64,000 nucleotides of DNA from Desulfurobacterium atlanticum (GTDB lineage: Bacteria; Aquificota; Aquificia; Desulfurobacteriales; Desulfurobacteriaceae), in contig NZ_FZOB01000001.1 of the NCBI RefSeq assembly GCF_900188395.1, forward strand, positions 244,981 through 308,980, read 5' to 3'. Below are positions 1 through 64,000 of the stretch, piece by piece; position 1 is the stretch's first letter; every line of letters begins with the position of its first letter. The notes under the pieces were generated by a model. That model did no database searches. It worked only from the letters and a program-made list of their open reading frames with translations, and was not told where the DNA came from. Made by a program: the position numbers and the translations under genes.

Positions 1-413
1 TGGAAGTGCTCCCCCATAGGTATCCTTTTCTTTTGGTTGATAGAATTGTTGAGTTTGAACCAAAAAAGAAAATAGTAGGGATAAAAAACGTTACCATTAA
101 TGAGCCTTTTTTTAATGGGCATTTTCCTGGTCATCCAATAATGCCTGGAGTGCTTATCATTGAGGCTATGGCTCAGGTTGGTGGGATTTTGATGCTTAAG
201 TCTTTTGAGATGAGAGCAGGAGATGTTGTTATCTACTTTATGGGTGTTGATAAGGCAAGGTTCAGAAATCCTGTGAGGCCGGGAGATCAGCTAAAGCTTG
301 TTCTTGAGCCTATAGTTTTAAAGAGAACTGTTTCCAAAATGAAGGGTATTGCTTATGTTGGTGATAAAGTAGCAGCAGAAGCAGAAATTATGGCATCGGT
401 GGTGAAAAAATGA
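1..413 (+). CDS. fabZ: 3-hydroxyacyl-[ACP] dehydratase FabZ (5' end missing)
   Basis: Hot-dog fold dehydratase of type II fatty acid synthesis; it removes water from beta-hydroxyacyl-ACP in the cytoplasm. The family signature LPHRYPFLLVDRI opens the visible part, followed by the active-site stretch GHFPGHPIMPGV with its His and the downstream EAMAQ with the catalytic Glu. A GTG at position 6 could be read as a start, but FabZ proteins carry about 10-15 residues before LPHRYP and the reading frame is open to the window edge, so the true start lies upstream. The stop overlaps the lpxA start by four bases (ATGA), which indicates translational coupling. fabZ-lpxA is a common pairing because both draw on hydroxyacyl-ACP. 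Confidence 0.93.
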   Translation, partial: EVLPHRYPFLLVDRIVEFEPKKKIVGIKNVTINEPFFNGHFPGHPIMPGVLIIEAMAQVGGILMLKSFEMRAGDVVIYFMGVDKARFRNPVRPGDQLKLVLEPIVLKRTVSKMKGIAYVGDKVAAEAEIMASVVKK

Positions 414-1189
414 GTGTAAATATTCATAAACTTGCTGTTGTTGAAAAAGGTGCTGAGCTTGATGATGGAGTTATTGTAGGTCCTTTTGCTTTTGTAGGTA
501 AAGACGTAAAGGTAGGTAAGGATACTATTATAAAGACTGGTGCTGTTATTGAAGGTAAGACAACTATCGGAGAGAAATGCACCATCTATTCTGCAACCAT
601 AGGAGTTGCTCCGCAGGATTTAAAATATAAGGGAGAATCTTCAGAGGTTGTAATAGGGAATAGAACAGTAATAAGAGAGTATGCTACTATCCATCGTGGC
701 ACTGAAGGTGGTGGAATGGTAACTAAAGTTGGAGATGAGTGTCTGATAATGGCTTATTCCCATGTTGCTCATGATTGTAAACTTGGTAATCATGTTATTC
801 TTGCAAATGTTGCAACTTTAGCAGGACATGTTGAAGTTGGAGATTGGGCAATTATTGGCGGAATGAGTGGGGTACATCAATTTGTAAGAATTGGAAAACA
901 CGCAATGATAGGAGGAGCATCTGCTGTTGCAAGAGATGTTCCGCCTTTTACTGTTGCTATAGGGAACAGAGCAAAACTTGAGGGTATAAATCTTATAGGA
1001 TTGAAAAGAAGAGGTTTTTCAAAAGAAACAATAAGAGCTCTTGCAACTGCGTTTGAGATGGTGTTTAAAACTGATGAGCCTTTAAGAGTTTCTCTTGAAA
1101 AAGTTAAAGAGGAGTTTCAAGATATTCCTGAAATTATTGAGTTTGTTGAGTTTATAGAGAAAAGCAAAAGAGGCGTTTGCACAGCTTAA
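410..1189 (+). CDS. lpxA: acyl-ACP:UDP-N-acetylglucosamine O-acyltransferase LpxA
   Basis: First enzyme of lipid A synthesis; transfers a hydroxyacyl chain from ACP to UDP-GlcNAc. The 259 residues show the left-handed beta-helix pattern of hexapeptide repeats (I-G-x-x-x repeats from about residue 20 to 190), the HVAHD motif at about 118-122 that holds the catalytic His, and the helical C-terminal part (residues 195-259). Length is normal for the family. Presence of lpxA means the organism makes an LPS-type outer membrane. Start is the ATG that overlaps the fabZ stop. Confidence 0.95.
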   Translation: MSVNIHKLAVVEKGAELDDGVIVGPFAFVGKDVKVGKDTIIKTGAVIEGKTTIGEKCTIYSATIGVAPQDLKYKGESSEVVIGNRTVIREYATIHRGTEGGGMVTKVGDECLIMAYSHVAHDCKLGNHVILANVATLAGHVEVGDWAIIGGMSGVHQFVRIGKHAMIGGASAVARDVPPFTVAIGNRAKLEGINLIGLKRRGFSKETIRALATAFEMVFKTDEPLRVSLEKVKEEFQDIPEIIEFVEFIEKSKRGVCTA

Positions 1190-1206
1190 AATTTAAGGGG
1201 TGAAAG

Positions 1207-2664
1207 ATGGAGTTTGAAGCAGTTATAGGGCTTGAGGTACACGCTCAACTTTTAACAGATACGAAAATTTTCTGTTCGTGCAGGAATAGGTTTGGAGATC
1301 CGCCTAACACAAATGTTTGTCCTGTGTGTCTGGGGATGCCTGGTTCTTTGCCGGTGCTTAATAAAAAAGCTGTTGAGTATGCTGTTAAAGCTGCTCTTGC
1401 TTTAAACTGTAAAATTAATACCTATTCCATTTTTGCGAGGAAACACTATTTCTATCCGGACCTGCCGAAAGCTTATCAGATAACCCAGTATGAGCTTCCT
1501 TTTGCAGAGCACGGATGGATTGAGATAGAAAAGCCTGATGGGACAAAGAAAAAGATAAGAATCAGAAGAATTCACATGGAAGAGGATGCCGGGAAAACCC
1601 TTCATGGTGAAGGGTATGACCAGAATTCTTATGTTGATTTGAACAGAGCCGGGACACCGTTGATAGAGATAGTTAGTGAACCTGATATTTCCTCTCCTGA
1701 AGAGGCAAGACTTTATATGCAAAAATTAAGAGATATTCTTGTCTGGATAGGTGTAAATGATGGGAACCTTGAAGAAGGTTCACTAAGATGTGATGCAAAT
1801 GTTTCCATAAGGCCTAAAGGTTCTGATAAATTGGGAACAAGAACAGAGATTAAAAATGTTAACTCTTTCAGATTTATTCAAAAAGCACTTGAATATGAAA
1901 TTGAAAGGCAGATAAAAGTCGTTAAAGGTGGTGGAGAGGTTGTTCAGGAAACAAGATTGTACGATTCACAGAAAAACATTACCAAAACAATGAGAACTAA
2001 AGAGGAAGCTGAAGATTACAGATATTTCCCGGAACCGGATTTGCCTCCTTTAATAATTGACAGTGAATGGCTTGATTCTATAAAAGCTTCTTTGCCAGAG
2101 CTTCCAGACAGTGTAAAAGAAAGGTTTGTGAAAGATTACTCATTGACTCCTTACGATGCCTCTATACTGGTAAAGGAGCGTGCCCTTGCTCACTTTTTTG
2201 AAAGTGCAGTTTCGTCCTACAGTGGAGAACCGAAAAAAGTTGCTAACTTTATTATTTCCGATTTTCTTGGTATTTTAAATGAAGAGAAAATCGGGATTTC
2301 AGATGTAAAGGTTAAACCTGAATATATAGCGGAGCTTCTAACTCTTGTTGATAAGGGAACAATATCTTTGAGAGTTGCTAAAGAGGATGTTTTGCCTGAA
2401 ATGGTAAAAACCGGCAAATCTCCAGAAAAGATAGTTAAAGAAAAAGGTCTGGTGCAGATATCTGATGAGTCAGCTTTAGTTGAAATAATAGAAGCGGTTC
2501 TTAATAAGAACGAGAAGGCGGTAAATCAGTATAAGACAGGAGATGATAAGAAGAAAACAAAAGCAGTTAAGTTTCTGATAGGTCAGGTTATGAAAGAAAC
2601 GAAAGGAAAAGCAAATCCGAAAGTTTTAAACGAGCTTATTCCTAAAATTCTTGATAAAAAGTAG
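1207..2664 (+). CDS. gatB: Asp/Glu-tRNA(Asn/Gln) amidotransferase subunit B
   Basis: Kinase/amidotransferase subunit that activates Glu-tRNA(Gln) or Asp-tRNA(Asn) for transamidation with ammonia from GatA. Recognised by GLEVHAQL near the N-terminus, the four zinc-type cysteines of FCSC and NVCPVCLGMPG, the YFPEPDLPP motif, and the C-terminal tail domain (about residues 335-485) with the K-A-N-P motif. 485 residues is the usual length. A purine-rich RBS lies just before the ATG. The partner genes gatC and gatA are about 38 kb away on the other strand, so the complex is not encoded in one operon here. Confidence 0.96.
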   Translation: MEFEAVIGLEVHAQLLTDTKIFCSCRNRFGDPPNTNVCPVCLGMPGSLPVLNKKAVEYAVKAALALNCKINTYSIFARKHYFYPDLPKAYQITQYELPFAEHGWIEIEKPDGTKKKIRIRRIHMEEDAGKTLHGEGYDQNSYVDLNRAGTPLIEIVSEPDISSPEEARLYMQKLRDILVWIGVNDGNLEEGSLRCDANVSIRPKGSDKLGTRTEIKNVNSFRFIQKALEYEIERQIKVVKGGGEVVQETRLYDSQKNITKTMRTKEEAEDYRYFPEPDLPPLIIDSEWLDSIKASLPELPDSVKERFVKDYSLTPYDASILVKERALAHFFESAVSSYSGEPKKVANFIISDFLGILNEEKIGISDVKVKPEYIAELLTLVDKGTISLRVAKEDVLPEMVKTGKSPEKIVKEKGLVQISDESALVEIIEAVLNKNEKAVNQYKTGDDKKKTKAVKFLIGQVMKETKGKANPKVLNELIPKILDKK

Positions 2665-2667
2665 TCA

Positions 2668-3162
2668 CTACTGGGAGCTCTTTTTATGGAGCTCCCTTTT
2701 AAGGTTTTCTGCATCTTTTACGAGAGCCGGTATAGGACATAGATCCTTTACAATTTCAATAAATTCAAAAGCTTCTTTTGTAAATTCTCCCTTTTCTACT
2801 GAGAACTTTACAAAATCGATGAGAGATTTAAAAGCTTCATAATCAAGGCCTCTTTTTACTAAAGCTCTAAAAAGAATTCTGTAAATCTTAGGATGCTTTA
2901 CATAAAATGTCACTTTTTTAAGATACCCTATAACTGTATCGTAAAAACCTTCTTTTAAAAGCTGTTCGGAAACTTCTGTAGCTATATCTATTGCTCTATT
3001 TTTGTTTCCCATGTTGTAATAAATATCAAACAGTAGCATTTTTATCTGATAGTTATTAGGCTCCCTTTTAAGTACTTTTAGAAGCTTTTTAAGAGCCTCG
3101 TTATATTTTTCTTCAAGTATCAATTGAACGATTTCTAACTTCGGGTCAATTCTTGAAACCAT
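2668..3162 (-). CDS. small TPR-like helical protein
   Basis: 164 residues, almost entirely predicted helix, with TPR-like spacing: EKYNEALKKLLKVLKREPNN is followed by a second unit with YYNMGNKNRAIDIATE. No signal peptide or membrane segment, so cytoplasmic. No catalytic motif is visible. Probably a scaffold or adaptor; I cannot assign a partner. It converges on gatB, with only three bases between the two stop codons, and is divergent from mnmH. Confidence 0.6.
   Translation of the reverse strand: MVSRIDPKLEIVQLILEEKYNEALKKLLKVLKREPNNYQIKMLLFDIYYNMGNKNRAIDIATEVSEQLLKEGFYDTVIGYLKKVTFYVKHPKIYRILFRALVKRGLDYEAFKSLIDFVKFSVEKGEFTKEAFEFIEIVKDLCPIPALVKDAENLKRELHKKSSQ
2673..2700. terminator. rho-independent terminator after gatB
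   Basis: Arms GGGAGCTC (2673-2680) and GAGCTCCC (2689-2696) enclose an 8-base loop and are followed by TTTT. The hairpin sits inside the 3' end of the convergent TPR-like gene, so its sequence is both coding (minus strand) and terminating (plus strand). Confidence 0.8.
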
Positions 3163-3224
3163 TTCTTTTCCATATATTTTTATGATTTAGGAATTCTACA
3201 GTAAATTTTAAGAGAGTTAAAGGG

Positions 3225-4262
3225 ATGAATGTTCCAGAGATAGATGTTAAGAAGGCTTTAAATGGAAATTTCACTTTTGTTGATGTTAGAACAGCTGAAG
3301 AATTTAAGAATTTCCACATTCCAAAAGCTTACAATGTTCCTCTGTTTAATAAAGAGGAGAAGGAGTTTATCTCAAAAATTTATAGGGAAAAGGGAGAGAA
3401 AGAAGCAAGATTTGAAGCGGTTAAGGTGGTTTCTCCTAAAATATATTCAATAGTTGAAAGAGTAGATGAGATAAAGAAAAGGCATGAGAATGTAGCGGTT
3501 TACTGCTGGAGAGGCGGATTGAGAAGTCTTGCTGTGACTTCGTTTTGCCAGCTTGCAGGAGTATTTGTTTTCAGATTAAAAGGGGGTTATAGGGCTTTTA
3601 GATACTTTATTCTTGCTGATATGGAAAAGCTTTTGTCTGATAAAAGAGTTTATGTTCTCTACGGTCCTACAGGATGCGGGAAAACCGCAGTTTTAAGATA
3701 CTTAAAAGCAAAGAATTTTCCTGTAATAGACCTTGAAGGACTTGCAGGTCATAGAGGTTCTGTTTTTGGAAGTATTGGTATGAAACAACCATCTCAGAAA
3801 ATGTTTGATGCTCTACTGTGGTGTCAGTTAAGAAGATTTAAGAATAGTCCTTTTATTATAGTTGAGGGGGAGAGTAAAAAGATAGGAAATCTTTATCTTC
3901 CAGATTGCCTTTTTAATAAAATGAAGGAAGATTTTAAAATAGCCGTTTCTGTTCCATTGGAAGAGCGGGTAAGATTTTCTCTTAAGGAGTATGGTGTTGG
4001 TAAATTTGAAAGTTCTGTTTATCTTGATGCTCTTTCAAAAATAAAAAGGTATCTCTCTCCAGAAGTTTATAAAGAACTTGAAAGTGGAATAAGGTGTGAA
4101 GATTATCCATCAGTAGTAAGAAATTTGATAATTTTTTATTACGATAAATTGTATAAACGTTCAATGCCGGGAAAGTTTGATTTTGAAATTAAAGCTTCAA
4201 GTGTTGAAGAGCTTAAAGTAAAACTTGAAAAATTCTTTTTATACTTAAAAGACTCTGAATAG
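3225..4262 (+). CDS. mnmH: tRNA 2-selenouridine synthase (MnmH/SelU)
   Basis: Replaces sulfur by selenium in 2-thiouridine at the tRNA wobble position, using selenophosphate, through a geranylated intermediate. The N-terminal rhodanese domain (about 1-130) has the active Cys94 in AVYCWRGGLRS, the motif characteristic of the YbbB/SelU family. A P-loop GPTGCGKT (147-154) opens the C-terminal ATPase-like domain. 345 residues is typical. Together with selA at the right end of the window this shows that selenophosphate is used in two ways. The 3' end overlaps the converging nikO by 18 bases. Confidence 0.93.
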   Translation: MNVPEIDVKKALNGNFTFVDVRTAEEFKNFHIPKAYNVPLFNKEEKEFISKIYREKGEKEARFEAVKVVSPKIYSIVERVDEIKKRHENVAVYCWRGGLRSLAVTSFCQLAGVFVFRLKGGYRAFRYFILADMEKLLSDKRVYVLYGPTGCGKTAVLRYLKAKNFPVIDLEGLAGHRGSVFGSIGMKQPSQKMFDALLWCQLRRFKNSPFIIVEGESKKIGNLYLPDCLFNKMKEDFKIAVSVPLEERVRFSLKEYGVGKFESSVYLDALSKIKRYLSPEVYKELESGIRCEDYPSVVRNLIIFYYDKLYKRSMPGKFDFEIKASSVEELKVKLEKFFLYLKDSE

Positions 4263-4895
4263 TTTTCCTTTTTCAAGTCTAAATACTGGCCATTTTAGTT
4301 CTTCTATCATATCCTTATCATGGGTAATAATAAGTGTTGTTTTAGGTGTTGTTTTTAGAAACTGAAGGAGAAGCTCCAATTTCTCATTGTCAACTCCGGT
4401 GGTAGGTTCATCCATTACAAACCATTCAGGGTTCATTGCAAGGACAGATGCTATTGAAACAAGTCTTTTTTCTCCACCGGAAAGTTTAAAGGTCAATTTG
4501 TTTTTAAGATAATGAATATCCAGCATTTTAAGAGTTGTATCTATTATTTCGGGTATTTTTTCTCTGTCTATACCTATGTTAAGAAGCCCAAAAGCTATGT
4601 CTTCTTCAACAGTAGGAGAAAATAGCTGGTCATCAGGATTTTGAAACACATATCCGGTAGATATTCTGAATCTATAAAGGTCTTTTTCTGTTTTTATCTC
4701 TTTTCCTTTAAACAGGATTTTTCCTGATATAGGTTTTACAAATCCCATTATCGTTTCTATCAATGTTGTTTTTCCTGCTCCGTTTGGGCCTGTAAGAAAA
4801 AATTTCTCTCCCTGATTTATCGTGAGGTTGATGTTTTGAAAAAGGAATTTTCCATCTCTTTTAACAGAAAGGTTTTCTATCTTTAAAATCTCCAA
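4245..4895 (-). CDS. nikO: nickel/cobalt ECF transporter ATPase (NikO/CbiO)
   Basis: ATP-binding subunit of the group I ECF nickel/cobalt importer. Walker A GPNGAGKT (36-43), Q-loop in YVFQNPDDQLF, signature LSGGEKR (138-144) and Walker B FVMDEPTTGVD are all intact. The start is a TTG at 4895 preceded by GGAGTG. It is the last gene of the nik operon and overlaps nikQ by 13 bases. The metal (nickel rather than cobalt) is inferred from the nikK and nikL genes in the operon, not from this protein. Confidence 0.9.
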   Translation of the reverse strand: MEILKIENLSVKRDGKFLFQNINLTINQGEKFFLTGPNGAGKTTLIETIMGFVKPISGKILFKGKEIKTEKDLYRFRISTGYVFQNPDDQLFSPTVEEDIAFGLLNIGIDREKIPEIIDTTLKMLDIHYLKNKLTFKLSGGEKRLVSIASVLAMNPEWFVMDEPTTGVDNEKLELLLQFLKTTPKTTLIITHDKDMIEELKWPVFRLEKGKLFRVF

Positions 4896-5641
4896 ATTTC
4901 ACTCCACGTAAATGCAAGCAGAAAATATGCTACCGAAATTGTAGCAAAGAGGATGTCTTCTTTTTTAAGTTTAAAGTGCTTATATACCGGAAATTCGCCT
5001 TTAAATCCTCTACAAAGCATTGCCTTATAAATCCTATCTGATTTTAAGTAGCTTCTTATCAGAAGATTTGCGACTATATATCCGTATGTTTTGTATGTGT
5101 GAATGTTGGTTTTTGGTTTAAAGCCTCTTGCCTTTGCTGCTTTCAGTAATCTGTTGTATTCATCTTTTATAACCTGAAGATATCTGAATGTGAAGAACAA
5201 CATCTGGACAAGTTTTGATGGTACTTTAAGATGGTGAAGGGCATGGGCAATTTCAAATATGGTTGAGGTTGATAGAAAAACTATAACTGTCAAAAGGATA
5301 ATGTTTGACTTGAAAAACAGAAAAGCGCCGTATTTTAAACCCTCAATATAGAGGGGAAAAACACCTACTTTTATAAGTTTCCCTTTGTTAAAAGTTAAGG
5401 TGGTTGTGATGATTATAAAAAACAGAAAAGAATCGGCAAAAAGCAGGGTGTAAAAGATATCTTTTAGATTTTTCCTTAAAAAAACCAGAATTAGAAACAT
5501 AAGAAATAATCCGATCATACCAAGAAAAGAGATAGAGGAGGAAAGGGCGCAGACAAAAGAAAAAAGAAGACATATCAATACTTTTGTCCGCGCATCAATT
5601 CTGTGTAAAAGAGAGACTCCGTTTGAAAATTTAGTTTCCAT
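4883..5641 (-). CDS. nikQ: nickel/cobalt ECF transporter transmembrane protein (NikQ/CbiQ)
   Basis: Energy-coupling membrane subunit (T component) that joins the ATPase to the substrate-binding NikM. It has several hydrophobic helices (about residues 25-75, 95-135 and near the C-terminus). The coupling-helix region contains FRYLQVIKDEYNRLLKAAKARGF, including the A-x-x-x-R-G-F motif typical of CbiQ, with a second CRGF copy near residue 210. 252 residues is normal. It overlaps both neighbours in the operon. Confidence 0.9.
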   Translation of the reverse strand: METKFSNGVSLLHRIDARTKVLICLLFSFVCALSSSISFLGMIGLFLMFLILVFLRKNLKDIFYTLLFADSFLFFIIITTTLTFNKGKLIKVGVFPLYIEGLKYGAFLFFKSNIILLTVIVFLSTSTIFEIAHALHHLKVPSKLVQMLFFTFRYLQVIKDEYNRLLKAAKARGFKPKTNIHTYKTYGYIVANLLIRSYLKSDRIYKAMLCRGFKGEFPVYKHFKLKKEDILFATISVAYFLLAFTWSEIWRF

Positions 5642-6272
5642 TCCTTTTATTCCTGCTGCTAAAATATGCTCCTACTCCGAAAATTCCTAAAATCCAGCCT
5701 ATTCCTCCGAAAATTTCATTGATAGTTGGTTTTGTTAAAGCCATTTTTATCTGTAGTATCTCTTCTCTTATAGGTTTAAGTTCTTTTTTAACAGCTTCTT
5801 TTACAGCTTTATTTACTATTTTTTCAAGTTCCTGTTGAGAAATTGTTTGCTCTACTTGCGAGTTTTCTTTATAAAAAGATTTGTCCGTTTCTTCTTGAGA
5901 GTTAATTATATCTTTATCTGTTTCCTGATCTGCTGTTCCTTCAACATCTGATAGTTCTGAAGCTGGAATTGTGCTTTCTATTCTATGTCCAAGTTCTGCT
6001 TCTACGACTACTTTAAGGTCGGTTATTTTAGGTGGAGTAAATGAAAATTCTCCATCTGCGTTTGTTTTTCCAGTTAAAAGGACTTTCCCCGTTTTTGCGT
6101 CTATCACTTCAACTTTGGAATTCTTGCAGGGTGTTCCATCATTAAAGTAGGTCATAACATTAACTTTTCCATCTTCAACATCTGTAAAGGCGGAAATTTT
6201 ATGGGCAAATGATACTGAAAGTGCTGACAATGAGATTAAAACGGCAATAAATAAGCTTTTAAGATGCTGCAT
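5631..6272 (-). CDS. nikL: NikL-type accessory protein of the nickel transporter
   Basis: Begins with a signal peptide (KSLFIAVLISLSALSVSFAHK). Next comes a carboxypeptidase-regulatory-like beta domain (about 25-100) containing a KTGKVLLTGKTNADGEF stretch, then an acidic, Gln/Glu-rich linker and coiled segment (105-180), and one C-terminal membrane helix (GGIGWILGIFGVGAYF). NikL proteins in Nik(M)KLQO systems have this plan and replace the small NikN membrane component. The order K-M-L-Q-O and overlaps with both neighbours support the call. The mechanism of this component is not established. Confidence 0.75.
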   Translation of the reverse strand: MQHLKSLFIAVLISLSALSVSFAHKISAFTDVEDGKVNVMTYFNDGTPCKNSKVEVIDAKTGKVLLTGKTNADGEFSFTPPKITDLKVVVEAELGHRIESTIPASELSDVEGTADQETDKDIINSQEETDKSFYKENSQVEQTISQQELEKIVNKAVKEAVKKELKPIREEILQIKMALTKPTINEIFGGIGWILGIFGVGAYFSSRNKRNGN

Positions 6273-6873
6273 AGTTAACCTCCAGGAGCTCAGGAAATAC
6301 TTTCTTTATAAAGGAAAGGACAAATATGTTTATTACAGCTTCAACAACGGCTACCGGCAGATGAGCTATTACTACAAGTTCTGCTACTTTTGTAAACTGT
6401 TCACCTGTTAGAAAAAGTTCAATAGCCACAAGTAGCCCTGAGCCTATTATTGCGACAAAAGCGGCAGTTATTCCAGCCAAAATGATAGATGTGGATGAAC
6501 TGCTTTTTAAGAGTTTTCGGCATATATAGTAAGCAACTACGGCAGGAAATGCCATGTTGAATGTGTTTACTCCAAGTACTGTAATTCCTCCAAATTGAAA
6601 CAGAACTGCCTGAAGGAATAAACCTACAAGCAAAATCGGAAAAGCTACCCAGCCGGCTAATAGACCTACAAGACCGTTCATAACAAGATGAACGCTTGTT
6701 GGACCAAGGGGAACATGTATCAAAGATGCAACGAAGAAAGCAGCGGCAAGGAGAGCCGCTACCGGGATTTTACTATTATCAAGTCTTTTAAGTCCTATGG
6801 CTGTTCCTGCAGCAGTTAATCCCCAACCTGTTATAAGCATCCATCCTGGAAGTACACCTTCTGATATGTGCAT
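6259..6873 (-). CDS. nikM: nickel/cobalt substrate-specific membrane subunit NikM (CbiM family)
   Basis: S component of the ECF importer. The N-terminus MHISEGVLPGW is the hallmark of the CbiM/NikM family: the free amino terminus, His2 and a further His coordinate the metal. The VHLVMNG segment at about 80 also carries a conserved His. Six to seven hydrophobic helices fill the 204 residues. It starts one base after the nikK stop and overlaps nikL by 14 bases. Confidence 0.9.
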   Translation of the reverse strand: MHISEGVLPGWMLITGWGLTAAGTAIGLKRLDNSKIPVAALLAAAFFVASLIHVPLGPTSVHLVMNGLVGLLAGWVAFPILLVGLFLQAVLFQFGGITVLGVNTFNMAFPAVVAYYICRKLLKSSSSTSIILAGITAAFVAIIGSGLLVAIELFLTGEQFTKVAELVVIAHLPVAVVEAVINIFVLSFIKKVFPELLEVNYAAS

Positions 6874-6874
6874 C

Positions 6875-7657
6875 TTATCTTACCTCTTTTGGTTTTGGAT
6901 ATGCTTTTACCCACACAATAGAGTCAAGTTCAACAGGATAATACTTTCCATCCTTTTTAAGTTTCCCGCCATCTCCAAGGACAGAGAATCCCCACCATCC
7001 TGCCCACGGGATTGTATATTCAAAGTATCCATCTTTATCGGTTTTTACAACCTGTGTTACAAATGGGTCGGCAGGTGGCTTAACACCTTTTGTATTAAGA
7101 TATTCAATTTCAACTTCTGCATTTGCAAGGGGTTTACCGTTAAGATAAGCTCTTCCTCTGAATGTATTTCCTTCCCATATACCAAAAGGCCTTGTGAGAG
7201 GGACAATTTCAGCTTTAAGACCTATAGGTTCATCCCATCCATCTTCAAGTCCAAATGTTTCAACATAAACCTTTGTAATCTGCTGGATAAACTTCTCTTC
7301 TGCAGGTTCAAAGTAAGGTGTTGGAACAACATAAAACTGATACACTCCAGGTCTTTTGATTTTAAAAGATGTTTTATACATAGGTGCCTTTTTATTGCTA
7401 CCTTTAAGGGCAGGTATCATTATTTTCTTCCACTTTAACTTATATTTTTTTCCATTTATAAAAGCACCACTGTCAACTATACCAAATTCCATATTGGGAC
7501 CGCCTTCCATAGGATGGGTAAACTTTGTTTCAAGATGGATAATTCTGCTTCCTCCTTCAACTATATCCTTGTTTGGCTTTAGCACAACAAAGTGTGCATA
7601 CGCACTTGAAGATAAAGCAACAATTCCAGCTACTGTCAAGCCCAAAAGTTTTCTCAT
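6875..7657 (-). CDS. nikK: NikK-type periplasmic protein (DUF4198 family)
   Basis: First gene of the nik operon. Signal peptide [22 protein letters not shown], then [12 protein letters not shown] and [13 protein letters not shown], both His-bearing, as in DUF4198 proteins that accompany nickel/cobalt importers; the mature N-terminus begins with His and could bind metal. The C-terminal half has a beta-sandwich look, with [15 protein letters not shown] and [18 protein letters not shown]. 260 residues. A strong RBS (GGAGG) precedes the ATG. Periplasmic metal delivery is inference from operon membership. Confidence 0.8.
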
Positions 7658-7763
7658 GGTGTTACCTCCTGTCTATTAGTTTTACTAAATGTTAACAGGC
7701 GAGTATAAAAAAGTCAAGATGTAAGAAAATTATTATCCAATATGAAGATGATAAGTCTCTTTA

Positions 7764-7794
7764 ATTATAACTTTTTCTAAAAAAATCTTATCAA
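7764..7794 (-). promoter_or_regulatory. candidate promoter of the nik operon
   Basis: Minus-strand TTGATA (7794-7789) and TATAAT (7769-7764) are separated by 19 bases, slightly longer than ideal. They lie about 110 bases upstream of the nikK start. I could not find a convincing NikR palindrome next to it. Confidence 0.35.
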
Positions 7795-7831
7795 GTATTA
7801 CATTAATTTATTACGTTATCCCCAAGGATTA

Positions 7832-7845
7832 TTGATTTAAATCAA
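7832..7845. promoter_or_regulatory. perfect FNR/CRP-family operator
   Basis: TTGATTTAAATCAA is a perfect 14-base palindrome matching the FNR consensus TTGAT-N4-ATCAA exactly. Its centre lies about 49 bases upstream of the start point predicted from the promoter at 7853-7881. It sits between the nik operon and the C_GCAxxG gene, so an oxygen- or redox-sensing FNR-family regulator could act on either; distance favours the rightward gene. Confidence 0.65.
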
Positions 7846-7852
7846 AGTTTTT

Positions 7853-7881
7853 TTGACTTTGTTTTTATTCGGCAATATATT
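7853..7881 (+). promoter_or_regulatory. sigma70-type promoter of the C_GCAxxG gene
   Basis: TTGACT (7853-7858) and TATATT (7876-7881) have the ideal 17-base spacing. The predicted start near 7888 leaves a leader of about 43 bases that contains the GAGGTG ribosome-binding site at 7921-7926. Confidence 0.6.
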
Positions 7882-7930
7882 AATAAACAGAAATAACTTT
7901 ATTTCTTAAAATCTAATATTGAGGTGTTTG

Positions 7931-8443
7931 ATGAGATATGTAAACCTTGTTCCGGAGGAAGTTGCTCTTAAAGCTTTTAATTATTTCCCTGATTTAAAGT
8001 GCTCTGAAGCTTCATTTAAAGCGATTATTGAAACTCTTTCTGAGAAGATAGGTGAACCTTACAGTTTTATTCCCTCATCTATCCTTGCTTACGGAAAAGC
8101 AGGTATATATGGTTGGTGTGGAGTGTGTGGTGCATTTAACGGCACATCAGCAGCTGTAAGTGTGATTTTTGAAGGTAATGATAAGAAAGTTAAAGCAGTG
8201 CTGAATCACCTTGCCAACTTTCTTCTGTCAAATGTTCAGCCTGTTTTTTTGCCCGGAAATGTAGATTCCATATTGAGGATTTCCTTGCCTTCACTATCTT
8301 GCAGTGATATTTTTCTGCGTTTTCACAAAGAGCATGGTGTGGATTTTGAGGATGACAGAAGAAAAAAGTTCTGCAGGTGTTTAACATATACAACTGTTTT
8401 TAAAACGGTTGAGATATTAAACAGGTCTTTTTATCAGGCGTAG
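7931..8443 (+). CDS. C_GCAxxG-type (split-Soret-like) redox protein
   Basis: 170 residues when started at the ATG 7931, which follows GAGGTG at the right distance; a TTG twelve bases upstream is in frame but would lie across the RBS. The LKCSEASFKAI stretch and GWCGVCGAFNGTSAAV match the pattern of the C_GCAxxG_C_C family (an early Cys, then CGAxxG, then later Cys residues). Later cysteines are LSCSD and KFCRCL. No CxxCH haem site and no signal peptide, so a cytoplasmic Fe-S or thiol redox role is more likely than a cytochrome. The upstream FNR-type box fits an anaerobic-redox gene. The exact function is unknown. Confidence 0.6.
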   Translation: MRYVNLVPEEVALKAFNYFPDLKCSEASFKAIIETLSEKIGEPYSFIPSSILAYGKAGIYGWCGVCGAFNGTSAAVSVIFEGNDKKVKAVLNHLANFLLSNVQPVFLPGNVDSILRISLPSLSCSDIFLRFHKEHGVDFEDDRRKKFCRCLTYTTVFKTVEILNRSFYQA

Positions 8444-8466
8444 AGCCGGGATTGTTTACCCCGGCT
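8444..8466. terminator. bidirectional terminator between convergent genes
   Basis: AGCCGGG (8444-8450) and CCCGGCT (8460-8466) enclose a 9-base loop. It fills the gap between the C_GCAxxG gene and the CCG-subunit gene and can serve both strands. Confidence 0.7.
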
Positions 8467-9327
8467 TTAAACTATGTAAAGTGCTGGAACGACATTTTTA
8501 TCAAGTCCAATTTCTTCAGGTGAAAGTCCCATTGCAAGTCCTATAAGTTGTTGAATATGGAGAACCGGCATGATAAACTTTTCTCCGATAGTTTTCAAAG
8601 CCTTCCTTTGATTTGCGTCCATATTAAGATGGCACAATGGGCATGGTGTTACTACACAGTCAGCATCCATATCATGGGCTTCCTTTAGATTTTGCCCTGT
8701 TAGAGTCATTGCTAAACGTGAGGCTGAAAAGGAAGCGTGAAATCCGCAGCAGAGGATTCTCCTATTTCCGGATACCGGGATTCCTCCAAGTAGTTTTATC
8801 AGTTTTTCAAGAGATGATGGATTTTCAGAATCATCATATCCTGTGATATGCTTTGGTCTTATTGAATGGCATCCGTAATATGGGTAAACTTTTATATTGG
8901 TAAGGGGTTTTTTGATTTTCTTTTTTAAGGTATCTGTAAAATAGTCAAGTATTACATGGTGGAGGAGGTAAACGTTTACTTTTCCCTCATATCTTAACCC
9001 TGCTTCAGAAAGAATTTCATTGTATTCCTCTTTCAGAGTTTCTCTTTCTTCAAGTCTTCTCTGCGCTTTCTTAAGCTCAAGATAACAGGTGCTGCAGATG
9101 GTTATTATGTCTCTTCCTTCTGTTTCAGCTATTGCAAGGTTTCTTACGTTTATGCCGAGGGCAACAGAGGGCTTTACCTCTTCAATATTCCCTGCACCGC
9201 AGCAGCTGAAAGATAGCGGTTCTGTGTAGTCTATTTCAAGCTTGTTCATTACAGCTTTTGCACTGATGTAAGATTCTATAGATGCACCTTTTGGGGCACA
9301 TCCGGGATAGAATGCAAATTTTTTCAC
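8467..9327 (-). CDS. CCG-domain subunit of fumarate reductase/succinate dehydrogenase (SdhE/HdrB type)
   Basis: 286 residues with two complete CCG cysteine motifs: C10, C42-C43-G44, C78-x-x-C81; and C153, C193-C194-G195, C229-x-x-C232. The same domain occurs in HdrB, in TfrB, and in the SdhE/MfrE membrane-anchor-less subunits of class E succinate:quinone or methylmenaquinol:fumarate reductases. There are no transmembrane helices, so membrane contact would be peripheral. Its start overlaps the sdhB stop by four bases. Together the three genes should encode a fumarate reductase or succinate dehydrogenase suited to a reductive TCA cycle. The electron donor (quinol, thiol or other) cannot be read from sequence. 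Confidence 0.82.
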   Translation of the reverse strand: MKKFAFYPGCAPKGASIESYISAKAVMNKLEIDYTEPLSFSCCGAGNIEEVKPSVALGINVRNLAIAETEGRDIITICSTCYLELKKAQRRLEERETLKEEYNEILSEAGLRYEGKVNVYLLHHVILDYFTDTLKKKIKKPLTNIKVYPYYGCHSIRPKHITGYDDSENPSSLEKLIKLLGGIPVSGNRRILCCGFHASFSASRLAMTLTGQNLKEAHDMDADCVVTPCPLCHLNMDANQRKALKTIGEKFIMPVLHIQQLIGLAMGLSPEEIGLDKNVVPALYIV

Positions 9328-10292
9328 AGTTCCACCTCCTCAGAAAGGGCAACAACTTTCTTGAAACTTTCAAGGTCTTCTATCGGTTTTACAAGGGGAG
9401 GAGGCATTTTCCCTCTTGCAAGAAAAGAAAGGGCGACGGGCATCTCCTCAATTACACCTTTTATTCCTTTAGACATAAGAGGAATTATCGCTTCATTTAA
9501 GATACCTTTTGAAATTACACTTTTATAAAAAGCTATTGCGTGTCTTGCTCCCGGATTTAGAGTTAGTCCTTTTTTAATGGACATAGCTCTTAAGTGGATA
9601 ACAGCTTCAGATGAGGAAATCTGCTTCGGGCATACATCAGAGCATCTTTCACATCTTATACACTGCCACAGGTCAAAAGCGTAGGCGATTTTACTTCTTT
9701 CCTCTTTTAATCCGTCTCTCGGGTCTTTTGCAAAACGGTATATTCTTGCATGCTGGAAAGGTCCAGCATATTCTTTAAAATTCATAACAGCAGGGCACAT
9801 TGAGAAGCAACTTCCACATAAGATACAGTCAGTATATTTATCAAATTTTTCAACTTCTTCTGGATAGACTATAGATTCTTCTTCACAGTTTTGTGGAACA
9901 ATCTCGGGGTCGGGAATTAAATACGGTTTTATCCTTTCAAATTTCTCTTGAGCATCTTTAAAGTCAACTGCAAGATCTCTTATTACTGTTGCATTTTGAA
10001 GAGGTTCAAGGGTTAAGGTATCTGTGTTGAAGCGGTCAAGTTCCATAAAAACTTGCGTTTTGCAGGCAAGTTTAGGATGGCCGTTAACCTTTAGAGCACA
10101 TGAACCGCAGATTGCACTTCTGCAAAATCCTTTAAATGTTAAAGTTGGATCTATGTTGTCTTTTATGTATTGAAGAGCCTCAAGGATTGTCATTCCTTTA
10201 TGGACTGTTATTTTAAACGCTTCAAAATGGGGAAAATCATCATATTCCGGATTAAATCTACTTATCCTGAAGGTTACTTTTCTTTTTTCCAT
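9324..10292 (-). CDS. sdhB: fumarate reductase/succinate dehydrogenase iron-sulfur subunit
   Basis: 322 residues. The plant-type [2Fe-2S] site is CRSAICGSCALKV with a distal Cys in KLAC. Two ferredoxin motifs follow, CILCGSCFSMCP and CIRCERCSDVCP. In classical SdhB/FrdB the second motif lacks its second Cys and holds a [3Fe-4S] cluster; here all four cysteines are present, so two [4Fe-4S] clusters are expected, as in class E enzymes with a CCG subunit. The 1-base overlap with sdhA and 4-base overlap with the CCG gene indicate a co-translated complex. Confidence 0.9.
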   Translation of the reverse strand: MEKRKVTFRISRFNPEYDDFPHFEAFKITVHKGMTILEALQYIKDNIDPTLTFKGFCRSAICGSCALKVNGHPKLACKTQVFMELDRFNTDTLTLEPLQNATVIRDLAVDFKDAQEKFERIKPYLIPDPEIVPQNCEEESIVYPEEVEKFDKYTDCILCGSCFSMCPAVMNFKEYAGPFQHARIYRFAKDPRDGLKEERSKIAYAFDLWQCIRCERCSDVCPKQISSSEAVIHLRAMSIKKGLTLNPGARHAIAFYKSVISKGILNEAIIPLMSKGIKGVIEEMPVALSFLARGKMPPPLVKPIEDLESFKKVVALSEEVEL

Positions 10293-11992
10293 TAGTATTT
10301 CCTCTCTTCAGGTTTGTATCTTGTTATAGTGACAGGTTTATAAGAGATCTTATAATCACCATTTTCAAAGGTAACTACTGAGTGTTTCAAAAACTCCTTA
10401 TCGTTTCTTTCTGGGTAATCTGTTCTAAAGTGAGCACCTCTACTTTCTTTTCTTTCAAGTGCTGTAATAACTGTAACTTCAGCGAGTTCAACCATGTTTA
10501 AAAACTCAAGAGTTTGTTGAAGATTTGTGTTAAATGTGTATGAGAGGTCTTCAACCTTTATATGGTTTGCCCGTTCTTTTATCTCCTTTACCTTTTCAAG
10601 AGCTTTTTTAAGTTTTACTTCATCTCTAAATATGCCCGCTCCTTCTGTGAGGGTGTCACTTAATTCATTTCTTAGTGTGGCAAGTTTTTCTTTTCCATCC
10701 TTTTCAAATAGAGATTCTATTTTATTTCTTTCGTCTTTCAACTTTTCTACCGGAAATTCAGGTAGTTCTGACGATAAAGCGTATTCAGCTGCCATCTCTC
10801 CGGCTATTTTTCCAAACACAACTATATCAAGTAGGGAGTTACCGCCAAGTCTGTTTGCTCCGTGCACCGATACACATGCACACTCACCGGCTGCAAATAG
10901 CCCGTCTATAATGGTTGCAGTATTTATATCTGTATCAATTCCTCCCATACAGTAGTGGGCTGTGGGTCTGATAGGAATGGGTTCTTCTATAGGATCAATT
11001 CCCTCAAAGTCTATTGCAAGTTCTCTGATTTGAGGTAATTTTTCAAGTATTTTTCCTTTTCCAAGATGTCTTAAATCAAGGAAAACAAATTTATTTCCTT
11101 CATCATCTTCAAATCCTCTTCCCTGTGCTATCTCTGTTTCTATCGCTCTTGAAACCATATCCCTTGGAGCAAGTTCCATCTTTTCAGGGGCGTATCTGGA
11201 CATAAATCTTTCACCTTCTTTGTTTATGAGATATCCGCCTTCTCCCCGTGCTCCTTCAGTAACTAAAATTCCAGTTCTCCTTAAACCTGTAGGATGAAAC
11301 TGCACAAACTCCATATCTTTTAAAGGAACTCCTGTTTTTAAAGCAAGAGCAGTTCCATCACCTGTGCAGCCAAGAGCGTTTGATGTTCTTTTCCAGTATA
11401 TTCTTGCATGTCCGCCGGTTGCAAGAATTACAGATTTTGCTCTTATAACCTCTATTTTTCCAGATTTCATATCTATTGCTATAAGACCGCATATTTTCTG
11501 GCCATCATGAACAAGGGATGTAACAAACCATTCATTAAAAAATTTGACATTTCTTCTTATGCACTGTTCAAAAAGAGTTTGTAGCATTACATGTCCTGTT
11601 TTGTCTGCTGCGTAACAGGTTCTGGGGAAGGAAGCTCCCCCGAAAGGTCTCTGGGCTATTTTACCGTTTTCAAGTCTTGAAAAAGGTAATCCCATGTGTT
11701 CCATTTCTATTATTATTTTTGGAGCTATCTGGCACATAAGTTCTGCTGCATCCTGGTCGGCAAGGAAATCACTGCCTTTTATCGTATCGTAGGTATGTTT
11801 TTCAGGGGAATCGTTGGCCACATTTGAAAGAGCTGCGTTTACTCCTCCCTGAGCAGCGCCTGTATGTGAACGGGTTGGATAAACTTTAGAGATTACTCCG
11901 ACTTTTATATTCGGATTTTTTCTTATTGCTGAGAGAGCTGCATATAGTCCTGCTCCGCCCGCTCCAACTATGGCGACATCAAGCTTTAACAT
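10292..11992 (-). CDS. sdhA: fumarate reductase/succinate dehydrogenase flavoprotein subunit
   Basis: 566 residues. The FAD-binding [11 protein letters not shown] is at 11-21; [11 protein letters not shown] carries His43, the site of covalent FAD attachment in this family. The substrate-site signatures [24 protein letters not shown] and RLGGNSLLD are present. There is no twin-arginine signal, so unlike periplasmic MfrA it stays in the cytoplasm. RBS AGGAGG precedes the ATG. Direction in vivo (fumarate reduction or succinate oxidation) cannot be decided from sequence. Confidence 0.93.
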
Positions 11993-12059
11993 TTTTCCTC
12001 CTGCTGAATATAAGTGAATTCATCTGCCCTAATTCTACCAAAAATTAAGACTTTATAAC

Positions 12060-12087
12060 TTGTTTTTAAGTTAATTAGAAATATATT
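12060..12087 (+). promoter_or_regulatory. candidate promoter of the zinc-ribbon gene
   Basis: TTGTTT (12060-12065) and TATATT (12082-12087) with 16-base spacing, about 33 bases before the ATG at 12120. The AGGAGG at 12107-12112 lies inside the resulting short leader. Confidence 0.35.
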
Positions 12088-12119
12088 TTTAAATGAAACT
12101 CTTGTTAGGAGGTACTAAC

Positions 12120-12413
12120 ATGAAGATGCCGGTAAGAGTGTTTAAGTGTATGGATTGTGGCGAAGAGTTTAAGGTTCCCTTCGGTAAACCAAAATGGATG
12201 CTTGAATGTCCTGAGTGCGGAAGTGAACGTATAGTTAGAATCGGCACAGAAGCCGGGGATTTTGAAAGCCGGGAAAAAGATGGAAAAGAAAGTGAGCCGG
12301 TATTTCTGTGCTGTGGTAATATGCACAAGTTTGGCTGGGGTTGGCGTCCTCGCTTCGGGAAAGGTTTTGGCTGGCGTAGAAATGGAAGAGGAAGAGGCTG
12401 GTGTAGAGGGTAG
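12120..12413 (+). CDS. small zinc-ribbon protein with Gly/Trp/Arg-rich tail
   Basis: 97 residues from the ATG at 12120. An in-frame ATG at 12093 is rejected because AGGAGG (12107-12112) is then placed inside the gene and is perfectly spaced for 12120. CMDCGEEF and CPECGSERIV form a two-CxxC zinc ribbon in residues 10-40, followed by a CC pair in FLCCGNMH. The C-terminus is unusual: FGWGWRPRF, FGWRRN, GRGRGWCRG, rich in Gly, Trp and Arg. No close family recognised; nucleic-acid or metal binding is plausible. It is alone between divergent sdhA and a terminator. Confidence 0.65.
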   Translation: MKMPVRVFKCMDCGEEFKVPFGKPKWMLECPECGSERIVRIGTEAGDFESREKDGKESEPVFLCCGNMHKFGWGWRPRFGKGFGWRRNGRGRGWCRG

Positions 12414-12424
12414 ATATAGTTTTG

Positions 12425-12464
12425 AAAGTTAGAAATGGGGTATAATATCCCCGTTTCTAACTTT
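12425..12464. terminator. strong bidirectional hairpin terminator
   Basis: Arms run AAAGTTAGAAATGGGG (12425-12440) and CCCCGTTTCTAACTTT (12449-12464) around the loop TATAATAT; one T/G mismatch sits in an otherwise continuous 16-position stem, with A- and T-tracts at the ends. The TATAAT in the loop is therefore not counted as a promoter. Confidence 0.85.
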
Positions 12465-12486
12465 ATTAAAATGAGGTGTGTTGGGT

Positions 12487-14643
12487 TTGGAGTCCGATTT
12501 TTCTGGAAATAAAGTTAAAAGTTTTTTGCTATCTTTTCTTAAAAGTTATTCTGGGATTTTTTTCATTTCAGAGCCGCTTTTTGGTTTTTTTCTATTCCTT
12601 ATAACTTTACTTAATCCAAATATGGCATTATCAGGTTTCCTGTGTGTTATTTCGGCTTATTCTTTTGCAAGATTATTGGGTCTTAAAGACACTTTTCTCG
12701 GACTTGATTTTTATATTTACAATCCATTACTTGTAGGGCTTGCAATAGGCTACCTTTTCAAACTAAACCTTCTTACTTTTATTTTTATTTTCAGTCTCGG
12801 AATATTAACATTTCTCATGACTTACACTTTATCTTCTATATTTTCTTACTATTTGAAGTTGCCAGTGCTTAGTATTCCCTTTGTAATTGGAAGCTTTATT
12901 GTTTATCTTGCATCAATTAGATATTCTAATCTTTTTGTAATATCTTTATATCCACATTATCCTGTTTTTCAGCTACATCTTCCTGATTTTTTAAAAGGCT
13001 TCTTTTCTTCACTTGGTGCAATTCTTTTTTCTCCATCTGTCTTTGCAGGGTTGTTCATATTTTTAGCCCTTTTTCTTTATTCAAGAATTCTTACTTTTCT
13101 TGCTGTTATTGGCTATTTTTCAGCAATATTTATCACAGGTTTGATGACAGGGTCGTTCGTGAATACCTTTAATGATATTTCCGCATTCAACTATATATTG
13201 ATAGCTATGGCTGTTGGAGGTGTTTTCCTTATACCTTCTCCTAAAAGTTATCTTTTTGCCATACTTTCTTCCATTATAGCTGTTCCGATTGTGGAATCAA
13301 CGAAAGCTTTCTGGCAACAGTTTGGAATTCCTGTATTTGCTTTACCGTTTAATACAGTTACTTTACTTATAGTATATACGCTCGGTCTTATTAGCTGGGA
13401 ATATACGACAAAGCTTTATAGAGGAACTCCAGAAAAAACACTTGATTATTATCTTACTTACTTAAAAAGATTTCCCTTTTCCACAAGAACATTGTCTCTT
13501 CCTTTTTCTGGTGAATGGACGGTATGGCAGTCTTTTGATGGAGAATGGACGCACAGGGGACCCTGGAAATATGCAATTGATTTTGTTATTTCTGATGATA
13601 AAGGAAGTACTTTTAAAGGTGACGGTAATTCTTTAACAGATTATTATGCTTTCGGAAAACCAGTTCTTTCTCCTGTAAGAGGAAGGGTTATTAAAGCTCT
13701 GGATAGAATTAAGGATAATCCTCCCGGTCAGGCTGATAAAGAAAACAATTTCGGAAATTATGTCTTGATATATGATGAGAGGGGATTCTACGTTCTTATT
13801 GCTCATCTTAAGGAAAATTCTTTAAAGGTAAAGTCAGGAGATTGGGTGGAGAAGGGTTCTATTATAGGGCTTTGCGGAAATTCAGGTTATTCTCCTCAAC
13901 CTCACATTCATATTCATGTGCAACTATTATCTGATATCGGTTCTCCAACTGTGCCGTTTAGTTTTGCACCTTTTATACGAAATGAAAGAGAATTTGTTGA
14001 TAATGGAGTGCCATTAAGGGACGAAAGAGTAAAACCTGTATTTGCAGATAAAGCTTTGAAGAAAAAATTAAATCTTTTAATAGACATGGTTATGAAATAT
14101 AAAGTTGTTCAAAATGATGAAGAAATGGGTGATGTAGAATTTGCTGTTAAGATGGCTCCTGATGGGACTTTTTATCTTACAGATGGAAGTGCGAAGCTTT
14201 ATTTTGCTGTATTTAATGAGACTTTCTATTTTCTTAATTTTGAAGGGAATAAAGATTCTTATTTAAGGTATCTTTTTATTTCAGGTAGTAAAATACCCCT
14301 GTTTCTTGAAAAGGCTTTATTCTGGAAAGATTATTTACCGTTAGACCTTTTAGAAAATGGCATGATGACAGCTATATTGAGATTTTTAGCTTCCTTTAAA
14401 CACGATTTTTATGAGGTTAAAGCGATTTATGAATGTTCTGGAAATAATTCTATTTCTGGAAAAGTGGAGTATCCTAATGGTTTTCTGTCAACTTTTATTA
14501 AAGTTGATTCTAACTTTGGATTTAAAGAGATTAAAATTGAGTCTAACAAAAAAAGATTAATACTTAGGAGAGTAGAGGATGAAAAAGTTTTTATTAATGG
14601 CAACGGCAATGGCAGTGCTTTTTTCACAAAAAGCATCGGCTAA
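12487..14643 (+). CDS. urea-transporter-like membrane domain fused to an M23 metallopeptidase
   Basis: About 718 residues. The first ~310 form about ten hydrophobic helices with urea-transporter family features: a duplicated half with FFISEPLFGFFLF, and NPLLVGLAIGYLF. The middle (about 345-490) is an M23/LytM peptidase domain with metal ligands H and D in THRGPWKYAIDF, and HIHIHVQ preceded by GDWVEKGSIIGLCGNSG. The last ~220 residues are a soluble beta-rich domain I do not recognise. No good ATG exists; TTG 12487 lies 8 bases after GAGGTG, and GTG 12478 or TTG 12481 are alternatives. It overlaps the next gene by 65 bases. Transport of urea or a similar solute and peptidoglycan or peptide cleavage are family-based inferences. 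Confidence 0.75.
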   Translation: MESDFSGNKVKSFLLSFLKSYSGIFFISEPLFGFFLFLITLLNPNMALSGFLCVISAYSFARLLGLKDTFLGLDFYIYNPLLVGLAIGYLFKLNLLTFIFIFSLGILTFLMTYTLSSIFSYYLKLPVLSIPFVIGSFIVYLASIRYSNLFVISLYPHYPVFQLHLPDFLKGFFSSLGAILFSPSVFAGLFIFLALFLYSRILTFLAVIGYFSAIFITGLMTGSFVNTFNDISAFNYILIAMAVGGVFLIPSPKSYLFAILSSIIAVPIVESTKAFWQQFGIPVFALPFNTVTLLIVYTLGLISWEYTTKLYRGTPEKTLDYYLTYLKRFPFSTRTLSLPFSGEWTVWQSFDGEWTHRGPWKYAIDFVISDDKGSTFKGDGNSLTDYYAFGKPVLSPVRGRVIKALDRIKDNPPGQADKENNFGNYVLIYDERGFYVLIAHLKENSLKVKSGDWVEKGSIIGLCGNSGYSPQPHIHIHVQLLSDIGSPTVPFSFAPFIRNEREFVDNGVPLRDERVKPVFADKALKKKLNLLIDMVMKYKVVQNDEEMGDVEFAVKMAPDGTFYLTDGSAKLYFAVFNETFYFLNFEGNKDSYLRYLFISGSKIPLFLEKALFWKDYLPLDLLENGMMTAILRFLASFKHDFYEVKAIYECSGNNSISGKVEYPNGFLSTFIKVDSNFGFKEIKIESNKKRLILRRVEDEKVFINGNGNGSAFFTKSIG

Positions 14644-15460
14644 AACCTATTCAGCTTTTTATGGAACTTATATTGATTATAGCAGTGGCAATAAAACCTC
14701 TGGATACTCTGGAACGTTTTATTTAAATACAGGAGATCTTTATCAATCAACATCCTTTGGAATATCTGCAACGAGAGTGGAAGAGAAAACAGAAGAAACT
14801 GTTTCTTTTCAAGGAAAACAAAGAACAGAGATCGTGACAGATTATATAGACCAGCTTGATTTTACTCTTCTTTACACAAATACAGATAAAATTCTAAAAA
14901 ATCATATTTTTAGTTTCGGGTTCCATTACATATTAACAGATGACAAATCAACAAATAACGGTTCTATTTTCTACTTTGACGGAACATACTTTAAACCTTA
15001 CAACTGGAATTCTGGGTTAGAGTTTGCAGTTTCGTTTTATCCTTCCACTAAGGTTTTTCAATTTGTTCCTCATCTTGGAAAGTATTTTTATACAAAAAAT
15101 TTCACCTATTATACCTGGGTAAAAGGATACTATATAAAGGTTGGAGATACGGCAGATTTTGCTTTTTCCAAAACCAATTACTTTTCAGGGGAATTTGGAG
15201 TTCACTTTTATAAAGGTAATTTTGATGCCGGTGTTTTTCTTTGGGGAGGGGAGCAGGTTTTTGCTGTGAAAAATTCAGGATTTGTTGTTTATAACTTAGG
15301 AGATGTTTACAAGGGAGGAATAGTTTTTGATGGTGGATATAAGATTGATAAAAATTATAGAGTCGGATTTACTGCATCTTTAAATAGATTTGAGTATCCT
15401 GATACTGGAGAAAATGCTGTTCAAACTTCTGTAACAGGGTATGTAGGCTATACCTGGTAA
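14579..15460 (+). CDS. outer-membrane beta-barrel protein, unknown function
   Basis: 293 residues with signal peptide MKKFLLMATAMAVLFSQKASA, then alternating aromatic beta-strand segments (YSAFYGTYIDYSSG, HIFSFGFHYILT, YFSGEFGVHFY) and a terminal aromatic residue in GYVGYTW, as in porin-like barrels recognised by the Bam machinery. It starts inside the 3' end of the urea-transporter/M23 gene, so the two are probably co-transcribed and may work together in the envelope. No close family recognised. Confidence 0.6.
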   Translation: MKKFLLMATAMAVLFSQKASAKTYSAFYGTYIDYSSGNKTSGYSGTFYLNTGDLYQSTSFGISATRVEEKTEETVSFQGKQRTEIVTDYIDQLDFTLLYTNTDKILKNHIFSFGFHYILTDDKSTNNGSIFYFDGTYFKPYNWNSGLEFAVSFYPSTKVFQFVPHLGKYFYTKNFTYYTWVKGYYIKVGDTADFAFSKTNYFSGEFGVHFYKGNFDAGVFLWGGEQVFAVKNSGFVVYNLGDVYKGGIVFDGGYKIDKNYRVGFTASLNRFEYPDTGENAVQTSVTGYVGYTW

Positions 15461-15471
15461 AGGAGGTGTTT

Positions 15472-16404
15472 TTGAAATACATATTTGGTCCTGTTTATTC
15501 AAGAAGGCTTGGCCTTTCTCTTGGAGTTGACCTTGTTCCCTATAAAGTTTGTAGTATGGATTGTGTTTACTGTGAAGTGGGAAGAACAACTGTTAAAACT
15601 CTTGAAAGAAAAGAGTATGTGCCTGTAAAGGAGGTTATAAAAGAGCTTGGGGATTTTTTGTCTGCTTCTCCTCCGGTTGATTTTGTAACCTTCAGTGGTT
15701 ACGGAGAACCTACTTTAAATTCTAAAATAGGAAAAGTAGTTAAATTTTTGAAAGGAGAAATCCCCGATATTCCTATTGCTTTAATAACGAACAGTTCATT
15801 ACTGTGGCAGAAAGATGTTTTAAATGATATAAGGGAGATGGACCTTTTTCTGCCTTCCTTTGATGCAGCTTCAGATACTGTTTTGAAAAAAATTAATAGA
15901 CCTGTATCTGCAATTTCGGTAGAGCTTTTAAAAAAGGGGCTTTTAAATCTTAAAAAGGAAACAGAAGGGAAAATCTGGCTTGAAACATTATTTGTTGAAG
16001 GTTTAAACAATAATAAAGATGAAATTCTAAAGATAGGTGAGTTTGTGCACTATTTGGAGCCAGATAGATGGCAGATAAACACAGTTGATAGGCCTCCAGC
16101 TTATAACAGCAAACCTCTTTCTTACGAAGAGCTTGAGAAGATAAAAGAGATGGTTAAATATCCTGCTACGGATATTATTGTAAGAAAATCTACTGAAAAT
16201 CGGAGCAGTTTTACTTCTGATTTTAAAAGAGAGATTCTTGATCTTGTAAACCGACGTCCCTGTCCGATAAAAGAGATTTCAGATGCTCTTGGGGTATTGC
16301 AGGAAGATGTGGAAAAGGCGGTTGAAGAGTTGTTAAGAGAAGGGAGAGTGTTTAAAGTAAAATTTGGAAACGTTTTTTATCTTAAAGGAAAAGAGAAAAA
16401 ATGA
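15472..16404 (+). CDS. radical SAM protein (COG0731-like)
   Basis: 310 residues from TTG 15472, which follows AGGAGG (15461-15466) at five bases; the upstream in-frame GTG overlaps the RBS itself. The [4Fe-4S]/SAM motif CSMDCVYC lies near residue 29-36, preceded by the family opening YIFGPVYSRRLGLSLG, with SGYGEPTLN as the glycine-rich SAM motif. The last ~70 residues look like a winged-helix domain (RPCPIKEISDALGVLQEDVEKAVEELL). Substrate unknown; this family resembles TYW1-like Fe-S oxidoreductases. It overlaps the Omp85 gene by four bases. Confidence 0.8.
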   Translation: MKYIFGPVYSRRLGLSLGVDLVPYKVCSMDCVYCEVGRTTVKTLERKEYVPVKEVIKELGDFLSASPPVDFVTFSGYGEPTLNSKIGKVVKFLKGEIPDIPIALITNSSLLWQKDVLNDIREMDLFLPSFDAASDTVLKKINRPVSAISVELLKKGLLNLKKETEGKIWLETLFVEGLNNNKDEILKIGEFVHYLEPDRWQINTVDRPPAYNSKPLSYEELEKIKEMVKYPATDIIVRKSTENRSSFTSDFKREILDLVNRRPCPIKEISDALGVLQEDVEKAVEELLREGRVFKVKFGNVFYLKGKEKK

Positions 16405-18998
16405 GATTTTTTCAGGTTTTTATTCTGATTTTTGTTTTTTCCTTGAAGGCGCAAGCGCAAGTTATAAACATAAGCTCTGATGTATATTTTCCTGAATATC
16501 TTAAAAAAGAGATAATAGCTCAATCAAAAAAAGTTTGTTCTGCTTCAAATTGCACACATGTAGTGGTAGAACTTTTGCGATTTTTAGGTTATGAAGCTGA
16601 GATAGATAACAATAATATAAGAATTGCCAGAAATTTAAAGATAACCTCTGTTTCTGTCAGGGGTCTTCCTGAATTTATGAAAAAGGATGAAAATATTGTC
16701 AAAAATTTCCTTTTAAACCAGATATATTCCTCTGAGCTTATAGAAAATGCAAGGCTTCTTCTTCTTTTTAAATTGAGAAGTGCAGGGTTTAAAGATGTAA
16801 AGATTAATGTAAAAACGGAAGAAACATTTAGAGGATATAGTGTTATTTTTAATATAGATAAGGGCCTTCCTCACGTAATAACAAAGATTTTGGTGGAGTG
16901 TGAAGTTCCTGACTTAAGAGCCATTGTTGAAAGAATTTTTTCCAAAGAAGTTGGGAAAAGATTTGACAGAGAACAGATTTTTGAAGTTGTAAAAGATATT
17001 GAAAAGAAGTTTTTAGAGCTTGGTTATTTTAATGTTGAAATTTCTTTTTCCTGGAAGGTCCTGAAGAAAAAGGAGAACAGAAAAGAAACAGTACTTATTA
17101 TAAAGGTTGTTCCAGGTAAAAGATATGTTATAAAGATAACAGGAAATAAACATATTAAAACAAAAAAGATTTTAAAGGTCCTTACTTTTAAAGAAGATAA
17201 AGCTTTTGATGAATTTGAAATTGAAAGAAGTATAGAAAATATCAAGAGACTTTATGGAAATAAAGGATTTCCTTATGTTAGAGTCTGGACGGAGTTGAAG
17301 GATTTAGATAATAATACTGTGCTGGTTAAGTTTATTATTAATGAGGGGAAAAGAGTAAAAATCAGAAAAGTTGCTTTAACTGTTAAGGGTCATCTTCAGA
17401 AAGATGATAAGGAAGAAGTTTTGAATATCTTAAACACTTTAAGATACAGTTATTATTCAGTCAAAAAAATTGAAGATAAGCTGGCAGAGCTTAAACTTTA
17501 TCTGAAAGATAAAGGGTATTTTGGAATAATTGTTAAATATAAGTTGCAGGGAAGGACACTTCTGTTTGACCTTGACGTTGAGGGAAGAAGAATTGTAAAA
17601 GAGATAGTCGGATTGCCCGGAGAGCTTCAAAACGAATTTAAATTGCCCGTTCCTTATAAAGCTGATTTTGAAACAAAACTTAGAATGAAAGTGGTTGAAT
17701 TTTTCACCTCTAAAGGATTTCTTGATGTAAAAGTAAATGTTGAGAAAAAAGAAACAAAGACAGGAAGCACTATTTATACGACTTTTAAAGTTAATATAAA
17801 TAAAGGGAAAAGATATAAAATCGGTTTTGTTATCTTTTCCGGATTAAAAAGAACGAAGGTAGATGTTCTAAATTCTATTACGGTTCTTAATCCGGGAAAG
17901 TTTTACAGTAGAAATTCTGTTATTGAACAGTATTCTCTTCTTTCAAGAACACAACTTTTTACAATGATAGATCTTAGAGAGATAAAGGTTTCTGAAGACG
18001 GTGTAGTTAATGTCGTGTACAATTTAGAGGAAGCACCACTGCTTCGTGTAAAGGGATTTGTTGGATATAGTTCTGATGCCGGTATCAGTTTGAAAACCTC
18101 TGGCAGTAGCAGTTCTCCTTTTGGCAGAGGATTTTACTTCTTCCTATCTGGAGAATATAGACAGGATGAAGGTTCAAATATCCTTTTTAAGGTTGGTAAA
18201 TCGGGTATCTTGGGTAAAAGGAACAGAGGATATTTAACATTAATTAGGAAAAGGGAAATTTTTGAAAGTTTTGATGTCGTTAGATATATAACAAGGGTTG
18301 AGGTATCAAGAAGACAATGGGGAAAAATAACTCAAAACTACGGACTTGAACTTGCAAGGGAGATAATGACTTCGGAGGGTATGGGAAAAGAGACATTTTA
18401 TAAAAAAACGTTTTATATAACTTCAGATTTTGATTGGAGAAACAGTTTTACAAATCCTGTGAAAGGTCACAGAATCTACAATAAACTGGCATATACAGGT
18501 GGTTTATTAGGAGGGGATGCCAGTTATTTCCTTTTTGAACTTAAAGGTTTGAAACTGAAGCCTTTTTTTAAAAATAAACTTATAGCTGCATTGAGGATAG
18601 GTACAGGTTATATAAAACCTTTAAAAGAAAATGGGGTTCCAATACAGGATAAATTTTATCTTGGAGGAGCTGAAAGCATAAGAGGGTATAGATACGGAAC
18701 GATTTCTCCTGTTGATAGTGATGGGAATTATATTGGTGGAGATTTCTATTCTCTTTTCAGTTTTGAGTTAAGGTATAATTTTCTTTCTTCTGTGCAACTT
18801 GCTACTTTTTATGATGCGGGGCAGGTTTTTCCAGAAATTGGTGATTTTACTTTTAACAACTGGTATAGTTCTGTTGGTATAGGATTCAGGTATTTGACTC
18901 CTGTGGGACCTTTAAGGGTGGATTATGGGTATAAACTTAAAAAGATACCTGGGCAGGGACCAGGTAGGTTTCATATCTCCTTTGGATTTCCTTTTTAG
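16401..18998 (+). CDS. bamA: Omp85 family outer-membrane assembly protein (BamA-like)
   Basis: 865 residues: signal peptide MRFFQVFILIFVFSLKAQA, several POTRA-like repeats between about 60 and 480 (each with the pattern K-I-x-G-N/L...L...Y.....GY/F, for example VIKITGNKHIKTKKIL and GFVIFSGLKRTKVDVL), then a 16-strand-type surface-antigen barrel to the terminal Phe. The VRGY-type motif SIRGYRYG and the final GPLRVDYGYKL are classic Omp85 features. BamA is the simplest assignment, but TamA-like proteins share this plan. It converges on the Pel operon, with one base between the stops. Confidence 0.8.
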   Translation: MRFFQVFILIFVFSLKAQAQVINISSDVYFPEYLKKEIIAQSKKVCSASNCTHVVVELLRFLGYEAEIDNNNIRIARNLKITSVSVRGLPEFMKKDENIVKNFLLNQIYSSELIENARLLLLFKLRSAGFKDVKINVKTEETFRGYSVIFNIDKGLPHVITKILVECEVPDLRAIVERIFSKEVGKRFDREQIFEVVKDIEKKFLELGYFNVEISFSWKVLKKKENRKETVLIIKVVPGKRYVIKITGNKHIKTKKILKVLTFKEDKAFDEFEIERSIENIKRLYGNKGFPYVRVWTELKDLDNNTVLVKFIINEGKRVKIRKVALTVKGHLQKDDKEEVLNILNTLRYSYYSVKKIEDKLAELKLYLKDKGYFGIIVKYKLQGRTLLFDLDVEGRRIVKEIVGLPGELQNEFKLPVPYKADFETKLRMKVVEFFTSKGFLDVKVNVEKKETKTGSTIYTTFKVNINKGKRYKIGFVIFSGLKRTKVDVLNSITVLNPGKFYSRNSVIEQYSLLSRTQLFTMIDLREIKVSEDGVVNVVYNLEEAPLLRVKGFVGYSSDAGISLKTSGSSSSPFGRGFYFFLSGEYRQDEGSNILFKVGKSGILGKRNRGYLTLIRKREIFESFDVVRYITRVEVSRRQWGKITQNYGLELAREIMTSEGMGKETFYKKTFYITSDFDWRNSFTNPVKGHRIYNKLAYTGGLLGGDASYFLFELKGLKLKPFFKNKLIAALRIGTGYIKPLKENGVPIQDKFYLGGAESIRGYRYGTISPVDSDGNYIGGDFYSLFSFELRYNFLSSVQLATFYDAGQVFPEIGDFTFNNWYSSVGIGFRYLTPVGPLRVDYGYKLKKIPGQGPGRFHISFGFPF

Positions 18999-18999
18999 T

Positions 19000-21900
19000 T
19001 TAGAACCATCTTTTGTAATTAACTCCAAAATTGATTGTTCTGTCTGCAGGAGATTCAGGATTAATGGTTAACCCTGTTTCAAGGTTTAAATTATCCCTTC
19101 CAAATATAGATCCTCCATATCCGCCACCTATAGAAATACCCGTTCCATACCTGGAATTATAGCTTATGCAGGTGTTGAAAAAAGGTCTCCATGTTCTTAC
19201 GAAACTGTTTCTGTTTTCATAGCCGAACTCAAATCCTGCTCCAACTTCAAAAGAGCTGTCTGGAAGTGCATCGGCCGGGGGATAAATTGTAAACCTATCA
19301 ATCAATGTGTTTTTATGATTTTCCGAGAAGAAAGTTTTTCTTATATAGCTTTTAAATGTAAAGTCAGGATAACCTATTCTGAGTTTGTAATAGCCTGATA
19401 AATTTAAAATGGTTACTTTTCCTATTTTCTCATCAGTTACAGTGTAATAATCAAAGCTTTTTATCTCTGAAGATGTATAAAATCTACTGCTTACAGGATA
19501 CTGAATGGATGCAGTAATACCTGTTTTATATCCTCCTGATATGAGATAGACAGATTCATCTGCCGGTTCTTTAAGATAGAAGCCAAGATCTGTGATGATG
19601 TTTCTTTTGAATTTATGAGAATATTCGAGTTTAAAGCCGATTTTCTCTTTAACATTTTTAAAGATTGTGGATGATGCTGAGAGTTTGCTTCTGTCAAGAA
19701 GTTTCAAAACAGAGATTTCTAATTTGTTTCTATTTTTAAGATAGGTATAATTTTCTTTTCCGTAGAGTTGTATATTTTCAAGAGAAATTTTAAGGTAGGT
19801 ATTATTTTTTACATATTTTTTGTAATTAAAGATATTTGTTAGCTGGTTGTAATCCTGTGAAAGTGTAAAAAAGCTTGATAGATTATAGCTGTTTTTGTAA
19901 GCTACCGTAAGATCCCTAAACTGTTTATAAAGGAGGGAATCGTAAGGGTTTTGGTCAAGTTTTTCAAATGCTGCATTATAAGCGTTTCCTGTTGCTTTGA
20001 TTTTTTCAAAGGCATACACTCTATCTCTTACAGGAAGTGTTTCTCCATATCTGTGCAGAATTTTTTTGATTTTCTCAGTGTTACTTTCTCTTAAAGTAAG
20101 AGAAAGTTGAAGCCAGGGTGAAACTTTCTCTTTTCTTTTTTGTACTTTATATTCCACTTTTTCATCTTCACCGATTTTCATCATGTGAGAATATAAAAGC
20201 TCTTTATATGTGTTTTCTGGAATGTTCTGTTTATATCTATTCAAGAGTTTTAAGTAATGACTGCGGTATAAAGAAGCTACTCTTAAATATGCAAGGAGAC
20301 TTTGAGGGTTTTCTATAAGTTTGTTTTCCGATTTATGCAATTTTCTGTATATTAAAAATCTGATTTTATTTGCTTCTTCTACTTTTCCATACACTTCAAG
20401 GATATCTGCTTTTAAAAGAAGTGTTTGGTAATCTGTTTTTTCTATTTTTTTGAATGCTGTAAGAGCTTTCTTGCCATTTTGAAGGTAAAGATATGCATTG
20501 GCAAAAATTTCAGGTATTTCATTTTCGTAGTTTTTAAACTTTTTGAGAACATTTAGCAATTCTTTTCTACTTTCAGGTGTGTTAATCTCTATCAGGAAAT
20601 TTATATAGGTTTTTAAAAGTTCTTTGTTTGGCGAAGAGGTAAGTCTATTTACGATAAGTTCCATCGCTTTATGACGGTTTCCTGTTTTTGAAAGTGCGAG
20701 TATGTAAACAGAGAAAGGATATTCCTGAGAGAGAATATTTTTTCTCTCTCTTTCAGGAAGGGAGTTGATGAAATTCACTATTTTTTGCCATTTTCCGATT
20801 TGAGCAGCAATGGATATAAAGTTTAAAATGAAGTCTTCCATCTTTGTTTTTTTGTATGCTTTTAATGTATAGAAAAGGGCTTCTTCAGGATTTTTCTCCG
20901 AAAGGTAGAGAATTAACAGAGAATAGTCATAAGGGGCTCCTTTCCCTGTGTCCATCAGTATTTTTGCCGCTTTTGCTGATGTTTTGTAGTCTCCTGTTAT
21001 CCAGGCGAGGGAGGATAGAAATCTCCAGAACTCATTATCGCTTTCTGGGGCTTTAGGTATAAATTTTTTTAAAATGTGTAGAGCCTTCTGAAATTTTTTC
21101 TGAGAAATGTAAATTTTTGCTTCAGTTATAGCATCTTTATATGTGAAAGCGTTTAGTTCCTTCAAATGTTCAAGATTTTCCAGAGCTTTTTCTTTATTCC
21201 CATAAAACCAGTGTATTTTTGCGATTTCTCTTATAATTTCAGGATTGTTTTTGTATAGTCTTTCGGCAAGTTTTATGGCTTTTTCTGATTCTCCCTCTTT
21301 TTGAAAAAGTGAAAATAGTTTTTTGTAGGTAACAACTTTTCTTCCATTTTTTGCTTCATTTTCTATAATTTTAAGAACAAGTTCGGTTTTTCCGGTGGCT
21401 GTTGCTATTGAATACAGTTTTTCAAAGACTTTTTCATCTTTAAACTTGAAATAAAGGGTGGAGTAAGCTTTAAGTGCTGTGTCCGTGTTGCCTGTCCATG
21501 TTGCTATTTGTGCGAGTTGTTCCCACCAGAATTTCTTTTCCGGATAATTTCTGGTTCCTATTTCTGCAACCTTAAGGGCTTTCTTAAGTTCTCTGTTGGC
21601 AAGGAATATCTTTAATGAAAGTTTGAAAATTTCTTCTCTTTTATCTTTTGTAATTTTTCTCTGGGAAGTTTGATAGTTGTTGCTATTTTTCAATTTTTTT
21701 GGGTCTGTGGGAACGAGGAGGTAGTTGCTTATTCCGCAATTTTTAAGAAATTTTGCTTTTTCTCTTAAATTTTTTACCGTTGGAGCAATTCCATATCTTA
21801 CAGTTATAAAACCTTTATCTGTTTTATAAAGGAACGTTTCTTTTTTTAAGCTATCAGGTAAACTTTGAATAAATTTTTTTGCTTTATCAACAGAATCAAA

Positions 21901-22254
21901 TGTTCCAAGCTGAATTGAGTATATTTTTTCTTCAGCGGTTAGTTCCTCTATTTTTTTTACTTTCTTTTTAATTGTTGGGGCTATATATGGGTTTTTGATA
22001 CCTGCATTTATCAGCACAGGTTTGAAATTTATTAGTTTTTTTACTTTGTCAGCCAGCTTGTATCTTACAGTTATAAGTCCTGATTGGGTTTTATAGATAA
22101 ACACCTCTTTTTTTAGATTTTTTGGCAATTTTGCTACGAATTTTTCTGCTTCTTTAAAAGAGTTGAAAGTTCCAAGTTGCCAGGAGTAAAAGATTTTTCC
22201 ATAAGCTGTTGCGGTAAAGATTAAACAAAAAACAGCTGTTTTAAAGCCCTTCAT
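19000..22254 (-). CDS. pelB: PelB-like outer-membrane secretin: two SPOR domains, TPR array, beta-barrel
   Basis: 1084 residues. Signal peptide, then two SPOR-like repeats (about 24-95 and 112-187) marked by FYSWQLGTFNSFKEAEKFV and IYSIQLGTFDSVDKAKKFI. A long TPR region follows (about 200-700), then a C-terminal barrel (about 790-1084) ending in a terminal Phe. PelB exports Pel polysaccharide across the outer membrane, with the TPRs guiding the polymer and binding PelA. SPOR domains bind denuded peptidoglycan, so here they may fix the exporter at the wall; that arrangement is unusual. The inner-membrane-anchored N-terminal part of typical PelB is encoded by the gene before it. Confidence 0.78.
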   Translation of the reverse strand: MKGFKTAVFCLIFTATAYGKIFYSWQLGTFNSFKEAEKFVAKLPKNLKKEVFIYKTQSGLITVRYKLADKVKKLINFKPVLINAGIKNPYIAPTIKKKVKKIEELTAEEKIYSIQLGTFDSVDKAKKFIQSLPDSLKKETFLYKTDKGFITVRYGIAPTVKNLREKAKFLKNCGISNYLLVPTDPKKLKNSNNYQTSQRKITKDKREEIFKLSLKIFLANRELKKALKVAEIGTRNYPEKKFWWEQLAQIATWTGNTDTALKAYSTLYFKFKDEKVFEKLYSIATATGKTELVLKIIENEAKNGRKVVTYKKLFSLFQKEGESEKAIKLAERLYKNNPEIIREIAKIHWFYGNKEKALENLEHLKELNAFTYKDAITEAKIYISQKKFQKALHILKKFIPKAPESDNEFWRFLSSLAWITGDYKTSAKAAKILMDTGKGAPYDYSLLILYLSEKNPEEALFYTLKAYKKTKMEDFILNFISIAAQIGKWQKIVNFINSLPERERKNILSQEYPFSVYILALSKTGNRHKAMELIVNRLTSSPNKELLKTYINFLIEINTPESRKELLNVLKKFKNYENEIPEIFANAYLYLQNGKKALTAFKKIEKTDYQTLLLKADILEVYGKVEEANKIRFLIYRKLHKSENKLIENPQSLLAYLRVASLYRSHYLKLLNRYKQNIPENTYKELLYSHMMKIGEDEKVEYKVQKRKEKVSPWLQLSLTLRESNTEKIKKILHRYGETLPVRDRVYAFEKIKATGNAYNAAFEKLDQNPYDSLLYKQFRDLTVAYKNSYNLSSFFTLSQDYNQLTNIFNYKKYVKNNTYLKISLENIQLYGKENYTYLKNRNKLEISVLKLLDRSKLSASSTIFKNVKEKIGFKLEYSHKFKRNIITDLGFYLKEPADESVYLISGGYKTGITASIQYPVSSRFYTSSEIKSFDYYTVTDEKIGKVTILNLSGYYKLRIGYPDFTFKSYIRKTFFSENHKNTLIDRFTIYPPADALPDSSFEVGAGFEFGYENRNSFVRTWRPFFNTCISYNSRYGTGISIGGGYGGSIFGRDNLNLETGLTINPESPADRTINFGVNYKRWF

Positions 22255-23342
22255 TTTTTCTCCCCGTAGATATCAATAGCTTTCTGTGCGATATGAACAG
22301 CGACTTTTCTGTCATTTAAAGCCATAACTGTGTGCAGTATAAAAAGAGCCATATTGGGGTTTGTAATATATTTTTCTCCATAGTTTTCAAGGAGATGCTT
22401 TGCAAGCTCATATTTCCCTGACCAGAGGGCAAGCTGAACAGTTTTCTTGAAGTAAAATTTGCTACGGTTTTTTTCAAACATTCTGTATGAAAATTTAAGA
22501 GCTGTATTGTAATCTTTTTCAAAAAGTGCCATATCTATAATCTTTTTTACATCGTCAGTAGAGAGAGCATCAAAAGATAGTAGGTCATTAGCGTATTTAT
22601 AGCCTCTGCTGTAATCTCCAATAGAGACAGAGAGATTAAAAGCCTCTTTTATATATTTTATTTTTCTGGTTCTTTCTGAAGTTTCAATTAATCTATCAAG
22701 ATACTTGAAAGCGTCATCATATTTTTTAAGTGTAATTGCCGTTTTGTAGGCTCTTTCCAGCCAGATTTTGGATTCATCGGCCTTTTTGCTGCTTATCAGG
22801 AGAGCAATATCATGGAAATTAAAGCTTAAGGCTTTTTTGTAAAGCTTTTCAAGATTTAAGGATGAGAATTCGCTTAAAGCAAGATACTTTATTAGATTTT
22901 TTAGCTCCTTCTTTAAAGCTTCCTTTCTTTTTCTATTTTTTTCTGCGAAAAACATCCTTTCATAAATCTCAAGTTTCATATATGCAATTTCTTTTTTACT
23001 AATTTTTTTGCTTTTTTCAAGTTCTTCTATAAGTTTCAGTGCTTCTTCATAGTTTCCTGCTTTTATATCACTTTTTATCAGAAGAATCATAAGTTCTGGA
23101 TTTTTTTCTATTTTGAGGAGTGTTTTTATATAAGTTTTTGAAAGACTTAAGTCCGGATTTCCGTTTTCTGTTTTAAGAAGTGATGATATCTCCTTTTCAG
23201 GAAATAGCAAAACTGCGAGAATGACAAGAAGCAGAATAAACACAAAAATTTCTATATTTGAAAATACTTTAACGCTTGCAATCTGCTTCCAGAATCCCTT
23301 TTTTCCCTTTAAATTTTGCAATTGTGTATTTTCCATTTTCAA
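22251..23342 (-). CDS. inner-membrane-anchored TPR protein of the Pel system (detached PelB N-terminus?)
   Basis: 363 residues: a short cytoplasmic head, one membrane helix (IEIFVFILLLVILAVLLF, about 31-48), then TPR-like helices to the end. The pel genes flank it tightly: it begins inside the pelA 3' end and overlaps pelB by four bases. Pseudomonas PelB has one inner-membrane helix, a TPR solenoid and a barrel in one chain, so this looks like that N-terminal part as a separate gene. Start is TTG 23342 or ATG 23336; neither has a better RBS case. Confidence 0.65.
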   Translation of the reverse strand: MKMENTQLQNLKGKKGFWKQIASVKVFSNIEIFVFILLLVILAVLLFPEKEISSLLKTENGNPDLSLSKTYIKTLLKIEKNPELMILLIKSDIKAGNYEEALKLIEELEKSKKISKKEIAYMKLEIYERMFFAEKNRKRKEALKKELKNLIKYLALSEFSSLNLEKLYKKALSFNFHDIALLISSKKADESKIWLERAYKTAITLKKYDDAFKYLDRLIETSERTRKIKYIKEAFNLSVSIGDYSRGYKYANDLLSFDALSTDDVKKIIDMALFEKDYNTALKFSYRMFEKNRSKFYFKKTVQLALWSGKYELAKHLLENYGEKYITNPNMALFILHTVMALNDRKVAVHIAQKAIDIYGEKK

Positions 23343-26010
23343 TCAGCTCCCCATTTTCTGATGTTTTGACATAGCAACCATTCCTTTTTATGAGGGTTAC
23401 TTCAAGAGAGTTTCCCAATGTCTCTAAATCTAATATAAAAGTTCCTTTCTCTTTAATATTAATAAATTTTTTAACAACACCGTTTGTTTCAACTATATAA
23501 AAGGAATTTCTGTCCTTTTTTGAGAAGGCTATTTTATAATCTCCCGAAGAGTCAAGGTGGATGTATAACTGGTTATTTATCTTTTTATATCCGATTACGC
23601 CTTTTGAGTTTTCAATGTCAGGATATCCAAAAGATAGAGGCACTTTTACCGTTCTTAAATTTCCATCGTTTTTTATAATCCATTTTTTTCCCTTTTTTGC
23701 AAGTGCTGTGGTTCTAAATTCAAGCACTTTTTGCGCGTATTGTGACAGAAACACAGGAATCGGTTTTTGATTTAAAGTCCATTTGTAAACTTCTTTAAGG
23801 GCTTTTAGTGAAGGTTTGAACGCTCCTGAATACCAGTGATAATATATACTGAGGGGTTTGAGTCTGTAAGGTTTTTCTGTAAGTTTGAATGTTTGAATGA
23901 CCTTTTTATAGGCGTCTTTTACCCTCCATCCATCGGTGTATATGTTTTCATTTTGAATCGGAGCATATATCTGGAAATAATTCCCGATATTGATTCCCAT
24001 AGGTGATACATAAGATAAGAAAGGATGGTTATTTGTTATTGTTGTATCTCCTCCGTTAACATTGTAAACTTTTGCCAGATAAGTGAGCTTAACTGCATTT
24101 TCTACAGGAACGCAATCTCCAGTCCATAGGAAAACTTTGACTTTTTTATTATCAGGCAGCAGGTTTTTGTTTATCCAGTTAATAGAACCTATAATCTCTT
24201 CTTTAATAGAAGGCGTATATCCTTTAATTTTTAAATAATAGCCATATTTTAGCTCTTTTTTTTCATGAGGATTAATTCCCTGTTCTATGAGGTAAAAATC
24301 TTTCCAGCTAAAGGGATGGGAAAAAGAGTGGCTTGCAGCTTCAACATTTTTCAGGCTGAATATGGATTTTGCTACTTTTATAAGTTTTTCTTTTCCTTCT
24401 GAAATTTCTCCAACGATTACAGATGCTGTATGAGGTATATCAGGGTATTTCTTTATAATTTCATCTCTTATTATTTGTGCTGGGATTTTATTTTCTGCAA
24501 ATGTTACCGTTCCGTTGAAGCCGTCTCCATCAATGTGGACTGTAAGTATTCTCCGTCCGTTTTCTGTCGTTACATCCATTGATGGAATATTCCCAAAAAT
24601 CTGTGAAAAGAACTTAAAAGGATTTACAACCCACAGGTCATTATCCATTATGGTTCTTATAAAATACTCTGAGTCGGCATATCCTCCCCATTTTGTTATG
24701 GCTATAGGTACATATTCTTCATTTACATTATTTACAAGTGTTAACAGAGATGTTCCATTTGCAGGTTTCTTCAGGACTTCCTTTGGTACAGGAGTTGCAT
24801 CTATTTCAAAATTGAGTATTCCACTTGAGTATTTAATTTTGAATCCCGATTTGATATCATTTCTATTTTCATAAATTTTTATACCTAATGAATTTAAAAG
24901 GAATTTCTCGTCAAACATTTCAGGATCTACTATAAATATTTTTTTTCTATTGCTTATCTCTTTTTTAATCCAGTTCTGGAGTTTGATTTTTTCCTTCTTA
25001 GACCCTTCTTTTTCAAGCCACACTATTGCGCCGGTGTATGAATCATCAAGATTGGGAAGATTGTCGCTGTTATAGAAAACAGGCACAAATCCAAGCCATT
25101 CAATAGGAAGTTGTACCATTGTGTGAAGTAAGCTGTCTGAATATGGAAGATTGGAAACAAGAGCTATCTTTCTCGGTATAAAGTGGTAAACTCCTTCTCC
25201 AATACCTTTAAGATGTTTGTCAGTTATCCAGGGAATAAAACCTGTGTTTTCTATCTTTCTGGCAAGTTTTTCTCTCAGATTAGCTTTTGATGGAGGAAGG
25301 TAATCTATGATAACAATTGGAAGGCCATACTTTTTTATCTTTTTGAGTTTTTGGGTGAGCCATTTTATATCTTCTTCGCTTTGATTTTTGTATTCAAGGT
25401 TTTTATCAAGACCGTAATGGAGAGATTCAACAATAATACCATCTATAAAACTATGAATTTTATCTATTATCTTAAAAGGTCTATTTACCAGTATCAGTTT
25501 TTTCGGGTATCTACTTTTAAGATTTTTTATAAACTCAACTTCTGCCTTTTCATAGGAATACCACTCTTTTTCAGGAAGCAAGTTCTGATACGAATCAACA
25601 GTATCAAGCATAAATCCGTCGTAATCTTTTAAAGAGGCTATCTTTCTGTTAAGAAATTCTCTGCATAGAGGTTTTCTAATATCAATAATAAAGCTTTTCC
25701 ATCGCTTGTTTTCTCCGATGAAACAGGTTTTTTTGAAGTTTTCACTTAAAGAGCTAATTTCACTTTTTTCAATTTCACCTATACTTACATAAGAAATCAG
25801 TTTTCCATATCTTTTTATATAGAATTTTTCCTTTTTAAACTTTTCAATCTGAAAAGTTGAAGGGTCAAGAATTATCCAGTCGTATAGATGTAAAATTTCG
25901 TCAGGAGGGTTAGAATAGATTACTGCAACGGAAGGATTTTTTCCGTGTGCATCTGAAATAAACAGATGAAAAACACTAAATAAGCATAAAAGTCCTGTAA
26001 TGAATCTCAC
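23269..26010 (-). CDS. pelA: PelA: Pel polysaccharide hydrolase/deacetylase
   Basis: 913 residues. A signal peptide leads into a GH114-like alpha-galactosaminidase domain (about 25-270), with YDWIILDPS, LISYVSIGE, DYDGFMLDTVDSY and IIVES giving the TIM-barrel acidic residues. A middle domain follows, and a polysaccharide deacetylase domain with the metal ligands in VHIDGDGF and SHSFSHPF. The C-terminus is beta-rich. PelA trims and partly de-N-acetylates Pel in the periplasm. Length is close to the Pseudomonas protein. It overlaps pelG by 35 bases. Confidence 0.85.
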   Translation of the reverse strand: MRFITGLLCLFSVFHLFISDAHGKNPSVAVIYSNPPDEILHLYDWIILDPSTFQIEKFKKEKFYIKRYGKLISYVSIGEIEKSEISSLSENFKKTCFIGENKRWKSFIIDIRKPLCREFLNRKIASLKDYDGFMLDTVDSYQNLLPEKEWYSYEKAEVEFIKNLKSRYPKKLILVNRPFKIIDKIHSFIDGIIVESLHYGLDKNLEYKNQSEEDIKWLTQKLKKIKKYGLPIVIIDYLPPSKANLREKLARKIENTGFIPWITDKHLKGIGEGVYHFIPRKIALVSNLPYSDSLLHTMVQLPIEWLGFVPVFYNSDNLPNLDDSYTGAIVWLEKEGSKKEKIKLQNWIKKEISNRKKIFIVDPEMFDEKFLLNSLGIKIYENRNDIKSGFKIKYSSGILNFEIDATPVPKEVLKKPANGTSLLTLVNNVNEEYVPIAITKWGGYADSEYFIRTIMDNDLWVVNPFKFFSQIFGNIPSMDVTTENGRRILTVHIDGDGFNGTVTFAENKIPAQIIRDEIIKKYPDIPHTASVIVGEISEGKEKLIKVAKSIFSLKNVEAASHSFSHPFSWKDFYLIEQGINPHEKKELKYGYYLKIKGYTPSIKEEIIGSINWINKNLLPDNKKVKVFLWTGDCVPVENAVKLTYLAKVYNVNGGDTTITNNHPFLSYVSPMGINIGNYFQIYAPIQNENIYTDGWRVKDAYKKVIQTFKLTEKPYRLKPLSIYYHWYSGAFKPSLKALKEVYKWTLNQKPIPVFLSQYAQKVLEFRTTALAKKGKKWIIKNDGNLRTVKVPLSFGYPDIENSKGVIGYKKINNQLYIHLDSSGDYKIAFSKKDRNSFYIVETNGVVKKFINIKEKGTFILDLETLGNSLEVTLIKRNGCYVKTSENGELIENGKYTIAKFKGKKGILEADCKR

Positions 26011-27358
26011 CTAAAAACCTCCTTAAAAGGAAAATTCCTACAAGAAAACTTATAAGTAATGAACCTAAAAAGCCGTATCCATAGTAGAAAGGACCTGCGT
26101 AAATAGATAGAATAGTAAAAATTATGTTTAATAAAGCAAAACTAAAAGTTGTATATAGTGCGTAGGATTTTAAATCAAAGTAGAAATGAATAGCTATAAT
26201 CGTCATAACAACAAGCTGTAGGTATGTTCCAAGAAGCAATATGTTAAATAAAGGAAGGTAGAGGGGAGAGTAGTGGAGAAATTTAAAAATTATAAATTCC
26301 ATCAAATATATAATAATAACAGCAATTGCCTGAATTCTCAGTACCTCCTGAACAAGTGCTCTGACAGCGTTTACAAGTTCAACTCCAAGTTCATATATCC
26401 TGTCAAGAGTTTCACCTCCTCTAACTGCAGAGTAGTACCTTTCATAATACTCTGCAAATTCACTTTCAAGTTTCAGAAAGAAGATACCCATACCCGGAGA
26501 AATAGCAAGATACGCAAGAAATATAGGTATGTCATAAACTATAGAAGCTTTGAAAGGGTCTATCACTTTCTCTCCTGTAAGGGGAGAAAGCCAGAAAATA
26601 AACTTATCAGCCCATATTCCAATATTGTAGAAAAGTCCTGTGAAAGAAAGGGAAATAAATACCTTTTTCCTGTTAAGAAATTCAAATTCAACAATTTTGT
26701 CGCTGCTGTACTGGTAGAAAATATAGCCTGTAAGAAGGGAAAAAACTATCAGCAATCCTATAAAAAAGCTGAACATTAAACCTGTAAGTTCGTATTTACC
26801 AGTATATGGTGCGGTGATTATCATAGAACCAAATCCTGCTATAAATGCAAAAAGGATATATTTATAATTTTTAAAGGATGTTAAAAGAGTGTTTATCATC
26901 CACAACCCAGTCATTAGAATAAGAGATAGAATAAATAGAATTACAAACCAGGGCATTTCATAAAAAATATTTTTTAAAGATGTGAACCATGTGAAACAGA
27001 TTCCGAAAATAAAGGAGAGCAAAAGGTTAACAAAAAGAACTCCTGTAAAGTTTGGAAGAAGTTTATTTTCTTTCTTTTCAAAAAGCCTGTCAGCTATGTA
27101 TCTTGTGAAAAGTAGCTGGAATGGCCCTGATATTATCAGGCTAAAGGCGGTTATGTAGGTTACAACTATTTGATATTTTCTTACAATTTCGTGCGGAACT
27201 CCTGCTTGTTCTGCTGCAAATCCTGCAAAGATAATGCTTAAAATTGATATTATCCAGGGACCGGCACTTAAAGATGTTGAATATGTAAATGCAAGGAGTA
27301 GATTTGTAAGTTTTTTTCCTTTTAGAGTTTTTTTAAGTTCAAATGAGATTCCCGCCAT
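25976..27358 (-). CDS. pelG: PelG: polysaccharide transporter of the inner membrane
   Basis: 460 residues with about twelve hydrophobic helices and the characteristic N-terminus MAGISFELKK, found in PelG proteins. PelG is a MOP/MATE-like membrane protein that, with PelD and PelE, forms the synthase complex moving Pel across the inner membrane. Position between pelF and pelA matches the usual E-F-G order. Overlaps both neighbours. Confidence 0.88.
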   Translation of the reverse strand: MAGISFELKKTLKGKKLTNLLLAFTYSTSLSAGPWIISILSIIFAGFAAEQAGVPHEIVRKYQIVVTYITAFSLIISGPFQLLFTRYIADRLFEKKENKLLPNFTGVLFVNLLLSFIFGICFTWFTSLKNIFYEMPWFVILFILSLILMTGLWMINTLLTSFKNYKYILFAFIAGFGSMIITAPYTGKYELTGLMFSFFIGLLIVFSLLTGYIFYQYSSDKIVEFEFLNRKKVFISLSFTGLFYNIGIWADKFIFWLSPLTGEKVIDPFKASIVYDIPIFLAYLAISPGMGIFFLKLESEFAEYYERYYSAVRGGETLDRIYELGVELVNAVRALVQEVLRIQAIAVIIIYLMEFIIFKFLHYSPLYLPLFNILLLGTYLQLVVMTIIAIHFYFDLKSYALYTTFSFALLNIIFTILSIYAGPFYYGYGFLGSLLISFLVGIFLLRRFLGEIHYRTFMLI

Positions 27359-28859
27359 TTTTGAAACTCCTGTAAATTAATCTATAATTATCAATAAACT
27401 GTTCATACGTATAAAATCTTTCGACTCTTTCTATTCCTGCACGCTGGCATTTTTTCCATTCTCTTTCATCAGTAAGAAGTTTTATGTAAGCTTTGGCAAG
27501 CTGAGATGGGTTTGCAACCTGGCACACCTCTCCTGCTTTCCCGATTTTTATATCCTCTTCATTTAATCCGCCGTAGATGAGCTGTCTGCATGAACCTACA
27601 TCAGTTGTAACAGCAGGAACTCCGGCAGCAAATGATTCAAGGACAACAAGCGGCATTCCCTCGCTTATTGAGGTTAGAGTTGTAAGGCCGATTTGTGGAA
27701 AAATTTCTTTTAAGTTTTGAAAACCTAAAAATTTTATGTTATTACGAAGCTCAAGAACTTTTGTAAGCTTTTTGCATTCTTCAAAATAGATGGGATCTTC
27801 TTCAGTGGGTCCTATAATCCATCCTTCAGTTTCCGGGAAATGGTTTACAACTATCCTTATTGCTTTAATAAAAGTTTTTATATCTTTGATAGGGACAACT
27901 CTCCCTATTAAACCTATAACTCTCGGAATTTTCTTTGCTCTTTTTCTTCTTGATTTTAAGAAATTTTCAACTTTTACACCGTTTGGTATAACCCTGGTCT
28001 TTTCAGGTGGAGCTCCAAGTTTTATTTGAAGCTTTCTTGCATCTTCAAAAAGAGAGATGATTAAATCACTTGCGTCATAGGAGAATTTTCCTATTCCTGC
28101 AAAAAAGTTTATCCACATTTTTTTGAGGTAGTCTATATCGTCAACCTCTTTCTGAAAGAAGAAGGAGCGGTCTTTTATCCAGTCAGCGTTTACTATGTCT
28201 ATTTTCCGCTCTTTTGTATAGATACCGTGTTCTGTAAGAATAAAAGGTGTTTTCCTTTCTTCTTTTAAAAGAGATGAGAGAAAACCGGCATAACCTGTTG
28301 ATGGACTGTGAACAATGGAGGTATCAGGTATATCTTTCATAATCTTACTGACTCTCCAGATAGGGTCATGGATATTCCTTACTGTCCAGAAATAGTCAAC
28401 GAAAGGTGAATCAACAGCATATTCAAAGTAACTTTCGGCTATAAAATCCCAGGCTTCTTTGCTGTATAAAAACTCCTCTTCCCTTATTTCTGTCAGATAG
28501 AAAGACCTTTTCTGGAGGATTTCCAGAAACAGTTTACCTTTTTCTCCTCTAAACCACCTGTGAATCTCTTTTATTCTTTCAAACTTTTCCTTTCCTGCTC
28601 TGATAATTTTAGGTGGTGGTTTTTCTTTATCACTGAAAATGAAATTAACAGAAAGATAAGTTAAATTCTCAGGAAGTTTATATTTAATTTCTCCGTAATC
28701 CTCTTCTCTACTTCCAAGAAAGACAACACCAAAATTAAACTCTTCAAGTCCTGAAATAAGGCTGTGAATCCAGGAGCTGACTCCTCCCTTAACATAGGGA
28801 TATGTTCCCTCGGCTATAATTGCAACATCAACAGGTTTGCCTTTATTCACCTTTATCAT
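27339..28859 (-). CDS. pelF: PelF: cytoplasmic Pel glycosyltransferase
   Basis: 506 residues, GT4-type. Near the N-terminus AIIAEGTYPYVKGGVSSWIHSLI is the acceptor-side glycine loop typical of PelF; the donor half carries GLIGRVVPIKDIKTFIKAI and the E-x7-E motif in EGMPLVVLESFAAGVP. PelF polymerises UDP-GalNAc/GalN-type sugars into Pel. No membrane segment. Start overlaps the pelE stop by four bases. Confidence 0.88.
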   Translation of the reverse strand: MIKVNKGKPVDVAIIAEGTYPYVKGGVSSWIHSLISGLEEFNFGVVFLGSREEDYGEIKYKLPENLTYLSVNFIFSDKEKPPPKIIRAGKEKFERIKEIHRWFRGEKGKLFLEILQKRSFYLTEIREEEFLYSKEAWDFIAESYFEYAVDSPFVDYFWTVRNIHDPIWRVSKIMKDIPDTSIVHSPSTGYAGFLSSLLKEERKTPFILTEHGIYTKERKIDIVNADWIKDRSFFFQKEVDDIDYLKKMWINFFAGIGKFSYDASDLIISLFEDARKLQIKLGAPPEKTRVIPNGVKVENFLKSRRKRAKKIPRVIGLIGRVVPIKDIKTFIKAIRIVVNHFPETEGWIIGPTEEDPIYFEECKKLTKVLELRNNIKFLGFQNLKEIFPQIGLTTLTSISEGMPLVVLESFAAGVPAVTTDVGSCRQLIYGGLNEEDIKIGKAGEVCQVANPSQLAKAYIKLLTDEREWKKCQRAGIERVERFYTYEQFIDNYRLIYRSFKNGGNLI

Positions 28860-29797
28860 TGAGTATCACCTGACCAGAATTTTTTCATGAAACAGACATC
28901 AGGTTGTAAAGGTAACTCAACAATGGAAAACAGTTTTTTAACCTTGGAAAAATTCTTTTTCTTAAAGTAAATTTCAGCAAGATAAGGAGCTACTTTAGAT
29001 TTTAGGTTTTTACTGCCTTTTCTGAAAGCTTCTTCAAGAAACTTTTCAGCAAGTTCCATTTGAGATTTTTTAAGGTAGATTTTTCCTGCAAGAAAGCAGA
29101 TTTCGGGATTATCAGTAATTTCAAGAGCTTTTTCTATATAAAATTCTGTTTCTTTTAAAACAAAATTTTCAAGTTCTTTATCAATTATACCAAGGTAGTA
29201 CATATCCCAGTATAAGTTTGCAAGTTCATAATAGATATCTCCTTTTTCCTCTTCAGTTTTGACTTTCTCAAGTTTTTGTTTTAACATTTCAATCTTTTCG
29301 TTTATTTCGTTTTCATATTTTGAAATAACGGCAAAAGCATAAAGTCGAACTTCATCATTTGTAGAAGCAAAAGCCTTTTTCATAGCTTTGACTGTTAGAG
29401 GATGGATAAATTTACTTATTACGAGCATAAAATTTTCATTTGTTAATTTTTTCTGCTTCACAAATTGAATTAGGGCAGCTTCACCAAATTTTCTTGGTTT
29501 TGCTTTAATTTTTTCCATAGTAATATCTTTTATGGGAAGCTCTGAGTAGTTGGGGAGGCTGATACCTTTTTTAGGGAAAAGAATTAGAAAGTAGAAGGGA
29601 ATAATAAAATATCCTCCTACTGGAATAAGGAATATTAATACAAACAGGATAAATATATTTTTCAGAACTTCAAAAGAGTTTTTTCTTTCAATTTTCTTAA
29701 GAAGAAGTATAACAGTGAATATAGCTAAAATAAGAGAAATAAGAGTATGAATAAGAAGCAGGAAAAATAAATTTAAGCTATTCATTTTCAACCTCAA
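28856..29797 (-). CDS. pelE: PelE-like membrane/TPR protein
   Basis: 313 residues: two N-terminal membrane helices (about 8-30 and 43-75), then TPR-like helical repeats such as ENFVLKETEFYIEKALEITDNPEI and ICFLAGKIYLKKSQMELAEKFLEEAFRKG. Same plan and position as PelE, a partner of PelD and PelG in the synthase complex. Sequence conservation of PelE is low, so the call leans on operon position. Confidence 0.72.
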   Translation of the reverse strand: MRLKMNSLNLFFLLLIHTLISLILAIFTVILLLKKIERKNSFEVLKNIFILFVLIFLIPVGGYFIIPFYFLILFPKKGISLPNYSELPIKDITMEKIKAKPRKFGEAALIQFVKQKKLTNENFMLVISKFIHPLTVKAMKKAFASTNDEVRLYAFAVISKYENEINEKIEMLKQKLEKVKTEEEKGDIYYELANLYWDMYYLGIIDKELENFVLKETEFYIEKALEITDNPEICFLAGKIYLKKSQMELAEKFLEEAFRKGSKNLKSKVAPYLAEIYFKKKNFSKVKKLFSIVELPLQPDVCFMKKFWSGDTQ

Positions 29798-31031
29798 ACT
29801 TTTTTAGATGTTCCACTATATAATTGTCAATCTTTAAAAGCTTAACTTCCAGGTTTTGAAAGGCTTTTTCTCCTATATATCTATCTATCTCTTTTTTGAC
29901 TCTGTTTACAAATCCTTCTGCTGAAGGCAGAGGGGAAAGTGGCAGGAGAACAAAAAGAAAATATTTATTAGTATTTTTCTCTTTTTTAAAGAAAGCAACA
30001 TCTATTCCTCTGATTCTTCTATGGATAAAGTCTACAAGGTCTGAGAATTCCCTATCTATTTTAAAAACTACAATGTAGCTATCTATACCAAATTTTATAT
30101 TCATCTTTCTGAGGGTTTCTATTTCAGCAGCAAATTCAAGGGGAAGGTAAGGAATCTCTTCTATAACTTTTGTGGCAGATTCACTCTTTTTAAGCTCTGC
30201 GAAGAACCATATGAGTGCAACGTTTATGGAAAGGATGTTGTCTGCGTTTAAGTATCTAAAAGGAATTTTCCTTACAGCAAAAAGAGCAACTATTTCATCT
30301 TCATTTCTGTTATCAAATATTGGAATAATAGCAAGGTATTTTGTGTTTTCACTTTTTGAAGATATAAAAACTGTTTTTCCAGATTCCAGTGCTTCTTTTA
30401 CAAGGGGATCTTCAGTATCAAGTTCAGCAGAAGTTCCTATGTAACCAACTTCTTTAAACCAATTTTTCTCTTTTAGGTAAAGATTTCCTTCTTCTACATT
30501 AAAGGCTTCATTTATGAGATTCATTAATTTGTTAGAAGCAGTGCGTTTATCTTTTACTATTTCGTTTCTTATCTGTTCAAGGACGCTTCTTATACTTACA
30601 GGCTTAATAAGGTAATGTCTTTCAAGCTGATCGTGGGAGAGTTTAAGAAGTATAAAATCGTTTATCTGTTTTCTTAATTTATCTTTAAAATAGATGTTTT
30701 CCTCTTCAGCAAGCTGTATTTTCTTTTTCCAGTAGAAGAAGAATTCTCCGGCTATTAAAACAAGAAGCAGGTCCCATAAAAGGAAGTTGACAGGGAAAAT
30801 GTGATAAAGAAAATAAAATGCCGGAATAGATGCGGCAATAAATATCAATCCACCTAAAAGGCCGTAGAAGAGTGTTAAGGATAGGGAGAGAATCACAAAA
30901 GGATTAACAGAGCTGTGTATGAATAGGGGATCTTTACTGCTTGTGTAGAATCCTATTCCTGCAAGAATTACGGCAAAAACAATCGCTTCAGCTATAACAA
31001 ATTTGACCGCAATGTCTCTATTGCCGGCCAT
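29778..31031 (-). CDS. pelD: PelD-like c-di-GMP receptor
   Basis: 417 residues: four membrane helices (about 12-100), a coiled linker, a GAF domain (about 160-290) and a degenerate GGDEF domain (about 315-417) lacking GGDEF residues. RRIRGIDVAFF contains an R-x-x-D (RGID) in the position of the inhibitory site through which PelD binds c-di-GMP, with further basic residues nearby (KIDREF). Pel synthesis here is therefore likely activated by c-di-GMP, as in Pseudomonas. Overlaps pelC and pelE. Confidence 0.8.
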   Translation of the reverse strand: MAGNRDIAVKFVIAEAIVFAVILAGIGFYTSSKDPLFIHSSVNPFVILSLSLTLFYGLLGGLIFIAASIPAFYFLYHIFPVNFLLWDLLLVLIAGEFFFYWKKKIQLAEEENIYFKDKLRKQINDFILLKLSHDQLERHYLIKPVSIRSVLEQIRNEIVKDKRTASNKLMNLINEAFNVEEGNLYLKEKNWFKEVGYIGTSAELDTEDPLVKEALESGKTVFISSKSENTKYLAIIPIFDNRNEDEIVALFAVRKIPFRYLNADNILSINVALIWFFAELKKSESATKVIEEIPYLPLEFAAEIETLRKMNIKFGIDSYIVVFKIDREFSDLVDFIHRRIRGIDVAFFKKEKNTNKYFLFVLLPLSPLPSAEGFVNRVKKEIDRYIGEKAFQNLEVKLLKIDNYIVEHLKKFEVENE

Positions 31032-31525
31032 TATTTAACTTCCCCGTTAAGTAATTCCTGATATAAAGTACTGATGGATTTATGTCCCCATGAAGAACTG
31101 GAAAGAGTTATTGTTGATAAAGTACTGTTGGTTGAGGGATTCTCAATGTATATGGTAACACTTACTGCAGGTTCACCATCGATTCCGGTTTTATACCGCC
31201 ATTCGTTTACATATCCTCCAACTATGCAAGTGTAACCTTTCTCTTTTAAAGATTTTTTAAGTTCTTTTATCTCTTTTACGGAAAGATCTTCATCTTTTAT
31301 TTCAAAAAAGTTTTTCACTCTATAACCTTTAGATTTTAAAACCCCAAAAGTTATAGATGCAGCACTTTCACCTGCAAGAGGAGTTTCGGAATAATTAACA
31401 AATGGGATAACTGCACATATTTTGTTTTCAGGAAAAATTACAGGAGTTTTGTTTACCTGGGTTGCACAGCCTGATACCAATCCTATTAATGATATTAGAA
31501 ATCCGATGTTTAACTTTTTTTTCAT
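31031..31525 (-). CDS. pelC: PelC-like outer-membrane lipoprotein
   Basis: 164 residues. Lipoprotein signal with lipobox in IGLVSGCATQ (Cys20). The mature part has PVIFPENKICAVIPFVNYSETPLAGESA, resembling the PelC core that forms a twelve-membered ring under PelB. First gene of the operon; a good RBS (GGAGG) precedes the ATG and a promoter-like sequence lies upstream. Confidence 0.75.
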   Translation of the reverse strand: MKKKLNIGFLISLIGLVSGCATQVNKTPVIFPENKICAVIPFVNYSETPLAGESAASITFGVLKSKGYRVKNFFEIKDEDLSVKEIKELKKSLKEKGYTCIVGGYVNEWRYKTGIDGEPAVSVTIYIENPSTNSTLSTITLSSSSWGHKSISTLYQELLNGEVK

Positions 31526-31575
31526 TATACCTCCTTTTATATATTCTTTTACTTTGTTTAATGGATGAATCTGAT

Positions 31576-31602
31576 TTTATATTATAGATAAAAATAAGTC
31601 AA
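31576..31602 (-). promoter_or_regulatory. candidate promoter of the pel operon
   Basis: Minus-strand TTGACT (31602-31597) with TATAAA (31581-31576) at 15 bases, or an overlapping TATAAT (31586-31581) at only 10. The region between ruvB and pelC is very AT-rich and is the only gap in more than 16 kb of minus-strand genes. Confidence 0.4.
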
Positions 31603-31638
31603 ATTTGATTTAAATTTCCAAGCAAAATCTAATTTTAG

Positions 31639-32604
31639 TTAAAAAAGTTCGGAATTTAAGCTTTTCCCTATCGCTTTTAGTCCAAGATTTGTGATTTTTC
31701 TTCCCCTTGAAGTTCTTATTATAAATCCCATTTTAACAAGGAAGGGTTCATGAACGTTTTCTATTGTATCTTTATCTTCGTTTAGTGCTAAAGAAAGGGC
31801 GTTTAAACCTACAGGTCCCCCTTTAAAAACTTCATAAATAACCTGTAAAATTTTTCTGTCCATTGAATCAAGGCCGTTTTCATCTATACCAAGCTCTTTT
31901 AAAATGTGAAGGGATTTTTCACGGTCAACCACTTCCCAGTTGTGAACAACAGCAAAGTCTCTTACTCTTTTTAGAAGTTGATTCAAGATTCTCGGCGTTC
32001 CGCGGGAACATTTTGCAATTTCAAAAAGGGCTTCTTCGGTGAGTTTTATGTTTAATTTTATTGTATTTTTTCTGGCAATTTCTATAAGTTCTTCTACACT
32101 GTAAAGCTCAAGGCGACAGATTATCCCAAATCTTGACCTGAAAGGAGAGGAAAGGAGATTCAACCGGGTTGTTGCACCTATTAGTGTGAATTTTGGAAGA
32201 TTTATACTGAAGTTTCGTGCCCTTAATCCTCCCCCTGAAACAATATCTATCCTGAAGTCTTCCATTGCAGAGTAGATGGTCTCTTCTATCTGTTTTGATA
32301 GTCTGTGAATTTCATCAACAAAGAGTATATCTCCTTCCTGTAAAGAGTTTATTAAGGCTACAAGGTCTCCCTTTTTTTCTATCATTGGCGCTGAAACAAT
32401 TTTAATGTTTTTTTCCATTTCATTTGCGATAATTGTTGCAAGTGTTGTTTTTCCTGTTCCAGGAGGTCCATAGAAAAGTATATGGTCAAGAGTTGCCTGC
32501 CTTTTTTTAGCTGAACTAAGGGCAATTTCAAGAATTTTCTTTACCTTTTCCTGTCCTGTAAAATCTTTGAGATATAAAGGTCTTAATGCTGACCTATTTT
32601 CCAA
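31639..32604 (-). CDS. ruvB: Holliday junction DNA helicase RuvB
   Basis: AAA+ motor of branch migration. LYLKDFTGQEKVK, Walker A GPPGTGKTTLA, Walker B ILFVDEIHRL, sensor motif LIGATTR, arginine-finger region PFRSRFG, and the C-terminal winged-helix domain with RTSRGRKITNLGLKAI. 321 residues, normal. Start is TTG 32604, placed five bases after AGGAGG inside the ruvA 3' end. Last gene of the mazG-usp-mtnA-ruvA-ruvB operon. Confidence 0.96.
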   Translation of the reverse strand: MENRSALRPLYLKDFTGQEKVKKILEIALSSAKKRQATLDHILFYGPPGTGKTTLATIIANEMEKNIKIVSAPMIEKKGDLVALINSLQEGDILFVDEIHRLSKQIEETIYSAMEDFRIDIVSGGGLRARNFSINLPKFTLIGATTRLNLLSSPFRSRFGIICRLELYSVEELIEIARKNTIKLNIKLTEEALFEIAKCSRGTPRILNQLLKRVRDFAVVHNWEVVDREKSLHILKELGIDENGLDSMDRKILQVIYEVFKGGPVGLNALSLALNEDKDTIENVHEPFLVKMGFIIRTSRGRKITNLGLKAIGKSLNSELF

Positions 32605-33163
32605 ATTTTCCTCCTGAAAGGAGAGAAGTTGCTTCCTTTATAATTTCTTCAACAGTTTTGTTTTCTGTATCAATCTCTTTTACGACTTTGATTACTTCTC
32701 TTCGTGGATAACCGAGATTTTCCAGCAGGTCTATAATTTCGGCAGTTTCTTCTTTTTCTTCTCTTTTAAATTTTTCTGACAGTTCAAATATGAGCCTTTC
32801 AGAAAGTTTCTTTCCAAGACCGGGAACAAGGGAAAGAGTTTTTGCATCTTTTCTTGTAACTATTTCTTCAAGCTCTTCAATTGTAAAGTGGGAAAGAATG
32901 TTAAGTGCCGTTCTTGAGCCTATTTTGGGAACTTTTGTAAGAATTTCAAAGAGTTCTCTTTCATTCTGAGTTTTAAATCCGTAAACGGTAGGAGTCCCTT
33001 CCTGAGGAAAAACAACTTTTGTAAACAGAAAAATTTTATCTCCTATCTTTGTTTCGGTTATTAAGTTAAGTGGAACGAGGATTTTAATCCCCATTCCACT
33101 GCACTTTACTGCTATTCCGTCAGAGTATTTAAAAGCGATCTCACCTTCTATAAAATCAAGCAT
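32594..33163 (-). CDS. ruvA: Holliday junction binding protein RuvA
   Basis: 189 residues from the ATG that overlaps the mtnA stop by one base (TGATG). OB-fold N-terminus MLDFIEGEIAFK, helix-hairpin-helix pair LTKVPKIGSRTALNIL and LSLVPGLGKKLSERLIFEL, and a C-terminal domain (about 140-189) that contacts RuvB. All expected parts are present. Coupling with ruvB by overlap is typical. Confidence 0.94.
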   Translation of the reverse strand: MLDFIEGEIAFKYSDGIAVKCSGMGIKILVPLNLITETKIGDKIFLFTKVVFPQEGTPTVYGFKTQNERELFEILTKVPKIGSRTALNILSHFTIEELEEIVTRKDAKTLSLVPGLGKKLSERLIFELSEKFKREEKEETAEIIDLLENLGYPRREVIKVVKEIDTENKTVEEIIKEATSLLSGGKFGK

Positions 33164-34227
33164 CAATCTTCTATCTCAAAGAATTTTTTAATTTTGTTTT
33201 CATTTGGTGAGAGTATTACTCCCCTTTCTGTAATTATTCCCGAGATATTTTCATGAGGAGTAACATCAAATGCAGGATTTTTAACTTTTGCATGTTCTGG
33301 AGCAATTCTACAGTCCGAACAGTGGCAGTAAACAATTTCGTCAGGTGATCTGTCTTCAATAGGAATCTCTGTTCCTGTTTTAATGGAGAAGTCAAAAGTT
33401 GATGATGGAGCGGCTATATAGAAAGGAATACCGTGCTCTTTGGCAAGAACAGATAAAGTGTATGTGCCTATCTTGTTTGCAGTATCTCCGTTTAAGGCGA
33501 TTCTGTCAGCACCAACTATTATGCAACTTATCTCTCCAAGTGCCATGAACCATCCTGCCATGTTGTCTGTAATAAGATAGTAGGGGATTCCTTCCTGTTC
33601 AAGTTCCCATGCTGTTAGCCTTGCTCCCTGAAGGTAGGGTCTTGTTTCATCAACATATACTACTATATCCTTTTCAAGCTGATATGCAGCCCTTATAACT
33701 CCAAGAGCGGTTCCAAATCCGGCTGTTGCAAGAGCACCTGTGTTGCAGTGGGTGAGGATTGTTTCTTTATTTCCAAGAAGTTCTGCACCATACATCCCTA
33801 TCTTTTTATTTCTATCTATATCCTGCATCTCTATGTTTTTTGCTTCAGTTTCAAGGGCAAGAAGTATATCTTCCATATTTGTTCCTGCATCTATAATACT
33901 TTTCATTCTTTTTAAAGCCCAGAACAGGTTAACAGCCGTAGGTCTTGTTGTGGCAAGCCTGTTTATCACAAGCTCCGCGAGCATTTTAAATTCATTTATG
34001 TCTTTTGCCCTTTGAGCAAGTTCTTTTGCTCCAAGAGTTACTCCGTAAGCTGCCGTTACACCTATTGCAGGTGCGCCACGTATCACCATATCTTCTATGG
34101 CTTTTGCAACATCTTCATAGCTTTTGCAGGTTATCCACTCCTCTTTATGGGGAAGTTTTCTCTGGTCAAGGAGTAAAAGAGCATCTCCTTCCCACTTTAA
34201 AGGACGAATATCTCTTATCTGTCTCAT
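33163..34227 (-). CDS. mtnA: methylthioribose-1-phosphate isomerase MtnA
   Basis: Methionine salvage enzyme converting methylthioribose-1-phosphate to the ribulose form; belongs to the eIF2B-alpha-like fold. VIRGAPAIGVTAAYG, LTHCNTGALAT with the catalytic Cys, and GADRIALNGDTANKIGTY with the catalytic Asp are diagnostic. 354 residues. Starts on the usp stop (ATGA). No other methionine-salvage gene is adjacent, so a role in 5'-deoxyadenosine disposal after radical SAM reactions is also possible. Confidence 0.93.
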   Translation of the reverse strand: MRQIRDIRPLKWEGDALLLLDQRKLPHKEEWITCKSYEDVAKAIEDMVIRGAPAIGVTAAYGVTLGAKELAQRAKDINEFKMLAELVINRLATTRPTAVNLFWALKRMKSIIDAGTNMEDILLALETEAKNIEMQDIDRNKKIGMYGAELLGNKETILTHCNTGALATAGFGTALGVIRAAYQLEKDIVVYVDETRPYLQGARLTAWELEQEGIPYYLITDNMAGWFMALGEISCIIVGADRIALNGDTANKIGTYTLSVLAKEHGIPFYIAAPSSTFDFSIKTGTEIPIEDRSPDEIVYCHCSDCRIAPEHAKVKNPAFDVTPHENISGIITERGVILSPNENKIKKFFEIED

Positions 34228-34706
34228 TTATGCTCCTCCTTTTTTACTACAAGGACAGGACATTTAGCGTTTCTTATTACAGCTTTTGTTGTGCCTCCCA
34301 TTTCAAGTATCCGTTCAAGAAGCCCTTTTCCGTGATAACCTATTACTATCACATTAACTTTTTTCTCCTCTGCCGTTTTAACTATTTCTTCCTTGGGGTC
34401 TCCAACGGTCATTATAGTTTCAACTTCAAAACCTGCTTTTTCAAGTTCGTGTTTTACCTGCTGGAGCTGTTCCTGATGTCTGTCAAGTATCGCTTTTTCT
34501 ATCTCGGGTATGTGAGCGTAGATTGCTGCAACGTCAAGGGCAAACGGGTCATCAAATTGTGGAAGACTGAATTCAAGAGGGTGGATTACATGAAGAACAA
34601 CAACTTTTTTGGCATTTGCCTCTTTCAACTTTAAAACATACTCCTTTGCTACATTTGCAAGGTCTGAAAAGTCTGTAGGGTAAAGCACTGTGTTAAATAT
34701 TGACAT
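34224..34706 (-). CDS. universal stress protein (UspA family)
   Basis: 160 residues from the ATG at 34706 (MSIFNTVLYPTDFSDLAN); a longer frame exists upstream but this ATG has a GGAGGAGAGG ribosome-binding site directly before it. The ATP-binding loop VIGYHGKGLLERILEMGGTT fits the G-x2-G-x9-G-S/T pattern, so an ATP-binding Usp. Overlaps mazG by 14 bases and mtnA by four. Confidence 0.85.
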   Translation of the reverse strand: MSIFNTVLYPTDFSDLANVAKEYVLKLKEANAKKVVVLHVIHPLEFSLPQFDDPFALDVAAIYAHIPEIEKAILDRHQEQLQQVKHELEKAGFEVETIMTVGDPKEEIVKTAEEKKVNVIVIGYHGKGLLERILEMGGTTKAVIRNAKCPVLVVKKEEHK

Positions 34707-35478
34707 CCCTCTCCTCCTTTTTAACTGATTCCCAGAGTTTATCCATCTCTTCAAGGTTCATCTTTTCAAGAGAACTGCCTTCTATTTTAGCTTTTCTTTC
34801 CATCTCTTTAAATCTCTTTACAAATTTTTGGTTTGTTCTGTGAAGAGCTATTGCCGGATCAACATTTAAAAATCTTGATAGATTTACTATTGCAAACAGA
34901 AGGTCTCCCAGCTCCTCTTCAATTTTTTCCCTGTTTTCACTCTTTACAGCTTCTTTAAGTTCGTTCCATTCCTCTTCAACCTTCTCCATAACCTGTTCTT
35001 TCCTCTTCCAATCAAATCCGACCTTTGCAGCTTTCTTCTGAAGTTTTAATGCTCTTTCTATTGGAGGCATGGATTTTGGGACACCGTCAAGAATTGAATC
35101 TCCATGTTTTCCTTCAGCTTTTTTAAATTCATCCCAATTTTTTAAAACATCTTCAGAAGAATTTATATCTTTCCGTTCTCCAAATACATGGGGATGCCTG
35201 AATATAAGTTTTCTACAAATTTCATCAACCACTTCATCTATAGTAAACTTACTGTGTTCTTTTGCTATCTGTGAGTGAAAAACAACCTGCAACAAAATAT
35301 CACCAAGTTCCTCTTTCATATTTTTAAAGTCTTTGCTTTTAACGGAATCTATGAATTCATAAGTTTCTTCAAGTAAATATGGTAAAAGAGATTCGTGAGT
35401 TTGCTCTCTATCCCAGGGACATCCATCATCAGACCTTAGCTTTTCCATGATTTTGACTAAATCTTCAAAAGTGTACAT
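34693..35478 (-). CDS. mazG: nucleoside triphosphate pyrophosphohydrolase MazG
   Basis: 261 residues with two MazG domains. The first has LRSDDGCPWDREQTHESL and the EExxE-type metal site in EELGDILLQVVFHSQIA; the second has EEELGDLLFAIVNLSRFL. Hydrolyses (d)NTPs to monophosphates, sanitising the pool and lowering alarmone. First gene of the operon; RBS AGGAGG at 35484-35489. Confidence 0.93.
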   Translation of the reverse strand: MYTFEDLVKIMEKLRSDDGCPWDREQTHESLLPYLLEETYEFIDSVKSKDFKNMKEELGDILLQVVFHSQIAKEHSKFTIDEVVDEICRKLIFRHPHVFGERKDINSSEDVLKNWDEFKKAEGKHGDSILDGVPKSMPPIERALKLQKKAAKVGFDWKRKEQVMEKVEEEWNELKEAVKSENREKIEEELGDLLFAIVNLSRFLNVDPAIALHRTNQKFVKRFKEMERKAKIEGSSLEKMNLEEMDKLWESVKKEERDVNI

Positions 35479-35500
35479 ATTTTTCCTCCTTGCTTTTCTA

Positions 35501-35535
35501 ATTATAGCAGGCTGCAGGGTTTAGATGCTAAAATT
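35501..35535. promoter_or_regulatory. divergent promoter region mazG / pdxJ
   Basis: On the minus strand TGCTATAAT (35509-35501) is an extended -10 for mazG; on the plus strand TGCTAAAAT (starting 35526) is an extended -10 for pdxJ. No convincing -35 elements, as often with extended -10 promoters. The two lie back to back in an 88-base gap. Confidence 0.35.
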
Positions 35536-35566
35536 ATAGTTAGCACCGTTTTTTCTGGAGGTTAAG

Positions 35567-36298
35567 GTGAGCAGAAAAATAAGGCTTGGAGTTAATATAG
35601 ACCATGTGGCAACTGTAAGGGAAGCGAGAAAAACTTTTGAGCCTGATCCTGTTCATGCTGCTGTTATTGCTGACCTTGCAGGGGCAGACCAGATAACCCT
35701 TCATTTAAGAGAGGACAGAAGACACATACAGGACAGGGATTTAAAGTTGATTAAAGAAGTTGTTCACTCAAAGATAAATCTTGAGATGGCTGCAACAGAT
35801 GAGATGGTAAAAATAGCTTTAGACGTTAAACCCCATCAGGTTACTCTTGTTCCAGAAAAGAGGGAAGAGATAACAACGGAAGGCGGTCTTGATGTTGCAG
35901 GACAGAAAGAGAGAATTAAGGATGTTGTGAAAAAATTGAAAGAGGCAGGAATTGTTGTCAATCTTTTTATTGACCCTGAAGAAAAGCAACTTGATGCAGC
36001 ACTTGAAGTGGGAGCTGATGCTGTGGAGCTTCACACTGGTGAGTATGCGAATGCTTCTACTGAAGCAGAGAGAGAAAAGGAGCTTGAGCGCTTAAAGGAA
36101 GCTGCAAAATACGGAAAAGCTATAGGTCTTAAAATCTATGCCGGGCACGGATTAACCTATAAGAATGTTGAACCTGTAGCGGCTATAGAGGAGATAGAAG
36201 AGCTTAATATTGGTCATTCCATAGTTGCAAACGCTGTGCTTAAAGGACTTGCAGATGCAGTTAAAGAGATGAAGGAGATTATAAATAGGGTAAGATGA
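35567..36298 (+). CDS. pdxJ: pyridoxine 5'-phosphate synthase PdxJ
   Basis: 243 residues, last step of DXP-dependent vitamin B6 synthesis. [50 protein letters not shown] and [15 protein letters not shown] are all family signatures, with catalytic His and Glu residues in place. GTG start with GGAGG upstream. PLP made here is needed by SelA. Overlaps acpS by four bases. Confidence 0.95.
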
Positions 36299-36648
36299 TA
36301 GTTTCTTGCGGAGTTGATATAGTTTCAAATAAAAGGATAGAAACGGTTTTAAACAAGTGGGGTGATAAATTTCTTGAGAAAGTTTTCCCTGAAGGAGTTG
36401 ATTACTGCAGAAAGAAAAGAAAAGGAGAGTATATTGGCTGTATAGCAGCAAGGTTTGCTCTTAAAGAGGCTGTGATTAAGGCTTTTTCATCGTTGGGGAT
36501 TTCTGTCTCTTTTTCAGATATTGTTATAAGAGATGGCGGAAAAAATATATCCTTGAGTGTGAAGGGACAGAGCTTTAAATTTCTTTTCTCTATATCTCAT
36601 GAAAAAGAGTATTCCATTGCATTTGTAAATGTTGTTAAGGAGAGTTAG
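36295..36648 (+). CDS. acpS: holo-[acyl-carrier-protein] synthase AcpS
   Basis: 117 residues. Adds the phosphopantetheine arm to [15 protein letters not shown] contains the metal-binding Asp, and [14 protein letters not shown] the family's F-A-x-K-E-A motif with the second metal ligand. Short for the family but complete. pdxJ-acpS is a common operon pair. Confidence 0.93.
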
Positions 36649-37329
36649 ATGCCAGATAAAAAGTACGTTTCAATTTTCCTTGAAGGAAGGAAGATAAAAG
36701 TTCCTGAAGGTTATACTGTTATAGAAGCTTTATGGGATACAGGTCATGATATAAAAAGGGGAGTTGGATGCTTGTCAGGATTGTGTGGAGCCTGTGCCAT
36801 TGCTTATCTTGAGCCTGGCGGTAAAAGAGTGAAGTTTGGACTTGGCTGTCAGACAATTGTTAAAGAAGGTATGAACATTACCGTAATGCCATTTTTCCCT
36901 TCTCGAACAGCGCAATATAACATTTCTCAGATGGAAAGACCGATAGAAAAGCTTAAAGAGATATATCCTGAGCTTTATATGTGTCAGAGTTGTGGTTTCT
37001 GTTCTGTTGCCTGTCCTGAATGGATTAATGTATCAAAAGTGATGTCGTTTCTAAAAAGTGGAGAGTATGAGAAAGCAACAGAGATGATGCTTGATTGTAT
37101 TTTGTGCGGGTTATGTGCGTCTCGTTGTCCTCGCGGTATTGCTCCTCAGATTATTTCTCTTTTTGTTCAACGGGCTGTAGAGAAGGAACGACCTCTTCCA
37201 GAGAATTTAAAGAGAAGATTGGCAGAACTTGAAGATTTAAAGTATGAGGAGCTTTGGGCAGAGATATTTAAACTGGATGAGAACGGATTAAGAGAGTTTT
37301 GTGAAAAAGCACGAAAGGAGAAGGATTAA
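36649..37329 (+). CDS. second fumarate-reductase-type iron-sulfur subunit
   Basis: 226 residues. [2Fe-2S] domain with GCLSGLCGACAIAYL and a distal Cys (FGLGCQ), then CQSCGFCSVACPEW and CILCGLCASRCPRG, both with four cysteines. Shorter than the sdhB at 9324-10292 and clearly a distinct paralogue. It directly follows acpS without a gap and shares one base with the flavoprotein after it. Likely passes electrons to that flavoprotein; acceptor and donor unknown. Confidence 0.8.
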   Translation: MPDKKYVSIFLEGRKIKVPEGYTVIEALWDTGHDIKRGVGCLSGLCGACAIAYLEPGGKRVKFGLGCQTIVKEGMNITVMPFFPSRTAQYNISQMERPIEKLKEIYPELYMCQSCGFCSVACPEWINVSKVMSFLKSGEYEKATEMMLDCILCGLCASRCPRGIAPQIISLFVQRAVEKERPLPENLKRRLAELEDLKYEELWAEIFKLDENGLREFCEKARKEKD

Positions 37330-38924
37330 TGTATCCACAGCAACTAATTGAGAATATATCGTTACTTGAAAAAACACGAGATTTTAGATTAAACGAGAAA
37401 CCGTCTTCTTTGCATGAGGAGGAGAAAAAAAGCTTACTTGAAACGTATCATCCAGATTTTAAATTGTCTGCTTTCAGAACTCTAAGGGTTGGAGTTAACA
37501 GAGGTGATAGAACTGTTCATGAGATAGCTGATCTGCTTGAAGCATTCAGCAGTTTTGATTATAGAGAGATTGATTTTGAAAGTCCCGATATAGAAACGGA
37601 TGTTCTCGTTTTAGGAGGTGGCGGTGCTGGTATAACAGCTGCTCTTTTTGCTGAGAGCACCGGTGCTAAAGTTGTTCTTGCAACAAAACTTCGTCTTGGA
37701 AACTCCAACACTATAATGGCTCTTGGTGGCATGCAGGCAAGTGTTGACGAAAACGACTCTCCTGTGAAGCATTTTGCCGATACTATGGTTGCCGGTCAAT
37801 TTAAAGGCAGAAAGGAGCTTATTAGGGTAATGGTGGATGACGGTCCAAGGATTGTTAAATGGCTTCTTGAACTTGGTGTTAATTTTGATAGAGATGAGAA
37901 GGGAAACCTTTTAACGAAAAAAGCAGGAGGGTCTTCAGCTCCAAGAATTCTTTCAATAGGAGACTACACCGGCCTTAACATTATAAAAATATTGAAAGAT
38001 GAGATAAGAAACCGAGAAAATGTAGAAATTCTTGAGTTTTCACCCGCTGTAGAGTTAACCACAAATGAGTTTGGAGAGTGTAATGGTGCTGTTCTTTTTG
38101 ACCTTGAGAGGAAGCGCTTTTTCTTAGTAAAAGCAAAAGCGGTTGTTCTTGCGACCGGCGGTTCAGGAAGGCTTCATATTCAGGGATTTCAAACATCAAA
38201 TAACTTTGGAGCCACAGGTGATGCTATAGTTCTTGCTTATAGAGCTGGGGCAAAACTTGAAGGACTTGACTCTTTTCAATACCATCCGACAGGAATCGTC
38301 TATCCGGACCATATGGTTGGTGTTCTCGTAACTGAAGCTATAAGAAGTCTTGGGGCACATCTTGTTAACGGTAGAGGAGAGAGATTTATAAATGAACTTG
38401 AAACAAGAGACGTAGTTTCTGCTGCAATGATAAAAGAGTGTGAAGAGGGAAGGGGAGTAAAAACACCTTCAGGAAGGATAGGTGTATGGCTTGACACTCC
38501 TGTTCTGACACTAAAGTTCGGTAAAGGTTTTCTGATGAAAAACTTCCCTGCTCTTTATAGAATGTTTAAACGGGTCAAAATAGATATTGAGAAAAGGCCT
38601 TTGCTCGTTTATCCTACTCTTCACTATCAAAACGGTGGTGTTCTTATAGATGAAAAAGGAGAAACTACCGTGAAAAATCTTTTTGTTGCAGGAGAAGCTG
38701 CTGGTGGAATTCACGGCAGAAACAGATTGATGGGTAATTCTCTTCTTGATATCTTTGTTTTTGGAAGAAGAGCAGGTCTTGCAGCTGCCCGCAGAAAATA
38801 TAAAGATGCTGGAAAACAGACATTAAAACATGTGGATAGATACTACAATGAACTTAAAAATTTAAGAATAACAACCGTTGCAAAAACACCGAGAATATTC
38901 CAGGAATTTATAGTTGTTAAGTAG
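37329..38924 (+). CDS. second fumarate-reductase/aspartate-oxidase-type flavoprotein
   Basis: 531 residues. An N-terminal extension of about 90 residues without a known motif precedes the FAD-binding VLGGGGAGITAALFA. Substrate-site signatures LDSFQYHPTGI, RGERFINE and NRLMGNSLLDIFVFG are present, but the segment that carries the covalent-FAD His in SdhA reads LGNSNTIMALGGM and has no His, so FAD is probably non-covalent. It forms a pair with the preceding Fe-S protein. A soluble fumarate reductase or an L-aspartate oxidase-like enzyme are options; the adjacent Fe-S partner favours the former. Confidence 0.75.
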   Translation: MYPQQLIENISLLEKTRDFRLNEKPSSLHEEEKKSLLETYHPDFKLSAFRTLRVGVNRGDRTVHEIADLLEAFSSFDYREIDFESPDIETDVLVLGGGGAGITAALFAESTGAKVVLATKLRLGNSNTIMALGGMQASVDENDSPVKHFADTMVAGQFKGRKELIRVMVDDGPRIVKWLLELGVNFDRDEKGNLLTKKAGGSSAPRILSIGDYTGLNIIKILKDEIRNRENVEILEFSPAVELTTNEFGECNGAVLFDLERKRFFLVKAKAVVLATGGSGRLHIQGFQTSNNFGATGDAIVLAYRAGAKLEGLDSFQYHPTGIVYPDHMVGVLVTEAIRSLGAHLVNGRGERFINELETRDVVSAAMIKECEEGRGVKTPSGRIGVWLDTPVLTLKFGKGFLMKNFPALYRMFKRVKIDIEKRPLLVYPTLHYQNGGVLIDEKGETTVKNLFVAGEAAGGIHGRNRLMGNSLLDIFVFGRRAGLAAARRKYKDAGKQTLKHVDRYYNELKNLRITTVAKTPRIFQEFIVVK

Positions 38925-38950
38925 ATGCTTTGCCCTTTCGGGCAAAGCAT
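38925..38950. terminator. bidirectional terminator
   Basis: ATGCTTTGCCC (38925-38935) and GGGCAAAGCAT (38940-38950) form a perfect 11-bp stem with a TTTC loop directly after the flavoprotein stop and before the convergent gatA stop. Confidence 0.85.
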
Positions 38951-38958
38951 TGTGGATA

Positions 38959-40422
38959 TTAAAACTTAGGTGTGTTGTTAATTTTCAACTCTTTTTCAAG
39001 CTTATACCCAACAGAGTAAAGAGTTTCTTCATCAAACGCTTTGCCTATTAACTGAACACCCACAGGAAGACCTTTGCTATCAAATCCGCATGGCATTGAA
39101 AGCCCTGGAAGACCGGCAAGATTAACAGCAATTGTAAATATATCGGAAAGATACATTTTTATTGGGTCGTCTGTCTTTTCTCCTATCTTAAACGCTGTTG
39201 TAGGTGAAACGGGGGTAACTATAAAATCAACTTTTTCAAAAGCGTTCTGAAAATCCTGATATATAAGAGTTCTAACCTTTTGAGCTTTTAAATAATAAGC
39301 ATCGTAATATCCGGCACTTAAAGTGTATGTTCCTATCATTATTCTTCTTTTCACTTCATTTCCAAAACCTTCGGCTCTTGTTTTGCAGTACATATCTATA
39401 AGGTCGGTGTATTCTTTTGCCCTGTAAGTGTATCTCACACCGTCAAATCTACCGAGGTTTGAGGAAGCTTCAGCCGGAGCGATTATGTAGTAAGTTTCAA
39501 CAGCATAAGATGTATGGGGAAGAGAAATCTCTTCCACTTCCACTCCCAACTTTTCAAGTGTTTTTGCAGCTTCCATAACTTTTTCTTTTACTTCCGGGTC
39601 AATACCTTCTATGAAGTACTCTTTTGGAAGACCTGCTTTTAGACCTTTAATTTCGTTATCAAGGGCTTCAAGGTAGTTTGGTACCGGAAGTTTTGCACTT
39701 GTTGCGTCTTTTGAATCAAGTCCAGAGATTATGTTAAGGAGAAAAGCGTTGTCTTCTATATTTTTTGTTATCGGTCCTATCTGGTCAAGAGAAGATGCGA
39801 AGGCGGTTAATCCGTATCTTGAAACTCTTCCGTAGGTTGGTTTCATTCCTACCACACCACACAGAGAACAGGGCTGTCTTATTGAACCGCCCGTGTCAGA
39901 GCCAAGGGATGCTAATGCAGAACGGGCTGCTACAGCAGCTGCAGAACCACCGGAGGAACCTCCTGGAACCCTTTCAAGATCCCACGGATTTCTCGTTACT
40001 CCAAAAAAGGAAGTTTCTGTTGAAGAACCCATGGCAAATTCATCAAGATTGTTTTTTCCTATAAAAATAGCACCTTTTTCACGGAGTTTTTTTATAACTG
40101 TTGCATCATACGGTGCAATGAAATCTTTAAGCATTTTTGAAGCACAGGTCATCTTTTGACCTTCAACAAGAATATTATCTTTTATTGAAAGTGGAATTCC
40201 AAAAAGATCTGGAATTTCTGTTTCAGAAAGCTTCTCAAGTTCTCTATCTTTTAACTTAGCAGCTTCTATGCTTTTTTCCTTTTCTACTGTTATGTAGGCG
40301 TTTAGTTTACTTTCGGTTTCTTCAATTCTTGAAAAAAGCTCTTCAGTTATTTCAGAAGGTTTAATCTCTTTCTTTGCTATGAGAGAGGAAAGTTCTTTTA
40401 GCGATTTATTTATCAACTCCAT
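38959..40422 (-). CDS. gatA: Asp/Glu-tRNA(Asn/Gln) amidotransferase subunit A
   Basis: 487 residues of the amidase-signature family; releases ammonia from glutamine for the GatB site. [10 protein letters not shown] holds the catalytic Lys, and [31 protein letters not shown] holds the cis-Ser and nucleophilic Ser. Normal length. Thirteen bases after gatC. Confidence 0.96.
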
Positions 40423-40434
40423 TGTTTGCCTCCG

Positions 40435-40725
40435 TTATTTTTTAATAACTTTAGGAACTATAAAATGCTTTCCGTCCGTTTCAGGTGCATTGAGGAAAGT
40501 TTTTTCATAAGGAAAACTCACTCCTGGAACATCTTCCCTTAAAACATTTTCAGGTGGAATAATCTGAAATTTCGGATCAATCCCTTCAGTATCAAGCTCA
40601 TTTAGCTTTTCCACAAAGTTTAAAATATCACTCAACTGCTCCTGAAACATTTCAACTTCATCTTCAGTTAATGACAGTCTTGAGAGAAGGGCTATATGTT
40701 TTACCTGTTCTTTTGAAAGTTTCAT
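40435..40725 (-). CDS. gatC: Asp/Glu-tRNA(Asn/Gln) amidotransferase subunit C
   Basis: 96 residues. Starts KLSKEQVKHIALLSRLSLTEDEVE, the helical GatC signature, and ends with the LREDVP...APETDGKHFIVPKVI tail that packs against GatA and GatB. Upstream of gatA in the same direction. Confidence 0.93.
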   Translation of the reverse strand: MKLSKEQVKHIALLSRLSLTEDEVEMFQEQLSDILNFVEKLNELDTEGIDPKFQIIPPENVLREDVPGVSFPYEKTFLNAPETDGKHFIVPKVIKK

Positions 40726-40784
40726 CTATCTTCTCCTTTTTCCTGATTTATCAGTCTAATTATACTCCTATTTTTAGGTTTAAT

Positions 40785-41102
40785 TTAAGAGCTTCGGAGA
40801 AATGCTTTTATGATTTTTATCGTTTCCTCTATTCTCCTTCTACCTTCTATGCTGGAGGAATGGCACTTAAGTTCTATATTCTTCTTTAATCTTATTTTTC
40901 CTGTTAACACCATCTCTTCAAGCCAGTTTATAAAATCTTCTCCATTTCCCCCGAATTTGTCGTAAATTCCCATATCATAATCTATATCAATGGCTTCAAT
41001 TCTATCCTGATACTTTTTAACAAACTTTTTCAGGTCATCCACAGTTCTTACAAGTTTGTACCCCGGTGGTGGTAGTCTGTTGTCGTCAAGGTAGAGTTTC
41101 AT
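40785..41102 (-). CDS. cREC-like (cyclic-phosphate-processing receiver) domain protein
   Basis: 105 residues resembling a stripped receiver domain: KLYLDDNRLPPPGYKLVRTVDDL at the N-terminus, AIDIDYDMG with acidic residues in the second strand, FINWLEEM, and LKCHSSSIEGRRRIEETI. This pattern fits proteins annotated as cREC, suggested to act on cyclic phosphate RNA ends. It sits 60 bases upstream of gatC and divergent from the CRISPR type III locus, so it may belong to either. Function inferred only from family resemblance. Confidence 0.55.
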   Translation of the reverse strand: MKLYLDDNRLPPPGYKLVRTVDDLKKFVKKYQDRIEAIDIDYDMGIYDKFGGNGEDFINWLEEMVLTGKIRLKKNIELKCHSSSIEGRRRIEETIKIIKAFLRSS

Positions 41103-41190
41103 GATTTACACCTTTGATTATGCTTTTAAATTTTCGTAATTTTAAAAATCTGTCCTTATAGATACAATATAAATTATGTCAGAATAAACG

Positions 41191-41211
41191 TATAAGTTTC
41201 GTTTACTTATA
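41191..41211. promoter_or_regulatory. inverted repeat upstream of the CRISPR type III operon
   Basis: TATAAGT (41191-41197) and ACTTATA (41205-41211) are perfect 7-base arms around TTCGTTT. It lies about 80 bases upstream of the first gene of the defence island in a 187-base AT-rich gap and is a candidate operator. I see no promoter pair with good spacing that I would defend. Confidence 0.35.
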
Positions 41212-41289
41212 AAGAGAAGAAGTTTTGTTAAAATAACACTAAATAGGGGAATTTTTAAATTTTAGATGAATTTTAATTTGGAGGTAGCT

Positions 41290-42147
41290 ATGGAGGCAAT
41301 TTCCTTAAAAACAGTACTTGAAAATTATAGGAAAACGAAAGATGAGGTTCTTACAAGTTTGAGAAAAGCTCTTAATGGTGATGGTAATGTTAATAAAGTT
41401 GCTGAAACATTTTCCGTTGGAGATTTATTTTCTTTTGGAAAATTTCTGGGAATGATTGTTGATGAAGGAGAAAATTGTTATTGGTGTTGTAAAGTTTCAG
41501 AATTTATAGAAATGGTCGGTCCTTATGACGTTATTGTTAACATTGGCAGTAAGAGATTTATAGTGGAAACTTCAAATGCTTTTATCGTGCCTAAAAGTTT
41601 AATGGGCAAAGCGTTCAAAGCAGGAACTCTAAGTGAAACTGACTTTGATTTTGTAATCAAAGCTTATGACGGAGAGAAAATTTCTTCTCATAAAACGGGA
41701 GAAGAATTTGTCCCTGATGATTTAAGGTTTTTATTTCTAAAAGAGGAAGGGGATTTAGTAAGAAAATTTGCTAAACTTGCTGGGAAAACCCTCTTTTCTT
41801 CTACAGAAAAACTTCAGACAAGTGATAAAGAAGAAAACAATTGTATAATTCTTTCCTTCATTCCTGAAGATGTTTTTGAAATAGTTGCTGCTGATACTGA
41901 AAATAAGGTGGAGTATGCAGATGACTTTGTCCTTTTAAGAGAAGGAGAGGGAATTAAAATTTTTCCGTCTAAAAAATTTGTAGGAAAAAGAGGAATGATT
42001 AGAATATTTGGTAAAGAAAAATTTTATGAATCTGTGCCCGGGGAGATAATTTTGAAATCTAAGGATGAAAAATTGTCATCTGTTCCCCTTTCTATTTTGG
42101 TTGGAAAAATAAAAATAGAAAGGGAAAGTGATAAAGATGAAGTTTGA
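41290..42147 (+). CDS. unknown protein, first gene of the CRISPR type III island; candidate partner of the Lon-SAVED protease
   Basis: 285 residues (about 32 kDa) from ATG 41290, chosen because GGAGGT lies at 41280-41285; an in-frame ATG at 41266 would put that RBS inside the gene. No signal peptide, no membrane helix, no recognised domain. Residues 1-60 are helical; the middle has YWCC and beta-strand-rich stretches (YDVIVNIGSKRFIVETSNAFIVP), and the C-terminal third another beta region (FVLLREGEGIKIFPSKKFVGKRGMIRIFG). Its end overlaps the protease start. In the CalpL-CalpT-CalpS system the protease gene is linked to its substrate (CalpT, about 33 kDa) and a sigma factor; similar size and coupling make this the prime substrate candidate, but I see no sequence proof and no sigma factor gene nearby. 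Confidence 0.6.
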   Translation: MEAISLKTVLENYRKTKDEVLTSLRKALNGDGNVNKVAETFSVGDLFSFGKFLGMIVDEGENCYWCCKVSEFIEMVGPYDVIVNIGSKRFIVETSNAFIVPKSLMGKAFKAGTLSETDFDFVIKAYDGEKISSHKTGEEFVPDDLRFLFLKEEGDLVRKFAKLAGKTLFSSTEKLQTSDKEENNCIILSFIPEDVFEIVAADTENKVEYADDFVLLREGEGIKIFPSKKFVGKRGMIRIFGKEKFYESVPGEIILKSKDEKLSSVPLSILVGKIKIERESDKDEV

Positions 42148-43657
42148 TGAATATCCTGTTGATATTGTTATTGAATTTGTTAGAGAAGGGAGAACTATTC
42201 CTTTTGAGGAGAATGAAGAATATATCAGAGAAATCTTTTTAGGTGAATCAGTCACTGATAAACATTTCTTTCTGCAGAATCTTTTGTTGTTTAGACTTTT
42301 AGATGAAATACCTATAAGTGAAATTGAAAAAGTTATGGCTATGGAAATTGTTGATGTTAAACATTTTGAGTTTCCTGCAATTTCTGTTTCAAACAAACAA
42401 AACGATTGTGTGTTGAGGGGGAAGATCGTTTATACCAGTAAACCACCGAAAAGAAACAGTTTTTTAGTTGACAATAATGTGATTCGGGCGTGTAAAACTT
42501 TCAAAAGTTTGTTTAATACGAAAAATTTTATTTTAGTGTTTGATGGTAGAGAATTTACAGGGACGTCATTTATGCTCTCTGTTGTTGTAGCTCACTTCTT
42601 TTCTCAAAAGTTATTTGAGTATTTTATGTTTACAGGAGAAGTTCTTCCTTCAGGAAAAATAAACAAAGTGGACTCTATTCTGGAGAAAAAGAAACTTGCA
42701 CAAAGGTATGGAAAAAAACTTATATCACCTGAAGACGTTTCTTCTATTGAGGAAGTTGATTTCTGGCTTAACGAAAGCAAACCTCTTCCTGTTCCTTTTT
42801 CTGTGATGATAAAGAAAAATAATGATGGTTTAAAGCTTCTTGAGAGTGCGATAAAAGAAAGGGAGCCTTTGTTTTCTCTAAAAAATTTGGAGGTTTTTTT
42901 TGAGATAAAGCGCGAAGATATTTCCATACTGCATTCTGGGTTTTTGTCGGAAAATTATCAGGAGTGGCTGGCTTTTGTTCACAGAATAAGGGAGCAACTT
43001 AGGAAGCTTTTTTCTAATGAGAAGCTGGTAGAGCTAAAAAAACCTGTTATAAACTTAATATGTTCAGAATCCATTATAAGTTTTGTAATTGGAGTGCTTG
43101 TTGGTACCAAGAAGAGAGTAGTTTTTCATTCATATAACCGTGGCGATAACGTTTATGTTCCTTCAATGGAAACAGATGATAGTTTAAGAAGTTTGGATTT
43201 TCCAGGGGCTGAATTTTGTGGAGAGTTGATAGATTACGAATATTTTATATCAGATAAAAATAAAAATGTTCTTCCAGTAATTATTGATATGGCACCGACA
43301 ACGAGAATAGAGTATGATGTAAAAGAATTTTTAAAGAAAAATAGGATTGAAAATTTCATCGTTATAAAAATAGATAGAGACAAAATTAAGAACTACATTC
43401 CTGAAGATACAAATATACGGAAAAAATTAGTAAAAGAAATTTATAATTTGTTAAATTGCCAGACTTTTAAGAAATTTTCAAAGTTATGGTTTTTTATGAA
43501 TCTTCCTGTGGATATAGCTTTCGGACTTGGAAGCACTTTTCAGGATACAAGGATGATTTCACTATTTAAATTTTTTCCAGGAAAGAAAGATAAATATGTA
43601 GAGGTTTTAAATGTTTCTCCTGGACCTTCCCCTGGTGGTGTTAAAAGTATTTTTTAG
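42137..43657 (+). CDS. Lon-protease/SAVED fusion (CalpL-like CRISPR effector)
   Basis: 506 residues from ATG 42137 (GTG 42128 is an alternative). Residues about 90-215 resemble a Lon protease domain: REFTGTSFMLSVVVAHF parallels Lon's catalytic G-P-S-A-G stretch (Ser144), FTGEVLPSGKIN parallels Lon's T-G-E strand, and the Lys184-186 cluster in SILEKKKLAQRYGKKLI falls about 41 residues after the Ser, where the dyad Lys is expected; SPEDVSSIEE parallels Lon's following P-x-x-N segment. The C-terminal half (about 240-500) looks like a SAVED cyclic-nucleotide sensor, with KKFSKLWFFMNLPVDIAFGLGSTF near its end. CRISPR Lon-SAVED proteins are activated by cyclic oligoadenylate from Cas10. Gene order next to Cas10 supports this. 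Confidence 0.75.
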   Translation: MKFDEYPVDIVIEFVREGRTIPFEENEEYIREIFLGESVTDKHFFLQNLLLFRLLDEIPISEIEKVMAMEIVDVKHFEFPAISVSNKQNDCVLRGKIVYTSKPPKRNSFLVDNNVIRACKTFKSLFNTKNFILVFDGREFTGTSFMLSVVVAHFFSQKLFEYFMFTGEVLPSGKINKVDSILEKKKLAQRYGKKLISPEDVSSIEEVDFWLNESKPLPVPFSVMIKKNNDGLKLLESAIKEREPLFSLKNLEVFFEIKREDISILHSGFLSENYQEWLAFVHRIREQLRKLFSNEKLVELKKPVINLICSESIISFVIGVLVGTKKRVVFHSYNRGDNVYVPSMETDDSLRSLDFPGAEFCGELIDYEYFISDKNKNVLPVIIDMAPTTRIEYDVKEFLKKNRIENFIVIKIDRDKIKNYIPEDTNIRKKLVKEIYNLLNCQTFKKFSKLWFFMNLPVDIAFGLGSTFQDTRMISLFKFFPGKKDKYVEVLNVSPGPSPGGVKSIF

Positions 43658-43686
43658 TTGTTACTTTTTTAAAAATTTTGTAAAAT
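43658..43686 (+). promoter_or_regulatory. internal promoter before cas10
   Basis: TTGTTA (43658-43663) and TAAAAT (43681-43686) with exactly 17 bases between, directly after the stop of the Lon-SAVED gene. It would let the Csm complex be made independently of the upstream effector pair. Confidence 0.5.
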
Positions 43687-43714
43687 TGGAAAAATTCGTT
43701 TGGGGGGATTGAGT

Positions 43715-45403
43715 GTGGAGTCTTACCTTCTCAAAGGAGATATCAATGGAATACAAAATTTTATCTATTCTGTAAAAGAAGGAAAGGGAGGTGTTGCAAA
43801 AACGTTAAGAGCAAGAAGTTTCTTTATTACAACAATTCCCTCTTACATAGCATACTTTTTAAAAGAAAAGCAACATCTTGAGGTTGAAGTTTGTCTTGAT
43901 GGTGGTGGTGGTTTTATATTCAAAGTTTCGGGAGAAAATGTTGAAAGTGCATTAAAAGAACTTAAACAAAAAGTGGAAGCAGTTTTTATTGAGAAATTTT
44001 CTGGAGAGTTAGGAATTACTATTGAGTGGTTGCCTTCTGGGAAGGGAAATTTTTCAGACCTTCATGAAGTTACGTTGAAAGCTAAAAAAAGGAAATTTTC
44101 CACCTATTTTGAGAGCGTTAAGAATCCAATTTTCCTTGAAGATAAAGGAAAAGTTAAATGTGAGGTTTGCGATATTTACTTTACAGATTCAGATGATGGT
44201 ATATGTAAACTTTGTAAAGAGTTTATGGAAGTCGGGACAAAACTTCCATCAAAAAAATTCTGGAAGATTACAGATAAAAAAGAAGGAAGAGCGTTTTTCT
44301 CTATTAAAGAATTTGGATGGCTTATTTTTCCAAAAAATGGAGGGCATGAAGCATTCCGGAAGGAGAGTTATAGAGACAGTAAATGCAAAAAATACAGCAA
44401 TGCTCCTAAAAAATTTGAGATAGTTGTACCTGTTATTTCAAGAGATTTAACACAAGAGGATATTAAAAAGTATTCCCTATCAGAGGAGCTTGAAAATCTA
44501 AAAGAACATCAAATCGCACCTTTTGAGATAATAGCCTATCACAGTGAAGGAGATAAAAAACTTGGTTATTTGATGATGGATGTTGATAACCTTGGGTTAC
44601 TTTTCGGTCAGTTGGATGATGTTGGCAAACAGCAAAAGCTTAGCTCTATAATAGATATGTTTTTCTCTGAAAAAATTCCGGAGATAGCAAAAGCAGAAAA
44701 GTTCGTTCCTGAAAACTCTGATCTTCTAAAAGAAACTCTTATCTACCTTCTATATTCAGGAGGAGATGACCTGTTTGCAATAGCACCGTGGAACGTTCTT
44801 ATAGATTTTGCTGTGTGTGTGAGAGAGAAATTCAAAAGTTATATATCAGAATCACTTAAAGGGAAGGATTTACTTGGTAATGATACAAAAAAAGATTCTT
44901 ACGAATTGATAACTGTTTCAGCAGGAATTTATATAAGTAAACCGAAATTTAATATAAGAGCAGCTGCAGAAAAATGTAAAGATGCAGAGTACAGAGCAAA
45001 AACTGTTACCTCTTTCAGCAAAAAGAAAGAGAAATCATACTCTAAAGATGCTGTTTGTGTGTTTGATGTTGTTGTTCATTGGGATGATATAAATGATTTG
45101 TTGTCGGTTTCCAGAGATCTGATTTCCTACATTGAAAGTGGAAAGTTATCCCGCGGTTTTGTCTATAAGTTACACTCTCTTTATAAGGAAAAGATTGAAA
45201 ATCCGGTAAATTCTGGAAAAAGACCTGATTTAAGTTTTTATCCTCTTATCTATTATTTTGTGGGAAGAAATATAGAAGATGATGAAGTTAGAAATTTTGT
45301 TACTGAAAAAGTAATTAAAGAAGCGGAGGATTTTGAAAACATTGAAAATAATAAACTTAAGTTTATAACAAACTATGTGCTTCTTGCTACAAGGAGGTTA
45401 TAA
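43715..45403 (+). CDS. cas10: Cas10/Csm1, HD-less, with intact GGDD cyclase
   Basis: 562 residues from GTG 43715, seven bases after GGGGGG; the TTG starts upstream overlap the RBS. It opens directly with the first Palm domain (LLKGDINGIQNFIYS); the N-terminal HD nuclease normally present in Csm1 is absent and there is no room upstream for it. A zinc-binding insert has CEVC and CKLC (about 149-168). The second Palm domain has LMMDVDNLG and SGGDDLFAIAP (GGDD about 350-353), so synthesis of cyclic oligoadenylate should be possible while ssDNA cleavage is not expected. This fits a locus with a SAVED sensor. Confidence 0.92.
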   Translation: MESYLLKGDINGIQNFIYSVKEGKGGVAKTLRARSFFITTIPSYIAYFLKEKQHLEVEVCLDGGGGFIFKVSGENVESALKELKQKVEAVFIEKFSGELGITIEWLPSGKGNFSDLHEVTLKAKKRKFSTYFESVKNPIFLEDKGKVKCEVCDIYFTDSDDGICKLCKEFMEVGTKLPSKKFWKITDKKEGRAFFSIKEFGWLIFPKNGGHEAFRKESYRDSKCKKYSNAPKKFEIVVPVISRDLTQEDIKKYSLSEELENLKEHQIAPFEIIAYHSEGDKKLGYLMMDVDNLGLLFGQLDDVGKQQKLSSIIDMFFSEKIPEIAKAEKFVPENSDLLKETLIYLLYSGGDDLFAIAPWNVLIDFAVCVREKFKSYISESLKGKDLLGNDTKKDSYELITVSAGIYISKPKFNIRAAAEKCKDAEYRAKTVTSFSKKKEKSYSKDAVCVFDVVVHWDDINDLLSVSRDLISYIESGKLSRGFVYKLHSLYKEKIENPVNSGKRPDLSFYPLIYYFVGRNIEDDEVRNFVTEKVIKEAEDFENIENNKLKFITNYVLLATRRL

Positions 45404-45834
45404 TGAGTAGGAAAAATCAGCAGTCGGAAAAAAATTTGCTAAAAGAAATTAATCGCAAATTGTCAGCTGTTGAATCTATTTCTGATGTTTTTAAAGAAAG
45501 CGACATATATAAACCTGAAGGTAAGCTTTTTAAAATTCTTGAACAAAACAAAAATGCGTTTAAAACCACTCAACTAAGAAAGATTTTTTCCGAAATAAAA
45601 ATGATAGAGATGGAAATAGAAAGGAAAAAAGAGTTAACGCAGGAGGTAAAGAAAAGAATCTTTCGTCTTTACCCAAAACTTGCTTACTCAAAAGCTCGCG
45701 ACTTAATCAAAGAAGACTTTTACCAATTCTTTATCCTTTTACTTGAAAAAATGGAGAAAAACAAAGAAGAAGCTTTAAAAGTATGTGATGTTTTTACCTC
45801 TATTGTTGCCTTCAAAAAATATTTAGAATCATGA
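45403..45834 (+). CDS. csm2: Csm2, small subunit of the type III-A complex
   Basis: 143 residues, all helical. The signature TTQLRKIFSEIKMIEME is the Csm2 T-Q-L-R-K-F motif, followed by RLYPKLAYSKAR and the C-terminal DVFTSIVAFKKYL, which matches the family's end. This gene decides subtype III-A rather than III-B. Its ATG shares one base with the cas10 stop; the RBS AAGGAGG is inside cas10. Confidence 0.88.
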   Translation: MSRKNQQSEKNLLKEINRKLSAVESISDVFKESDIYKPEGKLFKILEQNKNAFKTTQLRKIFSEIKMIEMEIERKKELTQEVKKRIFRLYPKLAYSKARDLIKEDFYQFFILLLEKMEKNKEEALKVCDVFTSIVAFKKYLES

Positions 45835-45856
45835 AACTTTGAAGTGGGAGGATGAA

Positions 45857-46621
45857 ATGGAAGAGCAAAGATATCATTTTTACGGAAATGTGCTAATACC
45901 TTTTAGGCTTGAAGTTGTTACAGGACTTCATATTGGTGGATCAAAAGAGGGATTTGACATAGGAGGAGTTGACAATCCCGTTATTAAACTGCCGTTTGAC
46001 GTAAAAGTTAAGTCTGAGTTTTCAGGTGAAGAATATGTTGTGCCTCGTGAATTTCCTTACATTCCTGGTTCAAGTTTAAAAGGAAAAATAAGGAGTCTTC
46101 TTGAATGGGAAAATAATCTCGTTAGAGAAGACGGTTCTCCGACTGCCGATCCTGATAGTGCGGTAGGAAAAGTTTTTGGAATCGCTGACAGTGATAGAGA
46201 AAAAAGGAAAAAAGCAGGACCTGTTAGATTAAGAGTTTTTGACTCCTACATTTCTAAAGATAGCATTGAGAACGATTTTTATACAGAGCTTAAATATGAA
46301 AACTCCATAAACCGTATAACTTCAGAAGCAAATCCGAGGCCTTTTGAGAGAGTTCCTGCTGGAACAGTTTTTGAAGGGAGATTCCTTCTTAAACTTTTCG
46401 CAAGGGAAGATGTTGATTTCTTAAATCTTATTGAAACAGGAATGAAACTGCTGGAAGATGATTACCTTGGAGGTGGAGGTTCTCGGGGATCTGGAAGGGT
46501 AAGATTTTCGGATATTAGAATTGTATTCAGGGATAAGAAATTCTATAAAGGTGAGTGTAAAGAGAAAATTTTCACAGATTTCAGGAACGCTATTGAAGAA
46601 ATAAAAAAAACTATAGGGTGA
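45857..46621 (+). CDS. csm3: Csm3, backbone RAMP with target-RNA cleavage Asp
   Basis: 254 residues from ATG 45857, placed five bases after GGGAGG; a TTG 18 bases upstream is in frame but poorly placed. GLHIGGSKEGFDIGGVDNPVIK contains Asp39, the position of the RNA-cleaving Asp of Csm3; IPGSSLKGKIRSLLEW is the RAMP glycine-rich/arginine motif, and GGGGSRGSGRVRF the C-terminal one. Forms the filament along crRNA and cuts target RNA every six bases. Confidence 0.93.
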   Translation: MEEQRYHFYGNVLIPFRLEVVTGLHIGGSKEGFDIGGVDNPVIKLPFDVKVKSEFSGEEYVVPREFPYIPGSSLKGKIRSLLEWENNLVREDGSPTADPDSAVGKVFGIADSDREKRKKAGPVRLRVFDSYISKDSIENDFYTELKYENSINRITSEANPRPFERVPAGTVFEGRFLLKLFAREDVDFLNLIETGMKLLEDDYLGGGGSRGSGRVRFSDIRIVFRDKKFYKGECKEKIFTDFRNAIEEIKKTIG

Positions 46622-46626
46622 TATAG

Positions 46627-47595
46627 ATGGAAAGTGTAAGAATTCTTATTAAACCGACTTCTCCGTTAAAAAGTGAACTTTCTTCTTACACGCTATTTTC
46701 AGCTATCTGTTGGGGATTAAAGTTTCTATATGGAGATGATTATGTTAAAGAGTTAGTAAATATGGTTTCTTCCAGTAAATTTTTTATATCTTCTTTGATG
46801 CCTGTAGATATAGAGAAGAAAAAATTTTTTTACTTTAAACCAGAACTTGAACCTGTAATAGAGAGAGAAACCGATCCTGAAAAACGCAGCGAAAGAAGAA
46901 CGATGCAGAAAAAATTTAAGAAAAAGAAATTCATAGATTTTCTTTCTTTAAAGAAAATATTAGATGGAGTGATAAAAACAGAGCTTGAACTTATGAATTT
47001 CCTTGTTGATGAAAATGGAAACGAAACATTCTATATAAGTTTAGAATTTCCTCATGTAAGTATAGACCGATTTTCAATGACAGCTAAAGAAGGTCTGTTT
47101 TTCTATGAAAGTGCGGTTTTTATAGAATCCGGGTATTTTATTGTTTTTGCTGAAGAGGAAATTTTAAATGCTGTGGAAAAATCTTTAACTCTTTTAAAGG
47201 ATTGGGGAATAGGCGGAAACAGAAATATAGGTTATGGAGCTTTTAATTTTGAAATTTTGAAGGACGAAGAGCTAAATATTCTTTCCGATTACTTTATCCG
47301 ATATTTTAATGGAGCGACAAGCTTTATTACTCTTTCTCCTGTAATTCCAACTTCAAATATAGATTTTTCAAAAAGCATGTATTCTCTTTATACATTCAAA
47401 GGTGCAGCGGAATACGATTTTCAAAAAGATGTTTTATGGAAGAGAAAAGTGTTTTATATGAAGGAAGGTGCGGTTATAAAGAGGAAAAAAACAGATGAGA
47501 CGGCAGGTGCTATATTGGATGTTTCTCCTGAACCTTCAGTTTCTATTTTTCAATACGGTCTTGAATTTCCTTTGTGTTTAAGGGGTGAAATATGA
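46627..47595 (+). CDS. csm4: Csm4, crRNA 5'-handle-binding RAMP
   Basis: 322 residues. The N-terminal SPLKSELSSYTLFSAICWGLKFLYGDD is the Csm4 pattern; GIGGNRNIGYGAFNFEI is the glycine-rich RAMP loop. Binds the crRNA 5' tag and joins Cas10. Overlaps csm5 by four bases. Confidence 0.88.
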   Translation: MESVRILIKPTSPLKSELSSYTLFSAICWGLKFLYGDDYVKELVNMVSSSKFFISSLMPVDIEKKKFFYFKPELEPVIERETDPEKRSERRTMQKKFKKKKFIDFLSLKKILDGVIKTELELMNFLVDENGNETFYISLEFPHVSIDRFSMTAKEGLFFYESAVFIESGYFIVFAEEEILNAVEKSLTLLKDWGIGGNRNIGYGAFNFEILKDEELNILSDYFIRYFNGATSFITLSPVIPTSNIDFSKSMYSLYTFKGAAEYDFQKDVLWKRKVFYMKEGAVIKRKKTDETAGAILDVSPEPSVSIFQYGLEFPLCLRGEI

Positions 47596-48730
47596 GATTT
47601 CGTTTGACAACTCTGACACCACTACATATAGGAACCGGACAAAACATATCCCCTTTTGAGTTTATAATTAAGGATGGAAGATGTTATATTTATGATATTA
47701 CTGATATTGTAGGTATCAACTCAATAGTTGATCTGAAATTGAAAAATATGCTTAAAAATTCTGCAACTTCATTGAGTCTAAAAAAGATAATTACTGATTC
47801 ATCTATTAAAAAGGTTTTAGATAGGATAAAGCCCCTGTATTCTATTGCTATTGAAATAGACTTTCAACAAGGTTCTATGAGATCTGGAAATATAAAAAAT
47901 ATTGAAGAGTTTATAAAAACCAATAATCTTGTATATATTCCCGGTAGTGAAATAAAAGGCAGTTTAAGAAGAGCCCTTTTTTATTACATTCTGAGCAAAG
48001 AAAAGAAAATCGGTGGTTCAATATATATCAAATTTATAAAGAAACTTCAAGGTATTGTGCATCAGTATCAAAAGGAAAAGAAAAATTCAGAGGACTTTAG
48101 AGCTTTAAAGAGAAAGTTCAAAAAGAAGTTAAGTAGACTGGTTCAACAGATAGAGTTTGAAGTGTTTCGTGGAGAAAAGTTTACTGAGGACGCAAAGAGA
48201 GATGTTTTAAGATTTGTAAAAATCAGTGATACTGAATCTAAAAGTCCTGAAGAGGTTCTTTCTTTGCGAGAAATTTACATTTATTATTACCACGGTAAGA
48301 GAAAACAGTTCTCAATATTTTCTGAAACTGTGGACCCAAAAGTTTCTTTTTCATTTAACTTGGATATTGATAAAAGAGGAATAAAAAACTGTGGTTGTCA
48401 CGAAATTTTAAAAGACATTTTTATTAACGATAAGCTTTTACGTAGTTGGTGTTCTGCTGAAATATGGACTTTAAATAAGGATGAATATTTAAAGTCTCTG
48501 TGTCCCCTGTTGTTAAAAAAATGTTTAAAATGCCAATAATAAGAATAGGAAAACATGAAGGATTTTTATCAACAACAATCACAGCCTTGGTAAAAGACGA
48601 CGAAGAACTTTTTGAAGGAATTTTTGAAATAGTTGCTCCTAAAATGAGTGAAATTCCAAATAAAACGAGAAAACTTACGGCAGTTGAGAAATTGCCTCTT
48701 GGGATATGTAAATTAGGAGAAGAAAAATAA
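47592..48730 (+). CDS. csm5: Csm5 split by a -1 frameshift at an A7 tract
   Basis: The first part (47592-48539, 315 residues) has TTLTPLHIGTGQNISPFEF and IPGSEIKGSLRRALFYYIL, both Csm5 features, but ends abruptly after LLLKKCLKCQ. The conserved Csm5 C-terminus (IRIGKHEGFLSTTI, NKTRKLTAVEKLPLG) is found in the -1 frame up to 48730. The two are joined if one base is re-read at A7 (48515-48521), in zero frame TTA-AAA-AAA-TGT, i.e. the classic heptamer A-AAA-AAA. Programmed ribosomal or transcriptional slippage, or an under-counted A8 in the assembly, would all give a full-length Csm5 of about 379 residues. Csm5 caps the complex at the crRNA 3' end. Confidence 0.85.
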
Positions 48731-49500
48731 TGCCTGTTAGTTTCAATTTGAGAGTATCTATTAACAGGAAAATTAACATAGAGGAATTAAACCCCGAAAG
48801 AATTCATGCTCTTTTCTTCAGTTTTCTTCCAGAAAGTATGGCTAAAAGCTTGCATGCGGATAATATAAAACCCTTTTCTCTATCATATCAAAGATTTTTT
48901 AACAGTAATAAAGAAAGAGAGATAGGAAGTTTTATACTAAAAATTTCTTTTCTCAAAGAAAAAATGTTTCCACTGTTTGTTAAAGAAGTTTCCAAAGCTG
49001 GAAAAGATAAGAATGTTGTCATTGGAAAAGCAAAGGTAGTTAAGACAAAAATCAGTTCTGTTAACTATATTTCTTATGCAGAACTTTTAAATAATGCTGG
49101 TTATGAAAAGGATATAGTTTTTCAGGTTATAACTCCTGCAACTTTTAAAAAAGGAAAATATGATAATCCATCTCCGGTTCCATCTCTTATTTTCAAAAGT
49201 CTATTTAGAAAATGGAACCATTTTTCCAGACTAAAGCTGCCGATTTCAGAAACAGAGTTTATAAAGTTGGTTAAAAGACATGTTTTAACATCTGGCTTAT
49301 GGATAAAAACGGAAAAAGTTTTCATATCTCTTTCTTTTAAAAAACTTATAGGCTTTAAAGGTAGGTTATACTTCTATATTGACACTGACAATAAGCAACT
49401 TTTAAAAGTTTTAAATGCTTTATCTGATTTTTCAGAGTTTAGTGGTATCGGCAGGAAAACAACTATGGGTTTTGGTAGAATAAAAAGAATTAATAGTTAG
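48730..49500 (+). CDS. cas6: Cas6 CRISPR repeat endonuclease
   Basis: 256 residues. N-terminal ferredoxin-like fold, middle FQVITPATFKKG, and the diagnostic C-terminal glycine-rich loop FSGIGRKTTMGFGRI. Cuts the repeat transcript 3' of its short hairpin, leaving the 8-base 5' tag ATTACGAC. The ATG shares one base with the csm5 stop. Confidence 0.92.
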   Translation: MPVSFNLRVSINRKINIEELNPERIHALFFSFLPESMAKSLHADNIKPFSLSYQRFFNSNKEREIGSFILKISFLKEKMFPLFVKEVSKAGKDKNVVIGKAKVVKTKISSVNYISYAELLNNAGYEKDIVFQVITPATFKKGKYDNPSPVPSLIFKSLFRKWNHFSRLKLPISETEFIKLVKRHVLTSGLWIKTEKVFISLSFKKLIGFKGRLYFYIDTDNKQLLKVLNALSDFSEFSGIGRKTTMGFGRIKRINS

Positions 49501-49525
49501 CAGTAATGGTAAAGGAGGGATTTTT

Positions 49526-51145
49526 ATGAAAGAGGTAAGATGGGATGACCTGATAGAAAAGGTTAGTAAAGTTGAAAAAATTGTAAATGAAATAAAAACT
49601 ATAGGTGGAATAAATGTTGATTGGATAGAGGAGAAACTTGAAAGAACAAAAAAAGATATTTATGGAAAAGTGTTTAAGATTTCTGTTTTTGGTGGATTTT
49701 CAGATGGAAAATCTACAATTATTTCGTTTCTGCTAAAACGTAATGACATAGAAATATCACCAGAACCGACTACAGATAAAGTCAACTATTATAAATACAA
49801 GAATAAAAATGTAGTTATTGCAGATACTCCTGGGCTATTTTCTGAAAACTTAATTCATGATGAAGAAACAAAGAGATTTATATCTGAATCTGACCTTATT
49901 ATCTTTGTAACCGATGCACTCAATCCTTTGAAAGAGAGCCAGCATAGGGTTATAAAGTGGCTTCTTAAAGATCTGGATAAAAAAGACTCAACAGTCTTTG
50001 TCATTAATAAAATAGACACAATGGATGTTGACCTGTATAACAGGGAGGACTTTGAGAGAGCTTGCAAAATAAAGAAAAAGGTCGTTTCAGAAACTCTTGA
50101 TAGAATTATTGGGGAAAATGCAGGAAACTATCGGATTATCTGTGTTGCTGCTGATCCATGGGGGATGGGAATTAAATACTGGATGGAGAATATTGAGGAG
50201 TATTTTTCCATCTCAAATATGAAGGTTCTTGAAGAAATTATAGAAGAAACCATTAAATCTCCAGAAACAATGAATATTCTTTTTGAAAAAAAGGTAAATT
50301 CGGTTATAAAAGATGTTAAAAACGTTTTTTCTGTGGAATTGAGGAATAACCTGAAAAGTCTTGAAATCTCCCTTGAAGAGCTTGAAGTGGAGCTGGAAGA
50401 GCTTGATAGTGAATTAAGAAAACTTGAAAAGCATATTACAAAGGCCACAAGGGACTTTAAGGAGCGAATTCGTAATTTGAGAAGTTCTATATTAAGGAGA
50501 ATAAAGTTATGTAACAATACAGAAGAGTTGGGACTGGTTGTCCGCGAAGAGTTGGGCCCTGAAGCAGTAGTTTTAAAAAGTAAAATAGAAGATATTTTCT
50601 ATGAGTGTTTTACTCCAGTGACAGAATATCTTGAAAAGTCAGGGGATATTTTTTTAAAAATTGTTGAGGATTACCAGAAGCTTAAGATGGAATCCTCAAT
50701 TTTCGCCAGCAAGTTTTTAACTTCTGCTACAAAAAAGACAGGAGAAATTTTAGGTAAAATTCCTCCTGATAAATTAAGGGATGGTATTTTACAAACAAGA
50801 GACCTTTTAAGAATTCCTTTTAAATTTAAACCGTGGGGGGCTTTGAAACTTGCAAGATTTCTCAATACATTGGGACCCGTTCTCGGTGCCGTTTCTTTAG
50901 GTATGGAGCTTTATAATCAGTATAAATTAAGAAGGGAAAAAGATAATCTTATAGAAGCAGTGGATTCCCTGTTTTCTGTATTTTTAGGAGATTTTAACTC
51001 TCAATATATTAAAGAAAACTATTTTTCTGCAGTTGTTGAAATGGAAAATTTAAGGGATGCTATTTATGATGATTGTAAGTTTATGAGAGAAAGGATAGAA
51101 AATATGAAAAACTTGATTACAAAGGTGGAGGAACTTGGGCTATGA
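49526..51145 (+). CDS. dynamin-like GTPase A
   Basis: 539 residues. GTPase domain: P-loop GGFSDGKS (56-63), a switch Thr in SPEPTTDKV, DTPG (100-103), NKID (161-164). Long helical stalk with coiled-coil pattern (about 260-340: LEISLEELEVELEELDSELRKLEKHI), then a short hydrophobic segment at about 443-463 (ARFLNTLGPVLGAVSLGMELY) that could act as a membrane paddle. GTPase head, helical stalk and paddle is the bacterial dynamin-like plan. A good RBS (AAAGGAGGG) is at 49511-49519. Overlaps the second GTPase gene by four bases. Its place between cas6 and cas1 suggests a role in the CRISPR response; I do not know of an established role. Confidence 0.72.
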   Translation: MKEVRWDDLIEKVSKVEKIVNEIKTIGGINVDWIEEKLERTKKDIYGKVFKISVFGGFSDGKSTIISFLLKRNDIEISPEPTTDKVNYYKYKNKNVVIADTPGLFSENLIHDEETKRFISESDLIIFVTDALNPLKESQHRVIKWLLKDLDKKDSTVFVINKIDTMDVDLYNREDFERACKIKKKVVSETLDRIIGENAGNYRIICVAADPWGMGIKYWMENIEEYFSISNMKVLEEIIEETIKSPETMNILFEKKVNSVIKDVKNVFSVELRNNLKSLEISLEELEVELEELDSELRKLEKHITKATRDFKERIRNLRSSILRRIKLCNNTEELGLVVREELGPEAVVLKSKIEDIFYECFTPVTEYLEKSGDIFLKIVEDYQKLKMESSIFASKFLTSATKKTGEILGKIPPDKLRDGILQTRDLLRIPFKFKPWGALKLARFLNTLGPVLGAVSLGMELYNQYKLRREKDNLIEAVDSLFSVFLGDFNSQYIKENYFSAVVEMENLRDAIYDDCKFMRERIENMKNLITKVEELGL

Positions 51146-53085
51146 CTGCTCGTGAGTTTATAGAAAATAGTATTCAGGAGTTTGAAAAAATTTTAGAAGA
51201 TTTTGAAGAGAGAAGTGGGGTTATTCTTAAACGTGTTGCTTCCAAGACAAAAAGAACAAAAAGAAAATATATTGATAAGGAAGATAAGATTTATAAAAAG
51301 ATAGAAAAGAGAATAAAAGATTTTTATCATAACCTTTCCCTTCTTGGAAAGGAGATGGAGTTTGATACTTTAAACGTAGCTTTTTTTGGAGAAACAAATG
51401 TAGGTAAAAGCACTCTTATAGAAGCCCTAACAAAAGGAGATGGTAGCACTATTGGTGATGGAAGAAAAGATTTTACAAAAACATTTAGAGCAAAAAATTT
51501 TGGTAGAAAAATATTTCTGCTTGATATGCCAGGTATTGAAGGAAATGAAGCTATAGTTTCTGAAGAGATTAAAAGGGCAGCTAAAAAATCTCATATTATC
51601 TTTATAGTAATTCCTGAAAATAAAGAACCAGAAGAAGGATTTCTTGAAAAAGTTAGAACATATATCGGGGATAGCACATTTGTATTTGGTATTATCAATT
51701 TAAGAGGAATTTTTCCTTTAAATGTTCTCGAGAAGAAAAAAAAGAACATTGAGATCGTAAAAAAACGTACTGAACAAAAATTAAAAGGAGAATTTGGTAA
51801 AGCTTTTAAAGAAATATTTATTGTTCATGGTTTATACGCTTTTTTTGCTATGAATAGTGGAATTCCTGAAAGCCAGAAATCCTCTTACGAGAGGGTTATG
51901 AAATTTGTCAAAAATGATAGAGAGAAGCTTAAGGAGTTTTCTGGAATAAACAAAGTAATAGAAACCATAGGAACATATAAAACTTTCTCAAACAATGTAA
52001 TTTTATGGAGTAATATTTACAAGCTTTTCAAAAAAGAGAAAGAATTAATCATAAGTGTAAGAGAGGAGAGAACTCAGCTTAAAAAAACTATTGAGGATTT
52101 TCTGAAAGAAATAGAAAAACTTAAGAGAAAATTTGATTCACAAAGTGAATCTTTACTCAGCGATATAAACTCAGAAGTATTTTTCCGTTTAGACGAATTG
52201 AGAGATGAACTTGAGGAGCTTATATGTAACGCCATAGATGCTGGAAGGGATAAAGATGATTTAAATTCAGAGATAGAGGAAAAAATAGATCTCTGTATAG
52301 AGGAAATGGAGGAAAATATAGAATATTATCTTGACGATTTTATAGAGGATGTAAACAAAGATATTGAAAAATTGATTAAGAAATTAAAATTGAAGTTTAA
52401 AAGGATAAACCTGGGAACAGATATTGGAATTGATGTAGACTTTACAGAAGCATTTAATAGTCTTTCATTGTCTTTTAAGGAAGCAGCGCTTGGAGCATTA
52501 AGTATATTGGAAAGTATCGTTTCTATTTTAACAGGTCCGATAGGTGCAGTTATTGCTGGTATTTTTGGTTTGTTGAACACCTTCCTATCCTGGCTTTTTG
52601 GAGGAAATTCAAAGAAAAATGAAGCCAAGAGAAAAGCTATAAATGAAGTAAACAAAACTATCAGAAATATACGAAATAAGCTCAGGAGAAAAGTTAATGG
52701 TGAACTTAAAAAACTTAGAAGAGAGATTAACAAAGTTGAAAGAGAGATATTAAAAATAGAAAAACAGATAGAAAATAAAGTGGAGTATTGGGATATTCTA
52801 ATTTCCTTACTTGTAGAACATTACATATCTTTATCAACGAATTTCTTTAAGACCATTACTCAATCTGTAGAGTTTGCTTACGTTGCTCCTGATTCAGGAA
52901 AGAATAAAGAACCTGTAGCTATTATTGTTGGAGGAGATATAGAAAAAATAGGATATTTTTGTAATAACATTGGAATTAAAGTCTACTTCAAAGATTCTAT
53001 TGAAAGCGCACTTAAAACTCTAAAATCAAAGGATAAAAAATTATACAGCGAGATAAGAAGTTTAGTGGAAAAAGAATGTTTTTGA
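51142..53085 (+). CDS. dynamin-like GTPase B with membrane segment
   Basis: 647 residues. P-loop GETNVGKS (83-90), switch region GDGRKDFTKT, DMPG (128-131). The canonical N/TKxD base-recognition motif is missing: the strand reads VFGIINLRG (181-189), so nucleotide preference may be altered. Coiled-coil stalk (about 295-420), then a 40-residue hydrophobic stretch (about 448-487, including SILTGPIGAVIAGIFGLLNTF), long enough for a membrane hairpin, then a second coiled-coil (495-550) and a small C-terminal domain. Co-translated with GTPase A; bacterial dynamins often act as such heteropairs. Confidence 0.72.
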   Translation: MTAREFIENSIQEFEKILEDFEERSGVILKRVASKTKRTKRKYIDKEDKIYKKIEKRIKDFYHNLSLLGKEMEFDTLNVAFFGETNVGKSTLIEALTKGDGSTIGDGRKDFTKTFRAKNFGRKIFLLDMPGIEGNEAIVSEEIKRAAKKSHIIFIVIPENKEPEEGFLEKVRTYIGDSTFVFGIINLRGIFPLNVLEKKKKNIEIVKKRTEQKLKGEFGKAFKEIFIVHGLYAFFAMNSGIPESQKSSYERVMKFVKNDREKLKEFSGINKVIETIGTYKTFSNNVILWSNIYKLFKKEKELIISVREERTQLKKTIEDFLKEIEKLKRKFDSQSESLLSDINSEVFFRLDELRDELEELICNAIDAGRDKDDLNSEIEEKIDLCIEEMEENIEYYLDDFIEDVNKDIEKLIKKLKLKFKRINLGTDIGIDVDFTEAFNSLSLSFKEAALGALSILESIVSILTGPIGAVIAGIFGLLNTFLSWLFGGNSKKNEAKRKAINEVNKTIRNIRNKLRRKVNGELKKLRREINKVEREILKIEKQIENKVEYWDILISLLVEHYISLSTNFFKTITQSVEFAYVAPDSGKNKEPVAIIVGGDIEKIGYFCNNIGIKVYFKDSIESALKTLKSKDKKLYSEIRSLVEKECF

Positions 53086-53201
53086 TTTAGAGTAATTGAT
53101 GGCATATATGTTTGTTATTTTAAAAGATTTTCTTCAGTGTTATTGTTTGTTTTACTGCTTTTTTATAATGTCTTGTAGAATTTTTCGTGGTTTCTTTTAA
53201 A

Positions 53202-53239
53202 CCTTCTGGGATTGATGTTGTATGATATTTCCCAGGAGG
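53202..53239 (+). other. hairpin in the 237-base gap between GTPase B and cas1
   Basis: CCTTCTGGGA (53202-53211) and TCCCAGGAGG (53230-53239) pair over 10 bp with one T-G wobble and an 18-base loop; T6 follows about eight bases later. It may be a weak terminator for the operon. The rest of 53086-53322 is AT-rich with no other gene; TTGATG (53280-53285) and TATAAG (53303-53308) at 17 bases resemble a promoter for cas1 but lie too close to its RBS to be convincing. Confidence 0.3.
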
Positions 53240-53322
53240 TTGCTCCATTTTTTCAGCTTATACAAAATATGTTTAACGTTTGATGGAAATTTTTTATAAA
53301 ATTATAAGGGAAGGGGGAAGGT

Positions 53323-54255
53323 ATGAGAAACATTTTTGTTACAACTCATGGTGCATCTTTAACTAAAAGAAAATATGAGCTTATTGTTACTCTGAATTCC
53401 AAAAAACACACTATACCTTTTGGAAGTTTTTCAAACTTGTTTATAGTGGCAAATGTTAAAATTTCCACTCCTCTTATAAAAGCGTTAACTGAAAATAAAA
53501 AAAGTGTTTTCATACTTAAATCAAATGGCACTTTAACTTCAATGATACTTCCTCCTTTTTTGAATTCATCGGCAAGAAGAAGAGTTGCTCAATATAAAAA
53601 GTTTGAAGATGAAAGTATTAAAATATTTATGATTAAAGAACTTCTAAGAAGAAAGTCTCTTCTTACTCAATGGACGCTTGAGAAATTTTACGATTTTTCA
53701 GAAAAACACTATCTTGAAAAAAACATAATAAAAAGTTTTTACAGGTGCACTAAAGATTGGATAGAAAAATCTTCAAGCATTGCAGCACTCAGGGGGATAG
53801 ACGGCTACATTATGAACACCCTTTACGATCATTTCGCTCAATCAATTTCAAAATTCTGGGAATTTGAAAAAAGAAGCTACAATCCACCTAAAAATGAAGT
53901 GAATAGTGTGCTTAGTCTTGTCTACACATACACATATTCCATACTTACTTCTATAATAATTTCTTATAATCTTGATCCTTACTGTGGATTTTTCCACGAA
54001 AAACATGGAAAACATGCAGTTCTCGCTTCTGATTTATTAGAACTACTAAGGCCTGGATTAATTTTTTTTGTAGCTGACATTCTAAACAGTAGATACATTG
54101 AAGCTACTGATTTTAAAAAGACACGAAAATCTATACTGATAAAGCAACCTGCATTAAAAGTAATTTCTAAGTTATACTCAGAAAAAGTATTAAATGGTTC
54201 CTTTTTCTATCCAGTTTCAGCATTTATTCATGAAATAATGTTAAGAGGATTGTAA
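53323..54255 (+). CDS. cas1: Cas1 integrase with Asp in place of catalytic Glu
   Basis: 310 residues: N-terminal beta-domain (FVTTHGASLTKRKYELIV, TIPFGSFSNLFIV) and helical C-terminal domain. The three metal ligands align as Asp160 in LRGIDGYIMNTLY (nearly always Glu in Cas1), His225 in CGFFHEKHGKH and Asp237 in LASDLLELLRP. The Glu-to-Asp change is conservative and may keep activity. Preceded by a GGGGGAAGG ribosome-binding site. Starts the adaptation module cas1-cas2-cas2. Confidence 0.92.
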   Translation: MRNIFVTTHGASLTKRKYELIVTLNSKKHTIPFGSFSNLFIVANVKISTPLIKALTENKKSVFILKSNGTLTSMILPPFLNSSARRRVAQYKKFEDESIKIFMIKELLRRKSLLTQWTLEKFYDFSEKHYLEKNIIKSFYRCTKDWIEKSSSIAALRGIDGYIMNTLYDHFAQSISKFWEFEKRSYNPPKNEVNSVLSLVYTYTYSILTSIIISYNLDPYCGFFHEKHGKHAVLASDLLELLRPGLIFFVADILNSRYIEATDFKKTRKSILIKQPALKVISKLYSEKVLNGSFFYPVSAFIHEIMLRGL

Positions 54256-54272
54256 AAAGGAGGAAAGTTGCT

Positions 54273-54533
54273 GTGAAATATCTTGTTGTTTACGACATTT
54301 CAGATGATAAAATACGTAATAAAGTTTCAACAAGGCTTAAAAAATTCGGTATGCGTGTTCAATATAGTGCTTTTGAAATAGAGATAAAGAAAACTGACTA
54401 TATCAAGCTCTACAAAGAAATAGCTTCGATTATAGATAAAACAGACTCTGTGTTCTTTTTTCCATTATCATCCTATTCAGAAAGCTTAATATTAAAACTT
54501 GGACAGGTGAAAAGAGAGGAAGATGTAATATGA
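54273..54533 (+). CDS. cas2: Cas2, first copy
   Basis: 86 residues, GTG start after AAGGAGG. Begins KYLVVYDISDDKIRNKV with the conserved Asp of the Cas2 ferredoxin fold, then FGMRVQYSAFEIEI and VFFFPLS. Typical length. Overlaps the second copy by four bases. Confidence 0.92.
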   Translation: MKYLVVYDISDDKIRNKVSTRLKKFGMRVQYSAFEIEIKKTDYIKLYKEIASIIDKTDSVFFFPLSSYSESLILKLGQVKREEDVI

Positions 54534-54850
54534 AATATAAATTTTCCAATAGGATAACAACTTACATAATAATTTATGACATTTTATCAGATGATGTTAG
54601 AGGGTGGGTTTCTCTGGCAAACCGTAGAAGGGCAAAAATTTCCAGAATTCTTTTAGAATACGGTATGAGAACTCAAAAAAGTGTATTTGAACTTGAAATA
54701 ACTTCCAAAAAAGAGTTTTCCAGAATGATTAAAAGATTAGAGAAAACTATGAATAAACATGATAAAGTATACATCTATCCAATAGATTCTAAAAATAAAA
54801 AGAAGATAAAAAGATTGGGATATGAAATTGAAACAGATTTTTTCTTTTAA
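54530..54850 (+). CDS. cas2: Cas2-like protein, second tandem copy
   Basis: 106 residues. TTYIIIYDILSDD with the Cas2 Asp, RRAKISRILLEYGMRTQKSVFELEI and KVYIYPID, the same fold elements as the first copy but strongly diverged and with a longer N-terminus. Cas2 works as a homodimer between two Cas1 dimers; two unlike copies in one operon could form a heterodimer. Confidence 0.85.
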   Translation: MKYKFSNRITTYIIIYDILSDDVRGWVSLANRRRAKISRILLEYGMRTQKSVFELEITSKKEFSRMIKRLEKTMNKHDKVYIYPIDSKNKKKIKRLGYEIETDFFF

Positions 54851-54933
54851 GTTTAAATTTCTACCTGCACAAAATTTCTGGAAACCAGAATATGAGAGTG
54901 TTTGAAAATTCTCATTTGTTTCTAAAAGGTATT

Positions 54934-55006
54934 GAGATTCTTCGGCTGCAAAGCAGCCTCAGAATGACGAAGAAAGTCATCCTGAGGGCAAAGCCCGAAG
55001 GATCTC
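54934..55006. repeat. 73-base imperfect palindromic element in the leader
   Basis: Outer arms GAGATTCTTCGG (from 54934) and CCGAAGGATCTC (to 55006), with internal GGCTGC-AAA-GCAGCC and GGGC-AAA-GCCC hairpins and AATGAC/GTCAT near the centre. It is GC-richer than its surroundings and looks like the dispersed RNA-hairpin elements (ATTCTTCG...CGAAGGAT type) found in many copies in some thermophile genomes. No second copy lies in this window. Confidence 0.65.
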
Positions 55007-55048
55007 TTAAAGTTCATAGCCATTTTTCAAACGGCCTCACCAGAATAT

Positions 55049-55075
55049 TTGAATCTTTCTTTTTTGTGGTATAAT
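55049..55075 (+). promoter_or_regulatory. candidate pre-crRNA promoter
   Basis: TTGAAT (55049-55054) and TATAAT (55070-55075), 15 bases apart, about 110 bases before the first repeat and pointing into the array. Confidence 0.45.
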
Positions 55076-55153
55076 TAAAAATATAGATTAGATCTTTTAA
55101 AACTGAATAGGTTGTTTATTCTAATTATCAAATGAACAGGATAGTCTAAAACA

Positions 55154-55168
55154 CACTGTATTACAGTG
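55154..55168. promoter_or_regulatory. perfect 15-base leader palindrome
   Basis: CACTGTA-T-TACAGTG, 7-base arms around one base, ends 15 bases before the first repeat. Possible leader-anchoring site for the Cas1-Cas2 complex or a regulator. Confidence 0.4.
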
Positions 55169-55183
55169 AGCTTAATAAGTGGT

Positions 55184-58100
55184 GTTGAAATGCCCTTAGA
55201 ACCGAAAGGGATTACGACTTATTTCCAATTTAATTTTGTTCATCTCACACCTCCTTAAGTTGAAATGCCCTTAGAACCGAAAGGGATTACGACTTGTAAA
55301 TATACAGCATTTTCATAACAACCTCCTCTTGTTGAAATGCCCTTAGAACCGAAAGGGATTACGACTATAATATCACTTATATTTGACGCCTCAATCGAAT
55401 TATGTTGAAATGCCCTTAGAACCGAAAGGGATTACGACTATAATATCACTTATATTTGACGCCTCAATCGAATTATGTTGAAATGCCCTTAGAACCGAAA
55501 GGGATTACGACTATAATATCACTTATATTTGACGCCTCAATCGAATTATGTTGAAATGCCCTTAGAACCGAAAGGGATTACGACAATATCTAGAAGTTTG
55601 TTATAACTAATATATGTTTTTAGTTGAAATGCCCTTAGAACCGAAAGGGATTACGACATTTAATATTATTTTAGTATCTTTCACTATATCCTTATATCCA
55701 TGTTGAAATGCCCTTAGAACCGAAAGGGATTACGACTGTAATCAATACTTTCTAATTCATATGAACTAACTGTTGAAATGCCCTTAGAACCGAAAGGGAT
55801 TACGACCCGCCAAATGGCGGCTGACTCTTCTTTCCAATTTTATTGTTGAAATGCCCTTAGAACCGAAAGGGATTACGACGATAATATTTCTAATGAAGTA
55901 TCACCAACACGTTTCAATTCGTTGAAATGCCCTTAGAACCGAAAGGGATTACGACACGCATCCCTGGCCACCCCCTTTCACCGGTGGTGCAAACGACCGT
56001 TGAAATGCCCTTAGAACCGAAAGGGATTACGACCCGGGTTTATTTCCCGGCCTCTCTATCTTTGGAGATCCCCTCATGTTGAAATGCCCTTAGAACCGAA
56101 AGGGATTACGACTACAACATTTTCATGACTTACCACCTCCTATTTTATTTGTTGAAATGCCCTTAGAACCGAAAGGGATTACGACTTTAGCTAACATATT
56201 TATACTTGCATATAATGTTTTTGATAAATGTTGAAATGCCCTTAGAACCGAAAGGGATTACGACATTAAGTATCTTTGTTTATAGATCTTAAAGTATACT
56301 TCGTTGAAATGCCCTTAGAACCGAAAGGGATTACGACTAAATAATACCGAACTATCATTACCAACACTCTTTTTAACTGTTGAAATGCCCTTAGAACCGA
56401 AAGGGATTACGACCCTCAGAAGAGGGAGGGGGTTGATGCCCAGGGCATAGCCCTGGTTGAAATGCCCTTAGAACCGAAAGGGATTACGACTCGTATCCAC
56501 CAGCAACGTACAATTTATTATCAAAGGACGTGTTGAAATGCCCTTAGAACCGAAAGGGATTACGACATACTCCGTTTCAGATAACTTTTGAGGGAACTGG
56601 ACTAATACAAAGTTGAAATGCCCTTAGAACCGAAAGGGATTACGACCGATAAGGAGCATGAAGAGTTCAAACATATTACCTCCTGTTGAAATGCCCTTAG
56701 AACCGAAAGGGATTACGACAGGTAACTTCTCCGGTAACTGAATCATAATATACCTAGTTGAAATGCCCTTAGAACCGAAAGGGATTACGACTCTCATGTT
56801 TACCTCCTAAAAATAATAATTTATTTCAGTATAGTTGAAATGCCCTTAGAACCGAAAGGGATTACGACATTATATTCTAATATTGTTTGCATGAGCTTAA
56901 AGTGGTTGAAATGCCCTTAGAACCGAAAGGGATTACGACCAGGGTTCGGGATTCTTGATATGAAATAGATCCTCCTTGCGGAGTTGAAATGCCCTTAGAA
57001 CCGAAAGGGATTACGACACCGCCAAATGGCGGTCAACCTTTCTTTCTAGTTTTACTAATGGTTGAAATGCCCTTAGAACCGAAAGGGATTACGACCAAAA
57101 ATATTTTTTTATTGTATAGAGGAGGACGGGGATTAGTTGAAATGCCCTTAGAACCGAAAGGGATTACGACACACAACAAAAATAACTACTTCTATAAACA
57201 TAATATATGTTGAAATGCCCTTAGAACCGAAAGGGATTACGACATATTTTGAGACTGAATAAATATTCAGAATATAATAACTATGAGTTGAAATGCCCTT
57301 AGAACCGAAAGGGATTACGACATATTATCATTTACATATAGATCTATAAGTCTATTATAAGTTGAAATGCCCTTAGAACCGAAAGGGATTACGACTTATT
57401 GGTGGGTATGTCTATTATCATGCCATCTTCTATTTTATGTTGAAATGCCCTTAGAACCGAAAGGGATTACGACATCCGATATCTTCAATTTCTTCAACAG
57501 TATACTGTTGAAATGCCCTTAGAACCGAAAGGGATTACGACTATCCCTCTATTCTTTTATAAAGATACAACATTTTCATGACTTTACGTTGAAATGCCCT
57601 TAGAACCGAAAGGGATTACGACATATTATCATTTACATATAGATCTATAAGTCTATTATAAGTTGAAATGCCCTTAGAACCGAAAGGGATTACGACAAGA
57701 TGAATAGATATAATTTCATCAACGGAATTACCGAGTTGAAATGCCCTTAGAACCGAAAGGGATTACGACAATACTACGACGACCAGAGAGGAGAAAACTC
57801 TTCCTCGTTGAAATGCCCTTAGAACCGAAAGGGATTACGACCCCAGGGCATAACCCTGGGCCACTAGACTTGCTATATCAGTGTTGAAATGCCCTTAGAA
57901 CCGAAAGGGATTACGACAAAGTTGCTATATCAGTAAGGACCTCTTGAATGAGGTCCTTAGTTGAAATGCCCTTAGAACCGAAAGGGATTACGACTTGGAT
58001 GTATCTCATCTACATCTATAATAAATGGGATATTTTTTAAGTTGAAATGCCCTTAGAACCGAAAGGGATTACGACAATCCAAAATCAGTTAATTTATTTA

Positions 58101-58529
58101 GAAGAGATATATTAAGTTGAAATGCCCTTAGAACCGAAAGGGATTACGACATTTAGCATACTTTGGAAATATATCCATAGATAATCTAAATTTAAATGTT
58201 GAAATGCCCTTAGAACCGAAAGGGATTACGACAGTATGTATTCTCCCATTTTCTTATAAATATACAACATTTTGTTGAAATGCCCTTAGAACCGAAAGGG
58301 ATTACGACTATCCTTATATCCATATAACATATCCTTTAAAAAGTTGAAATGCCCTTAGAACCGAAAGGGATTACGACGCTTCAGGTGCGTGTATTCGTGA
58401 AGCAGCACTTTTATGGAGTGTTGAAATGCCCTTAGAGCCGAAAGGGATTACGACCAGGGTGGCGGGTTACCACGATATCTGCCTTTGACACCGTGTTGAA
58501 ACGCCCTTAGAACTGAAAGGGATTACGGC
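55184..58529 (+). CRISPR. type III-A CRISPR array, 45 repeats of 35 bases, 44 spacers of 33-47 bases
   Basis: The repeat begins GTTGAAATGCCC and ends AAAGGGATTACGAC. Inside it CCCTT and AAGGG form a 5-bp hairpin, and the eight bases after the stem, ATTACGAC, would be the crRNA 5' tag after Cas6 cleavage (compare ATTGCGAC tags of Thermus type III). All repeats are identical except the last two: 58420-58454 has one change, and 58495-58529 has three. Those mark the distal end, so transcription runs left to right from the cas2 side. Spacers 3, 4 and 5 are identical, and spacers 29 and 33 are identical. Confidence 0.97.
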
Positions 58530-58607
58530 CAATTTTAAATTTTTATGTTAGGATATTTGTAAGTTGGAGTGGGAAGTTTTTTGATAAAAATTCTTGTTTT
58601 TTTAATA

Positions 58608-59411
58608 TTATTCTATCTCTATATTCTCTATGCCAGGTTCAGGATCGGGATATTTCATATTAAGGGATTCAAGTTTTTTAACGATTATTTTTGCCACTAT
58701 GTAGTTTCTAAACCATTTTTTGTTTGCAGGGATAATATACCAGGGAGCATAAAATGTGCTTGTTTCAGCGATTACTTCATTGTAAGCATTAATGTAGTCG
58801 TTCCAGTATTTTCTCTCTTCTATATCTTCTTTATGCAATTTCCAGCGCTTTTTTGGATTGTCCCGTCTTTCAATCAAACGCTTTTTCTGTTCATCTTTAC
58901 TTATATGAAGATAGAATTTAAGAATAATTGTTCCTTCATCAAAAAGCAGTTTTTCAAAATTTCTGATATGTTCATAACGTTTTATCCAGATTTTTTCAGG
59001 GATAAGTTTATGAACTCTTGTTATAAGAACATCTTCATAATGGCTTCTGTTGAATATTACAATTTCTCCGTTTCCCGGAACTTCTTTATGCACTCTCCAG
59101 AGAAAGTCGTGGGCAAGCTCTGTTGCTGTTGGTGATTTGAAGTTTGCAACTCTTATTCCCTGAAGATGAACTTCTTTGAAAACATGTTTTATTGTTCCAT
59201 CTTTTCCTGCTGTGTCCATTCCCTGAAGAACTATTAAAATTCTTCTCTTTCCCTCGGCGTAGAGAATATCCTGTAAGTCACAAAGTTTCTCTTTTAGCTT
59301 TGAGAACTCCTTTTCCACATCTTTTTTGTTTTTAAAATTCTCGGAAAAATTCGGGTCAATGTTGTTAAGGTCAAATGGAATTTCGGGGGTTACCATATAA
59401 CGTTCAAACAT
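58608..59411 (-). CDS. ppk2: polyphosphate kinase 2 family protein
   Basis: 267 residues. P-loop LQGMDTAGKDGTIKHVF, then GIRVANFKSPTATELAHDFLWRVH, the lid motif NRSHYEDVLITRVH and R-x-x-R-W-K (NPKKRWKLH). These identify PPK2, which transfers phosphate between polyphosphate and nucleoside mono- or diphosphates; class not resolved by eye. Its stop lies 79 bases from the CRISPR array, so the array ends against an unrelated housekeeping operon. Starts immediately after the tsaD stop. Confidence 0.9.
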   Translation of the reverse strand: MFERYMVTPEIPFDLNNIDPNFSENFKNKKDVEKEFSKLKEKLCDLQDILYAEGKRRILIVLQGMDTAGKDGTIKHVFKEVHLQGIRVANFKSPTATELAHDFLWRVHKEVPGNGEIVIFNRSHYEDVLITRVHKLIPEKIWIKRYEHIRNFEKLLFDEGTIILKFYLHISKDEQKKRLIERRDNPKKRWKLHKEDIEERKYWNDYINAYNEVIAETSTFYAPWYIIPANKKWFRNYIVAKIIVKKLESLNMKYPDPEPGIENIEIE

Positions 59412-60410
59412 CTATCTGACTCCGGTAAGAGGGATTGAAGGGTAGGCGTTTAAGGTAAATGGGTCCCCTATTTCTTCATCAAGTTTAAAAAGGTTGTATC
59501 CTGTAAAGGCTACCATCGCTCCGTTATCGGATGTATATTCCATATCAGGCAGATATACTGTTACTTTTTCTTTTTCTTCAAGTTCTGAAAGTTTTTCTCT
59601 TAAATAGCTGTTTGCAGATACACCTCCTGATACAGAGATACGTTTTATACCTGTTTCCTTTATAGCTTTTCTTAACTTTCCAACCACATAGTCTATTGCT
59701 GTTCTCTGAAAAGATGCTGCTATCTGCTCTTTAGGATGTCCTTTTTCAATAAGTCTTCTGACGGCTGTTTTAAGCCCGCTAAAACTCATAGAAACACCCT
59801 GAACCTGAGGTTTTGGAAGTTCAAGGTATTCTCCGCTATACTCTTTAAAAATTTTATCTATTACCGGTCCTCCTGGATATCCAAGTCCGAGCATTTTCGC
59901 AACTTTATCAAACGCTTCACCTATTGCATCATCAACAGTTTTTCCAATTACTGTATGGTTTTTGAAGTTTCTTGTGATGGTAAGAATTGTATGTCCTCCA
60001 CTTACAACAAGAGCAATGAAGGGAAAATCTATTTTTTGTTTTTTTATGAAAGGTGAAAAGATGTGTGCTTCTATATGATGAACAGCTTTAAAAGGTATAT
60101 ATCTTGCAAAAGCAATTCCTTTTGCAAAGGTAAAGCCTACTAAAAGTGCAGGAAGTAATCCTGGTGTGTTTGTTACACATACAAGCTCAATATCTGAAAC
60201 TTCAACATGTGCTTTTTCAAGGGCTGCAAGAAATACAGGTTCTATGTTTTTTAAATGTTCTCTTGCTGCTATTTCAGGAACCACACCACCGTATGGTTTA
60301 TGTGCTTCATACTGGGATGAGATTATGTTGGATAGAACCTGCCCTTTATCTGTATCGTAAACAGCTACTGACGTATCATCACATGAAGTATCAATTCCTA
60401 TCACTTTCAT
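59412..60410 (-). CDS. tsaD: tRNA N6-adenosine threonylcarbamoyltransferase TsaD
   Basis: 332 residues, ASKHA fold. VIGIDTSCDDTSVAVYD at the start, the metal-binding HxExH motif in AVHHIEAHIFSP, VVSGGHT, GYPGGPVID, SVSGGVSANSYLR and a late DNGAMVAFTG. Makes the universal t6A modification with TsaB, TsaC and TsaE. Overlaps the preceding gene by four bases. Confidence 0.95.
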   Translation of the reverse strand: MKVIGIDTSCDDTSVAVYDTDKGQVLSNIISSQYEAHKPYGGVVPEIAAREHLKNIEPVFLAALEKAHVEVSDIELVCVTNTPGLLPALLVGFTFAKGIAFARYIPFKAVHHIEAHIFSPFIKKQKIDFPFIALVVSGGHTILTITRNFKNHTVIGKTVDDAIGEAFDKVAKMLGLGYPGGPVIDKIFKEYSGEYLELPKPQVQGVSMSFSGLKTAVRRLIEKGHPKEQIAASFQRTAIDYVVGKLRKAIKETGIKRISVSGGVSANSYLREKLSELEEKEKVTVYLPDMEYTSDNGAMVAFTGYNLFKLDEEIGDPFTLNAYPSIPLTGVR

Positions 60411-62280
60411 CTTTCTACCTTTTTAAGTATAACTATCTGGTTTTGTAGTGTTTTTACTGTAAGGTTAAACAGTTCTCTAAGTTTACCGTATTCTTTCACA
60501 GGAATTTCTGCCTTTTCAAGTTTCATTTTAAAAGACATTTCAATTTTACCATTTGGTAGCTGTTTCCACCAAAGATTTATACTGCCTACACTGTTTTTGT
60601 AAGAGAAATTTTCAGGGAGAAAATAGAGATTATAATCTTCAGGAAGTTTTATTGTAATTTTTGAATCTTTCATCATTTTATAACCGATTACATAAGGATG
60701 TGTTCTTTCTTTTGATGCCACAAGGGATATCAATCTTGAGTATGTTGGTGCAGGAGCGTGGAATAGCATAAGATGTTTTGTTCTTGTCGCAAATAATGGG
60801 CTGCTTCCGTCGGCAGAAATGTAAACATTTTTTTGTTAAGATTTTTGTAGTTTGATATTTTGAACTTTTCTACTTCAAATCCGGGAATTACAGAGGAGAC
60901 AGTTCTTTCAATAAACTGCTTTTCGTCATAGGGAGTTGTAAAAGAGGATAGTATTGCCCTTTCTCTATGGGCATAAACGCCTGTATAGTTAAAAAGTAGA
61001 TTGCCTTTCAGATTCCCAGAATTATCCACTGTAAAGTTACCGATGAACTCTTCTCTGTTACTTTCTGCAGGGTAAATTGGAGTTTCTTCTATAAAACCTT
61101 TTTGATTTTCCACATCAACAATAAGAACATGTCTTCCCTGGTCAGATGCTGGTAATTCTCCAAAAGGAACAGTATCTGAAGTTGTGTCAAGATACAGCCA
61201 TTTTCCATTGAGCTTTATGGCTGCTATTTCGTGGTTAAATGCTGTTGGAGTTGGCATATCCACATCCATATCAGGTACTCCCTGAGTGGGGATAAGGACA
61301 GGATATCCTTTTATTCCTATCACTTTAAGCATGGCTATAAGTAGTGTTGCATGGTCTTTACAATCTCCGTAACGGTTTTTAAGAACAGAAGATGCTGTGT
61401 GGGGTTTGTATCCGTTTATGCCGAACTCAAGCCCTACGTATCTTATGTTTTGAGCTACAAAGTTATAAATGGCTTTTATCTGTTCTAATTTACCCTTTTT
61501 ACCTTTAATCACTTTAAGAGTGGTTTCTTTTACATAATTATCAGGTTCAACTGCTTCTCTTGCAAGCTCTGAATACCATCTGGCAACCTGATTCCAGGAA
61601 GATAAAGAAGTTACAGCAATCTTTTTTGCCAGTTCACCTACAGGAGGCATTGAAGGTTCTTCTTTAATGGGTGGAATGTTATGTAGCTCGTAGAAATACT
61701 CTATTCTTCCTGCTTTTCTTTTTATCACAGGTTTTTTATAAAAGTTATACTCTTTTATTTTTATTTTTTTGTCAGCAGGTACAGAAAGCTTGAATGTTGC
61801 ATGTTCTACAGGATAAACTGATTGGAAGAAGTTTGTTGTCCAGAACTGGTTTTTCATATACGGTTTTACAGTTTCTACTTTGAAAGCGTATTTTAAAATT
61901 ACTCCTGGTTTTACTGCAGGCATGGAAATTGTTTGATATCTCAGATCTGAATAGATAGGTGCCATTGCCTGAAAGGGTGGATATACTATGTTGAAAGCAT
62001 TTTTTTGAGGTTTAACCGTTCTTCCATCTGGCAGGACGGTGTATGCGTAAAGTATTTCAACTTTCTGGTGTTCGTGAGAAAACGGAATTACAATTTCTCC
62101 AAATTCCTTAACCCCTTCTCTGCTGAGAATTTTTATCTCTTTTTCTTCTATCCACTCTTTCCTTCCATCTGAATAACATTTAACTTTTACATTATCTTTT
62201 AATATTTTTGCTCCGTATGTGGATGCGTAAGTGTTTATTGCTACACAAAAGGCAAGAATTGCCAGTATCAAACTTTTCAT
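60407..62280 (-). CDS. DUF3857/transglutaminase protein split at an A7 tract
   Basis: Signal peptide (KSLILAILAFCVAINTYAST), DUF3857 domain (about 25-230), then a transglutaminase-like domain with Cys in NRYGDCKDHATLL, His in AFNHEIAAIK and Asp in WLYLDTTSD. The main frame runs to a stop at 60730, but the last ~35 residues look out of frame. Re-reading one base at A7 (minus strand; T7 at 60828-60834) joins NKK to NVYISADGSSPLFATR and continues through the C-terminal domain to 60407, where it overlaps tsaD. Full product is about 623 residues, periplasmic. Function of the family is unknown; peptide or protein processing is plausible. Confidence 0.75.
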
Positions 62281-62336
62281 CTGCTTCTCCCTGTTTGATA
62301 AGATTTTAAAATCAACTATACCAAATCGGGGTAATT

Positions 62337-63731
62337 ATGAAACATAGAAAAGAGGAAATTTTCAGGAAGATTCCTTCTGTTAACAGGTTAATTACGCTTA
62401 TTCCAGATGAGATTAAAGTAGAATATAAGCAAGGTTTTTTAACAGAAATAGCAAGAGAATCGCTTGATTTTTTAAGAAAAAAAATTCTGGCTGGAGAAGT
62501 GGAAGATTTTGATGATGACTTTCTAAAAGACTTATTTTTGAAATTTCTTGAAAAGAGAAAGATCTTTAATTTAAGGAGAGTTATCAATGCAACAGGTGTA
62601 ATAATTCACACAAATCTTGGAAGGTCTCCAATATCTGAAAAAGTGGCTGAGCATATTGGAAATATAGTTACAGGATACAGTAATCTTGAAATAGACCTTG
62701 AAACGGGAAAAAGAGGATTAAGGTATCAAAACGTTGAGGAACTTCTGAAAAGGTTAACCGGGGCTGAAGCTGTCTGTATAGTAAATAACAACGCTGCAGC
62801 AGTTTTGCTTGTTCTTTCTTCACTTGCATCTGGTAAAGAAGTGATAGTCTCAAGAGGAGAACTGATTGAAATTGGAGGTTCTTTTAGAATTCCTGATGTT
62901 ATGGAGCAAAGTGGTGCGGTTTTAAGAGAGGTCGGAACAACAAATAAGACAAAACTTAAAGACTATGAAGCAGCAATAACTGAAAATACCGCTCTTTTGA
63001 TGAAAGTGCATACAAGTAATTACAGGATTTTAGGTTTTACAGAGTCTGTTTCTGGGAAAGAGCTTGTAGCTCTTGGAAAGAAATATGGAATTCCTGTGTA
63101 TGAAGACCTTGGGAGTGGAAGTTTTGTAGATGTTAGAAAATTTGGACTTTCTTATGAGCCGACCGTTAATGACGTGCTTTCAGGTGGAGTTGATGTAGTT
63201 TCTTTTAGCGGGGACAAACTGTTAGGTGGGCCCCAGGCTGGAATAATACTTGGAAAGAAGGAGCTGATAGAAAAGATAAGGAAACATCCCCTTAATAGAG
63301 CTTTAAGAATAGATAAAATGACCCTTGCTGCCCTTGAGGCAACTTTAAAAATCTATTTAGAAGGAAAAGAGCTTGAAGAGATTCCTGTATGGAAAATGGT
63401 GTCTCAACCTGTCTCAGAGATAGAAAGAAGAGCCGAAAAACTGGTTCAAAAAATCGGCTCTGTAAAAGGCAAAGCCGAAGTGAACATTGAAGAAGTTGTT
63501 TCTGAAATAGGAGGTGGAGCTCTTCCTCTTGAGACGCTACCAAGCTTTGCTGTTACTATAAAGCCAAAGAATACAACTGCTGAAAAGGTATATAGACAGT
63601 TAAGGAGATTACCAGAACCTGTAATAGCACGAATAAAAGATGAAAAAATCGTTTTTGATATGAGAACAGTTTTTGATTCTGAAGTTGAAAAACTTGCAGA
63701 TAGTATATTAGAAGTTTTAAAAAAAGACTAA
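62337..63731 (+). CDS. selA: L-seryl-tRNA(Sec) selenium transferase SelA
   Basis: 464 residues. NATGVIIHTNLGRSPIS is the family's N-terminal signature; EDLGSGSFVD and VVSFSGDKLLGGPQAGII contain the PLP-binding site with its Lys. Converts Ser-tRNA(Sec) to Sec-tRNA(Sec) with selenophosphate in bacteria. So selenoproteins are made. selB, selC and selD are not in the window. Divergent from the DUF3857 gene and followed by a strong terminator. Confidence 0.95.
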   Translation: MKHRKEEIFRKIPSVNRLITLIPDEIKVEYKQGFLTEIARESLDFLRKKILAGEVEDFDDDFLKDLFLKFLEKRKIFNLRRVINATGVIIHTNLGRSPISEKVAEHIGNIVTGYSNLEIDLETGKRGLRYQNVEELLKRLTGAEAVCIVNNNAAAVLLVLSSLASGKEVIVSRGELIEIGGSFRIPDVMEQSGAVLREVGTTNKTKLKDYEAAITENTALLMKVHTSNYRILGFTESVSGKELVALGKKYGIPVYEDLGSGSFVDVRKFGLSYEPTVNDVLSGGVDVVSFSGDKLLGGPQAGIILGKKELIEKIRKHPLNRALRIDKMTLAALEATLKIYLEGKELEEIPVWKMVSQPVSEIERRAEKLVQKIGSVKGKAEVNIEEVVSEIGGGALPLETLPSFAVTIKPKNTTAEKVYRQLRRLPEPVIARIKDEKIVFDMRTVFDSEVEKLADSILEVLKKD

Positions 63732-63738
63732 AAAAGAG

Positions 63739-63761
63739 GGCCGCCTGAGCGGCGGCCTTTT
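63739..63761 (+). terminator. rho-independent terminator of selA
   Basis: GGCCGCC (63739-63745), loop TGAGC, GGCGGCC (63751-63757), then TTTT. The stem is entirely GC in an AT-rich genome. Confidence 0.88.
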
Positions 63762-63768
63762 CATCTAT

Positions 63769-63793
63769 GGGGAGGAGGGAGGGGGATAGGGGG
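63769..63793 (+). other. G-rich tract with G-quadruplex pattern
   Basis: Four G-runs: 63769-63772, 63777-63779, 63781-63785 and 63789-63793, separated by loops of four, one and three bases. It starts eight bases after the selA terminator. The rest of 63794-63897 shows no gene; composition shifts to C-rich on this strand. Confidence 0.5.
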
Positions 63794-63897
63794 TTGTATA
63801 TATCAATAATAGTTCTCAATATGTGTTTGTCAACCCTTCAAAACCTGCATAGGTATACACATACTCCCCACCCACACCAAAGGAAAAAGGCTGCCCA

Positions 63898-63963
63898 CCT
63901 GGTAGTTAAAATATTAAGAGCACTAAACATTCAAATTTTCAGAAAACCAAAACCACTACCAGG
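63898..63963 (+). promoter_or_regulatory. inverted repeat overlapping a ribosome-binding site
   Basis: CCTGGTAG (63898-63905) and CTACCAGG (63956-63963) are perfect 8-base complements separated by 50 bases. The right arm covers the first three bases of AGGAGG (63961-63966), so pairing in RNA could hide the RBS of the gene at 63973. Confidence 0.4.
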
Positions 63964-63972
63964 AGGACAACC

Positions 63973-64000
63973 ATGCAGCTAAATATAAACCTATACCACG
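63973..64000 (+). CDS. start of an unknown gene (3' part outside the window)
   Basis: ATG at 63973 six bases after AGGAGG, giving MQLNINLYH before the window ends. Too short to identify. The strong RBS is the main support. Confidence 0.5.

Follow-up and report, generated by a model that had tools for sequence, protein, structure and literature searches.

The genome of Desulfurobacterium atlanticum carries two genes for dynamin-like GTPases inside a type III-A CRISPR locus, which raises the question of whether the pair is a membrane-acting arm of the CRISPR system or a defence module of separate origin. The window analyzed here is a stretch of 64,000 nt from contig NZ_FZOB01000001.1, and all coordinates are positions within it.

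Organization of the Locus

The locus is of type III-A and is organized as follows, all features being on the + strand:

41266..42147 (+), CalpT-like anti-sigma candidate, 293 aa (weak PADLOC CRISPR-T match, 3e-5; position and length)
42128..43657 (+), CalpL-type SAVED-Lon protease, putative cA4 effector of the locus (PADLOC SAVED_LON, 1e-147)
43700..45403 (+), cas10/csm1 without the HD part, GGDD cyclase motif kept (TIGR02578, 304 bits from model position 230; SGGDD in the translation)
45403..48539 (+), csm2, csm3, csm4 and csm5 (Pfam/NCBIfam/PADLOC)
48730..49500 (+), cas6, upstream neighbour of the pair (Pfam CRISPR_Cas6, 5e-18)
49501..49525 (+), cas6-leoA spacer, 25 nt, with a strong ribosome-binding site (sequence and pattern scan)
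49526..51145 (+), leoA, 539 aa, LeoA/HP0731-family dynamin-like GTPase with helical stalk (NF041922, PADLOC, Pfam, phmmer, AlphaFold/Foldseek)
51142..53085 (+), leoBC, 647 aa, second dynamin-like GTPase (PADLOC Leo models; AlphaFold model)
53323..54255 (+), cas1, downstream neighbour of the pair (Pfam Cas1, 3e-53)
54273..54533 (+), cas2 (Pfam Cas2, 1e-20)
54530..54850 (+), second cas2 paralogue (Pfam Cas2, 9e-18; PADLOC Cas2, 4e-20)
55184..58377 (+), CRISPR array, 43 exact copies of a 35-nt repeat (sequence)

The first-pass annotation had described two dynamin-like GTPases running in the same direction between cas6 and cas1 within a CRISPR island. Both ORFs were found to be intact on the + strand, and Pfam, PADLOC and NCBIfam confirmed Cas10, csm2-5 and cas6 upstream and cas1 and the two cas2 genes downstream. 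The two ORFs overlap by four bases (ATGA), and the start codon of leoA is preceded by a strong Shine-Dalgarno sequence, AAAGGAGGGATTTTTATG. A pattern scan of the 25-nt spacer found no terminator between cas6 and leoA; the shared strand and the short gap suggest co-expression of the pair with cas6. The end of leoBC and the start of cas1 are separated by 237 nt, a spacer that gave no strong match among the fetched loci. The C-terminus of Csm5 runs on in another frame (48500-48730), as seen from a phmmer match to the Csm5 of another genome (G013). No CalpS sigma factor is encoded near CalpL, and the three sigma-70 region 2 genes of the genome all lie on other contigs.

Identity of the Two GTPases

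The first protein is LeoA. It passes the curated NCBIfam model NF041922 (LeoA/HP0731), scoring 370 bits where the cut-off is 325, and matches the PADLOC LeoA model (9e-87), the Pfam families DLP_helical (4.6e-42) and Dynamin_N (4.6e-14) and, by phmmer, the sequence of the solved LeoA structure PDB 4aur (1.9e-47). The GTPase motifs are G1 GGFSDGKS, G3 DTPG and G4 NKID. In the AlphaFold model (pLDDT 81), the top Foldseek match is again LeoA 4aur (9e-21).

The second protein is LeoBC. The PADLOC models gave 9e-99 for LeoA, 6e-76 for LeoBC and 1e-52 for LeoB, with the LeoBC model covered over most of its length, and in Pfam the protein matched MMR_HSR1 plus a sub-threshold Dynamin_N and nothing more. 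It contains G1 GETNVGKS, T112 and DMPG, whereas G4 is non-canonical, with INLR in place of NKxD; N186 is invariant across the family alignment. The AlphaFold model (pLDDT 79) has a dynamin-like fold with matches to BDLP 2j68, IniA, Cj-DLP 5oxf and mitofusin-1 (VIA Z 22). Structure matches for the pair, both modelled as single chains, include 4aur, 2j68, 5oxf and 5yew. Both domain architecture and predicted fold are dynamin-like.

The hydrophobic, paddle-like segments described earlier for both proteins held well for LeoBC and poorly for LeoA. In LeoBC the paddle is strong (residues 459-477, mean Kyte-Doolittle 2.1) and falls within a hydrophobic hairpin at 435-482 formed by helices 435-464 and 466-482; in LeoA it is weak (residues 442-460, mean 1.2) and of low pLDDT. 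LeoBC also has an extra C-terminal alpha/beta domain at residues 576-646, which was barely covered by the PDB comparison. Neither protein matched a CARF or SAVED domain in Pfam, PADLOC or NCBIfam, residues 576-646 of LeoBC being searched within the whole chain.

The first-pass annotation was aware of no established system of this kind. A unique, previously undescribed dynamin pair was rejected, as Leo family models match both proteins. LeoA and LeoBC are catalogued together as the anti-phage system Eleos, Dynamins or LeoABC (PMC11811056, PMC10482375). In Escherichia coli, LeoA, LeoB and LeoC have been described as a tandem dynamin system in which LeoB and LeoC are a split second dynamin (PMC4159319).

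Distribution and Gene Order of Leo Relatives

A LeoA search of 84,980 species genomes confirmed 126 relatives, 80 of which were kept; separate searches gave five relatives in viral contigs and eight on plasmids, and a tblastn search found no Leo pairs in phage records. A LeoBC homologue adjoins LeoA in nearly all loci examined, mostly with gaps of a few bases. leoBC precedes leoA in 81 loci and follows it in the Aquificota loci; L142, also scored with the latter order, is a mis-pairing across its two pairs. In the LeoA tree the five Aquificota proteins form one group (SH-aLRT 99), within which the protein of L072, a locus from another Aquificota family, pairs with that of L073 (100), and the window protein pairs with a Persephonella fragment (92). 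Within the phylum, true LeoA members are present in 5 of 136 genomes, and none of the 23 further genomes of the same order yielded a true Leo pair. Elsewhere, PADLOC placed type I RM, PrrC, DpdA, TmtA, AbiU, GajB-like and DRT genes next to Leo loci; such unrelated defence genes are expected beside a defence-island cassette.

Linkage of the Leo Family to CRISPR Loci

To assess linkage, 53 distinct genomes bearing LeoA were searched with curated Cas10, RAMP and Cas1 models (Cas10 on 50 of these records), and one of these cas genes lay within 10 kb of LeoA in 1 of the 53, namely the window alone. A PADLOC neighbour scan with the full defence library covered 17 Leo loci and about 30 genome loci were screened only by the less sensitive phmmer, so links to a lone cas6 or csx1 may be undercounted. 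An early phmmer screen with the Cas proteins of the window showed no cas neighbours in about 85 loci, though it missed the Cas6 of L072. The PADLOC scan of the 17 loci showed the L072 pair to lie between csx1 and cas6, on the strand opposite to both, beside a seven-repeat array that reaches the contig end, and to have a 604-nt upstream region of its own. In a planctomycete, type III genes are preceded, 17 kb upstream, by a fragment of LeoA that contains an in-frame stop. The repeats in L087 that had been flagged as an array are coiled-coil coding repeats and not CRISPR.

Apart from the window, L072 and the distant fragment, no repeated association of the Leo family with type III loci was found. 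The prevailing lack of cas linkage among close homologues is the outcome that the first-pass annotation had itself named as speaking against its reading. Within the Aquificota, two of four assessable pairs are CRISPR-linked, whereas those of L073 and L075 are not, and a crude model gave P of about 0.03 for at least two such links by chance; this can be explained by the known clustering of defence genes. The linkages in the window and in L072 are best read as independent events owing to their different neighbours and orientations.

An Empty Site in the Same Genome

On contig 2, the same genome harbors another type III-A locus, which comprises CalpL, a Cas10 of greater length (830 aa), csm2-5, cas6, cas1, two cas2 genes and an array with a similar repeat. 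In this locus cas6 is positioned directly beside cas1 without Leo genes, representing a natural empty site. The Leo pair is thus an insertion relative to the paralogous type III-A locus. Compared across these loci, effector proteins and Cas6 share 25-43% identity, and Cas1 and the two Cas2 proteins share 56-66%, a split which indicates that the pair occupies the boundary between two modules able to swap partners. Transposition marked by flanking direct repeats was rejected, as only a 9-mer was found.

No Leo genes were present in eight further type III-A stretches of the order (the csm loci of G013 and G023 and six more, four with cas6 in view). The idea that type III-A loci across the order conserve the pair was accordingly rejected, the pair being absent both from those loci and from the other 23 genomes.

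Proposed Function and Alternative Readings

It is most likely that a separate defence module moved into the locus, rather than that a new CRISPR effector arose there. We consider it likely that a self-contained LeoA-LeoBC (Eleos) module was captured in the type III-A locus, is probably co-transcribed with it and acts autonomously. The cassette would have entered where the effector genes (csm, cas6) give way to the adaptation section (cas1, cas2, array), and leoA-leoBC would probably share a transcript with csm-cas6, their products appearing together. LeoA and LeoBC may form a heterotypic dynamin pair that assembles on the inner membrane and answers membrane disturbance during infection, sealing or tethering the membrane, or delaying or aborting lysis, presumably without reading the type III second messenger. 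Cj-DLP pairs tether membranes as 2:2 heterotetramers (PMC6104087), and DynA accumulates at the membrane in the late phase of infection and postpones phage lysis (PMC8844932), which together make action at the inner membrane, probably late in infection, likely. We infer co-transcription, heterodimerization, membrane action and anti-phage function of the pair by analogy with Cj-DLP1/2, LeoA, DynA and the catalogued Eleos systems. A membrane role in phage defence is reasonable.

The first-pass annotation had proposed that the pair could add a membrane-repair or membrane-killing arm to the type III locus. In its full form, this would be a genuine arm of the type III-A system, co-expressed with Csm and Cas6 and activated by the type III signal, whether by cA4 through CalpL proteolysis, by a direct ligand or by CalpT-linked transcription, so that target recognition leads to membrane remodelling or killing. 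The placement within the operon, 25 nt past cas6, co-directional with it and behind a strong ribosome-binding site, agrees with such a role. Cas10 keeps GGDD and has no HD part, which makes the locus dependent on signalling effectors; the protease CalpL is encoded alongside, the second CRISPR-embedded pair (L072) adjoins the CARF-HEPN effector Csx1, and type III membrane effectors, namely Cam1, Csx23 and CorA, are on record (PMC11229360). On the other hand, neither protein has a detectable CARF or SAVED domain, related type III-A loci lack the pair, most homologues are unlinked to cas genes, the L072 pair stands on the opposite strand behind its own upstream region, and the locus already has an effector in CalpL. 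The main text of a survey of 1113 type III loci makes no mention of dynamins or GTPases (PMC11229360). A signal-gated membrane arm is possible, given a Cas10 without HD and the presence of CalpL, but nothing beyond position favours it, and none of our results shows the pair to be such an arm; it is unlikely, though the foremost of the alternatives.

Ranked next, and likewise unlikely, is a chance neighbour that landed through defence-gene clustering and shares neither expression nor function with the CRISPR genes. The rarity of CRISPR linkage, the junction of exchangeable effector and adaptation modules at this site and the several other defence genes beside Leo pairs elsewhere would suit it, whereas the tight same-strand fit between cas6 and cas1 and the lack of a detected terminator before leoA make it less likely that the pair is transcribed wholly on its own. 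A role in housekeeping, namely in membrane or vesicle traffic, in keeping with the effect of LeoABC on vesicle release in ETEC (PMC4159319), is very improbable, since the patchy presence in the phylum, the plasmid and defence-island sites and the CRISPR insertion fit defence better.

What looked like a new system is thus recognized as a dynamin defence module of a known kind, inserted at a site of which a natural empty counterpart exists in the same genome. If the genes are co-transcribed, the locus would offer an uncomplicated case for asking whether RNA-guided and membrane-level defences act in sequence, with type III first and the dynamins as the last barrier to lysis. It is improbable that in some thermophilic Aquificota LeoA-LeoBC is a co-regulated, signal-dependent type III membrane arm gained at least twice (in the window and in L072). 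We know of no dynamin-class type III effector so far, and the pair would, if it responded to type III signalling, be the first to our knowledge.

Comparison With Known Systems

Like Cam1, Csx23 and CorA, the window pair consists of predicted membrane-acting proteins encoded in a type III locus. These effectors answer a nucleotide messenger, whereas no sensor domain was detected in LeoA or LeoBC, and the Leo family occurs mostly outside type III loci. Co-occurrence of the two systems has been published (2026) for Pseudolactococcus laudensis, in which one island holds both a type III-A system and LeoABC (PMC13335696).

Bacillus subtilis DynA is likewise a bacterial dynamin with two GTPase parts, and has itself been shown to give phage tolerance by delaying lysis. 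However, it is a single fused protein that lies outside the Leo family and has no CRISPR context. Campylobacter jejuni Cj-DLP1 and Cj-DLP2 (PDB 5owv, 5oxf) are paired bacterial dynamins with folds similar to those predicted here, whereas their sequence identity to the window pair is low (12-16%); no link to defence was made for them in PMC6104087.

The closest likeness is to LeoA/LeoBC (Eleos) itself. The window pair shares with it adjacent, overlapping genes for dynamin-like GTPases, passes the curated LeoA model, matches the LeoBC model and has a hydrophobic tip in LeoBC. It differs from other Leo loci in the order leoA then leoBC, which is confined to the Aquificota clade, and from a typical LeoA/LeoBC pair in being embedded in a type III-A cas operon and in the C-terminal alpha/beta domain carried by its LeoBC.

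The genome of Desulfurobacterium atlanticum harbors a second type III-A locus, L180 (contig 2, 88000-107900), which is paralogous to the locus in the window, lacks the Leo genes and serves as a natural empty-site control for it. L180 encodes a longer Cas10 (830 aa) and a CalpL of its own, and its repeat is related to that of the window locus. Two differing cas2 genes lie side by side 3' of cas1 in the window (54273-54850), and this pair is also kept in L180 (15785-16365 of the locus) and in the loci of related genomes (L187 and L190).

No CalpS sigma factor was found linked to the CalpT-like and CalpL genes (window 41266-43657) of the putative cyclic-oligoadenylate system; the genome contains only three sigma-70 region 2 genes, all on contigs other than that of the window. 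A gene for a cREC_REC (cyclic-phosphate-processing receiver) protein (40785-41102, minus strand) adjoins the CalpT/CalpL genes in divergent orientation.

The csm5 gene is split in two frames (47592-48730). One frame ends at a stop at 48539, and it is the -1 frame that continues into the conserved C-terminus (48500-48730). At the break point stands a classic slippery run, TTA AAA AAA T (A_AAA_AAA), and the split may therefore be due to a frameshift mutation, to an error in the assembly or to recoding.

Past its dynamin core, LeoBC carries a C-terminal alpha/beta domain (residues 576-646; window 52867-53079) with a counterpart in neighbouring LeoBC clades. In L072, a locus from another Aquificota family, two DUF1232 genes (7738-7911 and 14665-14839) lie on either side of the cas6-Leo-csx1 segment; the 46-nt sequences upstream of both are near-identical, and the genes look as if duplicated around the segment.

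Follow-up and report, generated by a model that had tools for sequence, protein, structure and literature searches.

The CRISPR array in the 64,000-nucleotide stretch of the Desulfurobacterium atlanticum genome analyzed here (the window) contains several spacers whose reverse complements read as ribosome-binding sites followed by start codons. This raises the question of whether a type III system selects or acquires its spacers at translation starts, or whether the pattern originates with the invaders that it records. The array belongs to a 1.74 Mb genome, which we compared within a family of 22 genomes and whose gene content suggests a thermophilic host.

Organization of the Type III-A Locus

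The locus is a type III-A (Csm) system that is free of reverse transcriptase (RT) and includes a cas1 gene and two cas2 genes of its own (Table 1). Specifically, it combines a Cas10/Csm1 protein bearing a palm domain with csm2 to csm5 and, as judged from array statistics, with transcript-complementary spacers. Cas10/Csm1 matches positions 230-753 of its profile only, and the N-terminal part, the expected site of the HD domain, appears from this match to be absent. The HD nuclease of Cas10 is found in many, but not all, type III-A members, and because HD-less Cas10 variants are known, a missing HD domain does not exclude the locus from type III-A. No RT above threshold was detected in the genome, and the RT fused to or near Cas1 that marks RNA-acquiring (RT–Cas1) type III systems was not found.

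In terms of effector genes, the locus resembles the Calp system, a type III-A system with a CalpL/T-type SAVED-Lon effector, in its csm1-5, cas6, cas1, cas2, and SAVED-Lon genes and in a weakly CalpT-like neighbor. Within the CalpL/T/S module, CalpL is represented by the SAVED-Lon protease, the CalpT partner by a weak CRISPR-T match only (41266-42147), and no CalpS gene was identified. The locus further differs from the Calp system in the LeoA/LeoBC-type GTPase pair located between cas6 and cas1. A second small open reading frame beside cas2 also occurs in two sister loci of the same genome.

The array is the only one in the genome with its repeat, as no other copy was found when up to 3 mismatches were allowed. 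Spacers 3, 4, and 5 are identical, as are spacers 29 and 33, which leaves 41 unique sequences among 44, and the corresponding repeat-spacer duplications lie at 55366-55549 and 57322-57661. The terminal repeat at the right end (58495-58529) is degenerate, and the sequence ahead of the first repeat is closer than the downstream regions are to the upstream flank of a sister array. These two observations place the leader on the left and assign the crRNAs to the + strand. The spacer coordinates of the original prediction, which was made from the sequence by a model, were exact in every case.

Table 1. Genes, array elements, and hairpins of the type III-A locus (positions within the window)
Feature	Position	Strand	Remarks
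CRISPR-T (CalpT-like)	41266..42147	+	weak match
SAVED-Lon protease effector (CalpL-like)	42128..43657	+	PDLC02009, E 1.4e-147
Cas10/Csm1	43700..45403	+	567 aa; TIGR02578, 303.8 bits; palm2 PF22335
csm2, csm3, csm4, csm5	45403..48539	+	TIGR01870, TIGR02582, TIGR01903, TIGR01899, all above cut-offs
cas6	48730..49500	+	
Two dynamin-like GTPase genes (LeoA and LeoBC-type)	49526-53085		between cas6 and cas1
cas1	53323..54255	+	without fused RT
Two cas2 genes	54273-54533 and 54530-54850	+	
CRISPR array	55184..58529	+	45 repeats of 35 nt, GTTGAAATGCCCTTAGAACCGAAAGGGATTACGAC; 44 spacers (41 unique)
Spacer 1	55219..55258	-	target-sense AGGAGGTGTGAGATG, start-type
Spacer 2	55294..55330	-	target-sense GAGGAGGTTGTTATGAAAATGCTG, start of recurrent MKMLYIYK gene
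Spacer 9 hairpin	55807..55820		CCGCCAAATGGCGG, flush with edge
Spacer 12 hairpin	56034..56050		CCGGGTTTATTTCCCGG, flush with edge
Spacer 13	56113..56150	-	start of MKMLYIYK gene, diverged relative
Spacer 17	56414..56455	+	opposite-sense start-like motif, overlaps hairpin
Spacer 17 hairpin	56441..56455		CAGGGCATAGCCCTG, flush with edge
Spacer 20	56647..56684	-	target-sense AGGAGGTAATATG, start-type
Spacer 22	56792..56833	-	target-sense TAGGAGGTAAACATG, start-type
Spacer 25 hairpin	57018..57033		ACCGCCAAATGGCGGT, flush with edge
Spacer 32	57542..57587	-	MKMLYIYK gene start MKMLYLYKRIEG; ribosome-binding site beyond spacer
Spacer 35 hairpin	57788..57806		GAGGA...TCCTC, flush with edge
Spacer 36 hairpin	57842..57860		CCCAGGGCATAACCCTGGG, flush with edge
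Spacer 37 hairpin	57934..57959		10-bp stem, flush with edge
Spacer 41	58233..58273	-	MKMLYIYK gene, first codons KMLYIYKKMGEYI
Spacer 43 hairpin	58378..58403		GCTTCA...TGAAGC, flush with edge

Start Motifs and Strand Asymmetry

A strict start motif (GGAGG-N4-11-ATG) was scored on both strands of the spacers, with dinucleotide shuffles as the control. Spacers 1, 2, 13, 20, and 22 carry it in their reverse complements, and these are precisely those in which a GGAGG-type ribosome-binding site followed by ATG had been predicted; the mean in dinucleotide-preserving shuffles of the array spacers was 0.12. On the direct strand the motif occurs in spacer 17 only, the one opposite-sense case that had also been anticipated, giving a strand ratio of 5:1 rather than equality; the spacer 17 motif is likely due to chance. 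One gene start (MKMLYIYK...) is covered in diverged versions by spacers 2, 13, 32, and 41, and since spacers 2 and 13 share this site, the five motif spacers amount to approximately four independent sites. Apart from these start-region spacers, most appear by their sequence to be sense coding sequence, and at least one open frame is present on the targeted strand in 39 of the 41 spacers. Recurrent targets inside genes were also seen (55658-58342): spacers 10 and 16 give the similar peptides KRVGDTSLEIL and KKSVGNDSSVLF, and spacers 7 and 42 overlap, constituting another such target.

The comparison was extended to another 270 unique type III spacers, drawn from genomes of the family (311 in total with the array), the arrays of other genomes being labeled type III by repeat similarity. 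These additional spacers contain 15 target-sense and 3 opposite-sense motifs, against a shuffle mean of 1.31. The genome that carries the array also has a type I system with cas3 and arrays of a different repeat, whose putative I-B subtype was called from the repeat. Spacers from the type I arrays of this genome and its relatives (208 unique) served as the type I control. Across the family, the start motifs divide 20:4 between the strands in type III and 3:8 in type I (p 0.002); within this genome alone, the corresponding ratios are 8:1 and 2:7 (p 0.015). Coding strands are purine-rich, and the targeted strand was the purine-rich one at a ratio of 239:59 in the 311 type III spacers versus 102:98 in the 208 type I spacers. 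This second measure needs no motif, and it agrees with the start-motif asymmetry in type III.

Because the type I spacers lack the purine skew and differ in the strand ratio of their start motifs, the sense asymmetry can be assigned to type III. The proposal that these crRNAs pair with mRNA, as type III requires, is therefore well supported as a statistical statement, drawn from the spacers themselves rather than from mapped protospacers. Such an antisense arrangement is expected of a type III-A system that lacks an RT. A database-wide study has likewise reported that type III spacers prefer the coding strand by approximately 2:1 (PMC8482600). The present comparison indicates that, without annotation, type III and type I arrays that share their hosts can be told apart by start motifs and purine skew, and that mRNA targeting in natural arrays is visible without any protospacer.

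Frequency of Start Motifs Relative to Phage Baselines and Type I Spacers

The frequency of the start motif was compared with a baseline defined as the chance of finding it in one sense 40-mer. For host DNA this chance is 0.007-0.008, whereas prophages of the family and related viral contigs give 0.019; it ranges from 0.006 to 0.026 in single phages and prophages, with Thermus phage P23-45 among those at the upper end. The observed 20/311 in type III is approximately 2.5-3 fold over the phage baselines (p 2e-4 versus 0.026), which derive from a small number of phages and prophages without a demonstrated target of these spacers among them. With the type I control, a different picture emerges. 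In this genome, 9/105 type I-B spacers and 9/79 type III spacers contain start motifs (p 0.62), and the start frequency here is thus not specific to type III. Outside this genome the counts are 2/103 for type I and 15/232 for type III, a nominal difference that leaves room for a modest type III start effect in other genomes.

The start frequency is above the prophage and phage baselines in both system types. Overall, the high frequency mostly reflects start-dense invaders or an acquisition bias common to both systems, and as the type I control matches type III, invader architecture is the simpler cause. The original prediction of selection or acquisition at translation-start regions hence survives as an excess over shuffles and phage baselines, but is not supported as a property of this type III system, given the similar type I-B frequency. 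Apparent start-site targeting by a type III array should therefore be checked against type I spacers of the same cell before a mechanism is read into it.

Searches for Targets

No protospacer was identified in any of the collections searched. Against phage and plasmid records, the native array stretch had nothing beyond short matches attributable to chance, and the 311 type III spacers had zero matches to the family prophages and related viral contigs. The recurrent gene start was sought, by its DNA sequence and by a back-translated pattern, among viral contigs, 136 genomes of the phylum, and genome contigs, and was found only in this array; stray matches were set aside as apparently due to chance, being without a nearby ribosome-binding site or in an unrelated metagenome-assembled genome. 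Two further patterns returned nothing from the viral contigs, and no copy of spacer 20 was found in the host genome. We infer the gene positions of the targets from the spacer sequences alone. One contig in the comparison set (L122; G000:C21), at least the start of which is N-masked, is exactly 5386 bases long, the size of phiX174, a common sequencing control.

Origin of the Spacer Pattern

Taken together, we consider it probable that the pattern combines DNA-derived spacers, selection for mRNA pairing, and start-dense invaders with one repeatedly matched gene start. Spacers would be captured from the DNA of invaders, with retention of those that yield a crRNA able to pair with mRNA of the invader, such that selection for transcript pairing would give rise to the sense asymmetry in both start motifs and purine content. 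Start-region spacers would be numerous mainly since the invaders of this host are densely packed with genes that have strong GGAGG ribosome-binding sites, and the several spacers on one conserved gene start would raise their count as well. Because the start frequency lies above all of the phage and prophage baselines obtained, one has to suppose that these unseen invaders are unusually gene-dense. A slight preference for gene boundaries during acquisition, in common with type I-B, may also contribute. Once target RNA is bound, gene content predicts that Cas10 would make cyclic oligoadenylate and thereby activate the adjacent SAVED-Lon protease. A selective origin of strand bias has precedent in Thermus type III systems, in which unique spacers are evenly spread and the bias arises by selection (PMC7515739). 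The Thermus thermophilus system is likewise RT-free with transcript-complementary spacers, but its bias is regional (early genes) and was shown to result from selection (PMC7515739), whereas the bias reported here is known from array statistics.

A less likely, though credible, alternative is that a preference for gene starts and for hairpin-forming regulatory DNA is built into the adaptation machinery, with transcription exposing single-stranded coding-strand DNA whose stem-loops are preferred as prespacers. This has been proposed for the type III-A system of Streptococcus thermophilus, for which a review (describing Zhang et al. 2021) reports an enrichment of encoding-strand spacers in the region 10-50 bp past the start codon, as well as at stem-loops, oriT, and tRNA genes, with single-stranded hairpins as the suggested substrates (PMC9048733). 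The likeness to our spacers extends to encoding-strand sites near start codons, to hairpins, and to tRNA genes, and both start motifs and hairpins exceed genomic rates here. With respect to tRNA genes, the evidence is a single spacer of a relative (L079 spacer 3; G002:C38:2490-2526) that resembles the T-arm and acceptor at the 3′ end of a tRNA gene and has no copy outside the array in that relative's genome. What weighs against such a preference is that type I-B spacers of the same genome, the control in which we differ from the S. thermophilus work, have a similar start frequency, and that selection alone can give strand bias (PMC7515739). Moreover, once lengths are matched, type I and type III spacers exceed their shuffles in hairpins to a similar degree (p 0.04 to 0.37), and a hairpin excess is thus no clear hallmark of type III. 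The present data fit both the selection account from Thermus and the hairpin-substrate account from S. thermophilus.

Since this general hairpin excess is shared, only the position of the hairpins is special to this array. Flush hairpins, defined as perfect stems of at least 5 bp with at least 3 G/C that end exactly at a spacer edge, occur in 8 of the 41 array spacers (9, 12, 17, 25, 35, 36, 37, and 43; 55807-58403), as compared to an expectation of 0.35 (0.34 in shuffles, 0.0085 per spacer in genomic 40-mers). When related spacers are merged, six classes remain (p 1e-6), numbers that are strong but post hoc, as the hairpins were noticed by eye before testing. Elsewhere, flush hairpins were found in 8/270 of the other type III spacers, 3/208 of the type I spacers, and 1/38 of those in the sister type III arrays of this genome. 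Edge-flush hairpins do not feature in the consulted section of the review on S. thermophilus adaptation (PMC9048733). They could mean that hairpins set the prespacer ends, with boundary stem-loops folding in exposed single strands and trimming stopping at the stem base, in combination with a partly intrinsic start preference, which we regard as unlikely.

Selection for start-region spacers as such, either because binding there blocks translation or because it meets the most abundant portion of the transcript, is quite improbable. The motifs do lie on the targetable strand, and one gene start is matched four times, but the position of the ATG within the motif spacers varies freely, and type I, which needs no RNA pairing, equals type III in start frequency in this genome. 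In addition, type III immunity acts by RNA detection and signaling, not by a block of translation. Capture of RNA-derived spacers from transcript ends, to which the presence of both starts and terminator-like hairpins might point, is largely refuted and hardly to be credited, given that no RT was detected in the genome or fused to Cas1. As a final observation, the 3′ end of the array repeat (GGGATTRCGAC) appears to resemble that of the Thermus type III repeat.
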